Shown here one piece after another: positions 1-64,000 of a stretch of DNA of 64,000 nt. The translations under genes were made by a program, and so were the position numbers. Within the stretch, counting starts at the first letter, position 1, and each line of letters begins with the position of its first letter. The DNA is taken from NCBI RefSeq assembly GCF_900104725.1, contig NZ_LT629758.1, positions 7,040,001-7,104,000 on the forward strand, in the 5' to 3' direction. This DNA is from Actinoplanes derwentensis. Its GTDB lineage: Bacteria; Actinomycetota; Actinomycetes; Mycobacteriales; Micromonosporaceae. The notes beneath the pieces were generated by a model. The model was not told the origin of the DNA. It saw only the letters and a list, made by a program, of their open reading frames with translations, and did no database searches.

Positions 1-613
1 TTTACCCGAGCTATTCCGTCTCGCCAAATCCGGGGTTTCCCTCGAATTCGGTGAGCGAGGAATTCGCTCAAGTCCCGCAGAAGATTACACGATGCTTCGT
101 GGTGCTCTTCGTTGGGGTTCAGCAGGACGGCCGCTGCGAGTCTGTGTTGCTTGACCCGCTTGCCTCGCCCGTTTCCCTGCTGCTCCCAAAACATTACCCG
201 GTGGTTCCCGCAACGCCAAATCGGCCCCCCTCCCTCTCACGCGGCAGTTGCGGCTGGTGCCGGCGAGCCGGATGAGGCCGATGACCATACGAAGTGGATC
301 GCGTACGGAATGAACATGTCTCGCATCAGCCCGTGCCGTCACAAGGGCACCAGAATTGCTCCGGCCCGTGATTAACGCCCGTAGGCCGGCCCTCAGAGAG
401 CAAGCCGCCGAAGGCCTGCCCCAAAGAGCAGGACACCGGAGGCCGGCGCCACCCCAGCGCAGGACAGTAGGAACGCGCGGGTGAACACGGCGACTCAAGA
501 CCCAAGAGAAGCCGAGTGGACAGGGAGGCTCAAGAGAACGCAGCTAGCGGGGACCGCCCAGAAGAAGCCGCGGGAGGCGGAGTGCCGGAAGGAACGCCAC
601 CGAGCGCGCGAAT
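1..613. other. region without a recognisable gene
   Basis: Short open frames exist on both strands, but their translations are Arg/Pro/Ser-rich and resemble no family, with no good ribosome binding site. The first ~250 bases are less GC-rich than the rest of the window. No tRNA, rRNA or tmRNA fold is visible to me. It may be a decayed gene, an unrecognised small RNA or simply spacer. Confidence 0.5.
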
Positions 614-1036
614 CTACCCCCGTACAAGATCGAATGTTGCCCAGATGTGTTTGGTCTTGGCCGTGCGATGCCAGCCGAACCCGTTGGCGAACGTCTTGAC
701 CAGCCGCAGACCGAGGCCGCCCAGTCCGACGGGCCGGGACAGGTCGAGAAGCGGCTCACCGGCGAGGTCGTGGTCGGCGACGTCGAGGATCAGAAGGCCG
801 GGCTCGCGTAGTAGACGGATGACCGTGGGCGGGCGGCCGTGCCGGAGGGCATTGGTGGCCAGCTCGGTGGCGACGACGGTGAGGCGGTCAAGGCCGTCTT
901 CGGTGTCGAGCGGGGTTCCGGCTACTGCTTCCCGAAGCCCGGCTCGCAGGTGGCGCAGTCCGCCGACGTCGTCGAGATTCCAGCGGCGGACCTCGGTCGC
1001 CTCCGGGTGCGGAACCGGCGTGGGAGGCGACGTCAT
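614..1036 (-). CDS. RsbW-like ATP-binding protein (HATPase_c_2)
   Basis: A 140-residue single-domain GHKL ATPase of the anti-sigma/serine kinase type. The N-box is visible around residues 57-67 (ELATNALRHG), followed by ILDVADHD (degenerate G1 box) and GLGGLGLRLVKTF (G2 box). Family members bind an alternative sigma factor or phosphorylate an anti-anti-sigma protein in the cytoplasm. It is divergent from the SigF-type sigma gene 300 bp away, so that sigma factor is the obvious candidate partner, although actinomycetes carry dozens of such ATPases and partners cannot be read from sequence. The G1 box lacks the usual DxGxG, as is common in this group. Confidence 0.8.
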   Translation of the reverse strand: MTSPPTPVPHPEATEVRRWNLDDVGGLRHLRAGLREAVAGTPLDTEDGLDRLTVVATELATNALRHGRPPTVIRLLREPGLLILDVADHDLAGEPLLDLSRPVGLGGLGLRLVKTFANGFGWHRTAKTKHIWATFDLVRG

Positions 1037-1336
1037 CCGCCCATCTTGCCCACTCCGGCGGGGGAATCGGAGACCCGTAAGAGTCGTCTTCTCCGACCCG
1101 AGAGGCCTAGGTCACGGCCGCCTGAGCAGGTTTTCTACCGATTTGTCCCGCTATACACCTCATACTTTCGGCTAGTGTTCTCTAGACCTGTCGTATAGAG
1201 TCTGCATAACCGAACGGCCAAGTGCGCTCTGAAAGGCGCGTTCTACACGCCGCCTGAACGAGCTATGGATACCCACCCGACCCGGGCCCCAATCATGGGG
1301 CCGGCTCTCCGGAACGGTGCCAGGGAGGACCACGAC
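1037..1336. promoter_or_regulatory. divergent promoter region between RsbW-like and sigma genes
   Basis: This 300 bp gap must contain both promoters. It is AT-richer near 1130-1210. A small inverted repeat, GGCCCC at 1285-1290 with GGGGCC at 1297-1302, lies just upstream of the sigma factor ribosome binding site (AGGGAGGA, 1322-1329). No clear SigF-type GTTT/GGGTAT promoter pair could be assigned by eye. Confidence 0.4.
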
Positions 1337-2149
1337 ATGACCGTCACCGAGTCCAAGACAACGGTGTCGACCGAGACCACGGCCAGCGCCAAGGCTCCCG
1401 TCGACAGTGCCGCCGAACTACTCGCCGCGATGGCCGCCATGCCGGCTGGTCACCCGTCACGCCCCGCGCTGCGGGATCGGGCGATCGAGGCCTGGCTGCC
1501 TCTCGCCCGGCACCTCGCGCACCGCTACTCCGGCCGCGGCGAGCCCACCGACGACCTGATCCAGACCGCGAACGTCGGCCTGATCAAGGCCGTCGACAAG
1601 TTCGACCCCGAGCGCGGTGTCGACTTCGCCGGTTACGCGATTCCCACGATCATCGGCGAGATCAAGCGGCACTTCCGTGACCGCACCTGGTCGATCCGGG
1701 TGCCGCGCCGCCTCCAGGAGCTGCGGCTCGCCATCACCGAAGCCAACGCCACACTGACCCACTCGCTGGGCCGGTCGCCGCTGGTCTCGGACATCGCCGT
1801 CCACCTAGGCATCACCGAGGAAGAGGTGCTGGAGGGCCTGGAGGGTGCCCGGGCGTACAACGCGACGTCCCTCTCCACCCCGATCAGCGCCGACGGCACC
1901 ACCGAGCTGGGCGACACCCTCGGCGGTGAGGACCACGAGTTCGAGGTCGCCGAGACCCGCGTCGCGCTCGGACCGGCGCTCGCCACTCTCGACGAGCGCG
2001 AGCAGAAGATCCTGACGCTGCGCTTCTACGGGAACCTGACCCAGTCGCAGATCGCCGACCAGATCGGGATCTCCCAGATGCACGTCTCCCGCCTGCTCAC
2101 CAAGGCGCTGACGAAGCTGCGCGGCCAGCTCGCCGCGGACTCCATCTGA
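1337..2149 (+). CDS. SigB/SigF/SigG-family RNA polymerase sigma factor
   Basis: A 270-residue group 3 sigma-70 factor. Region 2 contains DDLIQTANVGLIKAVDKFD and a -10 recognition segment with FAGYAIPTIIGEIKRHFRD; region 3 begins at RVPRRLQELR; region 4 carries LDEREQKILTLRFYGNLTQ and the helix-turn-helix SQIADQIGISQMHVSRLL. The family directs stress and sporulation regulons in actinomycetes and is normally held by RsbW-type anti-sigma proteins. The frame is open from 1265, but the ATG at 1337 follows a strong AGGGAGGA ribosome binding site, so I place the start there. The divergent neighbour is an RsbW-like ATPase. A terminator hairpin follows the stop. Confidence 0.93.
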   Translation: MTVTESKTTVSTETTASAKAPVDSAAELLAAMAAMPAGHPSRPALRDRAIEAWLPLARHLAHRYSGRGEPTDDLIQTANVGLIKAVDKFDPERGVDFAGYAIPTIIGEIKRHFRDRTWSIRVPRRLQELRLAITEANATLTHSLGRSPLVSDIAVHLGITEEEVLEGLEGARAYNATSLSTPISADGTTELGDTLGGEDHEFEVAETRVALGPALATLDEREQKILTLRFYGNLTQSQIADQIGISQMHVSRLLTKALTKLRGQLAADSI

Positions 2150-2163
2150 CTCTCTGTATGAAC

Positions 2164-2192
2164 AGCGGCGCCGGCCTGTGGTCGGCGCCGCT
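2164..2192 (+). terminator. rho-independent terminator after sigma factor gene
   Basis: A perfect 10-bp stem, AGCGGCGCCG (2164-2173) with CGGCGCCGCT (2183-2192), has a 9-base loop and is followed by TTTCGTC. It lies 14 bases after the sigma factor stop. Confidence 0.75.
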
Positions 2193-2267
2193 TTCGTCAT
2201 GAAGAAGATGCCCGTGTGACACAGGTCCGTGCGGCCGGGGATGCCGGGTGCGGCTACCGTGTAGCGG

Positions 2268-2927
2268 ATGCCACCTTCTGCTGACCTTCCCGGGTTCCTG
2301 CACTCCGTGGCCCCGATCCTGGACCGCTGGGGTTATCTGGCGATCGGCGGCGTGATCGTGGTGGAGAGCTTCGGCGTTCCCGCCCCCGGCCAGACGATCA
2401 TGGTGGCCGGGTCGATCTATGCGGGCTACGGCCGGATGAACATCTTTCTGGTCGCGCTGATCTCGTTCGCCACGGCGGTGATCGGCGACAACATCGGTTA
2501 CTGGATCGGGCTGCGCGGCGGCCGCAGGATCGTGCACCGGTGGGGGAAATACATTTTCGTGACCCCGGCCCGGCTGGCGAAAGCCGAGGAGTTCTTCGCC
2601 CGGCGCGGTAACCGGATCATCGTGGTGGCCCGGTTCATCGACGGGTTGCGGCAGCTCAACGGCGTGATCGCCGGCATCACCCGAATGCCCTGGCGAACGT
2701 TCCTGCTCTACAACGCGATCGGAGCGGCGCTGTGGGTGGGGTTCTGGTGCACACTTGCCTACTTCCTCGGTTCCAACCTCGTGATGATCATGGGCCAGGT
2801 CCACAAGTACCAGTGGCCGGCCATCGGGCTGGTGGTCGTCGCCATCGCCACCTACGTGACACTGCATGTGCGGCACGTCCGGCGGCGCCGGGCCCGGTCC
2901 GAAGAGGTCGAGGAGACCCAGGCCTGA
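2268..2927 (+). CDS. DedA/SNARE-associated family membrane protein
   Basis: A 219-residue integral membrane protein. The characteristic DedA features are present: an E-S-F-G-VPAPGQTI segment early on (about residues 38-47), the GDNIGYWIGLRGGR motif at about 83-96, FFARRGNRIIVVARFIDGLR at about 110-130, and the amphipathic N-G-V-I-A-G segment, ending in two TM helices. DedA proteins are proposed lipid scramblases or transporters important for envelope and membrane potential homeostasis. The C-terminus is a short charged tail. It stands alone between terminators. Confidence 0.9.
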   Translation: MPPSADLPGFLHSVAPILDRWGYLAIGGVIVVESFGVPAPGQTIMVAGSIYAGYGRMNIFLVALISFATAVIGDNIGYWIGLRGGRRIVHRWGKYIFVTPARLAKAEEFFARRGNRIIVVARFIDGLRQLNGVIAGITRMPWRTFLLYNAIGAALWVGFWCTLAYFLGSNLVMIMGQVHKYQWPAIGLVVVAIATYVTLHVRHVRRRRARSEEVEETQA

Positions 2928-2960
2928 CAGCTCCGGCCGACGCGCTGATCTGATGACGAA

Positions 2961-2992
2961 GACGGTTCCCGCCGCCCACAGCGGGAACCGTC
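2961..2992. terminator. bidirectional terminator between convergent genes
   Basis: A perfect 12-bp inverted repeat, GACGGTTCCCGC (2961-2972) and GCGGGAACCGTC (2981-2992), with an 8-base loop lies between the convergent DedA gene and the Trp-repeat protein gene. It is followed on the + strand by TCCGCTTTC, so the T-run is weak. Confidence 0.7.
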
Positions 2993-3032
2993 TCCGCTTT
3001 CATCCCCCGAGCAAAGTCGATTCCGAGCCTTC

Positions 3033-4511
3033 TCAGGTGCCCTGCGAAGCCTGAGCGGTGGGCGCGGCCTGTCCGCCGGGTGGTGCCTGCCCGCCGGGTG
3101 CGCCCCCGGACGGAGCGGTGGGCGCGGTCGACGCGGCTCCCCCACCGACGTAGGCCACGATCCCGGCGCCCACTCCACCACCGGCCAGTGCAGCGGCGAT
3201 CAGGGCCGCGACCAGGGTCAGCTTGGGGCTGCGACGGGTTCCGGGCGTGGGCGCGACACCGGGTGCGGCGGCCGGTTCCGGTTGCCCGGCGGCAGAAGAC
3301 CCGGCTTCGGTACGTGGGACCTGCGCACTCCGGGCCGCCACCGACCGGGACGCACCGTTCCACGCCTGGCCCGGCGCTTCAGCGGCCTCCCACGAGCCCG
3401 GTCGGCTGTCGGGCGCCGCGCTCCAGGCGTCGGCCGGAGTCACGACCGGGCCGTTCCACGTTCCGTTCGCGGGTTCACCCGGCCCGGCGCCCCAGCCGGT
3501 GGTCGCGGGTTCACCGGGAGCCGCATGCCATCCGGTGGTCGCGGGTTCAGCCGGAGCCGCGGTCCAGCTGGCGGTGGCGGGTTCAGCCGACGCTGTATGC
3601 CAGCCGGTGGTGGCGGGTTCGGGCAGCGCACCATGCCAGCCGGTGGTCTCCTGGTCGGCTGGTGTCGCGTTCCAGGACCGGGTCGCGGGCTCGGCCGGAG
3701 CTCCCGCCCGGGGCGAGTCCCCACGGGGCGTGTGTCCACGGGGTGAGTGCCACTGTTCGGTGGCAGCCTCGGATTCCGTCGACTGCCATTCCCCGTTTGT
3801 GGATCTGCCCTGGCCGGACGGGGTGTTCCAGGTGGCGGTCGGTGGTTCGGACCGGTGCCTGGCGTCCTCGGTCCATGACTGCGGGATCGAGTCCGGGACA
3901 GCGGTGTCGTCCCACTCGGCCGGGACACGATCGGGGATCGGGGTGACGACCCAGGGGTTCCGGTCCCGGTCGGAGGTGGTGCGTTCGGCACCCATCGTGG
4001 TGTTGCCGTTCCAGGAGGCGGCCGGGTCGTAGTCGGCGCTTCGACCGGATCGCCCCGAGGTGTACCCCGTCTCGCCCGGAACATCGGCCCAGCCCTCGCC
4101 GGGACGGCTCGCGCTGACTCGGCCCTCGGAGGCGTACTCGGAGGGGGACCGCCCGAACGCCGGAGCGGGCGATCCCGGTGCGGGCGATCCCGGTGCGGCG
4201 GGAGCGTGACCGGACTGTCGCGGGGAGACGACAGCGTTGTAGCCGGTGGACTCGACCGAGGTGAAGCCGGTCGGTGCTCCGGGGGTGTAGGCGGAGACGG
4301 GTGCGTTGGCCGGTGTCCGGTAACCGTGGTCGGTGTGGCTGGAGCCGGCGTGGGCGGTCCCGGACGGGGACCAGTCGGCCGGCAGCGAGTTGGGGTCGGG
4401 CACTCCGGGTTCACCGTGGGGGGTGCGCGGACGGGACGCCGGGGCTTCCCAGTGGTCCTCGGGCCGTCTCGGAATCGCCCCGGTGTGGGCGGTCGGATCG
4501 TGCTGAGTCAT
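3033..4511 (-). CDS. Trp-repeat, Pro/Ala-rich single-pass membrane protein
   Basis: A 492-residue protein of unknown function. The first ~400 residues are low-complexity, rich in Pro, Ala, Ser, Gly, Thr and Glu. In the middle (about residues 270-370) are degenerate repeats of roughly 14-18 residues built on EPATTGWH, each with one conserved Trp. One hydrophobic helix follows near residue 440 (LTLVAALIAAALAGGG), then an Ala/Pro/Gln-rich tail. There is no N-terminal signal peptide, so a long cytoplasmic N-region and a short outside tail are likely. The repetition is visible in the DNA at 3480-3670. It is probably a disordered adaptor or wall-associated protein; I recognise no family. Confidence 0.7.
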   Translation of the reverse strand: MTQHDPTAHTGAIPRRPEDHWEAPASRPRTPHGEPGVPDPNSLPADWSPSGTAHAGSSHTDHGYRTPANAPVSAYTPGAPTGFTSVESTGYNAVVSPRQSGHAPAAPGSPAPGSPAPAFGRSPSEYASEGRVSASRPGEGWADVPGETGYTSGRSGRSADYDPAASWNGNTTMGAERTTSDRDRNPWVVTPIPDRVPAEWDDTAVPDSIPQSWTEDARHRSEPPTATWNTPSGQGRSTNGEWQSTESEAATEQWHSPRGHTPRGDSPRAGAPAEPATRSWNATPADQETTGWHGALPEPATTGWHTASAEPATASWTAAPAEPATTGWHAAPGEPATTGWGAGPGEPANGTWNGPVVTPADAWSAAPDSRPGSWEAAEAPGQAWNGASRSVAARSAQVPRTEAGSSAAGQPEPAAAPGVAPTPGTRRSPKLTLVAALIAAALAGGGVGAGIVAYVGGGAASTAPTAPSGGAPGGQAPPGGQAAPTAQASQGT

Positions 4512-4600
4512 CGGCGCTCCTCGGTCCGCTCGGGTGCTGACGCCGAGAAGACTGCCGAGCGTGGCTATGTGGATCCTGTGCGGTCCTTAGGCACGGGTTA

Positions 4601-5710
4601 TCAGAAGCGGGCGAAGCGAGGGCGGATCCGGCCGCCGATGGTGGTGAAGTCGCCGCCGGCGTCGAGGGCTCCGGTGGCCGGGTCGGTGCCCAGAACGCGG
4701 ACTCCGATCACGCCGTTGGCCTGGGGGTTCCACTCGGTCAGCCGGCCGGCGGCGGTGATCGCGGCCAGTTTGACGCGCGGTACCGAGCCGTCCAGGCAGC
4801 TGCCGTGCGGGCCGTTGCGGGCGGTGAGGCAGACCCGGTCGAAGTGGCCGCCGACGTAGGCGGTGCCACCGGCGAGGGTGACGGCGGTGGTGTCCCCGTC
4901 GAAGACGCGCTGCCAGCGGGTCCGGCCGTCGAGGCCATAAGCGATGGCACGTCCGCCCTGGCCACCGGTGGCGGCGTAGACCCCGGTGCCGTCGACGGCG
5001 ATGTCGTTGACCTCGGCGGTGACGGTGGGCCGGAAGTGGCGGTCGAGTGTGCCGGAGCCGGCGTCGACGGCGGCCAGCCGGGCTGCGCTCCGGTCACCGT
5101 TGACGGTGGTGAAGGCGCCGCCGAGGAAGATTCGGCCACCGACGGCGGCGAGGGTGTGCACCCGGCCGTCGGTGGCGGGGTGCCAGCGGGCGTCGAGGCG
5201 ACCGGTGGCCAGGGAGAACGCGGCGAGGTTGGTCTGCCGGTGGCCGCTGACGGAGGTGAAGGCGCCACCGAGGTAGAGACGGCCGTTGCCGATGACGAGG
5301 GCGTGCGGGGTACCGGTCAGGTACTGCCGGAACGGGCTGATGGTGTTGCCGGTGGGGTGCAGCCGGGCGATCGAGTCGCGTCGTTTGCCGGCGACGCGGT
5401 GGAAGTCACCGGCGACGTAGACCGCTCCGGGGGCGGTGGCCAGGGCCCGGACCGTGCCGTCGGCGGTGGGTGACCACCTCAGCAGGGCGCCGGTGCGGGA
5501 GTCGAACGCCGCGAGCCGTTCCCGTGGCCAGTTGCGCCCGCCCCAGCTCGCTCGGGTGAACGATCCGCCGACGTAGACCGTGGTGCCCAGGTAGGCGACG
5601 GCGTGGACGGTGCCGTTGAAGGTGGGGGCGGTTCGGGCGGTGTTGGTGACGGCTCGTGCCGGGGCCGCGGTGGACAGAACCAAAAGGAGAATCAGGACAA
5701 ACAGGCGCAC
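4601..5710 (-). CDS. secreted beta-propeller protein (PQQ/delta-60-like repeats)
   Basis: A 369-residue protein with a clear signal peptide (MRLFVLILLLVLSTAAPARA). The mature part is a series of repeats of about 45-50 residues of the form VYVGGSFTR, LYLGGAFTSVSG, IFLGGAFTTVNG, AYVGGHFDRV and LDAGGDFTTIGG, each followed by LAAFDxxTGxL. This pattern is typical of secreted actinobacterial propellers of unknown ligand. It begins 6 bases after the stop of the upstream phosphodiesterase gene on the same strand, so the two are probably co-transcribed. Confidence 0.85.
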   Translation of the reverse strand: MRLFVLILLLVLSTAAPARAVTNTARTAPTFNGTVHAVAYLGTTVYVGGSFTRASWGGRNWPRERLAAFDSRTGALLRWSPTADGTVRALATAPGAVYVAGDFHRVAGKRRDSIARLHPTGNTISPFRQYLTGTPHALVIGNGRLYLGGAFTSVSGHRQTNLAAFSLATGRLDARWHPATDGRVHTLAAVGGRIFLGGAFTTVNGDRSAARLAAVDAGSGTLDRHFRPTVTAEVNDIAVDGTGVYAATGGQGGRAIAYGLDGRTRWQRVFDGDTTAVTLAGGTAYVGGHFDRVCLTARNGPHGSCLDGSVPRVKLAAITAAGRLTEWNPQANGVIGVRVLGTDPATGALDAGGDFTTIGGRIRPRFARF

Positions 5711-5716
5711 ATGACG

Positions 5717-7678
5717 TCAACTCTCCCTGATGGGCGAAAGTCGCGCATTAGCTATTTTTTCCTGGCTTTCTGGGTGTAGCGGTGCGGACGAGTCGAGGGC
5801 CACCGTCTCCGGAGCGCGCAGGCCCAGCATGACCAGCCAGTCGATCAGTTGCCGGTGCAGCGCGTCCGGGTTGTCCAGCTCGTGGGTGACCGGCCAGGAC
5901 GACGGGTGGACCAGCATCGCGTCGGTCTGCCAGCCGCCCAGGCCACCGTGCGAGCCGACCAGCTCCTCGAACGCGGACACCTCCTGCGTCTCCGGGTCCA
6001 CCGAACTGATCACCACGAGGTCCCCGACGTGTGCGGCGCTCTGGTGACGGAGCAGGTCGGCGCGGGCGTGTTCGCCGTACTGCGCGAGCGGGTCGAGGCC
6101 GACGACCACCCCGTCCCGCAGATGATGCGAGCCTCCGGACCCGTATGCCATCGGCCCCTCTTCGCCCTGGACCACGACGACACCGACACCGGGATGGATG
6201 GCGAGCCCGCTGATCAGGTGTGGGTGGGCGTGCTCGATGGCGCCCTGCTTGAGCCGGGCCGGGAACCGGGTCAGGTAGATCATCGACAGGTTGCCCGAGG
6301 AGACCGTGAGCGCGTCGGCGGCGAGCCGGTTCACCACCTCGTCGAGCCCTTCACCGTGGCGCTGGCGGAACGTCGGGCCCTGACTCTGCCCGTGGTCGGA
6401 GAGCACGACCAGGTGGTAGTCGCGGGCCGCCTCCGGAGCCAGCCTCTGGAGCACGCCAAGCATCCGGTCCAGGCTCTCCAGCTGGCGCATCGACTCCGGG
6501 CGGGCCGGGCCGGCGTGGTGCGCCACCTCGTCGTAGTCGACCAGGTCGCAGTAGATCGCCGGCACTCCCCGGGCCATCTGCTCGGCCATCAGCGAGACGT
6601 TCACATCGCGCAGCAGCATCGAGGCCGGGCGCAGTGCCAGGAACGCGCCGGAGCGGCTGACCCGGGGCTGGACGTTGCGGCGGCGCTGCAGGCGGGCCTG
6701 ATGCAGTTCGGTGAAGACTTCGGCGACGCCGAGCACCAGGGCGCGGGTGAATCCGTACGGAGAGGCCATGAACGCCGCCCAACCCCGGGCCGACCGGCCG
6801 GGCAGCGCCGCGTGGCTGACCGTGATCAGGCTGGTGACCGCGTCGCCGCTGAACGCGTTGCTGATGCTCACCCCGCCGTCCCGGAGCAGGCCGCGGCCGT
6901 CGCTGAGCCGGGTCTCGATGACCGCGGCGTCGCGGGGCCGGTTGGCGACCATGATTTTGCCGGTCTCCTTCTCGTACCAGCGGAAACCCGGGATCTGCCG
7001 GCTCGCCCCGTGCAGGATGCCGGCCTGCGAGGCGGGGGTGGTCGACGGCAGTCCGGTGTGCCAGCCGCGGGCGGTGTGGGTGCCGGTCCGCAGCCAGTGG
7101 CCCAGAGTCGGCAGGTTGCCGGCCCGGATCGCCCAGCGCAGCACCGGCTCGGCCACTCCGTCGAGTTGCACCATGAGCAGGCCCGGTTCGGTGCCGGGCG
7201 GCTGCCTGCGGAAGTTCAGGAGACGGCCGGCGGAGCGGCGGCGGACCGCCCGCATCAGACGCCGGGCCTCCCGCACGAACATGTCGTCGGTGCCGCTGTC
7301 GGCCATCCAGTCGATCAGCGCCGCCACGATCACCGCCAGGACCGCGGCGGTGAGCAGGCTGGGCAGGCCGCTGATCCGGTTGCCCGGGTCCAGGCGCAGC
7401 GCCACCACCATGACCACCACCTGCGCGACCACGCCGAGCAGCATGGCCGCCCAGCCGCCGAGCGCGGTGATGCCGAGCAACAGCAGCGGGCGCAGCACCG
7501 CGCCGACCAGGGCGACCAGCACCACGAGGCCGAGGGTGTCGACGATGTCGGTGCTCGCGACGCCGGGCATCAGCCACAGGGTCAGCGTCAGCACCACGAA
7601 GGTGGTCAATGCGCTGCGTAGCACGGCCCGAACCCGGGTGAGCAGGGTATGAAGGGGCACCCTTCGACGATGGCACAT
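5717..7678 (-). CDS. membrane-anchored alkaline phosphatase/phosphodiesterase superfamily protein
   Basis: A 653-residue protein. Residues ~15-125 form about four TM helices similar to the mycobacterial-type phage holin (4TMS) domain. The rest is an alkaline-phosphatase-superfamily fold: LLMVQLDGVAEPVL (first metal Asp), STTPASQAGILHG with the probable nucleophile Thr, DYDEVAHHAGP and VVLSDHGQSQG followed by RHGEG (metal Asp/His residues). Family members hydrolyse phosphodiester or phosphomonoester bonds. The catalytic part should face outside if the membrane region is an even number of helices. A GTG at 7660 directly after GAAGG is an alternative start. Confidence 0.85.
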   Translation of the reverse strand: MCHRRRVPLHTLLTRVRAVLRSALTTFVVLTLTLWLMPGVASTDIVDTLGLVVLVALVGAVLRPLLLLGITALGGWAAMLLGVVAQVVVMVVALRLDPGNRISGLPSLLTAAVLAVIVAALIDWMADSGTDDMFVREARRLMRAVRRRSAGRLLNFRRQPPGTEPGLLMVQLDGVAEPVLRWAIRAGNLPTLGHWLRTGTHTARGWHTGLPSTTPASQAGILHGASRQIPGFRWYEKETGKIMVANRPRDAAVIETRLSDGRGLLRDGGVSISNAFSGDAVTSLITVSHAALPGRSARGWAAFMASPYGFTRALVLGVAEVFTELHQARLQRRRNVQPRVSRSGAFLALRPASMLLRDVNVSLMAEQMARGVPAIYCDLVDYDEVAHHAGPARPESMRQLESLDRMLGVLQRLAPEAARDYHLVVLSDHGQSQGPTFRQRHGEGLDEVVNRLAADALTVSSGNLSMIYLTRFPARLKQGAIEHAHPHLISGLAIHPGVGVVVVQGEEGPMAYGSGGSHHLRDGVVVGLDPLAQYGEHARADLLRHQSAAHVGDLVVISSVDPETQEVSAFEELVGSHGGLGGWQTDAMLVHPSSWPVTHELDNPDALHRQLIDWLVMLGLRAPETVALDSSAPLHPESQEKIANARLSPIRES

Positions 7679-7703
7679 CGGGGCGCCGGAACCCGAACGG
7701 GTC

Positions 7704-8474
7704 TCAGCGGTCGATCCGCACCCAGACGTTGTCGAGGACCCCGTTGAACTGGTCGTTGTCGCGGTAGAAGCCCTTGCCGCCGATGCTCAGCGGCAGGCCG
7801 TTGGCGACGCTCAGCTTCGCCGGGACGGTGCTGCGGCCGCGGAGCACCTCGTCGACGTAGATCTCCCAGCGGGTGCCGTGGCGCTGGCAGCGCACCCGGT
7901 GCCAGCGGTTGTCGGCGACGGCGATCACACTGCGGACCACCCGTATCTTGGGCTTGCGCACGTCGACGAGCACACAGCTCGGGTGACCGGCGGCGCCGTC
8001 GATCTGGAGTTTGTACTGGCTGCTGATGGTCGAGTAGCCCTTCTGCAGCACGTTCTGGCCGGAGCTGGTCTGGCCCGGCCCGAGCAGCACGTCGGCGCCG
8101 AACGCGATGTCCCGGGTGCCCGGGTTCAGGTCGGCCGAGTCGTCGCTCTGCAACGCCACCTGCGGGCAGATCCGGTCGCTGCACTTGCCGGGGAAGGCGA
8201 GGGCGGTGCCGGGGCCGTGCACGACCGGGCGGACCCGGCCGCCCTGGAACGAGATCACCCGCAGGGTGTGCCCGTTGCCGGACTCGTCGATGATGCTGCT
8301 GGAACGGCCGTTGAAGCCGTAGTGCGCGGTCATCGTCGCCGGTTGGGGTGGCACGCCGGCCGCCGCCGGAACGCCGGAGACCAGGGTTCCCGGAACCACG
8401 GCGATGAGAACCACGGCGATGCCCGAAGTCACTGCGGACAGACACGATCTCATGCCCGAATTATGACTCGCCAT
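7704..8474 (-). CDS. secreted LamG/concanavalin-like domain protein
   Basis: A 256-residue protein with a signal peptide (hydrophobic core AVTSGIAVVLIAVVPGTLVSG) and one laminin-G-like jelly-roll domain: MTAHYGFNGRSSSIIDESGN at the start, WHRVRCQRHGTRWEIYVDE in the middle and FNGVLDNVWVRIDR at the end. Such domains bind carbohydrate or protein outside the cell. There is no catalytic module. An internal ATG at 8453 (MRSCLSAV) would give a more typical signal peptide and may be the true start. It has the same strand as the phosphodiesterase gene that follows at a gap of 25 bases. Confidence 0.75.
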   Translation of the reverse strand: MASHNSGMRSCLSAVTSGIAVVLIAVVPGTLVSGVPAAAGVPPQPATMTAHYGFNGRSSSIIDESGNGHTLRVISFQGGRVRPVVHGPGTALAFPGKCSDRICPQVALQSDDSADLNPGTRDIAFGADVLLGPGQTSSGQNVLQKGYSTISSQYKLQIDGAAGHPSCVLVDVRKPKIRVVRSVIAVADNRWHRVRCQRHGTRWEIYVDEVLRGRSTVPAKLSVANGLPLSIGGKGFYRDNDQFNGVLDNVWVRIDR

Positions 8475-8492
8475 GGCTTTATGTCGGTTATT

Positions 8493-9224
8493 TCAGGGGC
8501 GGAACTCCTCGGGGCGTACCGGCTTGCTCTCGTTCTTACGCCCGAACAGCCGCCACCCGCGCTTCTTCTTCTCCGGCACCGGGGCCGCCGTACCGTTCAG
8601 GACGTCCAGCCGATGCCGGGCCACCGGGTTCTCCGGTTCCAGCCGCAACGACGTCATCAGCGCCTGCCGGGCCTGGTCCACGTGCCCGAGAGCCGCGAGC
8701 GTCACCCCGTGCGTGAAATAGAAGTGCGCCTCGTTCGGGTCCAGCCCCACCGCGGTCCGGGCCGCCTGCTCGGCATCGCCCAACTGCCGGTCCGCGGCCA
8801 TCAGCGCCCACGCCACCCGGTCGTGCCACAGTGGGTTCTTCGGCTCCACGATCACCGCCCGGTAAGCCATGCTCATCGCCTCGTCATGCCGCCCCAACAG
8901 GGTCAGCGCCCGGCTCGCGATCGCCGGTGGCCGCGGATCCTCCGGCGCCAGCTCCACCGCCCGGCTCGCCGCCTCCAACGCCGGCGGCACCTGATCCAGC
9001 GCCAACCGGATCCGCGCCATCAGAATCCACCCCGCCGCCGAATCCGGCCGGCTCGCCAACACCGGAGCCAGCATCTCCGCGGCCTTGTCCGGCTGCATGT
9101 CCTCGAACAACGCGGCAGCCCTGGCCACACCGGCGTCACTCGGATCAGCGAACGATCGTCCGGCGGGGTCGTGCGAGGCGGTCAGGTTCAGGTTCATGCC
9201 CGGCGAGGCGGCGAGTTCGGTCAT
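8493..9224 (-). CDS. tetratricopeptide repeat protein
   Basis: A 243-residue soluble protein made of about five TPR-like helix pairs (for example SAAGWILMARIRLALDQVPP, NPLWHDRVAWALMAADR, AHFYFTHGVTLAALGHVDQA) with a basic C-terminal tail (PEKKKRGWRLFGRKNESK). The open frame extends to 9470, but that extension lies inside a repeat element. The ATG at 9224 (MTELAAS) begins the conserved part. It is clearly paralogous to the TPR half of the gene at 9645-10853, matching in order and in the NPxxHxRxAWAL and LEPxNxVARH motifs. Confidence 0.8.
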   Translation of the reverse strand: MTELAASPGMNLNLTASHDPAGRSFADPSDAGVARAAALFEDMQPDKAAEMLAPVLASRPDSAAGWILMARIRLALDQVPPALEAASRAVELAPEDPRPPAIASRALTLLGRHDEAMSMAYRAVIVEPKNPLWHDRVAWALMAADRQLGDAEQAARTAVGLDPNEAHFYFTHGVTLAALGHVDQARQALMTSLRLEPENPVARHRLDVLNGTAAPVPEKKKRGWRLFGRKNESKPVRPEEFRP

Positions 9225-9296
9225 CGAGCGGCTCCGGAAACACTGCGGGACTCCACACGATGCACGTCGGCAGAGACAAAAGATTTCTGAGCATTT

Positions 9297-9637
9297 CCGG
9301 TACGAGCTACGAACAGTCCCCTGGCGGCCCCGCGAGGTCGACGCCGGTCCGGGCCGACCCGCGACCGCCGGGCCGAATGCGGTGGCCGCGGTCCAACCAG
9401 CGTGGTCACTTACGGTGCGATCCGCACCCCAACTTGCCACACTGACCGCCGTCCGGCCCGGCGTGGACACTTACGCACACCGACTTGCCACGCGGAAACC
9501 GGGCGGGCGGTGGGAGTCTCGGGACGGCCTTGGCGGGTGGGCCGTGCCGGGACGCTTCCGCCCGGCGGTCGCGAGGCGGCCAGGCGGGAACGCCTGCCGC
9601 GCGGGGCCGCCAGAGGGCTGTTCGTCGCTCGTACCAG
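9297..9637. repeat. palindromic MITE-like repeat element
   Basis: The 38-base arms at 9297-9334 and 9600-9637 are inverted copies matching at 34 of 38 positions, reading CGAACAG...CTGGCGGCCCCGCG inward. A second inverted match lies further in (GCGACCGCCGGG at 9361-9372 against its complement at 9561-9572). The centre (about 9400-9500) carries two diverged GTGG-ACACTTACG/ACTTGCCAC direct copies. A 24-base stretch at 9361-9384 recurs exactly at 59836-59859. The element fills the gap between two TPR paralogs and encodes no transposase. Confidence 0.7.
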
Positions 9638-9644
9638 AAAGGGT

Positions 9645-10853
9645 CTAGGAAACTCGCTGGCGGCGGCGCGCGATCAGGACCAGGACCACCGCGGTGATCG
9701 CGAAGGCGAAGCCGGCTGTGGGCAGGCGCCATGGGTGCGACAGGGCGTCGGTGAAGGTGAAACCGGTGCCCAGTGCCGCGCTGACCACCACGATCCGCCA
9801 CAGGGACGCGGTGCTGAGGCCTCGGCCGGAGCCGCCGGGTTCGTCGGCGGGAGCGGTGAGCAGGCGGACCGCGAAGCCGGCGAACGTCGCGGTGCCGAGC
9901 AGGACCGGAAGCCACGCAGCGGGGGCGATCAGGGCCAGGAGCAGTGGGAGGACCGCGATCGCGGTGGCGGCCAGGGCCAGACGCTGGCGGCCCTGGGTGA
10001 GCAGGCCGCGGACGTAGTGGCGCAGGCCGGGGTCGAGACGGTGCAGGAAGTAGCCGGCGTAAGCGGCGGGGGCCAGTACCGCGACGGCGGCGAAGGTGCG
10101 GGCGGTGCCGGTGGACGTCTCGGTGAAACGCCAGCCGAGGTAGGCCAGGAAAGCCAGGATGATCGCGGTCCAGACCAGGAACTGGCGCAGTGCCAGATCG
10201 AGCAGGTAGCGGCTGGCCTCCTGTTTCGGGTCGGCGCGCAGTGCGCCGACCAGGCCGGCGGCGCCCCGGGCGAGCCGGGTCAGGGCGAACGGGTTGTGGT
10301 GCACGACGTCGAAGGCGGCCAGTTCGTGCCGGGCGACCGCGTTGTCCGGTTCCAGGGCCAGTGCGTCCCGCAGTGCCTGGCGGGCCCGGTCGTGCAGGGT
10401 GAGCTGCTTCATCACCATCGCGTAGGTGATCCGGAAGTCGGCCTCCTGCGGGTCGAGCCGAATCGCCTCGCGAGCCGCGTGTTCGGCTTCGACGGAGCGC
10501 CGGCCGTCCTCCAGCAGGGCCCAGGCCAGCCGGTTGTGCCGGAACGGGTTCTCCGGCTGCCGGTCGGCGGCGGCTCGCGCGGTGGCGATCGCCTGGTCGT
10601 GCCGGCCCATCTCGGTGTGTACCCGGCTGAGGGCGGACAGGGCGTCGGGCCATTCGGGGGCGTGTTCGACGGCGCGGCGGGCCAGTTCGTCGGCGAGTTC
10701 GGGTTTCTGCAACGCGAGCTGCGCATGGGTCATCAGGACCAGGGCGGGCACGTGGTCGGGTTCGGCGGCCAGGATCGGGCCGAGCAGTGCGGCGGCCGCT
10801 GCCGGTTCGCCGCGGCCGAGCTGAAGTCTGGCCAGGTCCAGGTTCTGCGTCAT
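9645..10853 (-). CDS. TPR protein with C-terminal membrane domain
   Basis: A 402-residue protein. Residues 1-190 are TPR-like repeats (LAALLGPILAAEPDH, NPFRHNRLAWALLEDGRRS, EADFRITYAMVMKQLTLHDRA, LEPDNAVARHEL). About residues 220-395 form five or six TM helices (FLVWTAIILAFLAYLGW, AAVAVLAPAAYAGYFL, ALAATAIAVLPLLLALIAP and others). Function is unknown; the arrangement suggests a cytoplasmic interaction platform attached to the membrane. It shares its TPR half with the smaller neighbour at 8493-9224. Its stop (TAG at 9645-9647) lies 8 bases outside the palindromic repeat. Confidence 0.78.
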   Translation of the reverse strand: MTQNLDLARLQLGRGEPAAAAALLGPILAAEPDHVPALVLMTHAQLALQKPELADELARRAVEHAPEWPDALSALSRVHTEMGRHDQAIATARAAADRQPENPFRHNRLAWALLEDGRRSVEAEHAAREAIRLDPQEADFRITYAMVMKQLTLHDRARQALRDALALEPDNAVARHELAAFDVVHHNPFALTRLARGAAGLVGALRADPKQEASRYLLDLALRQFLVWTAIILAFLAYLGWRFTETSTGTARTFAAVAVLAPAAYAGYFLHRLDPGLRHYVRGLLTQGRQRLALAATAIAVLPLLLALIAPAAWLPVLLGTATFAGFAVRLLTAPADEPGGSGRGLSTASLWRIVVVSAALGTGFTFTDALSHPWRLPTAGFAFAITAVVLVLIARRRQRVS

Positions 10854-10897
10854 GCTCCGTGTTCCCTAGAAGGTCCGGAGGTCCGGCTCCGTCTTCC

Positions 10898-11806
10898 CTA
10901 GCAGGTTTCCTCGACCGGCACGGTGGCGTAGGCGCGGACCGGGAACGTGCCGAATCCGGCGATCCGGGGTGGGACGGCGGTGAACCGGGCTCCGCGCGGG
11001 GGCAGTTCGCGCAGGTTGGTGAGGTGTTCGACGACCGGTATACCGGCTGCCAGCAGGAGCGTATGCGCCGGGCGTTCCCCGGCGGCGGCCGGGGAGATGT
11101 CGTCGATGTTGACGGCGTCGATGCCGACCAGGACGGCGCCTCGTTCGGCGAGCAGTCCGGCGGCGTCCCGGGTCAGGTAGGGGGCGTCGGTGCCGTAGTC
11201 CGGGGTGGCCCAGTGCCGGTCGCCGCCGGTGTGCAGCAGTACCGCGTGCCCGGTGACCACGACGTGGGCCAGCATCTCGGCGGTGACGCCGCGTTCCCGC
11301 CCGACCGCGCGGACCACCACGGCAGGCAGTCCGGCGAGCCGTTCCAGGGGCAGTCCGGCCAGGTCGGCGCCGTCGGGGTAGCGGTGGAACGGGCTGTCCA
11401 GGTAGGTGCCGGTGTTGCCGAGCATGCTGATCCGGTCGATTGCGAATTCGGTGCCGGGCGCGTAGACGGCCCGGGAGGCGTCCCGGGTCAGGTGAGCGGT
11501 GATCTCCGGGCCGGGCAGGCCCGGGTAGGTGACCAGCCCGTCGGTGATGACGTGACTGAGCTCGACGAACCGGACCCGCTCGGCCGGGGAGTCCCCGGCC
11601 GGCGAGCGCGGTTCGGCGAGGATCCGGACGTCGCTGACCTTGGCCCGTTCGACCCGCTGCGGGGCGAGCGAGGCGATCAGCATGTCGGCGATCTCGCCCT
11701 CGGTGACGTCGGCGTGCGGGATGACCAACCGGAAGCCCCGCGCCGTCAGCTCGCCCCCACCGTCGAGGGCTACTTCGGCGTCGAACTCGGCCCGGTACTC
11801 CAGCAC
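10898..11806 (-). CDS. cyclase/kynurenine formamidase-like family hydrolase
   Basis: A 302-residue protein. The N-terminal ~70 residues are an extension of unknown role (MLEYRAEFDAEVALDGG). The cyclase-family domain follows: FVELSHVITDGLVTYPG, FAIDRISMLGNTGTYLDSPF then HRY, VLLHTGGDRHW, and GIDAVNIDD. Family enzymes are metal-dependent amide or ring hydrolases. The usual HxGTHxDxPxH metal motif appears here as NTGTYLDSPFH, with Tyr in place of one His, so metal binding may differ. It starts 13 bases after the GDT1-type exporter gene on the same strand and so probably lies in the transcript under the Mn2+ riboswitch. Confidence 0.8.
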   Translation of the reverse strand: MLEYRAEFDAEVALDGGGELTARGFRLVIPHADVTEGEIADMLIASLAPQRVERAKVSDVRILAEPRSPAGDSPAERVRFVELSHVITDGLVTYPGLPGPEITAHLTRDASRAVYAPGTEFAIDRISMLGNTGTYLDSPFHRYPDGADLAGLPLERLAGLPAVVVRAVGRERGVTAEMLAHVVVTGHAVLLHTGGDRHWATPDYGTDAPYLTRDAAGLLAERGAVLVGIDAVNIDDISPAAAGERPAHTLLLAAGIPVVEHLTNLRELPPRGARFTAVPPRIAGFGTFPVRAYATVPVEETC

Positions 11807-11819
11807 GGTTGGCTCCCTT

Positions 11820-12407
11820 TTATCGCACTTCGATCACACCTTCGGTGATCAACCAGATGCCGAAGATAGCGAAGAGTGCGGCGGCTCCGTACTTGATGAC
11901 CTTTTCGGGTAGATGACGCCCGAGATAGCGGCCGACCAGAATGGCGAGCGCGTCGGCGGCGACCATGCCGACCGTGGAGCCGACCCAGACACCGAACCAG
12001 CCGTGCTGAGTAGCCAGCGTGATGGTCGCCAGCATCGTCTTGTCACCCAGTTCGGCCAGGAAGAACGCGCCGCCGACGGCCCAGATCGCGGAGCCGGTGG
12101 AGCGTTCGGCCTTGGTCTTCTCGTCGTCGGTGAGCTTGTCACCGCGTAGCGTCCAGGCGCCGAAAGCGAGGAAGGCGATACCGGCGATCAGTGCGATCCA
12201 GCCGGTCGGGAGGGTGGCGCCCAGGCCGTAGCCGATGCCGACCGACACCAGGTGAACCACGGCGGTGGCCACGGTGATGCCGATCAGCACCGGAACGGTC
12301 TTGAAGCGGGTGGCGAACGTCATCGCCATGAGCTGTGATTTGTCGCCCAGCTCGGCGACGAAGATGACCGCGAAGCTGATGCCCAGCGCGGCGAGGAAAC
12401 CTTCCAC
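11820..12407 (-). CDS. TMEM165/GDT1 family cation exporter
   Basis: A 195-residue, six-helix membrane protein with the two family signature motifs: AELGDKSQLMAMTFATRFK near residue 18 and AELGDKTMLATITLATQ near residue 118. Between them is a charged cytoplasmic loop (DKLTDDEKTKAERS). The family (also called UPF0016, MneA/Mnx) exports Mn2+ or Ca2+. The start is GTG at 12407 with GGGAG about 5 bases upstream. A yybP-ykoY riboswitch in its leader supports manganese efflux as the role, with expression rising when cytoplasmic Mn2+ is high. Confidence 0.93.
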   Translation of the reverse strand: MEGFLAALGISFAVIFVAELGDKSQLMAMTFATRFKTVPVLIGITVATAVVHLVSVGIGYGLGATLPTGWIALIAGIAFLAFGAWTLRGDKLTDDEKTKAERSTGSAIWAVGGAFFLAELGDKTMLATITLATQHGWFGVWVGSTVGMVAADALAILVGRYLGRHLPEKVIKYGAAALFAIFGIWLITEGVIEVR

Positions 12408-12483
12408 GAGAACTCCCGGTGAAACACGACCGGGCGTTGGGCGCAGGGCGACCTCGACCCGGCCGAAACGAATACGGCCTGGT

Positions 12484-12582
12484 CGAAGGTCTCGCTCGCC
12501 TCGGGATCGAGGCCGCGCGGCCGGAGCCCGGAGAACCGGGATCAGTATGTCGACCGCGACATTGGGAGCTACTCCCCTTCGC
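12484..12582 (-). promoter_or_regulatory. yybP-ykoY manganese riboswitch
   Basis: On the - strand the leader contains the hallmark blocks in order: CGAAGGGGAGTAGC (12568-12581), ACATACTGA (12542-12550) and GCGAGCGAGACC followed by TTCG (12484-12499). CGAAGG and CCTTCG at the two ends pair as P1. The region from about 12505 to 12540 folds into a strong internal hairpin. This is the conserved core of the Mn2+-sensing yybP-ykoY class, which usually turns on exporters such as the gene downstream. The ~75 bases between the aptamer and the GTG would hold the expression platform. Confidence 0.92.
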
Positions 12583-12611
12583 AGGACCGAGCATAACTCA
12601 CGTGCTGGTCA

Positions 12612-12641
12612 ACGGCCCGGTGACGGATGCCACCGGGCCGT
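12612..12641 (-). terminator. hairpin terminator after secreted hydrolase gene
   Basis: An 11-bp perfect stem (12612-12622 with 12631-12641, ACGGCCCGGTG/CACCGGGCCGT) lies 5 bases after the hydrolase stop. It has no T-run, so it is an intrinsic-like or I-shaped terminator. It insulates the riboswitch leader from upstream transcription. Confidence 0.65.
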
Positions 12642-12646
12642 CGGCG

Positions 12647-14221
12647 TCAACGTCCGTCGATCAGCCGGCGCAGTTCCTCGCGCGCACCGGCAGGCTTCTT
12701 GGCGTCCGGCGCCAACGGGGTCGGTTTGGCGATCGGCTCGCACTGTTTGTCGGAGCGGTCCGCCTTGACCCGGCCGGGCAGCGCGCCGGTGGCCAGGTAG
12801 TCGGCGATGGTGTTGTCGACGCAGGCGTGGCCGTAGAGCGAGCCGGCGTGGGTGGTGCCGCCGACACCTTCGACCAGCACCGACCGCGGGAAGCGCCGGC
12901 GGGTCTCCAGGGCACCGGCGTACGGGGTGGCCGCGTCGAGCGTCTCGCTGATCAGCAGGATCGGCGGGGCCTTGGCGCCGTCCACCTCGATCGGGGTGCC
13001 GGGGTCGGCGGCCCAGTGCCGGCAGGGCGCGTTGTACCAGGCGTTGCCCCAGGTCTCGAACGGCGCTTTCCGGTGCGTCCGCCAGTTGTCCCGCGCCCAC
13101 TTCTTCCAGCTCGCCGGCCACGGCGCGTCGGTGCACTGAACGGCCAGGTAGACGGCGTAGCCGTTGTCGGAGCCCTCGGCCTTCGGGCGGTTCCCGTCGT
13201 AGAGCCGCCGCAGCGGCACCGCGTCCTTCCGGTTGACCAGGGCGGAGAAGGCCCTGGCGATCTCCTCCCAGTCGAAGACGTAGTAGCCGGCCTGCAGGAA
13301 GACGTCGGTCAGCTCGGCCGGCCCGATCTTCCCCCCGGCCGGTTTCCCGGCGAGGGCGGCGAGCTGCCGGTAGTAGGTCTTCGACACGGCGGCCGGGGTG
13401 CGGCCCAGGTGGTAGACGGAGTCGTACTTGGCGACCCACTTGAAGTAGACCTTGATCGCCTTCTCGAACGCGACGTCCTGGTCGAGGTTCGCCCGGTACC
13501 AGACCCGGCCCGGGTTGACCACGCCGTCCAGAACCATCCGGTGCACCCGTTCCGGGTTGCGGGTGGCGTAGGCCTGGGCGAGGTAGGTGCCGTACGAGAA
13601 GCCGTAGAAGCTGATCTTCTCCTCGGCGAGGGCCTGCCGGATGCTGTCGATGTCCCGGACGGTGTCCTCGGTGCGCATGTGGTCCAGCAGGGCGCCGCCG
13701 GCTTTGGCGCAGGCGGCCGCGTACCCGGTGGTCCGAGCGTGCCACTGCTTCTCGATCTCCGCGCTGTCCGGCACGTACGGTGGCCGCTGGTAGCCGGTGT
13801 ACGTGCTGTCGCAGGTGAGCTTGGGTTTGCTGGCGCCCACCCCACGGGGGTCGAAGCCGATCCAGTCGTACGCCGCTCCGGCCTTCTTCGGCACGTTCTG
13901 GCCGAGGGTCGCCAGGTTGCGCCCGGCCCCGCCGGGACCGCCGGGGTTGACCAGGATGACACCCTGGCGTTCGGCGGCCGGCGCGGTGGCCTTGATCCGG
14001 GACACCGCGATCTGGATCTTGGTTCCGCCCGGTTCGGCGTAGTCCATCGGTACGGAGAGAAACCCGCACTCGGCACTGTGCGACTTCAGCGTGCCCTCGG
14101 TGCAAGCGCTCCAAGCGATCGGAGCCGGTCCTCCGCGCGCCGTCTCGGCTCGGGCACCGGTGACACCGGCGCCGGCCGTGCAGAGCGCGACCGCTGCGGC
14201 GGCCGCCCAGAATCTTCTCAT
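12647..14221 (-). CDS. secreted alpha/beta-hydrolase, tripeptidyl aminopeptidase-like
   Basis: A 524-residue protein with a signal peptide (MRRFWAAAAAVALCTAGAG...). It has the alpha/beta-hydrolase fold with oxyanion segment VILVNPGGPGGAG (about 88-100), DWIGFDPRGVGASKP, nucleophile elbow GFSYGT (Ser near 209), the acid Asp in ISETLDAATPY and the His in GGTTHAGSLYG, followed by the TAP-like C-terminal domain with conserved Cys residues (HACVDN, KQCEP). Family members remove tripeptides from N-termini or act as proteases or esterases outside the cell. Length is normal for the SCO/TAP group. Confidence 0.9.
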   Translation of the reverse strand: MRRFWAAAAAVALCTAGAGVTGARAETARGGPAPIAWSACTEGTLKSHSAECGFLSVPMDYAEPGGTKIQIAVSRIKATAPAAERQGVILVNPGGPGGAGRNLATLGQNVPKKAGAAYDWIGFDPRGVGASKPKLTCDSTYTGYQRPPYVPDSAEIEKQWHARTTGYAAACAKAGGALLDHMRTEDTVRDIDSIRQALAEEKISFYGFSYGTYLAQAYATRNPERVHRMVLDGVVNPGRVWYRANLDQDVAFEKAIKVYFKWVAKYDSVYHLGRTPAAVSKTYYRQLAALAGKPAGGKIGPAELTDVFLQAGYYVFDWEEIARAFSALVNRKDAVPLRRLYDGNRPKAEGSDNGYAVYLAVQCTDAPWPASWKKWARDNWRTHRKAPFETWGNAWYNAPCRHWAADPGTPIEVDGAKAPPILLISETLDAATPYAGALETRRRFPRSVLVEGVGGTTHAGSLYGHACVDNTIADYLATGALPGRVKADRSDKQCEPIAKPTPLAPDAKKPAGAREELRRLIDGR

Positions 14222-14301
14222 TCCCCCATGCTGTGGTTCCCGCGGTCAGGTATCACCCGTACACGCCGGGTTACCCCCTCAAAAGGTGGTTTTTGAGGAC
14301 A

Positions 14302-14703
14302 TCACATCTCCTGACTCAGCCGGTTCAGGGCGGGCAGTGCCGCCCGGATCGCGGCCTGGTCCGCCTCGGACAGCCGCTGCAGTCGCTCCCCGAGCGCCGC
14401 GGCCCGGATCGCCCGGCGGCGAACCACCGCGAATCGGCCCGCGTCGGTGGCGGTGACCACCACGCCCCGGCCGTCCACCGGATCGGAACTACGGATGGCC
14501 AGACCGTCCCGTTCCAGCCGGGTGACCAATTGGGTCATCGCCGGTTGTGTCACTCCTTCGGGGCGGTACAGGTCGGTGAGTCGCTGCGGGCCGCGTCGAT
14601 GCAGCCGTGCCAGGGTCGAGGCCGCCGCCAGGCTCAACTCGTCGCGAGGCATGATCCGGCGCAGTCCGGAGTTGAGCCGGTCGAGGGTCAGGACGATGTC
14701 CAT
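14302..14703 (-). CDS. MarR family transcriptional regulator
   Basis: A 133-residue winged-helix protein: SLAAASTLARLHRRGPQRLT, the recognition helix region GVTQPAMTQLVTRLERDGL, and the wing DPVDGRGVVVTATDAG. MarR proteins are ligand-responsive repressors, mostly of neighbouring or own genes. It is divergent from the unknown gene at 14798. A small inverted repeat (GATA-CT-TATC, 14708-14717) just outside its ATG could be an autoregulatory operator. Confidence 0.88.
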   Translation of the reverse strand: MDIVLTLDRLNSGLRRIMPRDELSLAAASTLARLHRRGPQRLTDLYRPEGVTQPAMTQLVTRLERDGLAIRSSDPVDGRGVVVTATDAGRFAVVRRRAIRAAALGERLQRLSEADQAAIRAALPALNRLSQEM

Positions 14704-14707
14704 GACC

Positions 14708-14717
14708 GATACTTATC
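14708..14717. promoter_or_regulatory. possible MarR operator
   Basis: The short inverted repeat GATA-CT-TATC lies 5 bases upstream of the MarR start in the 94-bp divergent intergenic space. It is short and could be chance; the position is the main argument. Confidence 0.25.
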
Positions 14718-14797
14718 ATTCGAGCCGGGTAACCCACTCGGACGCGCCACCCCGGAATCCGCACCCCGAGCCGTCCGATTTGCGACCATTGCGAACC

Positions 14798-15298
14798 ATG
14801 GACGAGTTCTGGCTCCGCCCGCGGCTGGGGACGGCAACTCGGGACGGCCGGGCGCCTCAGCACTACCTGCTGGCGCTGCGACACGCCGTACAGGCCCTGG
14901 ACGCGGACCCGCGATGGCAGCAGTGGTGGCACGCGTCCGGATTCCAGGGCTGCGAACTCGGCATCGTCACCGAAGGCCGGCTCGACCATCTGCGGCCCAG
15001 TGCCGACCTGCACCGCGTCGACGACCGGTTGCGCGCCAACTTCACCTGCGCACTGCCGCCCGCCGGGACCGGCCCCGACGACCTCGCCCGGTGGGCTGCC
15101 GTCGAGGTACGCACCATGTTCGAGGTGATCCGGGAGGCGATGGCCCTCGCCGGCCTGCCGCCCACCCCGGCGTCGTCACCGCTGCCGGACGACGCTGACG
15201 AGGTCCAGGTCACCGCCAAGAGCTTGCCGTCGATCCCGCGGGAGCTGGAGACGCAGGGCTATCTGACCCTCACTCAGGTCCGGGACTTCTTTGGCTGA
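14798..15298 (+). CDS. hypothetical protein
   Basis: A 166-residue soluble protein starting at the ATG at 14798 (MDEFWLRPRLGTATRDG). It has no signal peptide or TM segment. It is rich in Trp in one stretch (DPRWQQWWHASGFQG) and ends with TQGYLTLTQVRDFFG. I recognise no family; the segment EVRTMFEVIREAMALAGLP is a probable amphipathic helix. It is divergent from a MarR regulator and overlaps the end of the convergent APC permease gene by 29 bases. Confidence 0.6.
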   Translation: MDEFWLRPRLGTATRDGRAPQHYLLALRHAVQALDADPRWQQWWHASGFQGCELGIVTEGRLDHLRPSADLHRVDDRLRANFTCALPPAGTGPDDLARWAAVEVRTMFEVIREAMALAGLPPTPASSPLPDDADEVQVTAKSLPSIPRELETQGYLTLTQVRDFFG

Positions 15299-16832
15299 CC
15301 CGGTCGGGCCGATGGGCACCGGGGTCACGCTGCCGGGGGATCCGGGCCGGCTCCGGGCCGGCCACCGGCTCGGCGTGCACGCCACCGGGCGGCGTGACCA
15401 CCACCGCCATCCCGGCCAGGCCGACACCCGCATAGCGGACCGGTGCGAACCGGCGCAGCAACAGCGCGTGCGCCACGGCCAGCAGGACACACGACGCCAG
15501 GCAGCCCGGAATGGCCCGGACCAATGGGTACCCGGACGGCATGTCCAGCAGGGCGGGCAGGTCCCGGAACGCCAGGAAGACCAGGCTGCCCAGTGACACC
15601 GTGGACAGCACGGGCGCGACGAAGCGTCCCCAGGCCCCCTCCCGCCCGGGGACACGGTTCAGGTGCAGCAGGGCCGCCACCGAGACGAGCAGCAGCACCA
15701 CCAGGATGCTCAGGGCGCCGCCGACGATCAGCCAGCGGGCGGTCCGCGGCCCGGGGTCGGCGCCGGCCAGGTAGGCGCCGGTCATCGTGGCGCCGGCGAT
15801 CAGCGACTGGGTCACCGACGCGGCGCGCGGCGCGGCGGTCCGGTGGGCGGCCGCCCCCAGCACCCCCGGCAGCACCCGCTCCCGCCCGAGCGCGAACAGT
15901 TGCCGGGCGATCATCTGGTGCAGCGCCAGGATCGCCACCATCACCCCGGCGAGCAGCATGAACCGGCCGAGTGTCACGGCCCACGGGGAGAGCCGGTCGG
16001 CGGCCAGGTCGAAGAGCAGCTCGGAGCCCCGGGCCCCGGCGAGTGCGGCGACCCGGTCCGGGCCGGCCGCCACGATCAGGCTCCAGGTCAGGCCACCGAG
16101 CAGCAGGGTGATCAGCAGGACCGCCCCGTGCGCCCCGTAGCCGGCGCTGCGGCGGGGCTGGAAGCCCTCCTCGGCGTAGGCCGCGGTGGACTCGAATCCG
16201 GCGAAGGTGAGCACTGCGACGGCGAGCAGCAGGCCGAGAGCGGGCCGGTCCAGGACGATCGGGTCGGCGATCAGGATCGAGTCGGCGGTGACCCGGTCGC
16301 CGGCCGGCTGGAGCACGTTCGCGGCGCCGATGCCGGCGAGCACGGCGGCCTGCGCGACCGCGAAGAGACCGATCACTCCGGCGGCGATCTCGATCCGCAT
16401 CGTGCCGCAGATCGCGACCAGCGCCCAGCCGGCGGCGGCCACCGCCCACCAGGGCAGAGTCAGTCCGAGGAAGCTGCTCAGCAGTGGGGCGGCGGCGAGA
16501 CCGGCGAGCGCGTAGAGACCGAACTGGATCGCGTGATAGCCGGCCACCGACAACCAGGCGACGGCCAGCCCGGCGGGCCGGCCGAGGCCGCGGGCGACGA
16601 GTGAGTACGCCGCGCCGGTGCTGGGGAAACGACGGGACATCGACGCCAGCCCGGCGCAGAGCAGCAGCAGGGTCAGCCCGGCCGCGGCGAACGCCCAGGG
16701 CACGAGTTGCCCGGCTCCGTCGGCGAGCACCGCCGGGATCACGGTGACCAGGGTGACGATCGGGGCGGCCGCGGCCACTCCGAGGAAGGCGATCGAAGCG
16801 GCACCGACCCGGCCAGCCGCCAACCCGTGCAT
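15270..16832 (-). CDS. APC superfamily amino acid permease
   Basis: A 520-residue polytopic membrane protein with about 12 TM helices. Signature regions are IAFLGVAAAAPIVTLVTV (TM1, unwound Gly-rich segment), SMSRRFPSTGAAYSLVARGL and FAGFESTAAYAEEGFQP, the hallmark of TM6 in APC carriers. The C-terminus is a charged tail. The ATG at 16832 follows GGAG with almost no spacing, so the GTG at 16838 might be the actual start. The open frame extends to 17081, but that part does not look like protein. Substrate (amino acid, amine or related) cannot be predicted. Confidence 0.85.
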   Translation of the reverse strand: MHGLAAGRVGAASIAFLGVAAAAPIVTLVTVIPAVLADGAGQLVPWAFAAAGLTLLLLCAGLASMSRRFPSTGAAYSLVARGLGRPAGLAVAWLSVAGYHAIQFGLYALAGLAAAPLLSSFLGLTLPWWAVAAAGWALVAICGTMRIEIAAGVIGLFAVAQAAVLAGIGAANVLQPAGDRVTADSILIADPIVLDRPALGLLLAVAVLTFAGFESTAAYAEEGFQPRRSAGYGAHGAVLLITLLLGGLTWSLIVAAGPDRVAALAGARGSELLFDLAADRLSPWAVTLGRFMLLAGVMVAILALHQMIARQLFALGRERVLPGVLGAAAHRTAAPRAASVTQSLIAGATMTGAYLAGADPGPRTARWLIVGGALSILVVLLLVSVAALLHLNRVPGREGAWGRFVAPVLSTVSLGSLVFLAFRDLPALLDMPSGYPLVRAIPGCLASCVLLAVAHALLLRRFAPVRYAGVGLAGMAVVVTPPGGVHAEPVAGPEPARIPRQRDPGAHRPDRVSQRSPGPE

Positions 16833-16891
16833 CTCCACGGATCTATTCAGTCGGAAACCGGCCGCCTTTGACAACCGTACGTATCGGCCCA

Positions 16892-19246
16892 ATGACCGTT
16901 CGTGACCAGATTGGCACGAACCTCGAACTGCTTGCGGGTTTCCCTCAGGTGCACCCCACAACCGCCGACTGCAACCTCGTGCTCGCCACCCAGCAACTGA
17001 CGGAGTTCCTCGCCGTCGTGGCCGACAGGCCCGACGAATCCGCCGCGCAGCACGCCGCCGTGGAGTGCGCCTTACGCGCACTCGATGCCGACCTGGCAGT
17101 TCTCATGGTCGACGGTGGCGTGGCTGCGGCTGTCGGGCTACCGGTGAACCGGATTCCCGCATACGCCCTGACCACCAGTTATCTGGCCGGCAGGCCGGCC
17201 ACCCTACGAGTCGGTGACGTGACCTACACGCTCGCGGTCGCGCCGCTCGGCGGCGCGTCCTCCGGCATGCTGGTGATCGGCCGTGAGTCCGGCGACTCAA
17301 GCGACCTCAGCGACTTCACCGACGAGGAGATCTGTCTGCTCCGTGGCATGGCCCGGGTCCTCGAACTGAGTCTGCAGGCGCTGCACCTGGTCGAGGCGGA
17401 ACGTCGCCAGGCCAGCGAGAACAGCCGCCTGATCGACTCGCTGCGGCGCCGGCAGCGGCTCTTCGACGAGCTGAGCCAGATCCAGCGGGCGATCGCGCGG
17501 CGGGAACCGCTGCCCGAGATCCTGAACCGGGTCACCGCCGGGGTCGCCGAACTGCTCGACGTCGACATCGCCGGGCTTACCGTGCTGGAGAACGACGACC
17601 CGGACCGGATGAGTCTGGTCTCGGCGGCCGGTGTCCCGGACGACGTTCCGGCGAAGATGCAGCGGATCCCGGTGGCCGCCCTCGGCGTGGTCGGGCTGTC
17701 GATCATGGGCGACGAGCTGGTCGCGGTGGACGACTACAGCAACTCGCCGATCGCGGTGCCGGAGCTGGTGCAGCACCGGGTCAAGAGCGTGATGGCGGTG
17801 CCGGTGCACGAGAACGGTGTGGTGGTCGGCGCGATGTTCGCCGGGATGCACACCGTCCGCCGCGACTGGGACAAGGCGTCGCAGGAGATGCTGCTGGCCT
17901 TCGCCGAGCACGCCAGCCTGGCGGTCACCGACGCCCGGACGCTGACCGAGATGAACGCGTCGTTCCACGACTCGCTGACCGGGCTGGCCAGCCGGTCGCT
18001 GTTCGTCACCCGTACCGAGAACGCTCTGGGTAATGTCCGCAACGGCGGCGCCGCCGCGCTGCTGGTCGGCCTGGACCGGTTCAAGATGATCAACGACGCG
18101 CTCGGGCACGGCAGTGGCGACCAGCTGCTCGCCGCGGTCGCCGACCGGCTACGGGAGTGCCTGCGCACCGACGACACCGCGGCCCGGTTGGGCGGCGACG
18201 AGTTCGCCGTGCTGCTACCGGAGGCCAACAACGTGGAGGCCGCCGTCCCGGTGGCCCGGCGGATCGTGACCGCGATGCGCGAGCCGTTCGACCTGGACGG
18301 CCGGGAGACGTTCGTGACCTGCAGCATCGGGGTCGCCTTCGGGGAGGCCGGCCAGCACGACGCCCAGGAGCTACTGGTCCGGGCCGACCTGGCGCTGTTC
18401 GAGGCCAAGAAGGGCAAGGACCAGTACGCGGTCTTCGAGCCGTCGATGCGCGAGTCCTTCCAGAGGCACCTGGAGATGGAGGCCGACCTGCGCCGGGCGG
18501 TGCTGCGGCACGAGTTCCAGCTCCGGTTCCAGCCGATCGTGCGGCTGGCCACCAACGAGATCTCCGGTCTGGAGGCGCTGGTCCGCTGGCAGCACCCGGA
18601 ACGCGGGATGATCCCGCCGCTGGACTTCATCCCGCTGGCCGAGGAGACCGGGATGATCGTCCCGATCGGCGAGTGGGTGCTGCGCGAGGCCTGTCGCCAG
18701 GCCGCCGGCTGGAACGCGCAGCGGGAGCCGGGCAATCCGCTGTCGGTGAGTGTCAACCTGTCCGCGGTGCAGTTGGAGCGGGTCGAGCTGACCGAGCTGG
18801 TCAGCTCGGCGCTGGCCGAGAGCGGCCTGCCGGCGCAGTGCCTGGTGATCGAGTTGACCGAGTCGCTGCTGGTGGATCACCGGCAGGAGACGCTGGACCG
18901 GCTGGCGGCGGTCAAGGCCCTGGGCGTACGCCTGGCCATCGACGACTTCGGCACCGGCTATTCGTCACTCGCGTACCTGCGGCGGTTCCCGGTGGACATC
19001 ATCAAGATCGACAAGTCTTTCGTGGACGACGTCGGTGACGTGCCCGCCGCGGCGGCGCTGACCCTCGGCATCATCCAGCTCGGTCAGGCCCTGCAACTCT
19101 CCACGGTCGCCGAGGGGATCGAGGACGCCGGTCAGCTCAGCGAACTGACCGACGGCAACTGTGAGCTGGGCCAGGGCTACTTCTTCGCCGAGCCGCTGAC
19201 CCCCGAGGCGATGCAGGATCTGCTGTTCCCGCCGACCGCCGCGTGA
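16892..19246 (+). CDS. GAF-GGDEF-EAL cyclic di-GMP enzyme
   Basis: A 784-residue protein. Residues ~20-185 form a first GAF-like sensor; a coiled-coil linker (LVEAERRQASENSRLIDSL) leads to a second GAF domain (~220-350). The GGDEF domain has an intact RLGGDEF (near residue 435) and an RxxD product-inhibition site (RTDD) exactly five residues upstream. The EAL domain has SGLEALVRWQHP (Glu near 560) and the DDFGTGYSSLAYL and IIKIDKSFV motifs. Both activities, c-di-GMP synthesis and hydrolysis, look intact. No TM helices. A TTG at 16868 is in frame, but the ATG at 16892 is more likely. Confidence 0.92.
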   Translation: MTVRDQIGTNLELLAGFPQVHPTTADCNLVLATQQLTEFLAVVADRPDESAAQHAAVECALRALDADLAVLMVDGGVAAAVGLPVNRIPAYALTTSYLAGRPATLRVGDVTYTLAVAPLGGASSGMLVIGRESGDSSDLSDFTDEEICLLRGMARVLELSLQALHLVEAERRQASENSRLIDSLRRRQRLFDELSQIQRAIARREPLPEILNRVTAGVAELLDVDIAGLTVLENDDPDRMSLVSAAGVPDDVPAKMQRIPVAALGVVGLSIMGDELVAVDDYSNSPIAVPELVQHRVKSVMAVPVHENGVVVGAMFAGMHTVRRDWDKASQEMLLAFAEHASLAVTDARTLTEMNASFHDSLTGLASRSLFVTRTENALGNVRNGGAAALLVGLDRFKMINDALGHGSGDQLLAAVADRLRECLRTDDTAARLGGDEFAVLLPEANNVEAAVPVARRIVTAMREPFDLDGRETFVTCSIGVAFGEAGQHDAQELLVRADLALFEAKKGKDQYAVFEPSMRESFQRHLEMEADLRRAVLRHEFQLRFQPIVRLATNEISGLEALVRWQHPERGMIPPLDFIPLAEETGMIVPIGEWVLREACRQAAGWNAQREPGNPLSVSVNLSAVQLERVELTELVSSALAESGLPAQCLVIELTESLLVDHRQETLDRLAAVKALGVRLAIDDFGTGYSSLAYLRRFPVDIIKIDKSFVDDVGDVPAAAALTLGIIQLGQALQLSTVAEGIEDAGQLSELTDGNCELGQGYFFAEPLTPEAMQDLLFPPTAA

Positions 19247-19346
19247 AAGAGGAGTTTGTTGATTAGACCGGTAGAGTTGCCTGTGATGTAGATCCCCGAC
19301 AACTTCGGTTCCCCTCGACTTCATCCAGGGGGCCGACGGTTGTGGC

Positions 19347-20408
19347 ATGGATGTTCTGCTGACCGTCGTAGTGCCGGTCTACGCGGTCGAGGGCTACCTC
19401 TACCAGTGTCTCGAGTCGATCCGCTCCGGATTGACTCCGGAGGAGAACGCCCGGGTCGAGGTGATCGCCGTCGACGACGCCTCACCGGACTCCTGCGGCA
19501 CGATGCTCGACGACTACGCAGCCCGGCACGGTGACCTGCGGGTTCTGCACCTGGACGGCAACGTCGGACTGGGGCTGGCCCGCAACGCCGGGCTGGCCGA
19601 GGCCCGCGGCGCGTACGTCTGGTTCGTCGACAGCGACGACTGGCTGCCCCGCGGTTCGGTCCGGGCCGTGCTGGACCGGCTGCGCGAGACCGAACCCGAC
19701 GTGCTGCTCATCGACCACCTGCGCGTGCACGAGAGCGGCCGTCTGCAGTCCGACCCGAGTTCACCGCTGCTGGCCGGGCCGCCCGAACTGGGACACCTGA
19801 TCGGCCTGCAGCACACCGCCTGGAACCGGGTGCTGCGCCGGGACTTCCTGACCAAGCACGAGCTGCGGTTCCCGGCCGGCTGGTACGAGGACGTCCCGTT
19901 CAGCAACCCGGTCCTGATCGCCGCCGAGCGTCTCGACGTGCTGAACCGGGTCTGCTACCACTACCGGGTCGGCCGGTTCGGGGCGATCACCGCGACCCGC
20001 AGCGACCGGCACTTCGAGGCCTTCGAGCAGTGGGACCGCTTCTACGCCTGGCTTGACGGGCAGGACGCCGATCCCGCGCTGCGCGTACGCGTGTTCACCT
20101 TGATGATCAGCCATCTGCTGGTGGTCGCGGGCAACGAGAGCCGGGTGCATCCGCGACGCCGCCGCGCGTTCTTCCGGGAGATCGCCGCGCTCTACCGACG
20201 GCACCGCCCGGACGGCTATCTGCCGCCCACCGGCACCCCCGGTCTCAAGCACCGGCTGGTCGCGGCGAACAGCTACGCGATGTACGCGGCACTGCGCACC
20301 GGTTACCGGGTCGCGGGTATCCGGCGCCGGTCCACCCAACGGACACCTGCGGTTTCCCGGGACATCCCGTCACCGCCACAACGGGTCAAGACCACCTCCC
20401 TACGTTGA
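19347..20408 (+). CDS. family 2 glycosyltransferase
   Basis: A 353-residue GT-A fold enzyme: VVVPVYAVEGYLYQCLESI at the N-terminus, VIAVDDASPDSCG, GNVGLGLARNAGLAEARG, and the metal-binding WFVDSDDWLP (DxD). The C-terminal part (~220-353) is helical and basic, resembling teichoic-acid and capsule transferases. It is 4 bases upstream of the pseH-like gene and so probably in one operon with pseH and pseI. It is a candidate sugar transferase of the surface glycan made by the locus; whether it transfers pseudaminic acid itself is doubtful because known Pse transferases are not GT2. Confidence 0.85.
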   Translation: MDVLLTVVVPVYAVEGYLYQCLESIRSGLTPEENARVEVIAVDDASPDSCGTMLDDYAARHGDLRVLHLDGNVGLGLARNAGLAEARGAYVWFVDSDDWLPRGSVRAVLDRLRETEPDVLLIDHLRVHESGRLQSDPSSPLLAGPPELGHLIGLQHTAWNRVLRRDFLTKHELRFPAGWYEDVPFSNPVLIAAERLDVLNRVCYHYRVGRFGAITATRSDRHFEAFEQWDRFYAWLDGQDADPALRVRVFTLMISHLLVVAGNESRVHPRRRRAFFREIAALYRRHRPDGYLPPTGTPGLKHRLVAANSYAMYAALRTGYRVAGIRRRSTQRTPAVSRDIPSPPQRVKTTSLR

Positions 20409-20412
20409 CGGC

Positions 20413-20862
20413 GTGCTCCGACCCGCCCGTGACTCCGATCGTGACCTGGTCCTCCCCTGGCGCAACCATCCTTCGGTACGTGCCGTCAGCCTGACCACGC
20501 ACGAGATCCAACCCGCCGAGCACGCCGCTTGGTGGGCCAAGCGCAGCGACAACGTCCTGATCTACGAAGAGGACGGCGTCCCGGCCGGTGTGGTGATCTT
20601 CGATGGCACCACCTGGTCGTTCTACCTCGACCTCGAAGGGCTCGGCCCGCGCCTCCTGCCCGCCTGGATGCGACTGGAGAAGGCGGCCGTCGAGTACGCC
20701 TTCGGCACCCTCGGCCTCGACACCCTCGGCGGCGAGACACTCGCCGACAACAAGCAGGTCCTCGCACTGCACCGGCGATTCGGGTTCCGCGAGACACGCA
20801 GATACGAACGGCTGATCGACGGCGTGCCGAAGACGGTCGTCTGGACGGAGAGAAACAGATGA
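20413..20862 (+). CDS. pseH: PseH-type N-acetyltransferase (GNAT)
   Basis: A 149-residue GNAT enzyme starting at GTG. The N-terminal signature of PseH-like proteins is clear: RPARDSDRDLVLPWRNHPSV, followed by HAAWWAKR, the substrate strand SFYLDLEGLGPRLLPAWMRL and the C-terminal NKQVLALHRRFGFRETR. PseH acetylates the 4-amino group of UDP-4-amino-4,6-dideoxy-AltNAc, the third step of CMP-pseudaminic acid synthesis. The stop overlaps the pseI start in ATGA, giving translational coupling. The other early enzymes (PseB, PseC) are 12 kb away at 32957-35061. Confidence 0.82.
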   Translation: MLRPARDSDRDLVLPWRNHPSVRAVSLTTHEIQPAEHAAWWAKRSDNVLIYEEDGVPAGVVIFDGTTWSFYLDLEGLGPRLLPAWMRLEKAAVEYAFGTLGLDTLGGETLADNKQVLALHRRFGFRETRRYERLIDGVPKTVVWTERNR

Positions 20863-21875
20863 GCAGCAAGAAGCCGTACATCGTCGCGGAGATGTCGGGC
20901 AACCACAACGGTTCGCTCGACCGGGCGCTGGCCCTGGTGGACGCCGCGGCCGATGCCGGCGCCGACGCCATCAAGATCCAGACGTACACCGCGGACACCA
21001 TGACCGTGGACGTCAAGCACCCGCGGTTCCAGATCTCCGCCGGGCACGACCTGTGGGGCGGCGACTACCTCTACCAGCTCTTCGAGCGTGCGCACACCCC
21101 GTGGGACTGGCACGCGCCGATCTTCGAACGGGCCCGCGAGCGGGGCATCACCCCGTTCTCCAGCCCGTTCGACCGGACCGCGGTCGAGCTGCTGGAGAAG
21201 CTGGACGCGCCGATGTACAAGATCGCGTCCTCGGAGATCACCGACCTGCCGCTGGTCCGGCTCGCCGCCTCGACCGGCAAACCGATCATCATCTCCACCG
21301 GCATGGCCACGCTGCACGAGATCACCGCCGCGGTCGAGGCCGCCAAGGGGGTCGGGGCCACCGACATCACCGTGCTCAGCTGCACCGCGTCCTACCCGGC
21401 TCCGCCGGAACAGACCAACCTGCGGCGCATCCCGGTGCTCGCCGAGGCGCTGCGGCTGCCGATCGGCCTGAGCGACCACACGATGGGCATCGGAGTACCG
21501 ATCGCCGCGGTGGCGTACGGCGCGGTCCTGATCGAGAAGCACTTCACCCTGGACCGGGCCGACGGCGGCGTGGACTCGGCGTTCTCCCTCGACCAGGCCG
21601 AACTGAATCTGCTGGTCACCGAGTCGGAGCGGGCCTGGCAGGCGCTCGGCACCACGGCGATCGGGCCGACCGAGGCGGAGAAGGAGAGCCTGCGGTTCCG
21701 GCGGTCGCTCTACGTCGTGACCGATGTGAAAGCGGGCGACCCGGTGACCGAGGAGAACGTTCGTTCCATCCGGCCGACCGGCGGGCTCGAACCGGACGCG
21801 ATCGGCACCGTGCTGGGACGTACCTTCGCCGTCGACGCGGCCAAGGGCACGCCGCTGACCTGGGATCTGATCTAG
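20859..21875 (+). CDS. pseI: pseudaminic acid synthase PseI
   Basis: A 338-residue NeuB-family synthase. The barrel begins YIVAEMSGNHNGSLDRAL (Pse-type GNHN), with IKIQTYTADTMT, FSSPFDRTAVELLEKLDAP, KIASSEITDLPL, GLSDHTMG and VLIEKHFTLDR. The C-terminal SAF antifreeze-like domain starts near residue 280 (LRFRRSLYVVTDVKAGD). It condenses 2,4-diacetamido-2,4,6-trideoxy-altrose with phosphoenolpyruvate. The EKHFTLDRADGGVDSAFS segment fits PseI/LegI rather than sialic acid synthase; the paired PseH, PseB, PseC and PseG genes favour the Pse route. A bidirectional terminator follows directly. Confidence 0.9.
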   Translation: MSSKKPYIVAEMSGNHNGSLDRALALVDAAADAGADAIKIQTYTADTMTVDVKHPRFQISAGHDLWGGDYLYQLFERAHTPWDWHAPIFERARERGITPFSSPFDRTAVELLEKLDAPMYKIASSEITDLPLVRLAASTGKPIIISTGMATLHEITAAVEAAKGVGATDITVLSCTASYPAPPEQTNLRRIPVLAEALRLPIGLSDHTMGIGVPIAAVAYGAVLIEKHFTLDRADGGVDSAFSLDQAELNLLVTESERAWQALGTTAIGPTEAEKESLRFRRSLYVVTDVKAGDPVTEENVRSIRPTGGLEPDAIGTVLGRTFAVDAAKGTPLTWDLI

Positions 21876-21876
21876 C

Positions 21877-21906
21877 GTTTCAGGGGGCCCGCGGGCCCCC
21901 TGAAAC
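21877..21906. terminator. bidirectional terminator between convergent genes
   Basis: A 14-bp perfect inverted repeat, GTTTCAGGGGGCCC (21877-21890) and GGGCCCCCTGAAAC (21893-21906), sits exactly between the pseI stop and the stop of the convergent gene. Confidence 0.85.
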
Positions 21907-23607
21907 CTACTTCCGAACCTTCTTGTACGCCCGTTTCGCCAGCATCAGACTCCGGCCGCTCCAGCTTCGCCGCAGCAGCTGGAGTTCGAAGTCCATCTTG
22001 CTGAGCGCCGAGTCGCGCGAGCGGATCATCTGCTCGTTCCACTCCATCATCGCCAGCAGATGACTGGCCTGGTAACGCTGTCGCCACAGGGCCTCGGCCA
22101 ACTCGTGATACCCAGCCACGTCCAGCGGCGCGGTACCCGGCTGCACGGCCAGCAGGGCCAGCCGGTGGGCCTGCCGTTCGGCCGGGCTGAGCCCGAACTC
22201 GGCACTGTCGATCACCATCTGGAGATCGATCGCGGCCCGCAGCTCGTCGTCGGCGAGACTGCGCCCGGCCATCCCGGCCAGGATCGCGGCCAGATCGGCG
22301 GCGCTCGCGGTGATCGGCCACGGGTGCGGACGGCCCCAGGTGATCAGCCGGACCGCGAACTGCCACAACGCCCGGACCAGCACGATCTGGGCGGGCAGCG
22401 GCTCGGCCGGCGTCCAGCGGGCGGACATCACCACCGGTCCGTCCGCGGTGATCCCGATGTCGGAGAGGTCGGCGAGCGCCTGCGGCCCACTGACCGGGCC
22501 GATGCCGAGCCACGACTCGTACTGGGTGATCTCCTGCCGCAGCCGCCGCACGTCGCCGGCCGCGCACAGTTCGAGCAGCCGGTCCTCCAGCCGGTCGGCG
22601 GCGTCCGGGTGCACGACCCGCTCGCGGCGCAGACCGTCGACGGCGCCCGGAGCCAGCGACTCGCCGGAACCCGGCACGTAGACCCCGTGCACGTCGCTGA
22701 CCAGCACCTCGGGCCATTCCCGGGCCGGAGCGACGTCGCCGGGCGCGCGGGCGACGACCAGCCAGCCGCCGGCCACGGTGTCCTCGGCGCCGGCCCGCAG
22801 CGCCCGGGTGACCAGGCGGCGGGGGTCGCTGAGGACCGGCCGGCCGCGGTAGGCCGTGGTGTAGGCCTGCGCGAGGACGGTCCGCAGCCAGGGCCGCAGC
22901 GGCGACGCGACGTCACCGAGCGCCGCACCTCCGAGGAGTACGGACGGGTCGGCCGGTTCCGGGAACGCGGCGTACGCGGCATCCACCACCAGCCCCGCAT
23001 CGGTCAGGTGCGCGGTCAGCTGGGCTCGGGCGGCCGGGCCCTCGGTGGCCTCGGCCGGATGCCAGGCGGCGTCGTCCCGGTGCCGGGCACCCGGGTCGAG
23101 CCGGACCGTGTGATGGGCCCCGAGCTGGTTGTCGTGCATCAGGATCAGGGCGCCGTCCGGGCGTACCGCCGCGGCCAGCCGGTCCAGCAACTCCCCGGCG
23201 GAGAGCTGGTCACCCTCGGCCGAGTTGAGGCGCTGGATACCGCCGACGGCGACCACCACGTCGTACCCGGCGGTCAGGTCGGTCTTGCCGAAGGCACCGG
23301 ACAGCACAGTGACTGCGGGGTGAACGCGCGCGGCCGTCTCGGCGCTGATCAGCGAGCGCAGCAGCCAGCTCACCGAGGCGCCGCTCGCGGTGAGCGCGGC
23401 GACCAGGCCGTCCGGGTGCGGGCCCGCGACCAGGACGGTCCGGCCCGGACCGGCGTGCTCCACGACTTCCACGACGAGACGTGTCAGCAGGGCGTTGTCC
23501 CGGCCGTTGGTATCGGTCCAGTTGAACATCTCGCCACCGGACCGGATCAGATTGGTCAATGGTGCGGCGGCGACGGCCGCGGCCAGGTCCGGACGGTCCG
23601 GCATCAC
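21907..23607 (-). CDS. degenerate Rossmann/methyltransferase-like protein, copy 1
   Basis: A 566-residue protein of no firmly recognised family. Residues ~50-190 have a SAM-methyltransferase-like layout (TVLVAGPHPDGLVAAL, WLLRSLISAE, YDVVVAVGGIQRLNSAEG, LLDRLAAAVRPDGALILMH), but motif I lacks the usual GxGxG, so SAM binding is uncertain. The middle has the PVLSDPRRLVTRALRAG segment shared with its paralog at 35871-37382. The end is helical and basic (RRSWSGRSLMLAKRAYKKV). It overlaps the stop of the upstream HGW-motif gene in GTGA, the same order and coupling as in the second copy. An ATG at 23604 is an equally possible start. Confidence 0.75.
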   Translation of the reverse strand: MMPDRPDLAAAVAAAPLTNLIRSGGEMFNWTDTNGRDNALLTRLVVEVVEHAGPGRTVLVAGPHPDGLVAALTASGASVSWLLRSLISAETAARVHPAVTVLSGAFGKTDLTAGYDVVVAVGGIQRLNSAEGDQLSAGELLDRLAAAVRPDGALILMHDNQLGAHHTVRLDPGARHRDDAAWHPAEATEGPAARAQLTAHLTDAGLVVDAAYAAFPEPADPSVLLGGAALGDVASPLRPWLRTVLAQAYTTAYRGRPVLSDPRRLVTRALRAGAEDTVAGGWLVVARAPGDVAPAREWPEVLVSDVHGVYVPGSGESLAPGAVDGLRRERVVHPDAADRLEDRLLELCAAGDVRRLRQEITQYESWLGIGPVSGPQALADLSDIGITADGPVVMSARWTPAEPLPAQIVLVRALWQFAVRLITWGRPHPWPITASAADLAAILAGMAGRSLADDELRAAIDLQMVIDSAEFGLSPAERQAHRLALLAVQPGTAPLDVAGYHELAEALWRQRYQASHLLAMMEWNEQMIRSRDSALSKMDFELQLLRRSWSGRSLMLAKRAYKKVRK

Positions 23608-24431
23608 ACGTACCCTTCCTTCGGCCAGCCCAGGAGCTTGCGCAGCTCGGCGGGACCGGCCAGTTCATCGGCGCCCAGTTGGGCCCGGGCGAGCTGGTGA
23701 CAGGTGGCGAAATCGGTCTCCCGGCCGTAGACCTCCGGCCACTGACGGTGCAGGCGGGGCTCGCCACCGAACGTCATGTCTGCGTTGTCGAGCACCATCG
23801 GGTCGCCGTAGACGGCGGCTTCCCGGCCGGCCAGCAGGCCGTACCAGATGGCGCTGCACAGCCGGTTGGAGACGACCCGCCGATGGCGGCGGAGCTCGGC
23901 GAGCTGGTTCACCAGGAAGTCCCGGTTGCTGTCCCGCCACCAGAATCCCCGGTAGCCGTGGCAGATGACCCGGAACCCGGCTTTCTCGTAGAGGGCGCGC
24001 ACCGGGCGCATCCGGTACTCGTTCCAGTACAGGCATGCGGTGACCGGCCCGGTCTCGGTCTCCAGCACCTCGTCGATGAGGCGCTGGTGGTCGCCGTGGA
24101 CCTGCTGGCCCTCCCAGCCGTGGAACGGGTAGAAGATGGTGCCCTCGCCGGGGCCTTCGACGGCCGGGGCCGTCTCCACCAGGTAGGCGAAGGGCGCGCC
24201 GACCACCGTCACGTTGCGGCGCCCCTGTGACCAGGATCGGCGGCGGGTCTCCTCGGACCAGACGAGCAAGGGCGTGCCGGCGACGTACGGCGTACCGGGC
24301 GCGAGCCCGTCCCCGATGTTCCATCCGTGTTGCAGGTATCCCCGGATCCGCGGCGGGTGCATCGGGTCCGGGATGTCGCAGTACCGGGCCAGAATGTGCG
24401 CATGCCCGTAGTGGTGATTCGCGTGGTGCAT
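23604..24431 (-). CDS. HGW-motif putative glycosyltransferase, copy 1
   Basis: A 275-residue soluble protein with a His-rich start (MHHANHHYGHAHILARYC), then RIRGYLQHGWNIGDGL, PLLVWSEETRRRSW, TIFYPFHGWEGQQVHGDHQR, ACLYWNEYR, RVICHGYRG and LRRHRRVVSNRLCSAIWYG. It is about 60 percent alike by eye to the protein at 35065-35874. The alternating His-Gly motifs and the SNRLCSAI...YGDPM segment recall nucleotide-sugar or CMP-sugar binding GT-B enzymes, but I cannot name a family. Association in both copies with Pse genes suggests a nonulosonic acid transferase; this is inference. Confidence 0.7.
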   Translation of the reverse strand: MHHANHHYGHAHILARYCDIPDPMHPPRIRGYLQHGWNIGDGLAPGTPYVAGTPLLVWSEETRRRSWSQGRRNVTVVGAPFAYLVETAPAVEGPGEGTIFYPFHGWEGQQVHGDHQRLIDEVLETETGPVTACLYWNEYRMRPVRALYEKAGFRVICHGYRGFWWRDSNRDFLVNQLAELRRHRRVVSNRLCSAIWYGLLAGREAAVYGDPMVLDNADMTFGGEPRLHRQWPEVYGRETDFATCHQLARAQLGADELAGPAELRKLLGWPKEGYV

Positions 24432-24670
24432 TCTTCGTTCCGCTCCGTCGGCGTGCGGAGCCGCACGTTATCAGCCGTTCCTCCGGCTATCGTGCCCGTT
24501 TTATAGAGTGTTCGCGGCCTTTGTCACCCGAAACCGCCGACACACAATCGCGAAGTCACCACCTCGACCACCAGAATTAAGGTCGAGGTCTCGATCGGGG
24601 CCGCCCACACCATCGCCAAGATCTTGATCTAAAGTGGACTTCGGAACGCTCCCCAGCACTTGGAGCGCCC

Positions 24671-24719
24671 GGAACCGGCCGGGGCGGACGCCGCCACGTC
24701 CCCCCGGCCGCCCGGTTCC
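24671..24719 (-). terminator. terminator hairpin after response regulator gene
   Basis: GGAACCGG (24671-24678) and CCGGTTCC (24712-24719) close a long GC stem that continues with GCCGGGG against CCCCCCGGC. It lies 6 bases after the response regulator stop and separates it from the HGW-motif gene downstream. Confidence 0.65.
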
Positions 24720-24724
24720 CCCGC

Positions 24725-25369
24725 TCACGACTGCAGGTAGGCCAGAACTGCCAGCACCCGCCGGTTCTGCTCGTCGTCCTGATGCAGACCGAGCTTGGTG
24801 AAGATGTTGCGGACGTGCTTCTCCACCGCGCCGTCGGTGACCACCATCTTGCGGGCGATCGCGGTGTTGGACGATCCCTCCGCCATCAGCACCAGCACCT
24901 CCCGCTCGCGCGGGGTCAGGCTGCGCATCGGGTCGTCGCGCCGGCGCCGCACCAGCAACTGGCCGACCACCTCGGGGTCCAGCACGGTGCCGCCCTCGGC
25001 CACCCGTTTCAGCCCGTCCAGGAACTCGGCGACCAGCGAGACCCGGTCCTTGAGCAGGTAGCCGACCGCACCACGGCGGTCGGCCAGGAGATCGTCGGCG
25101 TACGACACCTCGACGTACTGCGAGAGCACCAGGATCGGACTGCCCGGCACCGCCGCCCGGGCCTCGACCGCGGCCCGCAGGCCTTCGTCGGTGTGCGACG
25201 GCGGCATCCGGACGTCCACGATGGAGACGTCCGGACGATGTCTCTTGATCGACTCGACGAGCGAGGGGCCGTCCCCGACCGCCGAGACGACGGTGTGACC
25301 GTTCTCCTCGACGAGCCGGATCAGGCCCTCTCGCAACAGCACCGCATCGTCGGCAATGACCACCCGCAT
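24725..25369 (-). CDS. NarL/LuxR-type response regulator
   Basis: A 214-residue protein: receiver domain with MRVVIADDAVLLREGLIRL, phosphoacceptor Asp in VSIVDVRMPP (near residue 54) and Lys in GYLLKDRV, then a LuxR-type helix-turn-helix (SLTPREREVLVLMAEGSSN, IARKMVVTDGAVEKHVRNIF). It starts 22 bases after the sensor kinase stop, so the two form a two-component pair. Target genes are unknown; neighbours are a secreted M1 peptidase and surface-glycan genes. Confidence 0.93.
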   Translation of the reverse strand: MRVVIADDAVLLREGLIRLVEENGHTVVSAVGDGPSLVESIKRHRPDVSIVDVRMPPSHTDEGLRAAVEARAAVPGSPILVLSQYVEVSYADDLLADRRGAVGYLLKDRVSLVAEFLDGLKRVAEGGTVLDPEVVGQLLVRRRRDDPMRSLTPREREVLVLMAEGSSNTAIARKMVVTDGAVEKHVRNIFTKLGLHQDDEQNRRVLAVLAYLQS

Positions 25370-25391
25370 GCGCTCATGCTGTCAGACGAGC

Positions 25392-26693
25392 TCACAGGGG
25401 CAGAGCCGCGGTGAGCCGGGTGCCCTCGCCCTCCCGGCTGTCCACCGCGAGCACTCCCCCGGCGGCCCGGACCCGGTCGTCCAGCCCGGCCAGGCCGTGC
25501 CCCTTGGCCAGACTCGCCCCGCCCACGCCGTCATCGGAGACCGTCACGATCAGCCCGGTGGCGATCCGCTGCACGCTGACCTGTACCTCGTTGGCGTGGC
25601 TGTGTTTGGCGACGTTGGTGAGCGCCTCGGCCACCACGAAGTAGGCGGTCGACTCGACACCCGGGTCCAGCCGCTCCAGCGGCGGCGCGTCCAGGTCCAC
25701 CGGGACGGTGCACCGGCCGGCCAGGGCGGTCAGCGCCGCCTGCAGCCCGCGGTCGACCAGGATCGGCGGGGCGATTCCGCGGGACAGGGCCCGCAGCTCG
25801 TCCAGGGTCTCCCGGGTCTGGGTGAGCGCCTCGGCCACGAGGGCCCGGGCGTGCTCCGGGTCGTCGGCGAACTTCTGCTCGGCCCGGCCCAGATCCATGG
25901 CCAGCCGGACCAGCCGCTGCTGCGGGCCGTCGTGGATGTCGCGCTCCAGCTTGCGCAGCGCCACCGCTTCGGCCGAGACGGCCGCCGCTTTCTGCTGGCG
26001 GGCCAGGTCACGAGCTTCTTCGGCGTCGGTGACCTGGCGCCGCAGCTCGTACGCGCCGATCAGCAGGCCCTGGGCGAACTTCGCCTCCAGCAGCGCCGAC
26101 CAGCGGACCACCCAGAACAGGGTGCCGGCGAAGAAGACGCCCATGGCAAGGTAGAACAGCGACCGGTTGAGGTAGGTCGACCCGAGTCCGAGCAGCCCGG
26201 GCAGATCCTGGTCGTTCGGTCCCTGCGGGATCGTCCAACCCCAGAGCCACCAGGTGAGGCCGCTGAGCGTGCCGGCCCACCAGGTGAGCACGAAACAGAA
26301 GCCCAGCACGTTCGGGACCAGGCGGAACACGCCGTGCAGCAGGTCGAGCCAATACTGCCCGTCGGTGAACGGGCCGACCAGCCGCCGGAACGCGCCCTTG
26401 CCGCGGCTGTTCCGGTAGATCGGTTGCGGGATCCGCCGGCCGAGCACCGGGCTGATCCGGGCGCGCTCGGCCATCGCGAAACCGCGGGACATCATCAGCG
26501 TCCCCGCCAGCAGGGGCAGACCGATCCAGATGACCGCGGTGCTGACGCCGACGGCGAACCCGGTGAGGCCGAGGACCAGCGTCACCAGGGCGATCGGGAA
26601 GCCGAGCAGCACGTACTGGGTGTCGATGCCCAGTTGCCGCAGCTTGCCGGCCGGGCTGCGGGTGGGCGCCGCGCCGGCGTGTGTGGTCGTCAT
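25392..26693 (-). CDS. sensor histidine kinase (HisKA_3)
   Basis: A 433-residue membrane kinase. About four or five TM helices span residues 25-195 in the arrangement of the actinobacterial Sensor domain (VLLGFPIALVTLVLGLTGF ... VLTWWAGTLSGLTWWLWGW ... FYLAMGVFFAGTLFWVV). A coiled segment leads to the dimerisation motif with phospho-His, ERDIHDGPQQRLVRLAMDLG (near residue 248), and the HATPase domain (ALTNVAKHSHANEV, VSDDGVGGA, GHGLAGLDDRVRAAGG). The partner is the NarL-type regulator downstream. There is only a short extracytoplasmic part, so the signal is probably membrane-related. Confidence 0.93.
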   Translation of the reverse strand: MTTTHAGAAPTRSPAGKLRQLGIDTQYVLLGFPIALVTLVLGLTGFAVGVSTAVIWIGLPLLAGTLMMSRGFAMAERARISPVLGRRIPQPIYRNSRGKGAFRRLVGPFTDGQYWLDLLHGVFRLVPNVLGFCFVLTWWAGTLSGLTWWLWGWTIPQGPNDQDLPGLLGLGSTYLNRSLFYLAMGVFFAGTLFWVVRWSALLEAKFAQGLLIGAYELRRQVTDAEEARDLARQQKAAAVSAEAVALRKLERDIHDGPQQRLVRLAMDLGRAEQKFADDPEHARALVAEALTQTRETLDELRALSRGIAPPILVDRGLQAALTALAGRCTVPVDLDAPPLERLDPGVESTAYFVVAEALTNVAKHSHANEVQVSVQRIATGLIVTVSDDGVGGASLAKGHGLAGLDDRVRAAGGVLAVDSREGEGTRLTAALPL

Positions 26694-26768
26694 GCCACCA
26701 CGCTATGCATCGACGCCCGCCCGCACGATCCGGTGAGCCGCCCACTCGACGGTGGGGTTATCCCTACC

Positions 26769-28334
26769 TCAGTGCTGGTGACCGCTCAGCAGCTGCGCCC
26801 GGTTCGGGAAGACCAGCAGATCGGAGACGCCGGCTGCGGAGGCGGTCGCCTTCGACACCTTCCAGTTGCTGTGGCCGGGCATCGCCGGGGTCTTCTTGCC
26901 GTAGAGCCACCTGGTCAGGAACGGCTTCAGGTTCTGGCCGGAGACCTTCGAGGCCAGCGCGATGAACTGGGCAGTGGAGGCGGACTTGCCGCGGTACTTC
27001 TTGACCCACTCGCGCTCGATCTTGGCGAACTTCTTGGCGCCGATCTTCTGCTGGAGGGCGTAGAGGGCGAGCGCGCCACCGTCGTAGACGTTCGGGTTGA
27101 AGACGTCCCAGACCGAGGCCGAGCCCTTCGGCTTGGCCACCGGGCCGAACGCCGCACGGTACCGGTCGCCCAGCTGGTAGACCGCCTTGAAGTAGGCCTC
27201 CCGGTTGGCGAGACCGGTGTACTTCTTGAAGGTCTTGGTGTCACTGGCGTAGAGCATCTCGTACCAGGTGGCGTGGCCCTCGTTCAGCCACACGTCACTC
27301 CAGACCGACGGGGCGACGCTGTTGCCGAACCACTGGTGCGCCAGCTCGTGCGCCATGATCGGGTTGAGGATGTAGCCCGGCAGGCTGAAGACGTTGGTGT
27401 CGTACAGCGAGAGGGTCTGGGTCTCCAGCGCGAAACCGAGGTCCGCCTCGATGACCAGCGAACCGTAGTTCTCGAACGGGTACGCCCCGACCTTCTTGGT
27501 CAGCCAGGTCATCTGCGACTTCTCGACCTTGGCCTTGGTCGTCAGCTTGCTCGCCAGCCGGCGCGGGAAGACGTCCCGGATCGGCACGCCGCCGACCGCT
27601 TTGCGGTTGTGCACGACGAAATCGCCGGCCACGATCTGGGCCAGCTCACTGGCCATCGGCTTGGCCTCGCGGTACGTCGAGGTGACGTACCCACCGGCCG
27701 TCGTGGTCTTCACGTGCTTTCCGCTGGCCACGGCCTTCCAGCCGGACGGGACGGTCACCGCGACGGTGTAGGTCGCCTTGTCCCGCGGGTGGTCGTTGCT
27801 CGGGAACAGGTTGTGCGCGGTGTCCGGCTGACCGGCCAGCACGGTCCCGTCCTTGGTCGCCACGAACCCGTCGGGCGCGGCGGCCTTGCCGGCCACCACC
27901 GGCGTGGCGGTGAAACCGTTGACGGTGACCCGGAAGCTCTTGCCCTTCGGCAGGTAGCTCGCCGGGGTGATCACCAGCTCCTCGCCGGAGCGGGCGAACT
28001 TGGCGACCTTGCCGTTGACGTAGACCGAGCCGACGCCGTCACCGGCGAAGTCCAGGTTGAAACGGGACAGGCTCTGGATGGCGATCGCGGAGATCGTCAC
28101 GCTGCCGTTGACCTGCTGGTTCGGGTTCTTGGCCGGATGCTTCAGCCGAAGGTAGTAGTTGGTGACGTCGTATCCGCCATTGCCGAGCAACGGATAGAGC
28201 CGGTCACCGAGTCCGGCTGAGCCGGGTTTGGCGGCAGCCGCCGCGCTGGCCGGAACCGCGGTCCCAGCGATACCGACCAACGCCGCCGTGGTGACGGCCA
28301 GCGCCCCCGTGAGCCGGTTATTGATGGTTGTCAT
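26769..28334 (-). CDS. secreted M1 family zinc metallopeptidase
   Basis: A 521-residue aminopeptidase-N-type enzyme with a signal peptide (NRLTGALAVTTAALVGIAGT ... ASA). The zinc site HELAHQWFGNS is near residue 327, with the third ligand Glu in WLNEGHATWYE 18 residues on; the exopeptidase GxMEN-type region appears as ENYGSLVIEADLGFALETQ. The C-terminal helical region is short, as usual in secreted actinobacterial members. The ATG at 28334 gives a normal signal peptide; a start at 28361 would add nine residues. It lies between the LuxC-like gene (41 bases upstream) and the sensor kinase (75 bases downstream), same strand. Confidence 0.92.
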   Translation of the reverse strand: MTTINNRLTGALAVTTAALVGIAGTAVPASAAAAAKPGSAGLGDRLYPLLGNGGYDVTNYYLRLKHPAKNPNQQVNGSVTISAIAIQSLSRFNLDFAGDGVGSVYVNGKVAKFARSGEELVITPASYLPKGKSFRVTVNGFTATPVVAGKAAAPDGFVATKDGTVLAGQPDTAHNLFPSNDHPRDKATYTVAVTVPSGWKAVASGKHVKTTTAGGYVTSTYREAKPMASELAQIVAGDFVVHNRKAVGGVPIRDVFPRRLASKLTTKAKVEKSQMTWLTKKVGAYPFENYGSLVIEADLGFALETQTLSLYDTNVFSLPGYILNPIMAHELAHQWFGNSVAPSVWSDVWLNEGHATWYEMLYASDTKTFKKYTGLANREAYFKAVYQLGDRYRAAFGPVAKPKGSASVWDVFNPNVYDGGALALYALQQKIGAKKFAKIEREWVKKYRGKSASTAQFIALASKVSGQNLKPFLTRWLYGKKTPAMPGHSNWKVSKATASAAGVSDLLVFPNRAQLLSGHQH

Positions 28335-28375
28335 GGCCGGGACGGTACGCCCCCGACGCAACGAGGGGCAATCAC

Positions 28376-29557
28376 CTATATGTGCAGCGTGGTAAGCCTG
28401 GTGAACTCGGCCGGAAGGTCGTATCCGTCCCAGATGGAGCCGAAGGTCAGGGCTGACCCGAAAGGCACGATCCGGTCCACACCGCGGCCACCCAGCTCGG
28501 TCGCGAAGGCCCGCAACTCGGCCGGAGTGAAGCCGAAATGGCTGACCGTCTGGTCCTGCCGGTTCATCGCCGGCACCAGATCGATCAGCGAGCCGGCCTC
28601 GGCGAACGGGAACGCGCCCGCCCCGATCCAGCGCCGCGGCACCGACCCGGGCCCGGCCAGGGTCACCGCGGTCAGCCGGTTGTCCGGGAAGTCCACGGCG
28701 GTGGCGGCACCGGTCGCGGCCAGCCCGTACGCGTTGACCCGCTTCTCCACGGCCATCGCCGCGTCCACCGTCCAGCCCCGCTGGTCCACCACCGTGAGCA
28801 GCAGGTCCAGGAACTCGGACCGGACCGCGGCGGCGTCCCCGGCACCGATCAGGAACACCGTCCGCGGTGAGGAGCAGGCGGCCTGGTCGAACCAGTACGC
28901 GTCGTTGGCGAAACCGGTCACGGCGGCTTTGCGCGCGGCCGGGTCGGCGGCCTGCCAGCCGGGCACGGACAGGACCGCCCAGGACGTACGGTCCGGGAAG
29001 GTCAGGTCCCGGGCGGACGGCCGCAGCGGCTGTTTGCGGATCGTGTCGACGGCCGTGTCGCCGCCCCAGATCACCCGCAGGTCACACCACCGGCTGAGGG
29101 CCGCGGTGACGGCGTCGTCGTAGCCGTACGTGACCATCTTCTGGGTCCGGCCGATGACCGGGTCGGCTTCGGTCTCGTTCAGCGCGTCCAGGATGACCTC
29201 GGCCGCGCCCGCCGACCGGGACGAGATCCGGACCACGTTGTGGTTGCCGGCCAGCGCGGACAGCGCCCACGAGTAGACGAAGATGGTGTCCACATTGGCC
29301 GGCGGCAGGTGGAAGACGTTCCCACGCGGGAAGACCAGCGCGTCGGTACGTTCCATCGCGGCGACCGCCCGGTGCAGCTCAGCCGGTCGCAGGAAGTAAC
29401 CGAGCGATCCCAGCTCCGGGAACCTCCGGGCCACCGCAGGCGCGAGCAGTTTCCGGGCCAGCTTGGCCAGGAAGTCGACGACCCGGGGGTCACCGACGGT
29501 GAGCCGATCCTCCGACGGCGCGGTGAGATCGCCCTCGACACCGAAACGAAACTGCAT
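28376..29557 (-). CDS. LuxC-like acyl-CoA/acyl-protein reductase
   Basis: A 393-residue member of the LuxC acyl reductase family in the aldehyde dehydrogenase superfamily. Visible are LVFPRGNVFHLPPANVDTIF, WALSALAGNHNVVRIS (cofactor region) and the catalytic Cys in WFDQAACSSPRTVFLIG (near residue 227). LuxC enzymes reduce acyl groups, passed from a LuxE-type partner, to aldehydes with NADPH. Its ATG shares bases with the stop of the LuxE-like gene (TGATG). It is the last gene of a five-gene coupled operon with ACP, ketoreductase and AMP-ligase. No lux alpha/beta luciferase is present, so light production is not implied. Confidence 0.85.
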   Translation of the reverse strand: MQFRFGVEGDLTAPSEDRLTVGDPRVVDFLAKLARKLLAPAVARRFPELGSLGYFLRPAELHRAVAAMERTDALVFPRGNVFHLPPANVDTIFVYSWALSALAGNHNVVRISSRSAGAAEVILDALNETEADPVIGRTQKMVTYGYDDAVTAALSRWCDLRVIWGGDTAVDTIRKQPLRPSARDLTFPDRTSWAVLSVPGWQAADPAARKAAVTGFANDAYWFDQAACSSPRTVFLIGAGDAAAVRSEFLDLLLTVVDQRGWTVDAAMAVEKRVNAYGLAATGAATAVDFPDNRLTAVTLAGPGSVPRRWIGAGAFPFAEAGSLIDLVPAMNRQDQTVSHFGFTPAELRAFATELGGRGVDRIVPFGSALTFGSIWDGYDLPAEFTRLTTLHI

Positions 29558-30588
29558 CAGGCTCCCTTGTACGTGTCCGAGCAGCCCCGTGCCTCGGCGC
29601 GGGGCAGGCGGCCGAGCACCGAGAAGCGCTTGCCGGGCCAGTCCCCGTCGTCGATGCCGTGCACCACACCGAGATCCTCGGTGAGCAGCACGTGGCCGGG
29701 ATAAGAGGTAGACAGGGTGCTCACGACTTCCAGGAGGCCCGGTTTTCCGGGCGGCAGCTCCGCCCAGGTCTCCGGGTCACGAACCACGACGTCCGCGAAA
29801 TCCGGGCAGTACAGCGAACCGCCGTCCGGGCCTTCAAGAAAGATCGTCCCGATCTGCTCGACCATGCCGTAATAGTTGTGGACCCGGGTGAGCCCGACCT
29901 TCTTCAAATGAGACCGGAACTCCTCCGGCGAGACGGCCTGGTCGATCAGCTTCTTCCAGCCGCCGGAGTGGATCAGGGTGCCGTTGCTCAGGTCCAGGCC
30001 GTGTTCCAGGGCGACCTCGTAGAGGTGCAACCAGACCAGGAAGGTGAACCCGAAGATCAGGAACGGCTGGTCACCGTGTTTCTCCAGGAAGCCGCGCAGT
30101 GCCGCCAGGTCGACCTGGCCGTTCATGTCGAGTGCCCACACGTGATCGCGCCCGAAGGTCGACATGCCGAGCACCCCGGCGCCGCGGGCACTGAACGAGC
30201 GGCGGTCCTTCAGCATCGCCTTGGTGTCGACCAGGATCATCGGCAAGCGTTTCGGGCCGAGCACGGTCTGCACCGTGGCGGCGAGCCGTTTCTGCTGCTC
30301 GGCGGCGGCCGCCTTGTCCAGGTAGATCTTGCTGACGTCACCGGTGGTGCCGCTGGACGTGAGGACTTTGAAGACCTCGTCGTCCGGGATGCTCTTGAGT
30401 TCGAGCGTCTTGAAGAGCCGGACGGGTAGCCACGGCAATTCGGGGATGCCGGAAGCGTCGGTGTAGCCGGAAGCGCTCAGGATCCGGTCGTACGGCTCGC
30501 AATGGGCCCGATGAAAAGCGGTCAGAGCCGTCAGTTCCTGGACGAGTCGTTCTTCCTTGACGGCTTGCGGCAGGGTGAAGACACTCAC
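29557..30588 (-). CDS. LuxE/PaaK-family acyl-protein synthetase
   Basis: A 343-residue adenylate-forming enzyme of the LuxE type. The P-loop-like segment KVLTSSGTTGDVSKIYLD is near residue 75, GWKKLIDQAVSPEEF and NYYGMVEQIGTIF near 215-240, and a short C-terminal domain follows. LuxE activates a fatty acid and passes it as a thioester to LuxC. The start is GTG at 30588, preceded by GGAGG (30596-30600) and overlapping the stop of the upstream ligase gene as GTGA. Its substrate is unknown; the neighbouring ACP and ketoreductase suggest a hydroxylated or ACP-bound acyl chain. Confidence 0.85.
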   Translation of the reverse strand: MSVFTLPQAVKEERLVQELTALTAFHRAHCEPYDRILSASGYTDASGIPELPWLPVRLFKTLELKSIPDDEVFKVLTSSGTTGDVSKIYLDKAAAAEQQKRLAATVQTVLGPKRLPMILVDTKAMLKDRRSFSARGAGVLGMSTFGRDHVWALDMNGQVDLAALRGFLEKHGDQPFLIFGFTFLVWLHLYEVALEHGLDLSNGTLIHSGGWKKLIDQAVSPEEFRSHLKKVGLTRVHNYYGMVEQIGTIFLEGPDGGSLYCPDFADVVVRDPETWAELPPGKPGLLEVVSTLSTSYPGHVLLTEDLGVVHGIDDGDWPGKRFSVLGRLPRAEARGCSDTYKGA

Positions 30589-31799
30589 AGCGACGCCTCC
30601 AGGGCGCGGTAGTCGGTCTTGCCGTTCGGCAGCAGCGGCAGGGCCTCGATCGTGCGCACGTCGACACCGGTGAAGTGGGTGCCCAGCCATTCGGCGATCT
30701 TCGTGCGCAGTGCCCGGGTGTCGGTGTCCAGGGTGAAGACGTGCAGCTTGTCGTCACCGGCCACGGCCACCACCGGGAACTCGCGCTCCACGTCGTCGAG
30801 GTTGATCCGGACGCCGAAGACCTTGCCGATCCGCTTGATCCGGCCGGTGAGGAAAAGGAAGCCGTCGTCGTCGAGCCGGCCCAGGTCACCGGTGCGCAGC
30901 ACGCCGCCCTGGTCGTCGCCACGAGCCAGGTCAGCGGCGGTCTCGGCGTACCCCATCATGACGTTGGGCCCGCGATAGACGACCTCGTCGTCCTCGATCG
31001 CGAACGTCGCGCCGGGCATCGCCAGACCGACCGAGCCGGACTTCGCCGTCAACGAGGACGAAGGCAGGCAGGCCATCCGGGGGCCGGCCTCGGTCTGGCC
31101 ATACATCACGAACATCCGGCCGTCCACAGTGCTCATCCGGGCCGCGAAGTCGTCGATCAGTTCGGCGCGTAACCGGCCACCGGCCTGGGTGAGGGTCCGC
31201 AACGACGGATACTTCGCCGGGTCGAAACGCAGTCGGCGCAGCATCTCGTACTGCGACGGGACGAACGCCATCGACGTGACCGCGTGCTCGTTCACCGCGG
31301 TCCAGAAGTCCTTCTGCATGATCCCGGTTCGTTCCAGGATCACGGTCGCACCCCGGAGAAGATGCGAATGCAGGACCGAGAGGCCGTACGAGTAGAAGAG
31401 CGGCAGCGTGGTGATCGCGACGTCGTCGCCGGTGATCCCGAGGCTCTCGGCCACCTGCTCCGCGTTGGCGAGCACCGCCGCCCGGGACAGCCGGACGAGT
31501 TTCGGGTCCCCGGTCGATCCACTGGTGGTGAGCAGCAGCGCCAGATCCGGGTGCACGTCATCGGTGGTGAACCGGGCCCGCAACGAGGTCTGGTCCAGCT
31601 CCGGGTCGAGCAGCAGCACCGGTTTCCCGGCGCGCAACGCGGCCAGATAGGTGGCGATCGCCGGCACGGTCGTGGTCATCGCGAGGAACACCGGTGACTT
31701 CTCCGGGAGTTCCCGCTCCGCCGCGTCGATCAGCTCTCGCGTCAGGATCTCGCCGGTGGCCGCGTCGACGACCCTCGCGGCCGGGTGCAGCAGGTTCAC
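30585..31799 (-). CDS. AMP-dependent acyl/amino acid ligase (adenylation enzyme)
   Basis: A 404-residue ANL superfamily enzyme, shorter than usual because the N-terminal part is reduced. Core motifs are ALLLTTSGSTGDPKLVRLSR (P-loop), YGQTEAGPRM (A5), RTGDLGRLDDDGFLFLTGR (A7-A8) and the C-terminal catalytic Lys in LLPNGKTDYRAL. It most likely loads an acid onto the small ACP encoded two genes upstream, or onto CoA. The start is GTG, overlapping the ketoreductase stop as GTGA. It is unusual to find it beside a LuxE-type enzyme, which is itself an adenylating enzyme; two activation steps are therefore encoded in one operon. Confidence 0.87.
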   Translation of the reverse strand: MNLLHPAARVVDAATGEILTRELIDAAERELPEKSPVFLAMTTTVPAIATYLAALRAGKPVLLLDPELDQTSLRARFTTDDVHPDLALLLTTSGSTGDPKLVRLSRAAVLANAEQVAESLGITGDDVAITTLPLFYSYGLSVLHSHLLRGATVILERTGIMQKDFWTAVNEHAVTSMAFVPSQYEMLRRLRFDPAKYPSLRTLTQAGGRLRAELIDDFAARMSTVDGRMFVMYGQTEAGPRMACLPSSSLTAKSGSVGLAMPGATFAIEDDEVVYRGPNVMMGYAETAADLARGDDQGGVLRTGDLGRLDDDGFLFLTGRIKRIGKVFGVRINLDDVEREFPVVAVAGDDKLHVFTLDTDTRALRTKIAEWLGTHFTGVDVRTIEALPLLPNGKTDYRALEASL

Positions 31800-32527
31800 A
31801 GTTTCAGTCCCCCGTCGACCCCGATCACCTGGCCGGTGACGAATCGGGCCTGGTCGGAGAGGAGGAAGGCGATCACGTCGGCGACGTCCTCGGCGGTGCC
31901 GAGCCGGCCCAGAGCGGTGTCCACGATCCGGGCGGCACGGCCGGACTCGTCGAGCGTGTCCAGCATGTCGGTGGCGATGAAACCGGGGGCGACCGCGTTG
32001 ACCCGGATGCCCTTCGGGCCGAGTTCCTTGGCCGCCGACTTGGTGAGCCCGATGACCGCGGCCTTCGAGGCGGCGTAGACCGCCTGACCGGCGACACCGT
32101 GGGTGCCGGTGATCGAGGCGGTCAGCACGACGGCCGGGTTCTGGCCGCGGGCGAGCAGGCGGACCGCGTTCTGCAGGGTGTACGCGGCACCCGCCGCGTT
32201 CACCGCGAACAGCCGCTCGACCGTCGCGTCCGGTGTCATACCGAGCATCCCGGCCGCGTGCGTGCCGGCGTTGACCACCAGCGCGTCCAGCCGTTTGAAC
32301 GTGTCGAAGGCCAGTCGGACCAGGGCCTTGCTGGTGGCCGGGTCGGCGATGTCACCGGCCGCGTGCACGACGGTGCCGCCGAACTTGCCGGACAGCGCGG
32401 CCGCGGTCTCCGCGACGGCGTCCGGGCCGTGGCCGTGCAGAACCAGATCGAAGCCCTGCTCGGCGAGGCGGTGCGCGGTGGCCCGGCCGATGCCGCGCGA
32501 CGCACCCGTCACGAGGGCGACACTCAC
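31796..32527 (-). CDS. FabG-like short-chain dehydrogenase/reductase
   Basis: A 243-residue classical SDR. The cofactor motif VTGASRGIGRATAHRLAEQG is at the N-terminus, followed by ALVVNAGTHAAG, the catalytic Ser in VLTASITGTHG, YAASKAAVIGL (Tyr-x-x-x-Lys) and PGFIATDML. The closest general function is 3-oxoacyl-ACP reductase. Direct coupling to the ACP gene (GTGA overlap) supports a beta-keto reduction on that carrier. Confidence 0.9.
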   Translation of the reverse strand: MSVALVTGASRGIGRATAHRLAEQGFDLVLHGHGPDAVAETAAALSGKFGGTVVHAAGDIADPATSKALVRLAFDTFKRLDALVVNAGTHAAGMLGMTPDATVERLFAVNAAGAAYTLQNAVRLLARGQNPAVVLTASITGTHGVAGQAVYAASKAAVIGLTKSAAKELGPKGIRVNAVAPGFIATDMLDTLDESGRAARIVDTALGRLGTAEDVADVIAFLLSDQARFVTGQVIGVDGGLKL

Positions 32528-32766
32528 TTGACGTCCACCCCGTATTTACCGAGGATTCGCACGGCCTCTTCAAAACTGGACAAACCGATGACATCGTCGG
32601 TGTCAATCATTACCGAGAATTCATCTTCAATCGTCGCGACGAGTGACATGTGCGCGAGCGAATCCCACTTCTCGTTGTCCTGGTAGCGCAGATCGTCCAC
32701 GGGGGCGTCCACCGGAAGATCGAGGGCGGTACGGAACGCCGCACGTAGTCTCTGCAGCTCAGTCAC
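32524..32766 (-). CDS. acyl carrier protein
   Basis: An 80-residue carrier protein starting at GTG 32766 after CTGGAG. The phosphopantetheine Ser is in KWDSLAHMSLVATIEDEF (near residue 38), with the typical acidic helix and the VIGLSSFEEAVRIL third helix. It is the first gene of the five-gene operon and is divergent from pseB. Its dedicated position argues against it being the housekeeping fatty-acid ACP. Confidence 0.9.
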   Translation of the reverse strand: MTELQRLRAAFRTALDLPVDAPVDDLRYQDNEKWDSLAHMSLVATIEDEFSVMIDTDDVIGLSSFEEAVRILGKYGVDVK

Positions 32767-32956
32767 GGTGTTACTCCAGGGTGGGGGTGATCGGAGGAGT
32801 CCTACCTTCCCGCAGCTTCCCGGTCGTCCCGACCAATCCCGGCTGAACTGGAAATGAACTGCATTTGGCATTCTTCCGCGCCCCTGGAATTAGCGAATCC
32901 GCTGGTTATGCTTCCGGCTCGTAGCCAGCCTCTCGCTGATCCCGACGGAGAAAACC
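32767..32956. promoter_or_regulatory. divergent promoter region between the ACP operon and pseB
   Basis: These 190 bp must drive both the acyl operon (-) and the pseB-pseG operon (+). TTGGCA at 32865-32870 is a possible -35 element for pseB, but no convincing -10 follows at the right spacing. An 18-base match to the E. coli lac promoter core lies at 32906-32923, likely chance. The pseB ribosome binding site is GGAG at 32947-32950. Confidence 0.5.
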
Positions 32957-33937
32957 TTGTCTGAAATCGCCGGCTCCTCGATCCTTGTCACCGGCTCCAC
33001 CGGTTCCTTCGGCAAGGCATTCCTGAGGTACGCGCTGACCCACCTCGACCCGGCCCGCATCGTCGTGTTCTCCCGCGACGAACTGAAGCAGTACGAGGTC
33101 CGCCAGATGTTCGGCGACGACCCCCGCCTGCGCTTCTTCATCGGCGACATCCGGGACGAGAAGCGTCTCGCCCGGGCCATGCACGGCATCGACCACGTGG
33201 TGCACGCCGCAGCCCTGAAGCAGGTCGACACCGCCGAGTACAACCCGTCGGAGTTCGTCGCGACGAACATCAACGGCACCCAGAACGTGATCGACGCGGC
33301 CATCAACGCCGGTGTCAAGAAGGTCGTCGCGCTCTCCACCGACAAGGCGTCCAGCCCGATCAACCTGTACGGCGCGACCAAACTCGCCGCCGACAAGATC
33401 GTGATCGCCGGCAACCACTACGCCGCCACCCACCCGACCCGGCTCGCCGTGGTCCGCTACGGCAACGTGATGGGCAGCCGCGGCTCGGTGGTCCCGTTCT
33501 TCCGCAAGCTCGCCGAAGAGGGCAAGAGCCTGCCGATCACCGACAAGCGGATGACCCGGTTCTGGATCACCCTGGACGCGGCGGTCAAGTTCGTCGTCGA
33601 CTCGTTCGACGTGATGCAGGGTGGCGAGCTGTACGTCCCGCGCATCCCCAGCATGCGGATCATGGACCTGGTCGAGGCCGTCGCGCCCGGCGCCACCACC
33701 CACGAGATGGGCATGCGTCCCGGCGAGAAGCTGCACGAGGAGATGATCGCCTCCGACGACAGCCGCCGCACGCTGCGCTTCAAGGACCGTTACGTGGTCC
33801 AGCCGGTGGTGGCCAGCTGGGGTTACGAGTCGCCGGAGGGTGGCGAGGCGGTCGCCGACGGCTTCAACTACCGCTCGGACAACAACGACCTGTGGCTCTC
33901 GGTCGACGAGATGCGCGAACTGCTCGCGGAGTCCTGA
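32957..33937 (+). CDS. pseB: UDP-GlcNAc 4,6-dehydratase (inverting) PseB
   Basis: A 326-residue SDR-superfamily dehydratase of the PseB/FlaA1 type, starting at TTG after GGAG. It has VTGSTGSFGKAFLRY (NAD-binding), FSRDELKQYEVRQMF, FIGDIRDEKRL, HAAALKQVDTAEYNP and the catalytic region STDKASSPINLYGATKLAAD (TDK instead of the SYK triad start, as expected for the inverting group), ending with GEKLHEEMI. It catalyses the first committed step to CMP-pseudaminic acid. TGATG couples it to pseC. Confidence 0.93.
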   Translation: MSEIAGSSILVTGSTGSFGKAFLRYALTHLDPARIVVFSRDELKQYEVRQMFGDDPRLRFFIGDIRDEKRLARAMHGIDHVVHAAALKQVDTAEYNPSEFVATNINGTQNVIDAAINAGVKKVVALSTDKASSPINLYGATKLAADKIVIAGNHYAATHPTRLAVVRYGNVMGSRGSVVPFFRKLAEEGKSLPITDKRMTRFWITLDAAVKFVVDSFDVMQGGELYVPRIPSMRIMDLVEAVAPGATTHEMGMRPGEKLHEEMIASDDSRRTLRFKDRYVVQPVVASWGYESPEGGEAVADGFNYRSDNNDLWLSVDEMRELLAES

Positions 33938-35061
33938 TGCTGCCGTACGGACGACAGTCCATCGACGACTCCGACGTGGCGGCGGTCGTCGAGGCCCTGG
34001 GCAGTGACTGGCTGACCACCGGGCCGCGGGTCGCCGAGTTCGAGGCCCTGTTGGCGGACGTCGCGGGCGCACCCTGCGTGACGGTTACCAACGGGACGAC
34101 GGCGTTGCACGCGGCCTACGCCGCAACGGGCGTGACCAGTGGAGACGAGGTCGTCACCACGCCGATGACGTTCGTGGCCACCGCCTCGGGCGCGGCCATG
34201 CTCGGGGCGAAGGTGGTGTTCGCGGACGTCGAACAGGACTCCGCGAACATCGACCCGGCGGCCGTGGAAGCGGCGGTCACATCACGCACCAAGGTCATCG
34301 CGGCGGTGGACTACGCGGGTGTGCCCGCCGACTACGACCGGCTCCGCAAGATCGCTGACAGCGCCGGGTCCTACCTGCTGGGCGACGCCGCCCACTCGAT
34401 CGGATCGTCGTACCGGGGCCGGCCGGTGGGCACGCTCGCCGACCTGACCACGTTCTCGTTCTTCCCGACCAAGAACTTCACCACCGCCGAGGGCGGAGCG
34501 ATCGCCTCGACCCGGCCCGAGCTGGTCACCCGGCTGCGGGAGTTCCGGACCGTCGGGCTGGTCCGGGACCGGGCGAAGATGCGGTACCCGGACGAGGGCG
34601 CCTGGCATCAGGAAGTGCACGAGTTCGGCCTGAACTACCGGCTGCCCGACGTGCTCTGTGCCCTGGGCAGCTCCCAGTTGCGGCGGCTCGGCGCGTTCAA
34701 GGCGCGGCGGCAGCAACTCGTCGCCCGCTACGACGCACTGCTCGACGACGTGCCCGGCCTGCGCCTGCCGGTGCACGGCGAGGGTGTCGACGCGATGCGG
34801 CACCTCTATCCGGTGCGGATCCTCGACGGCCGCCGCCGTGAGGTGTTCGAGCGGATGCGCGCCGACGGGATCCTGGTCCAGGTCAACTACGTCCCGGTGT
34901 ACTGGCACCCGGTCTTCGAGGACCTCGGCTACCGGCGGGGCCTGTGCCCGAACGCCGAGGCGTTCTATGCCGAGCAGCTGTCCCTGCCACTCTTCGCCGA
35001 CCTCACCGACAGTGACCAGGACCGTGTGGTCGAGGCTCTGCGCGGCATCCTCAGGAGCTGA
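33937..35061 (+). CDS. pseC: UDP-4-keto-sugar aminotransferase PseC
   Basis: A 374-residue DegT/DnrJ/EryC1-family PLP enzyme. Its start LPYGRQSIDDSDVAAVVEAL with WLTTGPRVAEFE is characteristic of PseC. Other features are VTVTNGTTALHAAY, DYAGVPADYDRL, LLGDAAHSIGSSYRG and the PLP Lys in FSFFPTKNFTTAEGG (near residue 186). It transfers an amino group to UDP-4-keto-L-AltNAc made by PseB. An earlier in-frame extension is contradicted by the TGATG junction with pseB. Confidence 0.93.
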   Translation: MLPYGRQSIDDSDVAAVVEALGSDWLTTGPRVAEFEALLADVAGAPCVTVTNGTTALHAAYAATGVTSGDEVVTTPMTFVATASGAAMLGAKVVFADVEQDSANIDPAAVEAAVTSRTKVIAAVDYAGVPADYDRLRKIADSAGSYLLGDAAHSIGSSYRGRPVGTLADLTTFSFFPTKNFTTAEGGAIASTRPELVTRLREFRTVGLVRDRAKMRYPDEGAWHQEVHEFGLNYRLPDVLCALGSSQLRRLGAFKARRQQLVARYDALLDDVPGLRLPVHGEGVDAMRHLYPVRILDGRRREVFERMRADGILVQVNYVPVYWHPVFEDLGYRRGLCPNAEAFYAEQLSLPLFADLTDSDQDRVVEALRGILRS

Positions 35062-35064
35062 CGG

Positions 35065-35874
35065 GTGCACCACGGCAACCACTTCTACGGACACGCCCAC
35101 GTCCTCGCCGAATACTGCGGACTGGACCCGGCCGACCCGCCCCGGGTCGACGGGTACCTGCAGCACGGCTGGAACGTGGTGGACGGGTTGGGCGCGGGCA
35201 CCCCGTACGCGCCCGGCCGTCCGATCTTCGTGTGGTCCGAACGCACCCGCCGCCGGGCCTGGTCGATGAACCGCCCACTGGCCACAGTGACCGGTGCCCC
35301 GTTCCTCTACCTGCTGCGTTCCGCGGCCGGCGCCGGAACGAACGAGCCTCGGGAGGGGACCATCTGGTACCCGTTCCACGGGTGGGAGGGGCAGAAGGTC
35401 AGCGGGGATCATCATCGGCTGATCGACGAGATCACCGCCACCGAGAGCGGGCCGATCACGTTCTGTCTCTACTGGAACGAATTCGAGGACGGCCGGATCC
35501 GGGCCCTGTACGAGCGGTCCGGACGGGTCATCTGCCACGGGTACCGGGGTTACATGCGGCAGCGCACCGACGCCCGGTTCCTGCACCGTCAGCTCGCCGA
35601 ACTGCGCCGGCACCGCCGGGTGGCGTCGAATCGGCTGAGCACCGCGATCCTCTACGGCACCGCCGCCGGTTGTGAGCCCGCGGTGTACGGCGACCCGATG
35701 TACCTGGACCGCGAGGACACCACCACACCCGACCGGATCCGCCGCGAGTGGCCGGAACTGCACGGTGCCGCCCCCGACCCGGCGCTGGCCCGTGAGACGG
35801 TACTGGCCGAGTTGGGTGACGGCCATCTGGCGTCCCCGGCCGAGCTGCGCGCGATCCTGGGCTGGCCGGCGTGA
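35065..35874 (+). CDS. HGW-motif putative glycosyltransferase, copy 2
   Basis: A 269-residue paralog of the protein at 23604-24431, starting at GTG with AGGAG at 35053-35057. Shared landmarks are MHHGNHFYGHAHVLAEYC, RVDGYLQHGWNVVDGL, IFVWSERTRRRAWS, TIWYPFHGWEGQKVSGDHHR, FCLYWNEFED, VICHGYRGY, LRRHRRVASNRLSTAILYG and AVYGDPMYLD. It sits between pseC and a Rossmann-like gene in the Pse operon, overlapping the latter as GTGA. Transfer of an activated nonulosonic acid is the most economical guess; the family is not one I can name. Confidence 0.72.
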   Translation: MHHGNHFYGHAHVLAEYCGLDPADPPRVDGYLQHGWNVVDGLGAGTPYAPGRPIFVWSERTRRRAWSMNRPLATVTGAPFLYLLRSAAGAGTNEPREGTIWYPFHGWEGQKVSGDHHRLIDEITATESGPITFCLYWNEFEDGRIRALYERSGRVICHGYRGYMRQRTDARFLHRQLAELRRHRRVASNRLSTAILYGTAAGCEPAVYGDPMYLDREDTTTPDRIRREWPELHGAAPDPALARETVLAELGDGHLASPAELRAILGWPA

Positions 35875-37382
35875 TCACCATGATCGGCGGCGAGATGCCG
35901 GAGTACGCCGAGGAGCATCCGCCCGCCTCCGGCCCGCTCTACCGGCACCTGGCCGACCGGCTGCCCACCGGCATCCGGGTTCTGGTCGCCGGGCCGCACG
36001 ACGCCGGGCTGGTCCGGGCACTGGCCGACCGGCGCGAGGTGACCTGTCTGCTCCGGTCCCGGCCGGACGCCGAGGCACTGGCCGATACCGACGTCACGGT
36101 GCTCTGCGGCACCCTGTCCAAACTGACCGACGCGGACCGGTACGACACGGTGATCGCCTTCGACGGTGTCGGCCGCCTCTGCTCGCCGGAGGACACCCCG
36201 CTCGACTGGGCCGAATCGGTCCGGGTCCTCAAGCGGTCACTGCGGCCCGGTGGCACTCTGCTGCTCACGGTCGAGAACGAGCTGGGCGTACACCGCCTGG
36301 TCGATCCGGGAACACCGGCCGCCGACCGGGCCGCCGACGCCTGGAACGCGGCCGCCGAGTTCGGGACCGCACCGGGCCGGGCCGATCGGGTGGCCGCGGT
36401 GCTCGGAGCCGAGGGCCTGCCGGTCTCCGGGATGGCCGCCCTCTGGCCACTGCCCGAGAGCCCGGCACTGCTGGTCGACTCCGAGACGCTGCGGTACGGG
36501 CCGCTGGACGCGCTCGCCGCCCTGGCCGCGAACGTGACCGCGGCGGCGTACCGGCAAGGGTCTGTCCTCAGTGATCCCCGGCGGCTCGCCGCCGCGTCGG
36601 TGCGTCGCGGGATCGGCGCCGAGCTGGCCCCCGCCTGGCTGGCCGTCGCCCAGCGAGCCGCCCGTCCGGGTCAGGGACTCCAGCTGCCGCCGGTGCTGTT
36701 CGCCAGCAGTTCGGTAGCCGGCGGATCAGGAACCGGCGGCTCGGGGACGGTCACCGAGATCGTCGGCACGCCGGAGGGCTGGCTGCGCCGGACGGCGAAC
36801 GGGGCCGCCGAACCGCTGCCGGCCGGGCACCTGCTGGAGGAGAGGCTGCTCGGGGCGGCGCTCGGCCACGATCTGCCGGAGTTGCGGCGGCTGCTCACCG
36901 GTTGGATGACCGAGCTGCCGATGGCGACCGCCGGGAACGTCCTCGTCGACGGCGAACGGTTCACGGTCCTGGACCCGAACGAGCCGGACCGTTCGGACGT
37001 GTTGGCTCGATTCGCCCACACGCTGATCGACGGCGGATATCACCACCCGTGGCCGGGTATCACCGACGTGGTCCGGCTGATCGCGGTCCTGGCCGGAGCC
37101 GCTGGACACCCCACCCCTTCCGACATCTCCGAAATGCCGGAGGGGTTCGAGCCGCTGGGCCGCCGCGAACAGCAGAACCAGATCGCCGCACTGCGGCGAC
37201 AACTCGCCGACGCCGAGGAACGCGCCCGGTTCTTCGAAGTCGAACTGGAGAAACGCGAGGCCGAACTGGGCCGCGCCAAGACACAGATCGCCGCGTTCAG
37301 CGGCAACCTCGGCTTCCGCGCCGCCAAAGCCGGGCTCGTCCTGGCCCGCGCGGCCCGCAATCGCATCCGAAAAGGACGATGA
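35871..37382 (+). CDS. degenerate Rossmann/methyltransferase-like protein, copy 2
   Basis: A 503-residue paralog of the protein at 21907-23607. The Rossmann-like half shows RVLVAGPHDAGLVRALADRR, LLRSRPDAEALADTDVTVL, YDTVIAFDGVGRLCSPED and RSLRPGGTLLLTVENELGVH; the shared SVLSDPRRLAAASVRRG segment is near residue 230. Unlike copy 1, it ends in a clear coiled coil (about residues 420-470, RREQQNQIAALRRQLADAEE) followed by a basic tail. SAM-binding Gly residues are not canonical. It overlaps both neighbours by 4 bases in the pse operon. Confidence 0.75.
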   Translation: MITMIGGEMPEYAEEHPPASGPLYRHLADRLPTGIRVLVAGPHDAGLVRALADRREVTCLLRSRPDAEALADTDVTVLCGTLSKLTDADRYDTVIAFDGVGRLCSPEDTPLDWAESVRVLKRSLRPGGTLLLTVENELGVHRLVDPGTPAADRAADAWNAAAEFGTAPGRADRVAAVLGAEGLPVSGMAALWPLPESPALLVDSETLRYGPLDALAALAANVTAAAYRQGSVLSDPRRLAAASVRRGIGAELAPAWLAVAQRAARPGQGLQLPPVLFASSSVAGGSGTGGSGTVTEIVGTPEGWLRRTANGAAEPLPAGHLLEERLLGAALGHDLPELRRLLTGWMTELPMATAGNVLVDGERFTVLDPNEPDRSDVLARFAHTLIDGGYHHPWPGITDVVRLIAVLAGAAGHPTPSDISEMPEGFEPLGRREQQNQIAALRRQLADAEERARFFEVELEKREAELGRAKTQIAAFSGNLGFRAAKAGLVLARAARNRIRKGR

Positions 37383-38107
37383 TGACCACCCTCGGGATCA
37401 TTCAGGCCCGGATGGGCTCCACCCGGCTGCCCGGCAAGGTGCTGCGCGAACTCGGCGGCCGGACCGTTCTCGACCGGGTGGCCAGGGCCGCCCGGGAGAG
37501 CGGCGTCCTCGACGACCTCGTGGTGGCCACCACGATCGAACCGGACGACGACGCGGTCGCCGCCGAATGCGCGCGGATCGGGATCGACTGCTACCGCGGG
37601 CCGGTCGACGACGTGCTGACCCGGTTCCTCGGGGTGCTGGAGACCCGGTCGGCCGAGCACGTCATGCGGTTCACCGCGGACTGCCCGCTGCTCGACCCGC
37701 GGCTGGTCGCCCGCGCCTACCGGGTGTTCGCGGCGGCCGGGGCCGACTACCTGACCACGTCGATCACCCGGACCCTGCCGCGCGGGCTGGACGTCGAGGT
37801 GGTCCGGGGAGCGGTGCTCAAAGAGATCGACAAGATGGCGTACGACCACCACCGCACGCATGTGACCTCGTACATCTACTCGCACCCGGCTGATTTCGAC
37901 GTGGTCGGGATGACCGTGCTGCCGGATCTGTCGTACCTGCGGCTCACCCTGGACACCGAGGACGACTGGCGGCTCATCGAGACGATCGTCGACCACTTCG
38001 GGGACGCGCCGGTGGCCGTCCGGGAACTCGCCGGCTGGCTCGCCGACCGCCCCGAACTCGCCAGCTTGAACGCGCACATCGCCCAGAAGGAACTCGAGCA
38101 AGCGTGA
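37379..38107 (+). CDS. pseF: PseF/SpsF-type cytidylyltransferase
   Basis: A 242-residue nucleotidyltransferase with IIQARMGSTRLPGKVLREL at the start, then VVATTIEPDDDAVAAEC, RFTADCPLLDPRLVARAY (metal Asp) and LRLTLDTEDDWRLIETI. This is the SpsF-like group of CMP-sugar synthases, often beside PseG (SpsG) homologues. It probably activates pseudaminic acid to CMP-Pse. It is coupled to both neighbours (ATGA and GTGA overlaps). ATG 37379 and ATG 37382 are both possible starts. Confidence 0.82.
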   Translation: MMTTLGIIQARMGSTRLPGKVLRELGGRTVLDRVARAARESGVLDDLVVATTIEPDDDAVAAECARIGIDCYRGPVDDVLTRFLGVLETRSAEHVMRFTADCPLLDPRLVARAYRVFAAAGADYLTTSITRTLPRGLDVEVVRGAVLKEIDKMAYDHHRTHVTSYIYSHPADFDVVGMTVLPDLSYLRLTLDTEDDWRLIETIVDHFGDAPVAVRELAGWLADRPELASLNAHIAQKELEQA

Positions 38108-39108
38108 TCGTCGGGATCAGGTGTGACGCGGGGCCGAAGACCGGGGTCGGGCATCTGGTGCGGTGCGTGGCCCTGGCTGAGGAACTCGTCAGCCGTGGGG
38201 TGGACGTGCACTTCCTCAGCGACCTCGGCGGCGTGACCTGGGCCGAGGCGCAACTGCGGCAGCGCGGGCTGCCGTGGCATCCGGCCCCCTACGACGAGGT
38301 CGGGCTGGTCGCGGCGGCCGAACGGCTGGGACTGGACGCGCTGGTGGTGGACTCGTACACGCTGCCGCCGTCGCACGCCAAGGCGGTTCGGGCCACCGGG
38401 CGGACCGTGCTGGCCATCGTGGACGGTGACACCCGTGGGCAGGACGCGGACGTCTACGTCGATCAGAACCTGGACACCACGCTCGACGCGGACGGAACGC
38501 TGCTGACCGGAATCGATTACGCGCTGCTGCGTTCGGCGGTGCGACGGCTGCGTCCGGCCACTGCTCCGGTGCACCTGTCCGGGCGTACGCCCAAGGTGGT
38601 CGCCTTTTTCGGTGGAACCGACGCCTATCGGGCCGCGCCGCAGGTCGCGCGACTGCTCGCGGGCACCGCGGCGCCTTTCGACGCGACCGTGATCGCCGCC
38701 GACCCGAGCCTGCGCGCCGAACTCCTCACGATCCCGGCCGGCGAGAGCCAGCGATTCGCGATCATCGACCCGACCGACCGGCTGCCGGAGTTGCTCGTCG
38801 AGGCCGACCTGGTGGTCAGCGCCAGCGGCACGTCGACCTGGGAACTGCTCTGCCTCGGTCGGGCGGCGGCCCTGGTCTGGGTGATCGACAATCAGATTCT
38901 CGGGTACGAGAAAGCAGTCGCCCGTGGTTACGCCGCCGGGATCGGCAGGCTCGGTGAGTTCGGCCCGGACGCCGTCACGACACTGCGCCGGCTGCTGCTG
39001 AATCCGGCCGACCGCACCGCGCTCGCCGTCCGGGGCTGGGCCGCTGTCGACGGCCGCGGGGTCGAACGAGTGGCAGACGTCCTGGTCAGGGAGTCGTCAC
39101 CTCGATGA
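38104..39108 (+). CDS. pseG: UDP-2,4-diacetamido-2,4,6-trideoxy-altropyranose hydrolase PseG
   Basis: A 334-residue GT-B-fold hydrolase. The start GIRCDAGPKTGVGHLVRCVA contains the PseG GxGHxxR signature; VVDSYTLPPSHAKAVR, VYVDQNLDTT, VVAFFGGTDAYRAAPQVARL and VVSASGTSTWELLCLGRAAA follow. It removes UDP from UDP-6-deoxy-AltdiNAc before PseI acts. It is the last gene of the pse operon and overlaps the convergent oxidoreductase gene by 23 bases. Confidence 0.9.
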   Translation: MIVGIRCDAGPKTGVGHLVRCVALAEELVSRGVDVHFLSDLGGVTWAEAQLRQRGLPWHPAPYDEVGLVAAAERLGLDALVVDSYTLPPSHAKAVRATGRTVLAIVDGDTRGQDADVYVDQNLDTTLDADGTLLTGIDYALLRSAVRRLRPATAPVHLSGRTPKVVAFFGGTDAYRAAPQVARLLAGTAAPFDATVIAADPSLRAELLTIPAGESQRFAIIDPTDRLPELLVEADLVVSASGTSTWELLCLGRAAALVWVIDNQILGYEKAVARGYAAGIGRLGEFGPDAVTTLRRLLLNPADRTALAVRGWAAVDGRGVERVADVLVRESSPR

Positions 39109-40099
39109 TCACCTTGCCGATCACGTGGTTCTCGACCGCCTCGTGCGCCTCAGCGATGCGATCCAGCGGGAACCTGATGATCGGCAGCCCGGCCTGTTCG
39201 CCGACCCGGAAGGCACCCGTGTTGACCGCTTCGGCGACGGCCTCGACCGCGTTCGCCTTCTCCTGCGGGCTGGTCGTGTAGGTGAGCACGAAGTCGAGGC
39301 TGACGTTCTTCAGCATCGCCTTGAAACTGGGCACACTGAACTTGCCGCCGACGTAGATCGCGATGTTGCCGCCCGGGGCGATCACGTCCAGGTCCAGATC
39401 GAGGTTTCCGGTGTCTACCTCGACGATCAGCTCCGGGCCGTCAGGGCTGATCTCGCGCACCCGGGCGGCGACGTCCTCCTCCCGGTAGTTGACCACCGCA
39501 TCGGCACCGGCCGCGAGCGCCAGGTCCGCCTTCTCCTTCGAACTGACCGTGGCGAGCACCGTCGCACCGGCCCACTTGCCGAGCTGGATCGCCGCGTTAC
39601 CGACCGCGCCCGCGCCGCCGGCCACCAGCACGGTCCGGCCGTCCAGCGCGCCCGGTTCCAGCCGGGCCGGACCGTCCGCGGCCAACGTCAGGCACCGGTG
39701 CGCGGTCAGCGCCGGAATGCCCAGAGCGGCGCCGACCTCGAACGGAACGTCCTCGTTCATCCGGACCACCTGCCACCGGGGAAGCACCACATATTCCTGG
39801 GCGGTCCCGTTCGCCCGGCCGAACCCGGCGTCCCACACCCACACCGGGTCACCGGGCTCCAGATCGTGCACTCCTTCACCGAGCGCGTCCACCACTCCGG
39901 TGCCGTCCTGGTTCGGCACTCTCGGTGGCGTCACCCCGTCCGGCACACCCCGCCCGGCCCGGGTCCCGGTGTCGGTCGGGTTCACCGCCGAGTACACGAT
40001 CCGGACCCGCACCTCTCCCGCCCCGGCACCCGGAAGGTCCCGGTCGACGATCTGAAGAACGGAAGCGGGACCCGGCTCGTGAAAAACGGCAGCACGCAT
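39086..40099 (-). CDS. NADPH:quinone oxidoreductase-like MDR enzyme
   Basis: A 337-residue medium-chain reductase of the zeta-crystallin/QOR type without the structural zinc Cys cluster: GEVRVRIVYSAVNPTD, PNQDGTGVVDALGEGV, ALGIPALTAHRCL, the NADPH motif VLVAGGAGAVGNAAIQLGKW and the C-terminal RFPLDRIAEAHEAVEN. It reduces quinones or enones. It has no evident link to the adjacent pse genes. Confidence 0.9.
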   Translation of the reverse strand: MRAAVFHEPGPASVLQIVDRDLPGAGAGEVRVRIVYSAVNPTDTGTRAGRGVPDGVTPPRVPNQDGTGVVDALGEGVHDLEPGDPVWVWDAGFGRANGTAQEYVVLPRWQVVRMNEDVPFEVGAALGIPALTAHRCLTLAADGPARLEPGALDGRTVLVAGGAGAVGNAAIQLGKWAGATVLATVSSKEKADLALAAGADAVVNYREEDVAARVREISPDGPELIVEVDTGNLDLDLDVIAPGGNIAIYVGGKFSVPSFKAMLKNVSLDFVLTYTTSPQEKANAVEAVAEAVNTGAFRVGEQAGLPIIRFPLDRIAEAHEAVENHVIGKVIIEVTTP

Positions 40100-40176
40100 A
40101 CCCCCACCCTATTTCGCGCTCAGGCGTTCGTCCGGGTTGCCGAACAGGAGTAGTGCCGAGTTGGGGGGAGGCGACC

Positions 40177-40656
40177 GTGTCCACCGTGCTGATCGCTGAC
40201 GATGAGTTCGACCACCGTGAGCTGATGACGCTCGTGCTGCACCGGCTCGGATACGACGTGGTGACCGCCGGAGACTCGGGTGCCGCGCTGGAGTTGCTGA
40301 CCGCCGGTGGGATCGACGCGTTGCTGACTGACGTACGCATGCCGGGTGTCTCGGGAATCGAACTGTGCCGGATCGTCCGGAACTCCCCGGCCATCGCTGC
40401 CACACCGGTGATGGTGATCAGCGCCGACGTGCACCGTCATCACATCATGACCGCGTTGCACGCCGGCGCCGACGACTTCCTGCCGAAACCGTTCAGCCGG
40501 GTGCAACTCGGCACCCGGCTGGAGGCGTTGCTCGGTATCCGGGCCGGCAAAGCGGCCCGTTCGGCGACGGCGGCCCGGGCGGCCCTGCTGGCCGCCCGGC
40601 AAGCTCTGGTTCTGGAGCAGAAACCGGAGCGACCGCCGTTCCGTCGTACCGCCTAG
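40177..40656 (+). CDS. stand-alone response regulator receiver protein
   Basis: A 159-residue protein with one CheY-like receiver: VLIADDEFDHRELMTLVL (acidic pocket), Asp in ALLTDVRMPGVSG (near residue 53), VISADVHRHHI and Lys in DDFLPKPFSRVQ. A helical tail of about 40 residues follows, with no DNA-binding domain. GTG at 40177 is preceded by GGGGGGAG. It probably acts by protein contact. No kinase is adjacent. Confidence 0.88.
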   Translation: MSTVLIADDEFDHRELMTLVLHRLGYDVVTAGDSGAALELLTAGGIDALLTDVRMPGVSGIELCRIVRNSPAIAATPVMVISADVHRHHIMTALHAGADDFLPKPFSRVQLGTRLEALLGIRAGKAARSATAARAALLAARQALVLEQKPERPPFRRTA

Positions 40657-40657
40657 C

Positions 40658-43600
40658 TCAGCGGATCGTGATCAGCTGAGCCTCGGTGGTACTGGTGTTG
40701 TCGTGACTCAGGACCAGCAGGCCCTTGGCCGGGCTCTTGGCGAACTCGGCCTTGTCGAGCGTGACCTTCGAGGTGAGCGACTTGTTCGGCGCGACCTCGC
40801 CGATCAGGCCGATGGTGAGCGCCGGCGTGAACGGGTTGAAGGTCGCGGTCCCGGCGATCTCATCGTCGTTGCCGTCGATGATGCCGACACTCTCCACGTG
40901 GTAGGTCAGGCGCGGGCTGGCCGCCGACAGGCACGGCGACCCGGCCTCACAGAGCTGCGAGACCAGCACCGGGAGCACGATGGTGCTGCTGTCGAACGGG
41001 GCGTCGGCGAAGAACTCCAGCGTGGCGCCGCCGGTCCGCAGGTCGAAGACCGCCGTGACCAGCTCGCCGGTCAGGTCACCGGTGGTGAGCAGGCCGTAGT
41101 CGGCGCCGACGACCAGGTAGTCGTCGATCTTGTCGCCGTTGACGTCGACGTACACGTCGAACTCGTTGCGGGCGGCGTTCGACAGCCGGTTGTGGGTGCT
41201 GACCGCGAACGCGATGGCGTTGTCGGCGGGCAGGCTCTGCACCCCGACGGCCTTCAGGTCGGCGGCACCGGCCGCGTCCTTCGCGTCGGACAGGCCCCAC
41301 GCGAACACGTCGGCGGTCCCGGCGACCGCACCCTTCTTGTTGGTCACGGTGGCCGTGGCCGCGCCCTTCTTCTTGAGGGCGTTGACGTCCAGCGCCGTGC
41401 TCACCTTCGACACGGCCTGCGGCACCAGGTAGTACGGCACCCGCAGCTTGACACCGTCGTTGCTCTTACCGGTCGGGGTGAGGGTGATCAGGCCCGCGAC
41501 GTCGTTGAACGCGCTGGAGTCACCCGCGGTCCCGGCCGCCACCTCGAGGGTGACACCGACCTCGGTCTCGCCCTTGCCGGCCAGGGTCACCTTGGTCTTC
41601 GACAGCTTGACCTTGTGCGGGCTGCCCGCGGGCAGGGTGGCCGCGACGGTGAAGGTCTGCTTGGTCCTGCTCAGGTTCTTGACCTTGATGACCTTGCGCT
41701 TGCTGTACGTCTTGTCCAGCTCGGCGAACCCGTAGTTCAGCGTGGCGGTGCCCTTGTCACCGAGCGCCACCACCTGGGTGTTCACCGCGCCCGGCGCCTG
41801 GATCAGACCGGCCCCGTTGACGCGGGTGGTGTAGTCGGAGACACCGGACGGGTCGGCCGTGTTGACCATGGCCGCCTTCCAGTACTCGACCTTGCGCCAG
41901 TCCGGGTGAGCCTGCTTGACCAGGGCCGCCTGACCGGCGGTCATCGGGGCGGCCATCGAGGTGCCGGACATGGCGACCGTGCCGTTGCCGGTGCCGACGC
42001 CCGCGGAGAAGATGCTGACGCCCGGAGCCGTGACGTCCGGCTTCAACCAGCTGTCACCGGTCCGTGCGCCACCCGACGAGAAGCTCGCCGTCGCCTTGTA
42101 GCCCGGGTTCTCCAGGTTGATGTTCTCCAGCGAGAGGCTGGATCCGTTCGCGGCCAGCAGGGTCGCGCCGGCCGATGACGGCACACCCAGGAACGGGATG
42201 GTGACGAGCGCAGCCTCGCCGGTGTCCGGGTTACTGGTGATCGGGCCCTCGTACGGCGGCAGCGAGTCCACGTTGTTCACCTGGATCACCGCGACCGCAC
42301 CGGCGGCCTGACCGTAGACCGCCTTGGCGACCCGGGCACAGGTGCCACGAGCCACCACCGCGATCGAGCCGGTCACGCCGGCCGCCGCGAACTCCGCGGT
42401 GCTGCAGCCCAGCGCGATGCCACCGGCACCGTTGCCGACCACCTTGATCGGCGCGGTCAGGCCATTGGCGAAGGTCGCGCCGTTGGCGTTGATCGCGTTC
42501 AGGCCCAACGACAGCTTCGCACCCGGGAAGGCCGGGGTCGGGTCGCTGGCGGCGACGCTGATCGTGCTGGTCGAGGACGCCGGGCTACCGGTGATGTACG
42601 GCGCCGGGCCGGAGTTGCCGGCCGAGGCGACCACGATCACGCCGTTCTTGGAGGCGTTGTCCGCGGCGACCGACTCCGGCGCGTCCGCGGTGCCGAACGG
42701 CGAGCCGAGCGACATGTTGATGACGTCCATGTCGTTGGCCACGGCCCAGTTGATGGCGTCCACCGTCATGTCGGTGGAGCCCTCACAGCCGAAGACGCGG
42801 ACCGCGTACAGGTCCACCTTCGGAGCCACGCCCGGACCGACGATCCACGACTTGGAGTTGATCGTGGCGCTGTCGTACGCACCCTTGTAGGTGCTGCCGT
42901 CAGCCAGCACACCGTAGCCGCCGACCGTACCGGCGACGTGGGTGCCGTGGCCGCCGCAGTCCAGCGGGTTGGCGTCGGGGTGCGGCACCGGCTGGTACGA
43001 GTCGCTGGCCGGGTCGGCGTCGTAGCTGTCACCGACCAGGTCGATGCCGCCCTTGACCTTCGGGGCCTTCGGGCCGAACAGCGCCGGGTCGGCCGCCGTG
43101 GTCTCCGTGGCGTGTGCGGCCTCGTACGCGGCGGTGGTGCCCGGTCCACCGAAGTCGGCGTGGGTGAAGTCGATGCCGGTGTCCAGAATGGCGACCTTGA
43201 CGCCTTCGCCGCGCAGGTTGTCCGGCGCGCTCCACACCGCCGGGGCGCCGATCATCGCCACCCCCCGGACGTTGTCCGGTTTGACCAGCTGGAGCGCGTG
43301 CACCTTGACCACGCCGGGCGCTGCGGCCAGCGACTCCAGTTCGTCGGCGGCGACCCGGACCTTGATGCCGTTGTAGGCGTCCTGGTACGCGCCGAGCACG
43401 GTGCCGCCGAGCTGACGGGCCTTCTTCTCGACCGGCACCTGCTCCGTGCGGATCCGTTCCCGGCGCTGCTTCTTCTGCGTCGTGGTCAACGGTTGCGCGG
43501 CGGCCGCGTCGACCACCGCGACCGGGTCCTCGCTGAGCTCGACCATGACGGTGACCTGACGGTCACGCATCCCGGCCGGCAGATTGTTGATCTTGGAACC

Positions 43601-43738
43601 GGCGGGTACCGGCTTGAACGCCGGCGAGTCCCCGGGGGCGGCGGCCGCTCCCGAGGCGCTGCCGACGCCCGTCACGGTCAGCAGAACGCTGATCCCGGCC
43701 ATCGCGGCGAACCGCTTGCTGAATTTTTCTGAGCCCAC
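40658..43738 (-). CDS. secreted subtilisin-like S8 protease with PA domain
   Basis: A 1026-residue enzyme. A signal peptide (KRFAAMAGISVLLTVTGVGSASG) is followed by an I9 propeptide (~50-150), a subtilase domain with Asp in VAILDTGIDFTH (~184), His in GHGTHVAGTVGG (~264) and Ser in MSGTSMAAPMTAG (~593). A protease-associated (PA) domain is inserted at ~400-540. About 350 C-terminal residues form beta-rich, Fn3-like domains. The GTG at 43738 with GGAGGA upstream is the best start. It degrades extracellular protein. Length and layout are normal for actinobacterial S8 proteases. Confidence 0.93.
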   Translation of the reverse strand: MGSEKFSKRFAAMAGISVLLTVTGVGSASGAAAAPGDSPAFKPVPAGSKINNLPAGMRDRQVTVMVELSEDPVAVVDAAAAQPLTTTQKKQRRERIRTEQVPVEKKARQLGGTVLGAYQDAYNGIKVRVAADELESLAAAPGVVKVHALQLVKPDNVRGVAMIGAPAVWSAPDNLRGEGVKVAILDTGIDFTHADFGGPGTTAAYEAAHATETTAADPALFGPKAPKVKGGIDLVGDSYDADPASDSYQPVPHPDANPLDCGGHGTHVAGTVGGYGVLADGSTYKGAYDSATINSKSWIVGPGVAPKVDLYAVRVFGCEGSTDMTVDAINWAVANDMDVINMSLGSPFGTADAPESVAADNASKNGVIVVASAGNSGPAPYITGSPASSTSTISVAASDPTPAFPGAKLSLGLNAINANGATFANGLTAPIKVVGNGAGGIALGCSTAEFAAAGVTGSIAVVARGTCARVAKAVYGQAAGAVAVIQVNNVDSLPPYEGPITSNPDTGEAALVTIPFLGVPSSAGATLLAANGSSLSLENINLENPGYKATASFSSGGARTGDSWLKPDVTAPGVSIFSAGVGTGNGTVAMSGTSMAAPMTAGQAALVKQAHPDWRKVEYWKAAMVNTADPSGVSDYTTRVNGAGLIQAPGAVNTQVVALGDKGTATLNYGFAELDKTYSKRKVIKVKNLSRTKQTFTVAATLPAGSPHKVKLSKTKVTLAGKGETEVGVTLEVAAGTAGDSSAFNDVAGLITLTPTGKSNDGVKLRVPYYLVPQAVSKVSTALDVNALKKKGAATATVTNKKGAVAGTADVFAWGLSDAKDAAGAADLKAVGVQSLPADNAIAFAVSTHNRLSNAARNEFDVYVDVNGDKIDDYLVVGADYGLLTTGDLTGELVTAVFDLRTGGATLEFFADAPFDSSTIVLPVLVSQLCEAGSPCLSAASPRLTYHVESVGIIDGNDDEIAGTATFNPFTPALTIGLIGEVAPNKSLTSKVTLDKAEFAKSPAKGLLVLSHDNTSTTEAQLITIR

Positions 43739-43827
43739 GCGGGCTTGCCTCCTCCGTGCCGCACGTGAGTCCGGCCGGGCACGGTGGTGCGGGGCCCGGA
43801 CGTCGCGTGCCTCCCTCAGGACAGGGT

Positions 43828-43859
43828 TCGACCCATGACGAATAATCGCCATGGGTCGA
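43828..43859. promoter_or_regulatory. 10-bp inverted repeat upstream of the S8 protease gene
   Basis: TCGACCCATG (43828-43837) and CATGGGTCGA (43850-43859) are a perfect inverted repeat with a 12-base AT-rich centre, about 90 bases upstream of the S8 protease start. On the - strand TTGATC and an AT-rich hexamer sit at 17-base spacing across it, so it could be an operator over a promoter. A terminator for the S66 gene is the alternative, but there is no T-run. Confidence 0.4.
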
Positions 43860-43901
43860 TCTGATCAAGGAGTTTGCCCCGGAATTGTTTCCAGCACCAG
43901 C

Positions 43902-44924
43902 CTAGTAATGGGCGATGATCCGCCGAGCTGATCCATCGACGGTCACTTGACCTCCGTACGGAAGAATCCACTGCGGCGACGTGTGTCCGAAGTCGATTCC
44001 AAACACCAGCATCGCCTCGGGGTTGTACGTGGCAAATGCCATAAGTACCGCCTCCCGCTGTTCATCCCGGTATTTCTCCCGTTCCGCCACCGGCCGCTGT
44101 CCGAAAAGGGACGTGGCCTTGGCGGTCGCGACAAGCGCCGCCGGGAACTGCTCCAGCAGGCCCCGCTCGCCGAAGTTGCGCAGCATCCGGAACACCTCGC
44201 CGCCGGAGGGCTGCTCCTCGGAGGTCTCCAGCAACAGAATCGACCCGGTGTACCGCTCGTTCGGCAGGATCCACCGGCCGGCCGCCAGGTTCCAGTGCAG
44301 GATCTCCAGGTTGCCGCCCCAGGTCTTCGCGGTGACCACCCGGCCGGGCTGGTGCCAGTGCCGTCCGGGGCTCGGCACCGACGGCGGCGCCTCGGTCAGC
44401 GCCCGCGGGTCGTCCCAGGCCATCTCCTCCTCGCAGAACTCGGCGACCGGCGTGATCTCCAGGTCACCACCGTCGAAGAGGGCGGCGCGCAGCGACGTCG
44501 CGTGGATCTCGTCGACGCCCGCACCCCGGCCCAGATGCACCTGAGTGGACCCGCCGTGGAACGCCTGGACACCGTGGCCCCAGAGCCAGTTCAGCAGGTT
44601 GGTGTTGTCGGAGTAGCCGAAGTACGGCTTGGGGTCGGCCCGGAACGGCGCCGGGTCGAGATGGGGCAGCACGGTGAGCTGGTCGTCGCCGCCGATGCTG
44701 GCCATCACCGCCCGGATCGACGGGTCGGCATAGGCGGCCATCAGGTCCGCGGCCCGGTCCTCGGGCGAGGCGCCGAAACTCCGGGTGGTCGGGAACTCGA
44801 CCGGCTCCAGGCCGAACTCCTCACGCAGCCGCCGCATGGCGAGTTCGTGGACCTCGGGGAAGAGAGCAGGTGCCGCAAACGACGGCGACACGACCGCGAC
44901 GCGGTCACCGGGGCGAAGTCTCAT
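43902..44924 (-). CDS. S66 family (MccF-like) serine carboxypeptidase
   Basis: A 340-residue protein of the LD-carboxypeptidase/MccF group: LRPGDRVAVVSPSFAAPALF, MASIGGDDQLTVLPHLD, the nucleophile Ser in YFGYSDNTNLLNWLW, Glu in TWGGNLEILHW and His in IDFGHTSPQWILPYGG. The MccF subgroup cleaves the amide bond in microcin-C-like aminoacyl nucleotides; others recycle wall peptides. It is cytoplasmic, with no signal peptide. A TTG at 44936 is an alternative start. Confidence 0.88.
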   Translation of the reverse strand: MRLRPGDRVAVVSPSFAAPALFPEVHELAMRRLREEFGLEPVEFPTTRSFGASPEDRAADLMAAYADPSIRAVMASIGGDDQLTVLPHLDPAPFRADPKPYFGYSDNTNLLNWLWGHGVQAFHGGSTQVHLGRGAGVDEIHATSLRAALFDGGDLEITPVAEFCEEEMAWDDPRALTEAPPSVPSPGRHWHQPGRVVTAKTWGGNLEILHWNLAAGRWILPNERYTGSILLLETSEEQPSGGEVFRMLRNFGERGLLEQFPAALVATAKATSLFGQRPVAEREKYRDEQREAVLMAFATYNPEAMLVFGIDFGHTSPQWILPYGGQVTVDGSARRIIAHY

Positions 44925-44955
44925 GATCCCATTCAACCCGCCCCGGCAATCGCTT

Positions 44956-45681
44956 TCAGGCCATCGATGCCGTTCCGAGGACCTTCCCGTCCCGGTCGGT
45001 GATCAATATGGCCGCGACGTCGGACATCTGTGCCGAGCTGGCTCCGGTCAGTTTGGCCTCGCCGTCGGCGGTGTCACCCCAGGCCGCGGCCTGCTGGGTG
45101 CTGCCGTCCTTCATCCGGACCAGGCACAGGAACGGACCGTTTCCGGACATCCGGGTGACCGCCAGGGACACCTCGACGCCCCACTTCTTCGGGACCACCG
45201 CGGCCGCGCCGGTCAGCCCGCTGCCGGGGGCCGGCTGGAACTGCGCGCTGACCGGACTGGGCAGCGCCACCACCGGCGGGTTCTGCGTCCCCGGGGTCTG
45301 ACCGGTATTGGTCATGACCCCGTAGCCGATGGCTGCGGCCGCGATCAGCGTGACCGAGGCGGCGGCCAGCCAGCGCACCCGGTTGACCCGGGTCTCCTTG
45401 TACTTCTCCGCCCGCATCCGGCCGAGCAGGCCCTCGATGTTCTGTGGACTGGGCCGGGCCGTCGGGCCGACCGCGAGGGCGGCGCCACCGGCGAGGTTCC
45501 GCGCGTCCGGCACATGCTGCAACATCTCTGGTACGGGTGCCAGCCGGTCCAGTTCGGCCCGGCAGTCGGCGCAGTCGTGCAGGTGCTCGTCGAGTTTCTC
45601 GGTGTCGGCTTCATCGAGTCCACCGAGGAGATAGCCGCCCAACAGCCGGTGCAGCGATCCGTGTTCGTCGAGGTCGCTCAT
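44956..45681 (-). CDS. RskA-like anti-sigma factor
   Basis: A 241-residue membrane protein. The N-terminal zinc-associated anti-sigma motif HEHLHDCADCRAEL is near residue 35, one TM helix at ~103-122 (WLAAASVTLIAAAAIGYGVM), and the outer domain ends MSDVAAILITDRDGKVLG, typical of RskA C-terminal domains. It holds the ECF sigma factor encoded immediately upstream, with which it overlaps in ATGA. Release normally follows regulated proteolysis. Confidence 0.92.
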   Translation of the reverse strand: MSDLDEHGSLHRLLGGYLLGGLDEADTEKLDEHLHDCADCRAELDRLAPVPEMLQHVPDARNLAGGAALAVGPTARPSPQNIEGLLGRMRAEKYKETRVNRVRWLAAASVTLIAAAAIGYGVMTNTGQTPGTQNPPVVALPSPVSAQFQPAPGSGLTGAAAVVPKKWGVEVSLAVTRMSGNGPFLCLVRMKDGSTQQAAAWGDTADGEAKLTGASSAQMSDVAAILITDRDGKVLGTASMA

Positions 45682-46199
45682 CGAAGCATCCCCATCTCCT
45701 CAAAGACCGTACGTAACGCTCGGACCGCGTAATAGGCGCGCGACTTGACCGTGCCCTCCGGCACCGACAGTTTCCGCGCCGCGTCCGCCACGCTCTGCCC
45801 CTCGTAGTACATCGCCTGGATGACCGCCCGGTGTTCCGGCGAGAGGCGCTCGAGCGCCTCCGCCACCAGCCAGCCTTCCACCATTTGATCAACATTGTCA
45901 GCCGACGGCACCGAGTTGACCGCGTTCTCATCGGCGACCAGGCGTGGTCTGCGCTGTTCGGCGCGCCAGGCGTTGGTCACCACGTTGCGGGCGATGGTGA
46001 GCAGGTACGACCTGGTTCGTCCCGGTTCTGGGTCGAGGTGGTCGATGTGCTTCCAAGCCCGCAACAGCGTCTCCTGAACCACGTCCTCCGCCTTGTGCCG
46101 GTCCGACACGTAGCGGGAGACAAAGTTGATCAAGACGGAATAGTGTTCGGTGTACAGCGCGGTCATCAGTTGCTCGTCGGGGCTCACCCGTCGCTTCAT
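45678..46199 (-). CDS. ECF sigma factor (SigK/SigL-like)
   Basis: A 173-residue ECF sigma factor: region 2 with YTEHYSVLINFVSRYVSDRH, AEDVVQETLLRAWKH and TRSYLLTIARNVVTNAWRAE; region 4 with ALERLSPEHRAVIQAMYYEG and SVADAARKLSVPEGTVKSRA. The ATG at 46199 is the family start. Its anti-sigma gene overlaps downstream. Upstream on the same strand is a secreted neprosin-family gene separated by a strong terminator. Confidence 0.93.
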   Translation of the reverse strand: MKRRVSPDEQLMTALYTEHYSVLINFVSRYVSDRHKAEDVVQETLLRAWKHIDHLDPEPGRTRSYLLTIARNVVTNAWRAEQRRPRLVADENAVNSVPSADNVDQMVEGWLVAEALERLSPEHRAVIQAMYYEGQSVADAARKLSVPEGTVKSRAYYAVRALRTVFEEMGMLR

Positions 46200-46291
46200 C
46201 GGCGCCAGTTCTCCCTCGGGTTCGGCCCGTCCACCCGGATGTACATCGTGGCACGTGGACCGGTTCAACCACTGCCCGGCAAACCGGAAAA

Positions 46292-46331
46292 CGTCGATGC
46301 CCGGCACCCTTTCGGGTACCGGGCATCGACG
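46292..46331 (-). terminator. rho-independent terminator of the neprosin-family gene
   Basis: CGTCGATGCCCGG (46292-46304) and CCGGGCATCGACG (46319-46331) form a 13-bp stem, with a further ACCC/GGGT pairing in the loop. On the - strand it is followed by TTTTCC. It separates the secreted protein gene from the ECF sigma gene. Confidence 0.88.
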
Positions 46332-46344
46332 ATGAAGATCCAGG

Positions 46345-47403
46345 TCAGCAGACCCCGGGACCGCCGTACCGGAAGGTTCGGGCGGTCAGCTTCGACGCCG
46401 CGTACGCCTCGGTGGTGCTGCGCACGGCCAGGTCCACGGTGGGCCCATTGAGATAGGTGACGCTGCTGAACCGGGCGGCAGTGGTGTCCTCCGGGGTCAG
46501 GCCGTTGCCCATCTGGGTGCACGGCTTGAGGGACGCCGCAGCCACCTCGCCGAAGATCTGGATGTTGCCGGTCTTGGCGAAACCGCTGCTCCAGAGCTTG
46601 TCCGGGTAGTAGCCGACCCACTCGGAGTCGTAGGCGACCCACCAGGCTCCACCGGAGTACTGAAGGCCGACCTTCTTCACGGTGTCCTGCGGCAGGGTGT
46701 CACCGGGGCGGATGTTCGCGCTGTACTGCACGAATCCACAGCCGTTGTAGCAGGTGGGCTTGCCGTCGACCCAGTGGAAGACGAACAGGTGCGGGTCGTC
46801 GTCGCCGTTGACGGTCCGGTCCACGGTCCAGCCGACCTCGACGACCTGGAGCGTGTCGGCCGACTGCACGGCCAACTCGGCGAGCGTGTGGTAGTCCGCC
46901 TTGTCCAGGGTGGGCTTGGCGATGGTCATGTTGGCGTAGACGCCCTCGGTGACCGCCGGCTGCGCGCCCACGTTGTAGTGGAAGAAGACGGTCTCGCCGT
47001 CGGCGGGGACGGCCGACTTGACGAGGCTCGGGGGGACCGGCGGGATCACCGTGGTCTGCTCGGTCGTACGGAAGGTACGACCGGTGGTAGCCCCTTTGGG
47101 GGCGTACTCCTCACCGGCTTGCTCGCCGCTCGCGTCGGGGGCGGCGGCGTCCAGCCCGGACGCTTTGAGGGACCGGCTGCTCGCACCGTCACGCCCGGTC
47201 TGAAGATCCTCCGGCTCCGCGCCCCACGGGAGTGTCGTCGGCGGGGTCGGTTCGGGTGCCGTCACGGCGGGGTCGACAGCCGGCGCGACGGCCGGCACCG
47301 GGATCTGCTCCGCACCCGCGTTGAGCGTCGAGACGACTCCGATGGAGCCGACGACTGCTGCGGTGATGCCGGCGGCGAGCAGTCCGCGGCGGGACTTCAA
47401 CAC
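46345..47403 (-). CDS. secreted neprosin-family protein
   Basis: A 352-residue protein with a Tat-like or Sec signal (KSRRGLLAAGITAAVVGSIG), a Pro/Ala-rich linker and a neprosin (DUF239) domain from about residue 145: VVEVGWTVDRTVNGDDDPHL, FVFHWVDGKPTCYNGCGFVQ, SGGAWWVAYDSEWVGYYPDK and FGEVAAASLKPCTQMGNG. Plant neprosin is a prolyl endopeptidase using two Glu residues; Glu is present in EVGW and in FGEV. Bacterial members are largely unstudied. It precedes the SigK/RskA-like pair but ends in its own terminator. Confidence 0.85.
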   Translation of the reverse strand: MLKSRRGLLAAGITAAVVGSIGVVSTLNAGAEQIPVPAVAPAVDPAVTAPEPTPPTTLPWGAEPEDLQTGRDGASSRSLKASGLDAAAPDASGEQAGEEYAPKGATTGRTFRTTEQTTVIPPVPPSLVKSAVPADGETVFFHYNVGAQPAVTEGVYANMTIAKPTLDKADYHTLAELAVQSADTLQVVEVGWTVDRTVNGDDDPHLFVFHWVDGKPTCYNGCGFVQYSANIRPGDTLPQDTVKKVGLQYSGGAWWVAYDSEWVGYYPDKLWSSGFAKTGNIQIFGEVAAASLKPCTQMGNGLTPEDTTAARFSSVTYLNGPTVDLAVRSTTEAYAASKLTARTFRYGGPGVC

Positions 47404-47781
47404 GGGTCCGTCCTCGGTGTGTCATGGCCTCGCGGCCTGAACATCGGAGGCGGCCACGTGGCGCACTCCGGCAACCGGTTCACGGCGGCGCGGTCACCAT
47501 ATAGCGTTCTCAATTGGGTAGGGACCGCCTGAGCAGCGTATTTCGCCGGAACAGCCGACCAGCGTAGGCCGATCCGGTGAACCCTCGGCCGATTTACTCG
47601 ACGCAGCGTGCTCACCCGATTGCGCAACGATGTTTTTCGCACCAGCTTTCGAAAGAGGCAAAGTTCGCCAAGCCTCTTTCGAGTTCAGTAGTGGATCACG
47701 AAATCGCCACACCCCCGCAAGGATCTTGTGGTAAAACCTATCAAGTCTATAGGATAACTATCCTAAACCTGGAGGGGCACC
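47404..47781. promoter_or_regulatory. divergent promoter region, neprosin-like and cysteine dioxygenase-like genes
   Basis: A 378-bp gap, AT-richer than its surroundings (especially 47620-47765), with no open frame of quality. It contains the leader and promoters of two divergent genes and an operator-like palindrome at 47750-47765. Confidence 0.5.
47750..47765. promoter_or_regulatory. operator-like palindrome TAGGATA-AC-TATCCTA
   Basis: A perfect 7-bp inverted repeat (47750-47756, 47759-47765) with a 2-base centre ends 5 bases before the GGAGGG ribosome binding site of the cysteine dioxygenase-like gene. A partly overlapping CCTAT...ATAGG pair begins at about 47738. The position is right for a repressor that would block transcription or early elongation; the AT-rich dyad resembles Rrf2-type sites, but the regulator is unknown. 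Confidence 0.55.
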
Positions 47782-48252
47782 GTGGCCGTCACCGGCGTTC
47801 GACTCGACCATCTCGCCATCGCTCAGAGCTTCTCGGCGGCCGCCGACGAGTGGGCGGTGGCACCGCGCTTCAACCCGGTCGAGAGGTGGTACCACCGGCT
47901 CGCCGTCGCCGACGACCACGAGGTGTGGCTGCTCACCTGGCTGCCCGGGCAGGCCACCGAGATCCACGACCACGGCGGCTCGGCCGGCGCCTTCCACGTG
48001 CACGACGGCACCCTCGCCGAGGACACCGTCTCGGTCACCGGCGGCGTCCCCCGTGTCATCTCCCGGGAGCTGGGCGAAGGCGCCGGCCGCCGCTTCGGCA
48101 GCCACCACGTCCACCGCATCGAGAACCGCTCGGCCCGTCCCGCGGTCAGCGTGCACGTCTACGGCCCGGCACTGACCAGGATGACGAAATACCGGCTGTC
48201 CCCCGCCGGACTGGAGGTCCTCACCGTGGAGCGCGCCGGCGCCGAGTGGTGA
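47782..48252 (+). CDS. cysteine dioxygenase family protein
   Basis: A 156-residue cupin starting at GTG behind GGAGGG. The iron ligands are in EIHDHGGSAGAFHVHDG (near residues 57-72) and the third His in FGSHHVHRIENRSARPAVS. Length is typical of bacterial CDO-like thiol dioxygenases, which oxidise cysteine or 3-mercaptopropionate to a sulfinate. The AT-rich palindrome in its promoter implies specific regulation, perhaps by sulfur status. Confidence 0.85.
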   Translation: MAVTGVRLDHLAIAQSFSAAADEWAVAPRFNPVERWYHRLAVADDHEVWLLTWLPGQATEIHDHGGSAGAFHVHDGTLAEDTVSVTGGVPRVISRELGEGAGRRFGSHHVHRIENRSARPAVSVHVYGPALTRMTKYRLSPAGLEVLTVERAGAEW

Positions 48253-48253
48253 C

Positions 48254-48829
48254 CTACTTCGGGTAGATCACGCCCGAGCGGCCGCTGTAGAGGTGCCGGG
48301 TGCCGTCCACGTCCCGGCCGGTGTTCGGCGCGTCCAGCCACACGATGTAGGGGGCGCCCGAGGTCAGCCCGGTGATCGTGGTGGTCATCGTGCACCCCGT
48401 CCCGGCGGCCACGGCCTTCCAGGTGGGTTCCGGCTGGGCACCGGAGATCAACTGCTGCGGTACGGCGGTGACACGGTAGTTCGAGTCGTACTGGGTCGGC
48501 CATTCGATCTTGACCGAGCCGGTCCCCACAGTCACCTCGATCGGGATGAACACCCGCCAGTCAGTCCGCGGCCACAGCTTGGTGCAGCCCGGATCCGGAG
48601 TCGGCGTGGCGGACACCGAGATCGACGGCGAGACCGTCGGCTTACCGGTCGTCGTGCTCGGTGCCGGGGTGGCCTTGCCCTGGTCCACCAGGATCCACGG
48701 CTTGCCCAGTTCCGCGGTCGTCCCCGCACCGTCGCCACCGCTGCCGGAGCCGTTCATGCTCAGCGCGGCACAGCCGCCGAGCGCCAGCGATGCCGTCGCC
48801 AAGGTGATCGCGATACCGGTGCGCCGCAT
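48254..48829 (-). CDS. lipoprotein with Fn3-like domain
   Basis: A 191-residue lipoprotein. The lipobox LALGGC has its Cys at residue 20. A Ser/Thr/Pro-rich linker (~55-85) precedes a beta-rich domain (VTVGTGSVKIEWPTQYDSNY ... TTTITGLTSGAPYIVWLDAP) that resembles fibronectin type III. Function is unknown. It is convergent with the cysteine dioxygenase-like gene with a 1-base gap. Confidence 0.8.
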   Translation of the reverse strand: MRRTGIAITLATASLALGGCAALSMNGSGSGGDGAGTTAELGKPWILVDQGKATPAPSTTTGKPTVSPSISVSATPTPDPGCTKLWPRTDWRVFIPIEVTVGTGSVKIEWPTQYDSNYRVTAVPQQLISGAQPEPTWKAVAAGTGCTMTTTITGLTSGAPYIVWLDAPNTGRDVDGTRHLYSGRSGVIYPK

Positions 48830-48890
48830 GTACGTCCTCTCGATGGGTGGTCCCCTACCGTTCGGCCACGTACTCCCGCTTCTTAGGCCT

Positions 48891-49247
48891 CTATCCGGCC
48901 GGCCGCAGCCGGTGCCCGGCCATCTCCAGTTCGCCGTCGTACACGTGGACCGGGGTCTGCAGGCCGGAGTCGTCGCGCAGCACGACCGACTCGCCGTCGA
49001 CGTCGTAGGTGCCCCGGGCCGACCGGCGGCGCCCGGCCACCTCACCGGCGAACGTGCCGTCGGTGTGCAACCGGAGTCGCACCGTCCCGTCCGGGCTACG
49101 CCACGCACCGACCACGGGCGTGTTGATCGCCACCTGCGACTGGATCGCGGCGGGACCGTTGTAGGCCGTGCCGCCCATCGCGATGGCGAGGAGCGATGCG
49201 GCGTCGAGGACGGTGAAGTCGACGTGCGGGTCGAAGGCAGTGTGCAT
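48891..49247 (-). CDS. Atu4866-domain protein
   Basis: A 118-residue small protein starting at ATG 49247. After ~45 N-terminal residues is a compact beta-domain, VGAWRSPDGTVRLRLHTDG, FAGEVAGRRRSARGTYDVDG, VVLRDDSGLQTPVHVYDGEL, which matches the Atu4866 family pattern (W-S-x-D-G-x-R-L-x-L-x-x-D-G-x-F). No enzymatic role is known. The sequence upstream (49255-49310) carries three near-copies of CTTCCGGTCGGGG. Confidence 0.7.
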   Translation of the reverse strand: MHTAFDPHVDFTVLDAASLLAIAMGGTAYNGPAAIQSQVAINTPVVGAWRSPDGTVRLRLHTDGTFAGEVAGRRRSARGTYDVDGESVVLRDDSGLQTPVHVYDGELEMAGHRLRPAG

Positions 49248-49402
49248 CGGGCTCGGCTTCCGGTCGGGGCGCGCTTCCGGTCGGGGCGCGGGGACGCCCT
49301 TTCCGGTCGGCACCCGATGGACCGGGTCGCTGGGTTCCGTCAGTTGCGAAGCGGAGCGATTCGGTTCCCGTACGGGTGCTCGGTCCCCGCACGGGTGCCC
49401 GC

Positions 49403-50002
49403 TCAGACCGTGGCGCGCAACGCCGCGGTGACCGCCACGGTGAACTTCTCCAGGTAGTCCTCCTCGATCGGCTGCCGCGCCACGGCGAGACGCCAGTAGA
49501 GCGGGCCGAGGATCATGTCGACCGCGACGTCCGGATCGGTGCCCTCGGGCAGTTCCCCTCGGGCGACGGCCTGGCCGATGAGTTTCTCGCCGACGGCCTG
49601 CTGATGGGTGCGCAGGGCCCGCTGGAGGGTCTCGGCGATCTGCGGATTGCGGGCCGCCTCGGCCATCAGGTCCGGAATGATCTGCGAGGCCATCCGGTGC
49701 TGAAGGGCCGTGCTGACGATCAGCAGGAGGAGTTGGAGGTCGCCAGGGAAACTCCCGGTGTCCGGAAGTGGAACCTTTCGGTCCGCGACATCCTTGACTA
49801 TCTCCATTACCATTTCGAGTTTGTTGCTCCACCGGCGATAGATCGCGGTCTTGCCGACACCGGCGCGGCGGGCGACGGCTTCAATGGACAGCCTGCCGTA
49901 ACCCACCTCCGCCAGCTCACTCATGACCGCTTTGCGAATCGCCACGGTGATGTCGCCTCGGAGCACCGCCGCTCCGGCTGGTGCGCGCTTGATTGTCGCC
50001 AC
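49403..50002 (-). CDS. TetR/AcrR family regulator
   Basis: A 199-residue repressor: helix-turn-helix YGRLSIEAVARRAGVGKTAI with YRRWSNK near residues 35-62, and a C-terminal ligand domain of the TetR_C_16/C_11 type (LEKFTVAVTAALRATV at the end). GTG at 50002. It is divergent from the Wzm/Wzt-type exporter, with a dyad in the 109-bp gap, so it likely controls itself and may control the exporter. Confidence 0.9.
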   Translation of the reverse strand: MATIKRAPAGAAVLRGDITVAIRKAVMSELAEVGYGRLSIEAVARRAGVGKTAIYRRWSNKLEMVMEIVKDVADRKVPLPDTGSFPGDLQLLLLIVSTALQHRMASQIIPDLMAEAARNPQIAETLQRALRTHQQAVGEKLIGQAVARGELPEGTDPDVAVDMILGPLYWRLAVARQPIEEDYLEKFTVAVTAALRATV

Positions 50003-50023
50003 ATGGCCACTATAGCGCTACGA

Positions 50024-50036
50024 CGTAACGGTTGCG
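50024..50036. promoter_or_regulatory. possible TetR operator
   Basis: The imperfect dyad CGTAAC-G-GTTGCG (one mismatch) lies 22 bases upstream of the TetR GTG and 76 bases upstream of the exporter ATG, directly after an AT-rich TATAGCG stretch. Length and position fit a TetR site. Confidence 0.4.
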
Positions 50037-50111
50037 TTCCGCCGTTCGGTCGGCTACCTTTCAGTTCACGTCGATACGAACCCGTTCCATCGACGTCGGC
50101 GGGAGCCTGGC

Positions 50112-51086
50112 ATGCTGCACTCTGTGACCGCGCATCAGGCCTCGGATTCCGCCGTCCCCAGCGGGCCGACTAGATCGGAGCACGACCCCATGCCAGAGAC
50201 GGCGGTCGCCCCGGCCGACACCGGGCTCTCCCTCAAGGAGATGGCCCGGCAGAACGGCCTGAGTGCCTCCGGTCGGCTCCCCAGCCTTCCGGAGTACACC
50301 CGGCAGCTTGTGGCCTACCGGCACTTCATCCAGGCGCACGCGAGCGCGAAGATGACGTCCGCACTGGGCAACACCAAGCTCGGCGCGGTGTGGCAGGTCC
50401 TCACCCCGGTCATCAACGCAGCGGTCTACTTCGTGATCTTCGGGCTGGTGCTCAACACGCACCGCTCGATGGAGAACTTCATCGCGTACCTCTGCATCGG
50501 TGTCTTCGTCTTCCAGTTCACCCAGTCGGTGGTGCAGACCGGGACGAACGCGATCACCGGCAACCTGGGCATGATCCGCGCGCTGCACTTCCCGCGGGCC
50601 AGCCTGCCGCTCTCCGCGGCGGTGGTGGAGATCCGCAACTTCCTGGTCGCGATGGTGGTCCTGATGGCCATCGTCCTGGCGACCGGCGAGCCGATCACCC
50701 TCCAGTGGCTGCTGCTGGTCCCCCTGGTCCTGCTCCAGTCGTTCTTCAACGTCGGGCTGGGCATGTTCATGGCCCGCTACGGCTCCAAGGTCCGCGACGT
50801 CAAGCAGCTGATCCCGTTCATCATGCGGTTCTGGCTTTACGGGTCGGCCGTGCTCTACCCGGTCACCATGTTCGAGAACGTACTGAAGGGCTGGCAACTC
50901 CAGATCGTCGAGGCGAACCCGCTGCTCATCTTCATCGAGCTGGCCCGCCACGCACTGCTGGAGAACGTCGTGCTCGCCAATCCCCCCGCCGTGCTGTGGA
51001 TCCAGGCCACCGTCTGGAGCCTGGTCGTCGGCATCGGTGGTTACGTCTACTTCTGGCGCGGAGAGAAGGGCTACGGCCGTGGCTGA
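50112..51086 (+). CDS. ABC-2 type polysaccharide/teichoic acid exporter permease (Wzm/TagG-like)
   Basis: A 324-residue permease with a long cytoplasmic N-terminus (~85 residues, including the amphipathic ASAKMTSALGNTKLGAVWQV seen in TagG/Wzm) and six TM helices, ending VYFWRGEKGYGRG. It transports lipid-linked glycans across the membrane. GGGAG at 50101-50105 supports the ATG at 50112; MPETAV at 50190 is an alternative. It overlaps the ATPase gene by 8 bases. Confidence 0.9.
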   Translation: MLHSVTAHQASDSAVPSGPTRSEHDPMPETAVAPADTGLSLKEMARQNGLSASGRLPSLPEYTRQLVAYRHFIQAHASAKMTSALGNTKLGAVWQVLTPVINAAVYFVIFGLVLNTHRSMENFIAYLCIGVFVFQFTQSVVQTGTNAITGNLGMIRALHFPRASLPLSAAVVEIRNFLVAMVVLMAIVLATGEPITLQWLLLVPLVLLQSFFNVGLGMFMARYGSKVRDVKQLIPFIMRFWLYGSAVLYPVTMFENVLKGWQLQIVEANPLLIFIELARHALLENVVLANPPAVLWIQATVWSLVVGIGGYVYFWRGEKGYGRG

Positions 51087-51849
51087 CAGCGAACGCACCC
51101 CCACCGTCATCGCGGACAACGCCCACATCATCTATCGGGTCCAGCAGGGCGGCGCCCCCAACTCCAGCCCACTGGCCAGCCTCAAGCGGATGGTGACCGG
51201 CTCCAAGGCCGGCAACATCCGCGAGGTGCACGCGGTCAAGGGTGTCAGCTTCGTCGCCTACAAGGGCGAGGCGATCGGCCTGATCGGCACCAACGGCTCC
51301 GGCAAGTCGACCCTGCTGCGCGCGGTGGCCGGCCTGCTGCCGGTCTCCAAGGGCGCGATCTACGCGGCCGGCCAGCCGTCGCTGCTGGGCGTCAACGCGG
51401 CCCTGATGAACGAACTGCCCGGGGATCGCAACGTCGAGCTGGGCTGTCTCGCGATGGGCATGTCCCCGGCCGAGGTGGCGACCAAGAAGCAGGAGATCAT
51501 CGACTTCTCCGGCATCAACGACAAGGGCGACTTCTCCTCGCTGCCGATGCGGACCTACTCCTCCGGCATGTCGGCCCGGCTGCGGTTCTCCATCGCCGCC
51601 GCGAAGCAGCACGACGTGCTGCTGATCGACGAGGCGCTGGCCACCGGTGACGCCAAGTTCCGCAAGCGCAGCGAGCAGCGGGTCCGTGAGCTGCGCGGCC
51701 AGGCCGGCACGGTCTTCCTGGTCAGCCACAGCGAGCAGTCGATCCGGGACACCTGCGAGCGGTGCATCTGGCTGGAGGCCGGCACGATCCGCGCCGACGG
51801 CCCGACGACCGAGGTGATGAAAGAGTACGAGGCCTTCACCCGCAGGTAG
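51079..51849 (+). CDS. ABC-2 exporter ATPase (Wzt/TagH-like)
   Basis: A 256-residue ATPase starting at GTG inside the permease gene. Walker A GLIGTNGSGKSTLLRAVAGL, signature TYSSGMSARLRFSIAAA, Walker B VLLIDEALATGD and the switch His in VFLVSHSEQSI are intact. The N-terminal YRVQQGGAPNSSPLASLKRM region is typical of teichoic acid and O-antigen exporters. It lacks the C-terminal carbohydrate-binding domain of some Wzt proteins. No glycosyltransferases are adjacent; the surface glycan loci at 19-39 kb are possible clients. Confidence 0.92.
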   Translation: MADSERTPTVIADNAHIIYRVQQGGAPNSSPLASLKRMVTGSKAGNIREVHAVKGVSFVAYKGEAIGLIGTNGSGKSTLLRAVAGLLPVSKGAIYAAGQPSLLGVNAALMNELPGDRNVELGCLAMGMSPAEVATKKQEIIDFSGINDKGDFSSLPMRTYSSGMSARLRFSIAAAKQHDVLLIDEALATGDAKFRKRSEQRVRELRGQAGTVFLVSHSEQSIRDTCERCIWLEAGTIRADGPTTEVMKEYEAFTRR

Positions 51850-51871
51850 AAGGCCTCGCGACTCCGGTTCG

Positions 51872-52909
51872 TCAGTTGACTGACAGGTGCACGTGGTTGG
51901 TGTGGTCGCTGGACGGGTCGCCACCCGCGCCGCTGTACGACTTCCAGCCACTGCTCGGCAGCCAGATCCGGCGGTACCAGATCACGTAGAGCACGTCGAG
52001 GCTGTCGGCGTTGTGGATGAAGTAGTTCGCCAGGTTGTTGCCGTAGGTCTTGTCCGATCCCGTGGCGTCTCCGCCGAAGGTGCCCTTCTCGGCGGAGAAG
52101 TCGCAGGCCCGGCCCTTGGGATGCTCACCGCTGTTCTGGGTGCGCCAGCACTTGGTGAACCGGGTGAACCCGGCGGCCTTCGCCTGGTTCAGCGCGTGCA
52201 GGGTGCGCGGGGTGAGACAGCCGCCGGTGCCGGTCGGGTCGGTCTCGCTACAGCCCGAACCGGAGCCGCTGGGGGCCGGGGCCGCGTCGGCACTGTCGCC
52301 GGTGCTGGTGGCCGAGCTGGCGGCGCCCTGATTGGCGGCCTTGAGTGCTGCCTCGGCGTTCGTCTTCTGCTTCGCCATCACGGTGACCTGCTTGGTCTGG
52401 TCCTTGATGGTGAGGTCGAGGGCGACCTTGGCCTTCTGCTGGGTGTCCAGGGTGGACTTGATGTCCTCGATGGCCCGGTTCTGGTCGGTCGCGACGAGCG
52501 CCAGGGTCTCGGCCCGGCCCAGGAATCCCTCGGCCGAGTCGGAGCTGAGCAGGGTGGCCATCGTGCCGGCGCGACCGGCGGTGTACGCCTGGGTCGCGAG
52601 CATGTCGAGGGTGTCCTGCTTCGGGCCGACCTCGGAGTCCAGTCGCTTGATCTCGGCGACCAGTTTGACCTGCTGGTCCTTGGAGGTCTTGAGCTGCTTC
52701 TTGGCCTTCACATAGCCGCTGGAGGCCTTCTCGAGCTGTTCGATGAGGGTCCCCGAACCACCCTCGCCGTCATCTCCGGAGTCACCCGGGGCGGCGAGCA
52801 GCGGAGGGGCCGCAGAGGCCGCCGTAGGGGCGACGACCAATCCGCACGCGGCGACGAACAGCGCCAGCAACGCCGCCAACCGCCGCGCAGTGTTCTGCTG
52901 CACAGGCAT
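51872..52909 (-). CDS. secreted coiled-coil protein with VldE/LAS-type C-terminal domain, copy 1
   Basis: A 345-residue protein: signal peptide (RRLAALLALFVAACGLVVAP), long coiled coil (~55-195), a Ser/Ala/Pro linker, and a C-terminal domain with CWRTQNSGEHPKGRACDFSA and DHTNHVHLSVN. The H-x6-D and HxH pattern is that of LAS/M15-type zinc peptidases acting on peptidoglycan. It lies behind a c-di-AMP riboswitch on the - strand. The open frame continues upstream into the riboswitch, so the ATG at 52909 after AAGGAA is the real start. Its paralog is the divergent gene at 53389. It probably remodels the wall during growth or resuscitation. Confidence 0.88.
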   Translation of the reverse strand: MPVQQNTARRLAALLALFVAACGLVVAPTAASAAPPLLAAPGDSGDDGEGGSGTLIEQLEKASSGYVKAKKQLKTSKDQQVKLVAEIKRLDSEVGPKQDTLDMLATQAYTAGRAGTMATLLSSDSAEGFLGRAETLALVATDQNRAIEDIKSTLDTQQKAKVALDLTIKDQTKQVTVMAKQKTNAEAALKAANQGAASSATSTGDSADAAPAPSGSGSGCSETDPTGTGGCLTPRTLHALNQAKAAGFTRFTKCWRTQNSGEHPKGRACDFSAEKGTFGGDATGSDKTYGNNLANYFIHNADSLDVLYVIWYRRIWLPSSGWKSYSGAGGDPSSDHTNHVHLSVN

Positions 52910-52917
52910 TTCCTTCC

Positions 52918-53040
52918 GTCGGCCGCCGACCGAGTTAGCTGACGGGTTCGGGACGAAGGAAATCCCTACCGCTGGGTGCGGATTCACCCCGAGGGAAAAT
53001 GGATCCCCGGCTCGTCATTGATGACGATTAGGCGGCGGCT
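52918..53040 (-). promoter_or_regulatory. c-di-AMP (ydaO-yuaA) riboswitch, copy 1
   Basis: Read on the - strand, it contains CCGGGGATCC (53001-53010), GGGGTGAATC (52981-52990), GCGGTAGGGAT and GAACCCGTCAGCTAAC (52934-52949) followed by TCGGTCGGCGGC. These are the invariant blocks of the ydaO class. The aptamer ends about 8 bases before the ATG region (GACGGAAGGAAATG), so control may be at termination within it or at translation. In actinobacteria this class precedes wall hydrolase and resuscitation-factor genes and is generally shut off by c-di-AMP. Confidence 0.92.
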
Positions 53041-53249
53041 CCCGTGCGGGAACCGCACCGACCATACCCACTCGATCCAAGTATCGACAGTTCTCGTACG
53101 CGACGCATTTGGCCTGACACAAACGGTGACAGCAATTACGGATAGTCATTGGACGGTAACTGCATTGGCCCTTACCGGGGCCTGATCCACAGCGATATCT
53201 CGGGTAAACTGGCCGCCGGTCCTGCCAGGACGGCACCGCCCCCGAGTTG

Positions 53250-53368
53250 CCGGCAGGCCACCGCCCAATCGTCGCGAGACGAACCGGGGAACCAGGTCAC
53301 TGGGGTGTATCCGCAGTTGCGGTAGGGATTGCTTCCGTCCCGAACCCGTCAGCTAACTCGGTCGGCGG
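53250..53368 (+). promoter_or_regulatory. c-di-AMP (ydaO-yuaA) riboswitch, copy 2
   Basis: On the + strand the same ordered blocks are seen: CCGGGGAACC (53284-53293), GGGGTG (53302-53307), GCGGTAGGGAT (53319-53329) and GAACCCGTCAGCTAAC (53342-53357), then TCGGTCGGCGG. It is oriented toward the gene at 53389. About 210 bp separates it from the divergent copy; both promoters must lie there. Confidence 0.93.
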
Positions 53369-53388
53369 AGTCACGGAAGGAACTGTTG

Positions 53389-54435
53389 ATGACAGCACGT
53401 CCCCGCCGGTGGCTGATACTGGCCCTGGCACCGCTGGTAACCGCCGCGATGCTCCTGGCACCGGCCTCACCAGCGTCCGCCGCACCCGGTGACGAGACCG
53501 AGAACCCGGCACCGGCTTCGGAGACGAAGTCCGACGGGCTCATGTCGACTCTGATGGAGTCGACGAACCGGCGATTCGTCTCCGCGAAGGCAGCGGTCGC
53601 TGCCTCCACCAAGAACCAGAAGAAGCTGAACGTCGACATCAAGGCCGCCGAGGCCCGCCGGGACGTGCTGATTCCCGAGGTCAACTCGATCGCCCGGCAG
53701 CAGTACCTGACCGGGAACCTGAGCACCCTCACCTTCCTGCTCGACAGCAGCTCCTCAGACGACTTCCTGAGCAAGGCGGTCTCACTCGAGGAGATCAACA
53801 CGCTGCACGACCGGAAGCTCAACGAGCTCAACGAGGTGATCGACGAGGTCACCACCAAGAAGGCGGCCCTCGACGCCGAGCTCAAGAACGAACAGCAGCA
53901 GCTCTCGGTCCTGAAGAAGCAGAAGGAATCCGCCGAGAAGCAGCTCGACCTGGTCGGCGCCAGCACCGGCATCAACCAGACCGTCAACCAGGGTCTGGTG
54001 GACTCGAAGTCGGCCGAGGCGAAAGCCGCCCCGCGCAACTCCAGCGGCGGGTTCTCGGCCGAGGGTTGCACCGAGGACGACCCGACCACTGGTGGCTGCA
54101 TCACCAAGCGCACCCTGAACATGTACAAGGAAACGAAGAAGGCCGGCTTCAATCTGTTCGTCGGCTGTCACCGCACTGGTGGGCCCTTCGAACATCCCAA
54201 GGGCCGAGCCTGTGACTGGTCGTTGCAGAAGAGCGGATTCTCCTCGGCGAGTCTCAGCGACACCAAGAAGATGAAGTACGGCAACAACCTCACGGCCTTC
54301 CTGGTACGGAATGCCGACGAGCTCGGGATCTACTACGTGATCTGGTACAAGCAGATCTGGTTCCCGGCTTCGGGCTGGAAGTCGTATCACGGTGTCAGTG
54401 ATCACACCGACCACGTGCACGTCTCGATGCTCTAA
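53389..54435 (+). CDS. secreted coiled-coil protein with VldE/LAS-type C-terminal domain, copy 2
   Basis: A 348-residue paralog of the gene at 51872-52909: signal peptide (RRWLILALAPLVTAAMLLAP), coiled coil (~60-190, with LLDSSSSDDFLSKAVSLEEI), then CHRTGGPFEHPKGRACDWSL, KYGNNLTAFLVRNADELGIY and SDHTDHVHVSML. The same putative zinc ligands (H, D, HxH) are present. ATG 53389 follows GGAAGGAA; an in-frame TTG lies one codon earlier. It is transcribed away from its paralog and ends in a strong terminator. Confidence 0.88.
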   Translation: MTARPRRWLILALAPLVTAAMLLAPASPASAAPGDETENPAPASETKSDGLMSTLMESTNRRFVSAKAAVAASTKNQKKLNVDIKAAEARRDVLIPEVNSIARQQYLTGNLSTLTFLLDSSSSDDFLSKAVSLEEINTLHDRKLNELNEVIDEVTTKKAALDAELKNEQQQLSVLKKQKESAEKQLDLVGASTGINQTVNQGLVDSKSAEAKAAPRNSSGGFSAEGCTEDDPTTGGCITKRTLNMYKETKKAGFNLFVGCHRTGGPFEHPKGRACDWSLQKSGFSSASLSDTKKMKYGNNLTAFLVRNADELGIYYVIWYKQIWFPASGWKSYHGVSDHTDHVHVSML

Positions 54436-54443
54436 CAGCACGT

Positions 54444-54486
54444 AGAAAAGCGCCCCCGCCCTGAGTCAGGGCGGGGGCGCTTTTCT
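54444..54486. terminator. strong bidirectional terminator
   Basis: A perfect 21-bp inverted repeat (54444-54464 and 54466-54486) has AGAAAAGCGCCCCCGCC on one side and GGCGGGGGCGCTTTTCT on the other, giving T-runs in both directions. It serves both the hydrolase gene (+) and the GH65 gene (-). Confidence 0.95.
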
Positions 54487-54492
54487 ATGACC

Positions 54493-56856
54493 TCAGTGCA
54501 CCGAGCGCCGGACCGGAGCCCGGCCGTGCGGCTGGACCGGCGCCGGACCGGCCGGCACCGCGGCGGGGATCGGCACGGTCACCGGACGGACCTGGGTGAC
54601 CTCGATCTCCTTGCCGTGGTGCAGCAGCGTCAGCCGGGCCTGGCCGCCACCGTTGCGCAGCGAGTACGTGACCTCGTCGGCGGTCACGATCACCCGCAGG
54701 CGCAGTCCCCGCCAGAGCAGCGAGAACTCCAGGTTGTTGATCCGGCTGGGCAGGCGCGGCGCGAAGCTGAGCTGCCCGTTGAAGTCACGCATGCCGCCGA
54801 GCCCGGCGACCAGCGACATCCAGGTGCCGGCCAGCGACGCCACGTGCACGCCGTCCCGTGCGTTCTGGTGCAGGTCGTGCAGGTCCATCAGGGCGGCCTC
54901 GCCCAGATAGTCGTGCGCCAGCTCCAGGTGCCCGGTCTCGGCCGCCATCACGGCCTGGACACAGGCGGAGAGCGACGAGTCCCGGACGGTCCGCGCGTCG
55001 TAGTAGGCGAAGTTGCGCGCCTTCTCCTCCGGCGTGAACGCGTCGCCCCGGATGTACATCGCCATCACCAGGTCGGCCTGCTTGATGACCTGCTTGCGGT
55101 ACAGGTCGAAGTACGGGTAGTTCAGCAGCAGCGGGTACCCCTCCGGCGGGGTGTTCTCGAAGTCCCACTCCTGCAGCCGGGTGAAGCCCTCACTCTGCTG
55201 GTGAACACCGAGTTCCTTGTCGTACGGCAGGTGCACGGCGGCCGCCGCGTCCCGCCACGACGCCGTCTCCTCGTCGTCCACACCCAGGTTGCGAGCCAGG
55301 TCCGGATGCCGCTTGCAGGATTCGACGGCGGTCATCAGGTTCTGCTGCGCCAGCAGGTTGGTGTAGATGTTGTCGTTGACGATGGCGGTGTACTCGTCCG
55401 GCCCGGTGACACCGTCGATGTGGAACCGCCCGTGCCGGTCGTGGTGCCCCAGCGAACGCCACAGCCGCGCGGTCTCCACCAGCAGCTCCAGGCCGACCTC
55501 ACGCTCGAAGTCGTAGTCGCCGGTGGCCTGCACGTACCGGCGGACCGCGTCGGCGATGTCGGCGCCGATGTGGAAGCCCGCCGTGCCGGCCGGCCAGTAC
55601 CCGGAACACTCCTGGCCCCGGATGGTCCGCCACGGGAACGCCGCGCCCTGGAAACCGAGGGTCTGCGCCCGCTCCCGGGCCAGGTCCAGCGTCGAGTGCC
55701 GCCAGCGCAGCACGTCGGCCGCCGCGGACGGCTGGGTATAGGTCAGCGCGGGCAGCACGAAGGTCTCGGCGTCCCAGAAGGTGTGCCCGTCGTACCCGGG
55801 CCCGGTCAGGCCCTTGGAACCGATCGGGCGCTGCTCGGCCCGGGCGCCGGCCTGCAAGGTGTGGAACAGGCCGAACCGGACCGCCTGCTGCACCTCCGGG
55901 TCACCCTCGACCTTGACGTCGGAGTGGTCCCAGAACGCGTCCAGGTAGTCCTTCTGCTGCTGGACCAGACCGTCCCAGCCGTCCAGGCGAGCACTGGCCA
56001 GCGCCGCGCCGACCTGGTCCCGCAGAGCCGGCAGCGAACGCATACTGGACCAGCCGTAGGCGGCCAGCTTGACCACCCGCAGCTTCTGTCCCGGCTCCAG
56101 CCGGCAGGCCACCGTGGTGCGCAGCCAGTCCGGGTGGCCCTCGGTGGTGATGGCGTGCCGGCCCGGGGTCTCCACCAGGTGCTCCATGGCCGCGGCCATC
56201 CGCAGGTCACTGGCCTTGGTCTTGTGGATCAGGATGCCGCCGGTGCGCTGCTCCAGCATCTCCTCGCCCAACAGCGGGCGATCCAGGACGGCGGCCACCC
56301 GCGGGTCCTTGCTCATCGGCGGCAACTGCTCGTTCGCCACCAGCTCGGACTGCAGGATCAGCCGGGCCGACGTCTCCAGCGGCTCCACCTCGTAGAGGAA
56401 CGCCACCACGGCCCGCTGGGTGAACGACACCAGCCGCACGGTCCGGACCCGGACGCCCTGGCCGGACGGGGAGACCCATTCGACGACCCGCTCCAGCAGG
56501 CCGCCCCGCAGATCCAGGCAGCGTTCGTGGGAGCGCAGTTCGCCGTACCGGACGTCGAACGGCTCGTCGTTGACGAGCAGGCGCATCAGCTTGGCGTTCG
56601 TCACGTTCACCATGGTCTGGCCGGACTCCGGGAACCCGTACCCGCCCTCGGCGTGCGGCAGCGGCCGCAGCTCGTAGAACGAGTTCAGGTAACTGCCGGG
56701 GAGGCCGTGGGGCTCGCCCTCGTCCAGGTTCCCGCGTATCCCGATGTGCCCGTTGGAGAGAGCGAACACCGATTCGGACTGGGCCAGCAGGTCCAGGTCG
56801 AGCCGAGTCTCCCGGATGTGCCATGGGTCGACGGGGTAAGCCCGTTCACGGATCAC
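54493..56856 (-). CDS. GH65 disaccharide phosphorylase (trehalose/kojibiose/maltose type)
   Basis: A 787-residue GH65 enzyme. The N-terminal beta-sandwich includes ESVFALSNGHIGIRGNLDEG; the (alpha/alpha)6 barrel has WDAETFVLPALTYTQP, the general acid Glu in IDGVTGPDEYTAIVNDN (near residue 487) and the phosphate-binding ADLVMAMYIRGDAF region; the C-terminal small beta-domain ends near 760. It splits a disaccharide with phosphate to beta-glucose 1-phosphate and glucose. The beta-phosphoglucomutase-like gene 52 bases upstream on the same strand fits the pathway. Which disaccharide cannot be told by eye. Confidence 0.9.
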   Translation of the reverse strand: MIRERAYPVDPWHIRETRLDLDLLAQSESVFALSNGHIGIRGNLDEGEPHGLPGSYLNSFYELRPLPHAEGGYGFPESGQTMVNVTNAKLMRLLVNDEPFDVRYGELRSHERCLDLRGGLLERVVEWVSPSGQGVRVRTVRLVSFTQRAVVAFLYEVEPLETSARLILQSELVANEQLPPMSKDPRVAAVLDRPLLGEEMLEQRTGGILIHKTKASDLRMAAAMEHLVETPGRHAITTEGHPDWLRTTVACRLEPGQKLRVVKLAAYGWSSMRSLPALRDQVGAALASARLDGWDGLVQQQKDYLDAFWDHSDVKVEGDPEVQQAVRFGLFHTLQAGARAEQRPIGSKGLTGPGYDGHTFWDAETFVLPALTYTQPSAAADVLRWRHSTLDLARERAQTLGFQGAAFPWRTIRGQECSGYWPAGTAGFHIGADIADAVRRYVQATGDYDFEREVGLELLVETARLWRSLGHHDRHGRFHIDGVTGPDEYTAIVNDNIYTNLLAQQNLMTAVESCKRHPDLARNLGVDDEETASWRDAAAAVHLPYDKELGVHQQSEGFTRLQEWDFENTPPEGYPLLLNYPYFDLYRKQVIKQADLVMAMYIRGDAFTPEEKARNFAYYDARTVRDSSLSACVQAVMAAETGHLELAHDYLGEAALMDLHDLHQNARDGVHVASLAGTWMSLVAGLGGMRDFNGQLSFAPRLPSRINNLEFSLLWRGLRLRVIVTADEVTYSLRNGGGQARLTLLHHGKEIEVTQVRPVTVPIPAAVPAGPAPVQPHGRAPVRRSVH

Positions 56857-56908
56857 GGTCGTGCCTCTCGTAACTTATCTGGAGGTCTTTATGAAGAAGG
56901 AAACGTAG

Positions 56909-57649
56909 CTAGCCGGGCAACAGTTCGGACAGGTCGGTGACCACCACGTCGGCACCGTGCGCGCGCAGCTCGTCAGCCTGGCCGACACGATCCACGCCGA
57001 TCACGATGCCGAACCCACCGGCCCGCCCCGCGGCCACTCCGGCCTGAGCGTCCTCGAACACGGCACAGTTCGCCGGATCGATGCCGAGCAGTTTCGCACC
57101 GAGCAGGAACGTGTCCGGCGCCGGCTTACCGGGCAGACCGCGCTCACGCGCGACGACCCCGTCCACCCGGGCCTCCAGTAGGTCGGCGATCCCCGCCGCC
57201 TCCAGGACGTCCTTGCAGTTGGCACTCGCCGACACCACCGCGCGGCGTAGACCGGCGGCCTTGACGGCCTTCAGGTACTCCACCGATCCGGGGTAGACCT
57301 GGACGGCGCCTTCCTTGATCTTCTGTAGCACGAGGATGTTCTTGCGGTTGCCGACGCCGTTGACGGTCTCCTGATCGGGGCCGTCGTCGGGATCGCCCTC
57401 GGGCAGGGTGACGCCCCGGGAGGCGAGGAAGGTCCGCACTCCGTCGGCACGCTGCCGGCCGTCGACATATCGGTGATAGTCGGCGCCGGAATCGAACGGC
57501 ACGAAAGGCTGGCCGTCACGTTCAGCTCGCGATTCCAGGAACGAATCGAACGTCTGTTTCCATGCGGCTCCGTGCACCAGCGCGGTGTCCGTCAGCACAC
57601 CGTCGAGATCGAAGAGGCAAGCGGTCACATGTGAAGGAAGTCCGAGCAC
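56909..57649 (-). CDS. beta-phosphoglucomutase-like HAD hydrolase
   Basis: A protein of about 246 residues (239 if GTG 57628 is used): [20 protein letters not shown] (HAD motif I with DxD), the cap domain, [20 protein letters not shown] (motif II), [16 protein letters not shown] (Lys) and [18 protein letters not shown] (motif IV). The [12 protein letters not shown] and NRKN cap segment is typical of the actinobacterial type. It converts the beta-glucose 1-phosphate made by the adjacent GH65 enzyme to glucose 6-phosphate. The start is uncertain because neither GTG has a good ribosome binding site. Confidence 0.88.
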
Positions 57650-57716
57650 GCGCCCAATGTAGCCGGAGCCGATCCGCGACGAGACCTGAAGGGCAGCTTC
57701 ACATTTCCAGGATGTT

Positions 57717-58292
57717 TCAGCGAGCGGAGCGCCGGACGGCGTCCAAGCTGATCCGCAATCCGATCGAGGTACCGATCGGGCCGGTGGCCGTCGTGACCTC
57801 GTCACACAGCTGGTGCGCCAGCCACAGGCCGCGGCCGCCGACCTCGAACGCCTCCGGGGTGTGCGGGCCGTCCAGATAGGCACCCGGGATGCCGGGGCCG
57901 GAGTCGGTCACCACGCACCACACCGAACCGTCCTCGATCTTGAGAACGATCCGGCCCTCACCACCGGCGTGCAGCACGACGTTGGTGATCACCTCGTTGA
58001 CGGCGAGCACGAACCCGTCCAGACGATCTCCGCCGAGACCCGCGGCCACCATCACCCGGGTCGACTCGTGCCGCAGGATGGTGATGTCGTCCGGGCCGAA
58101 CGCGCGGTCCAGCAGCACCGGCCACTCCCGTGGCGGGGCGGCATCGACCCTCGGCTCCCCGTCGAGAGTCGAGCGCACTCTTTGGCCGATCCTGTCCTCC
58201 ACCGTGGTGCAGCTTACTCGCTGTGGCCGATCGATGGCAGGAGGCAGACTGGAACCTGCCCGGAAGTGGTGTCCCTCATTCATCAGCGCCAC
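57717..58292 (-). CDS. RsbW-like ATP-binding protein
   Basis: A protein of up to 191 residues with a GHKL ATPase domain: [20 protein letters not shown] (N-box), [18 protein letters not shown] (G1) and [20 protein letters not shown] (G2). The first ~55 residues ([13 protein letters not shown] begins the conserved part later) may be partly non-coding; internal starts are possible. It overlaps the end of the upstream ABC ATPase gene by 10 bases. Partner unknown. Confidence 0.75.
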
Positions 58293-59572
58293 CCCACGTC
58301 GATCCGGTCACCGCGTTCGTCGAAAAAGTGCAGAGCGTCCAGCCGGACCGCCACCGCAAGCGAGTGACCAGGAGATACTTGCGGATAAGGGGCTAGCCGG
58401 ACGGAGAGTTCGGCCGGTTTGCGATGGTGCCGAGCCGGGCCGTTCCGCAGGTCATCCTGGCCCTCCGGGGCCGAATCGGCCGTGGCGTTCGCCCGAGAAA
58501 GTCGCTGCAGCGCACGCTTGAAAGCGCCACTGCCCGCCTCCGGCGAGACCGCCGGGGAGCCTGCCTCGTCCACCACGATCGCGGTGGCGCCGATGTCGAG
58601 GTAAGCCAGCGACTCGTGCCCGTGGTGCTCCAGATACCGGATCCGGCCCTGGAAGACCGGCCCCTGCGTGTCCGGGGTGACCGGGGTGAGCGCCTCGGCC
58701 CGGATCCCGACCACGATCCGCTCGCCGTGATAGCGGGCCACCGCCCGGGCCCGCGGGTCGTTCCACGGCATGTACAGCGCCTGCTCGCCGAACTTCAGCG
58801 CGATGTACTGATCCAGGTGCACATAGACCGCGGCTTCCAGCAGGTTCATCTTCGGCGAGCCGAGGAAGGCCGCGACGTAGAGCGTGGCCGGGCGCCGGTA
58901 GACCTCGGTCGGCGTGCCGAGATCCTGCAGCACGCCACGGCGCATGATCGCCACCCGGTCCGCCATGGTCAGCGCCTCGGACTGGTCGTGGGTCACATAC
59001 ATCGTCGTCACACCCAGCTCACGGGTCATCCCGGTGATCTCCGCACGCAGCTCGGCACGCAGCCCGCTGTCGAGATTGGACAACGGCTCGTCCATCAGGA
59101 AGATACCCGGCCGGCGCACCATCGCCCGCCCCATCGCCACCCGCTGCCGCTGGCCGCCGGAGAGCTGCCCCGGACGGCGCGCCAGCACCTCACCGATGCC
59201 GAGCGCCCCCGCGATCGCACCCACTCGATCCTGCCGCGGCGCCGGCTCGACACCGGACAGCTTCAGCGGGAACCCGATGTTCTCCGCGACCGTCATGTGC
59301 GGATAGAGCGCGAAGTCCTGAAACACCATGGCGATGCTGCGGTCCCGCGGCGGCAGTTCCAGCACCGGCTCACCATTGAGGAGGATGTCCCCCCGCGTGG
59401 GATCCTCCAGCCCGGCGATCATCCGCAGCACGGTCGACTTCCCGCACCCCGAAGGTCCGAGCAGGACCATGAACTCGCCGTCCTTCACCTCCAGGCTGAC
59501 GTTGTCGACGGCATACGTGCCATCCGGCCAGATCTTGGTGACGTCCTTGAGTGCGACGGTGGACACCGTCAA
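58283..59572 (-). CDS. sugar ABC transporter ATPase (MsmK/UgpC-like)
   Basis: A 429-residue ATPase. Walker A VLLGPSGCGKSTVLRMIAGL, Q-loop AMVFQDFALYPHMTVAENIG, signature QLSGGQRQRVAMGRAMVRRP, Walker B IFLMDEPLSNLD and H-loop TMYVTHDQSEAL are intact. The C-terminal TOBE/MalK regulatory region (~235-429) is longer than usual, with an Ala/Ser/Arg-rich insertion around residues 335-390. Such ATPases energise several carbohydrate importers whose permeases are encoded elsewhere; none is in this window. The location near GH65 and beta-PGM genes suggests use in disaccharide uptake. Confidence 0.9.
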   Translation of the reverse strand: MTVSTVALKDVTKIWPDGTYAVDNVSLEVKDGEFMVLLGPSGCGKSTVLRMIAGLEDPTRGDILLNGEPVLELPPRDRSIAMVFQDFALYPHMTVAENIGFPLKLSGVEPAPRQDRVGAIAGALGIGEVLARRPGQLSGGQRQRVAMGRAMVRRPGIFLMDEPLSNLDSGLRAELRAEITGMTRELGVTTMYVTHDQSEALTMADRVAIMRRGVLQDLGTPTEVYRRPATLYVAAFLGSPKMNLLEAAVYVHLDQYIALKFGEQALYMPWNDPRARAVARYHGERIVVGIRAEALTPVTPDTQGPVFQGRIRYLEHHGHESLAYLDIGATAIVVDEAGSPAVSPEAGSGAFKRALQRLSRANATADSAPEGQDDLRNGPARHHRKPAELSVRLAPYPQVSPGHSLAVAVRLDALHFFDERGDRIDVGWR

Positions 59573-60059
59573 CCTCCCGCATCGAGTGCGATCCCGAAGC
59601 CCACGACGGTCGGCGATCGGTCCCTAACTCTGCGAGGGGTGTCAATGCTTCACCATCGGGCGAAAGTGCCATTTGCACATAGTGATCATTCAATTACGGC
59701 AAGCTGAACGCCGCAGGTCATCCGTGTGCACGTTCACACCCAAAACCGTATGATCGTACGGTTCACGGCTCCCCACAAGCAGCACACACCGCATGCCCGG
59801 TCCCCGCGAGAGGCACCCCACGCAAGGCCGCCGACGCGACCGCCGGGCCGAATGCGGTGCCCACGGCCAACCCCAACGACTGCGTGCCGACTTGGGGTTC
59901 GATCCGCACCACAGCTCACCACGCCAGGCGCACCAGCCCACCGCGTGGTGAGTTCGGGTTCGATCCGCACCACAGCTCGGCACGCCGCGTGCGGTCGGCT
60001 ACGGCGTGGTGAGTTCGGGTTCGGTTCGCACCACGGCTCGGCACGCCGCGTGCGGTCGG
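59573..60059. other. intergenic region filled by repeats
   Basis: These 487 bp separate the sugar ABC ATPase start from the end of the CDP-alcohol transferase gene. The first ~125 bp (59573-59700) is AT-richer and must contain the ATPase promoter. The rest is repeat sequence: a part shared with the palindromic element at 9.3 kb (24 identical bases at 59836-59859) and then tandem 61-bp units. Confidence 0.7.
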
Positions 60060-60084
60060 CTACCGCGTGGTGAGTTCGGGTTCG
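59884..60084. repeat. 61-bp tandem repeat array
   Basis: Unit boundaries are seen from GTGGTGAGTTCGGGTTCG at 59945, 60006 and 60067, an exact 61-base spacing. Units 59945-60005 and 60006-60066 are nearly identical; a more diverged unit precedes them (about 59884-59944) and the last is cut off after ~18 bases inside the coding region of the CDP-alcohol transferase. Each unit contains GCACCACAGCTCGGCACGCC or a variant. Confidence 0.88.
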
Positions 60085-62093
60085 GGGCGGCGGGAAGCTT
60101 TCCAGTCCCTGACTGCGGTCAGCGTGAACGCGCCGGCCACCAGAGCCGCCAGCACCGCCGTGCCGGCCGTGGCCCAGCCGAGCAGTCCGGCGAGCACCAG
60201 GAGCAGTACCCGGCCGTCCCAGCCCAGCCGAGCACCACCCGCACCGGTCACCGGCGCGCCCTTCTCCATCCGGGCGGTCAGGTCGTAGTGCCGCAGCGCG
60301 AGCGTGAACAACAACAGGAAGATCAGAGCCGGAGGAACCGAGCCGTAGAGCCCGACCGCGACCACCATCAGGTACTCGGCGGCCCGCAGCGCAGCCGGCA
60401 CCAGCCAGTCCAGGGCGCCACCGTGCCGGATCCGGGCCGGGAACCCGGTGACCAGCACCGGAATCACCACCAGCGCGAGCAGCCACGGGTAGCGCGACAC
60501 CTCACCGGTGGCCAGGAGCGCGACCGTGGCCAGGGCGTACACCACGAAGATCGCAGCGAACGGCAACGGCCGCCCAACGTCGACCCGGCTCAGCATGGCC
60601 CGCACCAGCGGCCCGTCGTCGCGGTGCCGCAAGGTGTCGACCGTGTGCAGCACCCCGACCCGCATCGACAGCGCCCGCAACGACCGCAGCGCCAGCGTGT
60701 AGGCGGCGGCCAGCAACCCGAACCCGACGACCGCGGCCATCGTGACCCGGCCGTTCGAGACCGCCGCGAGCACCGAGATCAGGGCCCAGCGCTCACCGAT
60801 CGGGAAGACCACGATCCGCTTGGCCCAGTAGATCAGCGAACCACGCTGGCTCTGCGCCTTCACCGAAGCTGCACTCAGCCGAGCGCCGACGCCTCCGACT
60901 CGACCACTCGCGGCTCCCCCGCCAGCGACGCCGCCACCAGCTGCGTCTCCGCCGTTTGCCGCACCGCCCGCGATGCCTCCACTTGCGGTGCCCCCGCCCG
61001 CTGCGGCCTGAGCCGGGCGGGACGCGGCCTCGTCGTGCAGAGCGCCGTACCAGGTGTCGGTCATGTGCCGGGCGGTCTGCAACACGATCGCGGTGATCGC
61101 CAGCGGCCACGCGTAAGGCAGCCCCATCCGGTCGGCACCGGCGGCCAGACCGGCATAGACCGCGTACTCCTTGGCCCGGTCGGCCATCGTGTCCAGCCAG
61201 CCGCCGAAGGCGTCGAAGTTCCGGGTGTACCGGGCCAGCTGACCGTCCACACAGTCGAGCACGAACCCGAGGTAGAGCAGGATCCCGCCGAGGATCATCG
61301 CGGGCCGGGACGCCTGCCAGAACAGCAGCGCCGCACCGACCGCGAACAGCACCGAGAGCCCTGTCACCCCGGTCGGCGTGAGACGGAGACGGGCGGCCGT
61401 CCGGGTCACCAGCGGCGACCAGGAACTCACCGCGTACGTGGTGAAGAAGTCGTCCTGTTCCTTGACGGCCAGCCGGAGTCGCGCGGCGTCCTCGTCGACC
61501 GCGGCGATCGCGTCCCGGGCAGCGGCGAGCCGTTCCGGGCCGTCGACCTGTTCGGCGTGCAGCAGCCGAACCCGGGTGGCCACCGGCACGAACCCGTCAG
61601 CGAGCATCTGAGCCAGCGGGTCCGGCTCGTCGGCGGCCTTCTCCAGCAGCGGCAGGTCGGCCGGGGCGATACACATCGCACCCAGGTAGCGCACGGTTCC
61701 ACCGCCCGGCGGCGCGGCGATCACCCGGCCCCGGTCCTCCTTGAGGGCACCCTCCGCGGCGGCGACCACCAGCACCGTGCTGCGGCCGGCCGGCTCGGTG
61801 GCCAGCGTCCAGAGCAGGCTGTCGTGGGCGACCAGATTGTCGGCACAGATCAGTAGCGACTCACCGGAGTCGCGAGCACGACGGGCCAGTTCACGGAGAT
61901 GACCACCCTCGTCGGCGCCGGGGGCGAGCCGGACTGTCGAGGAGACGCCCGCCGCCCGAAGGGCACCGGTGAGATCACCCGCGAGCCGGTCGGCTTCGCT
62001 GTCCGGTATGTCGCGGCTGGTCCGGGGAGTCAACACAGCCAGCGTCACCCGAGCACCACCGCTTGCCTCCTCAAAGCCACGCAGGCTTCTCAC
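60060..62093 (-). CDS. large CDP-alcohol phosphatidyltransferase fused to a nucleotidyltransferase-like domain
   Basis: A 677-residue protein. The N-terminal ~210 residues look like a degenerate nucleotidyltransferase (LLICADNLVAHDSLLWTLAT, RYLGAMCIAPADLPLLEKAA). The CDP-alcohol phosphotransferase motif is at ~280-306: DCVDGQLAR, then FGGWLDTMAD, giving the D-x2-DG-x2-AR-x8-G-x3-D-x3-D pattern intact. A Gly/Ala-rich insert (~370-405) follows, then more TM helices (total about 10-12). It likely makes an inositol- or sugar-alcohol-containing phospholipid. The last residues (ELTTR) are encoded by the start of the tandem repeat array. Start could be ATG 62093 or a later GTG (VTLAVL). Confidence 0.85.
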   Translation of the reverse strand: MRSLRGFEEASGGARVTLAVLTPRTSRDIPDSEADRLAGDLTGALRAAGVSSTVRLAPGADEGGHLRELARRARDSGESLLICADNLVAHDSLLWTLATEPAGRSTVLVVAAAEGALKEDRGRVIAAPPGGGTVRYLGAMCIAPADLPLLEKAADEPDPLAQMLADGFVPVATRVRLLHAEQVDGPERLAAARDAIAAVDEDAARLRLAVKEQDDFFTTYAVSSWSPLVTRTAARLRLTPTGVTGLSVLFAVGAALLFWQASRPAMILGGILLYLGFVLDCVDGQLARYTRNFDAFGGWLDTMADRAKEYAVYAGLAAGADRMGLPYAWPLAITAIVLQTARHMTDTWYGALHDEAASRPAQAAAGGGTASGGIAGGAANGGDAAGGGVAGGGAASGRVGGVGARLSAASVKAQSQRGSLIYWAKRIVVFPIGERWALISVLAAVSNGRVTMAAVVGFGLLAAAYTLALRSLRALSMRVGVLHTVDTLRHRDDGPLVRAMLSRVDVGRPLPFAAIFVVYALATVALLATGEVSRYPWLLALVVIPVLVTGFPARIRHGGALDWLVPAALRAAEYLMVVAVGLYGSVPPALIFLLLFTLALRHYDLTARMEKGAPVTGAGGARLGWDGRVLLLVLAGLLGWATAGTAVLAALVAGAFTLTAVRDWKASRRPEPELTTR

Positions 62094-62658
62094 CAGCCCG
62101 GTACCGCCACCAGCGACAGCACCCGGTTCATCAACGATCCCAGCCCCACCGAAGCGATCCCGGCCTCACCAGAGCGTCCCCGGCACCGCCGAAGCGATCC
62201 CGATTCACCGATGACACCGGCCTCACAGCACTTCCCGGCAGCACCGGCCGCACAGCGCTCGCCGGTGAAGCACGCGGCCGTGAGACCGACCTCACAGTCG
62301 AATCACTCGACCGGCGACCCGGCGAATCGATAGCTCAGCGTGGCCGAAGCCACACCCGACCCCGACGTCAGCGGGCCGGGAAAGTCTCGTCTCCGGGCTC
62401 GGTTCCGGCCGGCTCACCGGATCGTCCGCATCATCGATGGCCAGGACTTTCTCCTGACGGAACGGCAAGCGGCCGACCGGGCGGGCCAGCGGGCCCGAAA
62501 CCGCCTCAGGTTAACAGTGGGCGTCCACCGGGTACGGGAGACCCTTACGGGAGCTTGCCCGCCGGCATCCAACCTCAGAATGAGGGAAGGCCGGGCTCCT
62601 GTGCTTACCGTCGAAGTAGTCCGGGAAGAGAAACACCGGACTACCGCCGAAGGAGTGG
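62094..62658. other. intergenic region without a recognisable gene
   Basis: These 565 bp hold divergent promoters (CDP-alcohol transferase on -, PspC-like gene on +). Between 62100 and 62330 are short imperfect direct copies of GAAGCGATCCCG and CACCGGCCTCACAGC, possibly a decayed repeat. A 9-bp hairpin, GTAGTCCGG (62616-62624) with CCGGACTAC (62636-62644), lies directly before the AGGAG ribosome binding site of the PspC-like gene. I see no protein-like frame. Confidence 0.5.
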
Positions 62659-62865
62659 ATGAAAGTGACCAGCCCCCTCAAGAGCCGCACGTTCTCCCGC
62701 CCCCGCCACAACCGCATGATCGCCGGTGTCTGCGCCGGTCTGGCGCAGCGTTTCGGGATGCGCCCCGGCACCGTCCGGCTGCTGTTCGTGGTCTCGTGTC
62801 TGCTGCCCGGCCCGCAGTTCCTGGCCTACGTGGCCCTCTGGTTCCTGATGCCGAACGAGCGCTGA
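62659..62865 (+). CDS. small PspC-domain membrane protein
   Basis: A 68-residue protein that is nearly only a PspC domain: RPRHNRMIAGVCAGLAQRFG, then one TM region RLLFVVSCLLPGPQFLAYVALWFLMP as two segments. AGGAG at 62651-62655 supports the ATG. PspC domains are found in envelope stress responses and in sensor kinases; stand-alone actinobacterial versions have no fixed role. Confidence 0.9.
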   Translation: MKVTSPLKSRTFSRPRHNRMIAGVCAGLAQRFGMRPGTVRLLFVVSCLLPGPQFLAYVALWFLMPNER

Positions 62866-62947
62866 CCCCTCACGTGGTGACCCACGGCCGTTTCAAGATC
62901 GATAGTTGCGGTGAGTGATGGTGGCGGCTTCAGCGTGTCGGATATGG

Positions 62948-63003
62948 ACGAAGCTCCGTTGAGACCAGGTCTTTCCACGGAACTGGTTCAAACGGAGCTT
63001 CGT
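62948..63003 (+). promoter_or_regulatory. hairpin covering the transposase ribosome binding site
   Basis: ACGAAGCTCCGTT (62948-62960) and AACGGAGCTTCGT (62991-63003) form a perfect 13-bp stem, extended by weaker pairing inward. The GGAG (62994-62997) that would serve the transposase GTG at 63005 lies in the 3' arm. In a long read-through transcript the site would be paired and hidden, as known for some other transposase genes. Confidence 0.6.
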
Positions 63004-63004
63004 C

Positions 63005-64000
63005 GTGCCGCAGTCTGTCATCCCCACCACCGATCCAGCATCGTCGGCGACCGTCGGCGAGGCCTCGTTCACGCCTTCGTGTCACGGTCTGCTGGAGTTG
63101 TTCCTCGCCGTTTCTGACGGCCGTTCGGACCAGGGCCGTGATCATCCGGTCGCGGTCGTGCTCGCGCTGGTCGCGGCGGCCACGGTAGCCGGTTTGAAGG
63201 GCTACAGCGCGATGAGCGGCTGGGTCGCCGACGTGCCCTGCCACATCCTCGACGGCCTGTACACGCGGGCCGAAGCCCGCCCGGCAGGGCGGCCATCACG
63301 CTCGACACTCTGGCGGGTCTGCACCGACACCGACACCGATGTCCTGGACGCGGTGATCGCCGAGTGGACCACCACCCAGCAGACCGCCACCAGCACCGAC
63401 ACCCCGATCCAGGTGCGCCTGGACGGCAAGACCGTCCGCGGCGCCGTCGACATCGACGGTGAACAACTGCACCTGCTGTCCGCTCTGGCCGGCCCACCGC
63501 ACCAGGGATCAGCGGCCGTCGTCATCGCCCAAGCGCCGACCGACGGCGCCAAGACCCGCGAACCGGCCACCGCCCGTGCCCTGCTCGAGTCTCTCGACCT
63601 ACGCGACGTCACGGTCACCGCCGACGCCCTGCACACCGTCAAAGCCACCGCCGAACTCATCCACCAGCAGGGTGGCCACTTCGTCCTACCGGTCAAAGAG
63701 AACCGGCACGCCCTGTTCGACGCCCTCGACGCCCTGCCCTGGACCGACACTCCGATCGGCCACGAGAGCACTGACACCGGGCACGGCCGCACCACCCGCC
63801 GCACCATCCGGGTCCTACCCACTCCACCCGGCCTGCCGTTCCCGCACGTCAAACAGGTCTGGCTGATCGAACGCTACGTCACCCACAGCAACGGCAAACA
63901 GTCCGCAGCCGCACAACTCGGCGTCACCAGCCACCCCGCCGACCAAGCCGGACCCGCCGAACTGGCCGCGTTCAACCGCGGCCACTGGGCCATCGAAACC
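63005..64000 (+). mobile_element. ISAs1-family transposase, 5' part, truncated by window end
   Basis: The open frame from GTG 63005 runs 332 codons to the end of the window without a stop. Features of ISAs1/H-repeat DDE transposases are visible: N-terminal GLLELFLAVSDGRSDQGRDH, PVAVVLALVAAATVAGLKGY, the first catalytic region VRLDGKTVRGAVD, VTADALHTVKATAELIHQQG (second Asp), GGHFVLPVKENRHALFD, GHGRTTRRTIRV, and the last residues seen RGHWAIET. The left end of the element is probably near 62885-62900 (GGCCGTTTCAAGATCGATAG), but terminal repeats cannot be confirmed without the right end. Apparently intact in the part seen. Confidence 0.88.

Follow-up and report, generated by a model that had tools for sequence, protein, structure and literature searches.

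The five gene families analysed here are also found in flagellin glycosylation islands of proteobacteria. In PMC7874193, they neighbour the pse genes of the Aeromonas Group II polar flagellin glycosylation island, arranged as in our locus, and a liposugar was suggested for this five-gene set. In PMC4875605, enterobacterial flagellin glycosylation islands involve Acp, FabG, CaiC, LuxE and LuxC, i.e. the same families in aminosugar islands, but DegT-type aminotransferases are common there and PseC is indicated in only two strains. For Dickeya zeae EC2, PMC7575072 describes the same family set plus tktA/tktB, vioA and maa. An earlier sequence-only reading of our locus had pointed to Lux-like and fatty-acid-like genes in proteobacterial flagellin islands, and PMC7874193 and PMC4875605 support this; they also support its idea that the nonulosonic acid carries a modification of the acyl type. 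However, its statement that the set could not be named did not hold, since an identically ordered set of these families had already been published for Aeromonas (PMC7874193).

For Vibrio cholerae O1, published work describes perosamine as N-acylated with tetronate, wbeL as predicted to be necessary and RfbN of the tetronate pathway as carrying a LuxE domain. The product of this pathway is a 3-deoxy-tetronyl (2,4-dihydroxybutyryl) amide and its scheme involves an iron alcohol dehydrogenase. The corresponding genes (rfbKLMNO/wbe), said to have been described by Morona in 1995, reportedly encode an ACP, a ligase, a LuxE-domain reductase and an acyltransferase acting on a 4-aminosugar, with two acid activations. 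The locus analysed here shares the tetronate-type dedicated ACP, the ligase and the LuxE/LuxC reductase with the residues kept. However, it carries an SDR in place of the iron alcohol dehydrogenase, which counts against a dihydroxybutyryl scheme, and V. cholerae uses a different sugar (perosamine) and a different acyltransferase.

Organization of the Actinoplanes locus

The window (the whole analysed stretch of 64,000 nucleotides from Actinoplanes derwentensis) contains a minus-strand block encoding an ACP, an SDR reductase, an ANL ligase, LuxE and LuxC (28376-32766, Table 1). All five open reading frames are open and the PP-binding, SDR/KR, AMP-binding, LuxE and LuxC matches each exceed the Pfam cut-off. 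Together with the TIGR03589 match, these data confirm the previously noted arrangement of five genes facing pseB. The overlaps claimed for every junction were also found: three junctions (ACP/KR, KR/ligase, ligase/LuxE) have 4-nt GTGA overlaps, and LuxE and LuxC share a single nucleotide within TGATG. Judging from these overlaps, the five proteins may be made in fixed proportion. The ACP starts with the GTG at 32766, with GGAG a short way upstream, and neither a sigma-70-like promoter nor a terminator was detected when the intergenic region common to the cassette and pseB was scanned.

Table 1. Features of the cassette and of the surrounding pse locus (positions within the window)
Feature	Position	Strand	Basis
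GT2 glycosyltransferase, opposite end of locus	19347..20408	+	PF00535
pseH-type GNAT N-acyltransferase, proposed cassette partner	20413..20862	+	TIGR03585 63 bits, below cut-off 93.1; tree
pseI, pseudaminic acid synthase	20859..21875	+	TIGR03586 465.2 bits vs cut-off 340.25
LuxC-type acyl-protein thioester reductase	28376..29557	-	393 aa, PF05893
LuxE-type acyl-protein synthetase	29557..30588	-	343 aa, PF04443
ANL ligase, proposed acyl-ACP ligase	30585..31799	-	404 aa, PF00501
SDR/KR reductase	31796..32527	-	243 aa, PF13561/PF00106
Acyl carrier protein	32524..32766	-	80 aa, GTG start, Ser36 attachment site, PF00550
Divergent intergenic region	32767..32956	.	
pseB	32957..33937	+	TIGR03589 486.6 bits vs cut-off 407.75
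pseC-like aminotransferase	33937..35061	+	TIGR03588 402.3 bits, just below cut-off 423.5
X35, GT-B-like protein without Pfam match	35065..35874	+	model pLDDT 85.5
MT, methyltransferase-like (by eye), without Pfam match	35871..37382	+	
pseF-like cytidylyltransferase	37379..38107	+	PF02348 (longer frame); TIGR03584 31.4 bits, below cut-off 205.7
pseG-like	38104..39108	+	TIGR03590 129.8 bits vs cut-off 153.55
Zinc-type dehydrogenase	39086-40099		

All six pse genes are present within the window. The PseH matched the PDB PseH 4xpk with an E value of 7.8e-4, and the NeuB model scored below its cut-off on the window's pseI. When the predicted structure of X35 was used for a fold search, we obtained weak GT-B-type matches only (TM about 0.4), and this modelled protein is perhaps a candidate glycosyltransferase for a pseudaminic acid-type sugar. 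Counting against PseH as the partner of the cassette, its gene lies 7.5 kb from luxC, and the intervening genes encode a response regulator, a kinase, a peptidase and an X/MT pair; in Dactylosporangium and Actinomadura loci, PseH adjoins the ACP.

The window thus contains five genes in the Aeromonas order beside pse genes. This likeness is one of gene families and order, and there are differences. In PMC7874193, the set of strain AH-3 lies downstream of pseH and luxC is followed by the glycosyltransferase fgi-1 in all strains but one, whereas an M1 peptidase gene directly follows luxC in the window. Moreover, the Aeromonas island serves flagellin, but the sole listed flagellin place in the window's genome (of two matches) is 1.2 Mb away from the cassette. 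PF01973, which we take to be the Maf-type family, gave no match in genome G000, and no bacterium among the control genomes matched either.

Both Lux-type subunits are homologous to those of the LuxC-LuxE fatty acid reductase (PDB 7xc6), with Cys336 of LuxE aligned to the C-terminal cysteine there and Cys228 of LuxC to a cysteine of its counterpart. Neither a luxD thioesterase nor a luxAB luciferase was detected among the 20 neighbour genes scanned, and the NCBIfam equivalog models gave 64 of 550 bits for LuxE and 43 of 750 bits for LuxC.

Conservation and distribution of the cassette

The arrangement goes beyond chance. Of 99 loci in which the ligase occurs together with LuxE and LuxC, 84 show exactly ACP-KR-ligase-LuxE-LuxC; the remaining 15 had an additional KR-, ligase- or LuxC-like match, a KR that was not found or a KR ahead of the ACP. 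At most junctions of the Actinoplanes group (30/30, 29/29, 29/30 and 27/30), and at 43/65, 52/62, 68/72 and 64/71 of the others, a start codon is available that overlaps the stop of the preceding gene. The residues known to be catalytic in these families were kept in every aligned row, the window itself counted: S36 of the ACP (100/100), S138/Y151/K155 of the SDR (97/97), K394 of the ligase (99/99), C336 of LuxE (100/100) and C228 of LuxC (100/100). The window's ligase is shorter than those of relatives outside the Actinoplanes group, and its SDR falls in the FabG-like group.

The sequence-only reading would be refuted by a set lying mostly away from Pse genes, and on this point the outcome was split. 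Within the family, pseB was also present in 80 of 97 cassette genomes, and in the window's genus the cassette was no more than 5 kb from pseB in 54/54; weak LuxE matches of 27-30% identity (in G020, in G291 and the second one in G222) had been excluded before counting. Outside the family, 44 of 80 loci (kept from 207 found) had neither pseB nor pseI at 50% identity or more in the available flank. Of 396 genomes sampled across the phylum, only three had a strong LuxE, too few for statistics, with pseB in the window's own genome only. Since the cassette is mostly away from pse genes outside the family, pseudaminic acid seems to be one among several sugars that it serves. Where a cassette locus had neither pseB nor pseI (59 loci), an acyltransferase match lay within 1.2 kb in 50, although the queries for this count were picked after inspecting the loci. 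These acyltransferases were of the GNAT or left-handed beta-helix type, one with a PglD N-terminal domain. The acyltransferase type tracks the divergence of ACP and SDR, and LuxE and LuxC hardly diverge with it; however, joint recombination of these first two genes, which adjoin each other, could also explain the shared divergence of ACP and SDR.

In a protein search with LuxC, the named sources among the best 120 of 2065 matches were mostly Actinoplanes and kin. In one genus (g7), LuxE-LuxC lie apart from ACP-KR-ligase, and in its genome G006 both parts share one pse locus. As a general rule, a flagellin link was rejected: within the window's genus, each of the 67 genomes has flagellin, cassette present or absent, and 25 of 97 cassette genomes of the family sample had no flagellin match, so that flagellin is not the common denominator. 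Across the whole family sample, flagellin and cassette are nevertheless associated (flagellin in 72/97 genomes with and 21/203 without the cassette), although the Fisher tests on these counts treat genomes as independent, which is not the case.

Exchange of modules and PseH

Fifty-seven family genomes had pseB but no strong LuxE match. Of these, 20 were inspected, picked by choice and not at random, and all 20 carried within the pse locus a second module (ACP2-ligase2-SDR2, without LuxE/LuxC) beside a different PseH. The last of them (G260, from the window's genus) had neither module in its first stretch but module 2 in the next. Like that of the window, the PseH of module 2 scored below the TIGR03585 cut-off (74.9 vs 93.1 bits).

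In the PseH tree, the modules separated with a single change (21 + 20 rows, SH-aLRT 97). In the other trees, the modules needed five changes for PseB (AU test rejects the split, 1.0e-5), six for PseC (rejects, 2.5e-48), four for PseI (rejects, 1.8e-76), four for PseF (AU 2.6e-121) and five for PseG (AU 3.5e-7). Tree rows were taken from loci with pse or PseH matches and not randomly drawn; the PseH, PseB, PseC and PseI set omits locus L149, the genome of which was entered as G260. Within one genus (g4, putatively Micromonospora), proteins of module 1 and module 2 loci shared 91% (PseB), 83% (PseC) and 83% (PseI) identity, but only 44% for PseH. These comparisons indicate that PseH exchanges together with the module and that PseB, PseC, PseF, PseG and PseI do not. 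Since PseH alone follows the module, it is very probably supplied by the cassette with an unusual acyl group, which is loaded on the cassette's ACP.

Proposed acyl supply and alternative explanations

The cassette is probably an acyl-ACP supply for the sugar N-acyltransferase PseH. Starting from a C4 dicarboxylic acid (e.g. malate), LuxE would activate one of the carboxyls, LuxC would reduce it to the semialdehyde and the SDR would reduce this to the alcohol. The ANL ligase would then activate the second carboxyl and load the acyl on the cassette's own ACP, from which PseH would move it to the 4-amino group of the UDP-sugar, later N7 of pseudaminic acid. Two acid-activating enzymes fit such a substrate, as one of its carboxyls would be reduced and the other activated for the amide. 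Chemically, the resulting 7-N-dihydroxybutyryl group would correspond to the tetronate side chain of V. cholerae O1. The sequences themselves show intact catalytic residues in all five cassette proteins, a conserved gene order and the exchange of PseH with the module; the ACP as acyl source of PseH, the step order, the C4 diacid and the product we infer. We lean slightly towards the explanation as a whole, and 7-N-dihydroxybutyryl pseudaminic acid as the product is a tentative assignment.

The mass evidence comes from Aeromonas. A. piscicola AH-3, with five same-family genes downstream of pseH, is described in the source text as making a 376.14-Da pseudaminic acid derivative. Replacing one acetyl of pseudaminic acid by C4H6O3 gives a calculated 376.148 Da, and 3-hydroxybutyryl, glyceryl and malyl are off by 14-16 Da. 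The published value has two printed decimals and stems from another phylum, with the cassettes likened by family and order; it is also matched within 0.02 Da by five nitrogen-containing increments and by C7H2O, and dihydroxybutyryl shares its formula with O-methylglyceryl. Other published work gives plain Pse5Ac7Ac for A. caviae Sch3, a second, unidentified 102-Da moiety in the Aeromonas glycan and a 403-Da derivative for strain AH-1, the last of which is unexplained by the dihydroxybutyryl scheme. The 7-N-glyceroyl pseudaminic acid of Tannerella (PMC9912281) has a hydroxy-acyl on N7 as proposed here, but with a C3 acid. Our literature searches found no published tetronyl or dihydroxybutanoyl pseudaminic acid (one wording, dihydroxybutanoyl), and for Actinoplanes plus pseudaminic acid nothing apart from a review.

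The gene set is already known from Aeromonas, but its reading as acyl supply for PseH differs from the published liposugar. PseH is named the N-acetyltransferase of its pathway in the title of PMC4363471 and likewise in the TIGR03585 description. More tentatively still than the product itself, N7-acylation of pseudaminic acid in actinomycetes may be modular, with swappable ACP modules that each have their own PseH (an acyl-ACP and not an acetyl-CoA enzyme) and module 1 giving the tetronate-type (dihydroxybutyryl) group; the same chemistry would explain the Aeromonas 376-Da sugar and perhaps the 102-Da moiety. If true, such modules explain part of pseudaminic acid diversity, the N-acyl group becomes predictable from the genome, the 376-Da sugar of the flagellin literature obtains a testable structure and Lux-like genes, present in many glycosylation islands, gain a role other than lipid attachment.

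An unlikely alternative is that the acyl goes elsewhere, by way of an O-acyltransferase or onto another glycan sugar, and that PseH exchanges for other reasons, e.g. a different sugar acceptor. The Aeromonas 102-Da moiety equals C4H6O3 (calculated 102.03 Da) and outside the family the cassette adjoins other sugar genes, but only PseH among the six pse enzymes compared follows the module and it lies beside the ACP in the two genera mentioned above. Somewhat less likely, ligase and SDR build a beta-hydroxyacyl-ACP (e.g. 3-hydroxybutyryl) and the LuxE-LuxC aldehyde is the product or is transferred. The FabG-like SDR argues for this route, as does module 2, which consists of ACP, ligase and SDR and lacks both Lux-type genes; the module 1 SDR may therefore also reduce a keto acyl group carried by the ACP. 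However, 3-hydroxybutyryl would give 360.15 Da, PseH-type enzymes form amides according to their family description and no aldehyde-using enzyme was recognised among the pse-locus genes scanned, although one of these encodes a zinc-type dehydrogenase. The aldehyde, taken as the product in the sequence-only reading, is better read as an intermediate toward the hydroxy acid.

A liposugar route, in which the five enzymes would convert a fatty acid and thereby provide the glycan with a fatty aldehyde or lipid, is improbable. The families are those of the lux fatty acid reductase and PMC7874193 and PMC4875605 suggest a liposugar, but the 376-Da sugar has room for about a C4 acyl only, the equivalog scores of LuxE and LuxC are far below their cut-offs and the exchange partner of the module is a sugar N-acyltransferase. 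Least probable is that a transketolase extends the LuxC aldehyde, so that a longer polyhydroxy acid is loaded: in Lysinibacillus and Rhizobium, a transketolase pair is part of the cassette or borders it, and such a pair is described for Dickeya zeae (PMC7575072), but only 1 of 99 loci, not of the Actinoplanes group, had matches. Acyl supply for PseH as proposed here needs neither this pair nor an L-2-hydroxyglutarate oxidase gene, both of which are added in some relatives.

Composition of the pse locus

The five overlapping genes next to pseB, as first noted from the sequence alone, were confirmed, and their families were assigned by profile searches. On the opposite strand, 190 bases from this cassette, begins the series pseB, pseC, X35, MT, pseF and pseG; pseH lies 7.5 kb past luxC. 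The genome around the window (10.65 Mb, one contig) contains a single PF04443 match in the profile search and a single PseB match with E ≤ 1e-100. PseB and PseI of the window exceed their NCBIfam cut-offs, and PseC, PseG, PseH and PseF score below them. The ACP serine, the SDR triad, the ligase lysine and the cysteines of LuxE and LuxC are invariant in alignments of 97 to 100 rows, the window's included. In the solved structure 7xc6, the LuxC-LuxE complex, each subunit is matched by its counterpart here, with the two cysteines at aligned positions. Judged from sequence, the cassette enzymes are likely functional.

Coordinates of features in the window and in fetched loci (L handles)
Feature	Position	Strand	Remark
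ACP, SDR, ANL ligase, LuxE, LuxC	window 32766 to 28376	minus	five overlapping genes
ANL ligase	window 30585-31799		
pseH + pseI	window 20413-21875		
Response regulator, Sensor/HisKA_3 histidine kinase	window 24725-26693		between pseI and luxC
X/MT pair	window 21907-24431	minus	no Pfam matches
X/MT pair	window 35065-37382	plus	no Pfam matches
Large protein gene, genus g4	L138:10566-12449		no Pfam match
PseH-like GNAT gene, Ponticoccus plasmid	L156:10050-10607		immediately after luxE
Transketolase N and C half genes, Lysinibacillus	L114:6790-8599		in or next to cassette
Transketolase N and C half genes, Rhizobium plasmid	L157:3359-5183		in or next to cassette

The response regulator and the histidine kinase are also located within the pse locus, and the two X/MT pairs lie on either side of the cassette. 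X23 and X35 share 60% identity, MT2 and MT 30%. X-type genes are present at pse loci of both module types (see below), and the predicted model of X35 suggests a GT-B-like fold. The two Actinoplanes ligases measured comprise 404 and 405 amino acids vs 457-477 in three relatives from outside the group; alignment to the ligase of locus L116 placed the gaps in the N-terminal region and within loops.

Exchange of the module together with PseH

From the 57 family genomes with pseB but without a strong LuxE match, 20 were fetched before their content had been seen. All of them carry a different module (ACP2-ligase2-SDR2) at the pse locus, divergent from a different PseH; it was seen in the first stretch for 19 genomes and in the neighbouring stretch for G260, which belongs to the window's genus. 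Pfam confirmed the PP-binding, AMP-binding and SDR domains. For the PseH of this module, the GNAT match is just below the Pfam cut-offs, and the top NCBIfam model is PseH with a score below cut-off. Module 2 was absent from all 20 stretches fetched for the cassette, and none of the loci of the acyltransferase survey gave strong matches to both modules. In genus g4, taken to be Micromonospora, both modules occupy the position between pseI and pseB. A large, by eye membrane-like protein gene adjoins module 2 in this genus (L138 and relatives) and is absent from the module-1 stretches examined.

In the PseH tree one change separates the modules, vs 5 for PseB, 6 for PseC, 4 for PseI, 4 for PseF and 5 for PseG (quick tree searches, with long branches on some PseH rows). 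AU tests rejected the module split for the latter five enzymes, and for PseH itself they rejected a g4 (3.6e-5) and a g39 (1.5e-4) grouping. The window and G260 share 86% identity in PseB and 85% in PseI vs 51% in PseH; between G260 and a module-2 g4 genome the values are 75%, 69% and 70%. According to the NCBIfam model description, the target of acylation by PseH is the UDP-sugar's 4-amino group. Since only PseH of the six pse enzymes compared follows the module, these comparisons are best explained if the module supplies the acyl donor of PseH.

Distribution and neighboring acyltransferases

A strong LuxE relative was found in 97 of 300 family genomes (99 at a loose threshold, two of these with weak matches only), and 80 of the 97 carry pseB. 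In the window's genus group, pseB is present in 54/56 LuxE genomes, in 54/54 at most 5 kb away, and in 1/11 genomes without LuxE. Outside this group pseB occurs in 26/41 LuxE genomes (within 5 kb in 11, at 16-28 kb in 12, far away or on another contig in 3). Five of these 12 come from genus g7; in the genome examined there (G006), a single pse locus holds the cassette in two parts, and G047 shows this layout at its pseB end. The other seven are g4 genomes, and in the six fetched the cassette stands apart, clustered with DegT, LhgO and GT genes. The cassette is rare in the phylum sample: 3/396 genomes have a strong LuxE, and one of the three, the window's own, carries pseB as well. In the wider genome_contigs search (207 loci found, 80 kept), 36 loci contain pseB or pseI at ≥50% identity (30 from the Actinoplanes group, one from Actinomadura and five from Bacilli), and 44 do not within the flank retrieved.

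Using acyltransferase queries picked post hoc, after inspection of the loci, we found a match within 1.2 kb in 50/59 cassette clusters lacking pseB and pseI. Of the 103 loci in which ligase, LuxE and LuxC occur together, 61 have a match within 1.2 kb, 11 farther away and 31 none; 25 of these 31 are Actinoplanes-group loci, in which the ~9 kb flank past luxC may stop short of pseH. Two more of the 31 (L127, L158) carry pse genes too. The families comprise GNAT, LpxA-like, another hexapeptide type (Maa-like by eye) and one PglD-like. In the locus from a Ponticoccus plasmid, luxE is directly followed by the gene of a PseH-like GNAT protein.

When loci were split by acyltransferase type (15 and 32 loci), mean identity to the window was 63.5 vs 47.0% for ACP and 63.8 vs 48.7% for SDR; the differences for ligase, LuxE and LuxC were 3.3, 1.1 and 2.0 points. 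The type of acyltransferase is reflected in ACP and SDR, but hardly in ligase, LuxE and LuxC. This pattern fits a common upstream acid reduction with tailored delivery, although joint recombination of neighboring genes may also produce it.

Candidate acyl group and destination of the sugar

The sequence-only reading could not name this gene set, which is already published in proteobacteria; its statement that Lux-like and fatty-acid-like genes occur in some proteobacterial flagellin islands is supported. Downstream of pseH, Aeromonas piscicola AH-3 has five genes from the cassette's families, arranged in its order (PMC7874193). The Pse derivative of AH-3 has 376.14 Da and also occurs, at 376 Da, on its lateral flagellin. 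Replacement of one acetyl of Pse5Ac7Ac (316.127) by C4H6O3 gives a computed 376.148; the other increments fitting within 0.02 Da are C7H2O, the only nitrogen-free one, and five nitrogen-containing ones. In A. caviae Sch3 the sugar is plain Pse5Ac7Ac (PMC9290775); the derivative of A. hydrophila AH-1 has 403 Da (PMC4691044). Aeromonas strains whose glycan consists of a single monosaccharide have the small islands of Groups I and III. The authors suggest that the glycan has a liposugar component (PMC7874193), and no statement of a C4 acyl reading was found in the passages available.

Perosamine of V. cholerae O1 bears the amide of a C4 dihydroxy acid (tetronate), with wbeL predicted as required and a LuxE domain in RfbN of the pathway (PMC3441752, PMC4772473, as far as the passages available go). 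Two rounds of acid activation plus two reductions would turn malate into such an acid. The role of malate and the remaining rfb gene assignments reportedly go back to a 1995 tetronate proposal. As far as searches of the open-licence literature go, this tetronate-type reading is new, as are the location of the cassette in the pse locus of Actinoplanes and its relatives and the module exchange together with PseH.

An L-2-hydroxyglutarate oxidase relative lies near the cassette in 23/99 loci (L063, L076, L088, L115, L117 and others), none with pse genes; that of L076 exceeds the NCBIfam cut-off. This neighbor may hint at 2-hydroxy diacids or be there by chance. A cassette accompanied by transketolase half genes was found in Lysinibacillus and on a plasmid of Rhizobium, and transketolase genes with such a set were published for Dickeya zeae (PMC7575072).

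As common denominator, a surface glycopolymer appears more likely than flagellin. No PF01973 protein was detected in the window's genome, and this profile matched no bacterial control genome either. Flagellin occurs throughout the window's genus, with or without the cassette; of the 2 matches in the window's genome, the one with a listed position lies 1.2 Mb from the cassette. In the family, 25 genomes without a flagellin match carry the cassette.
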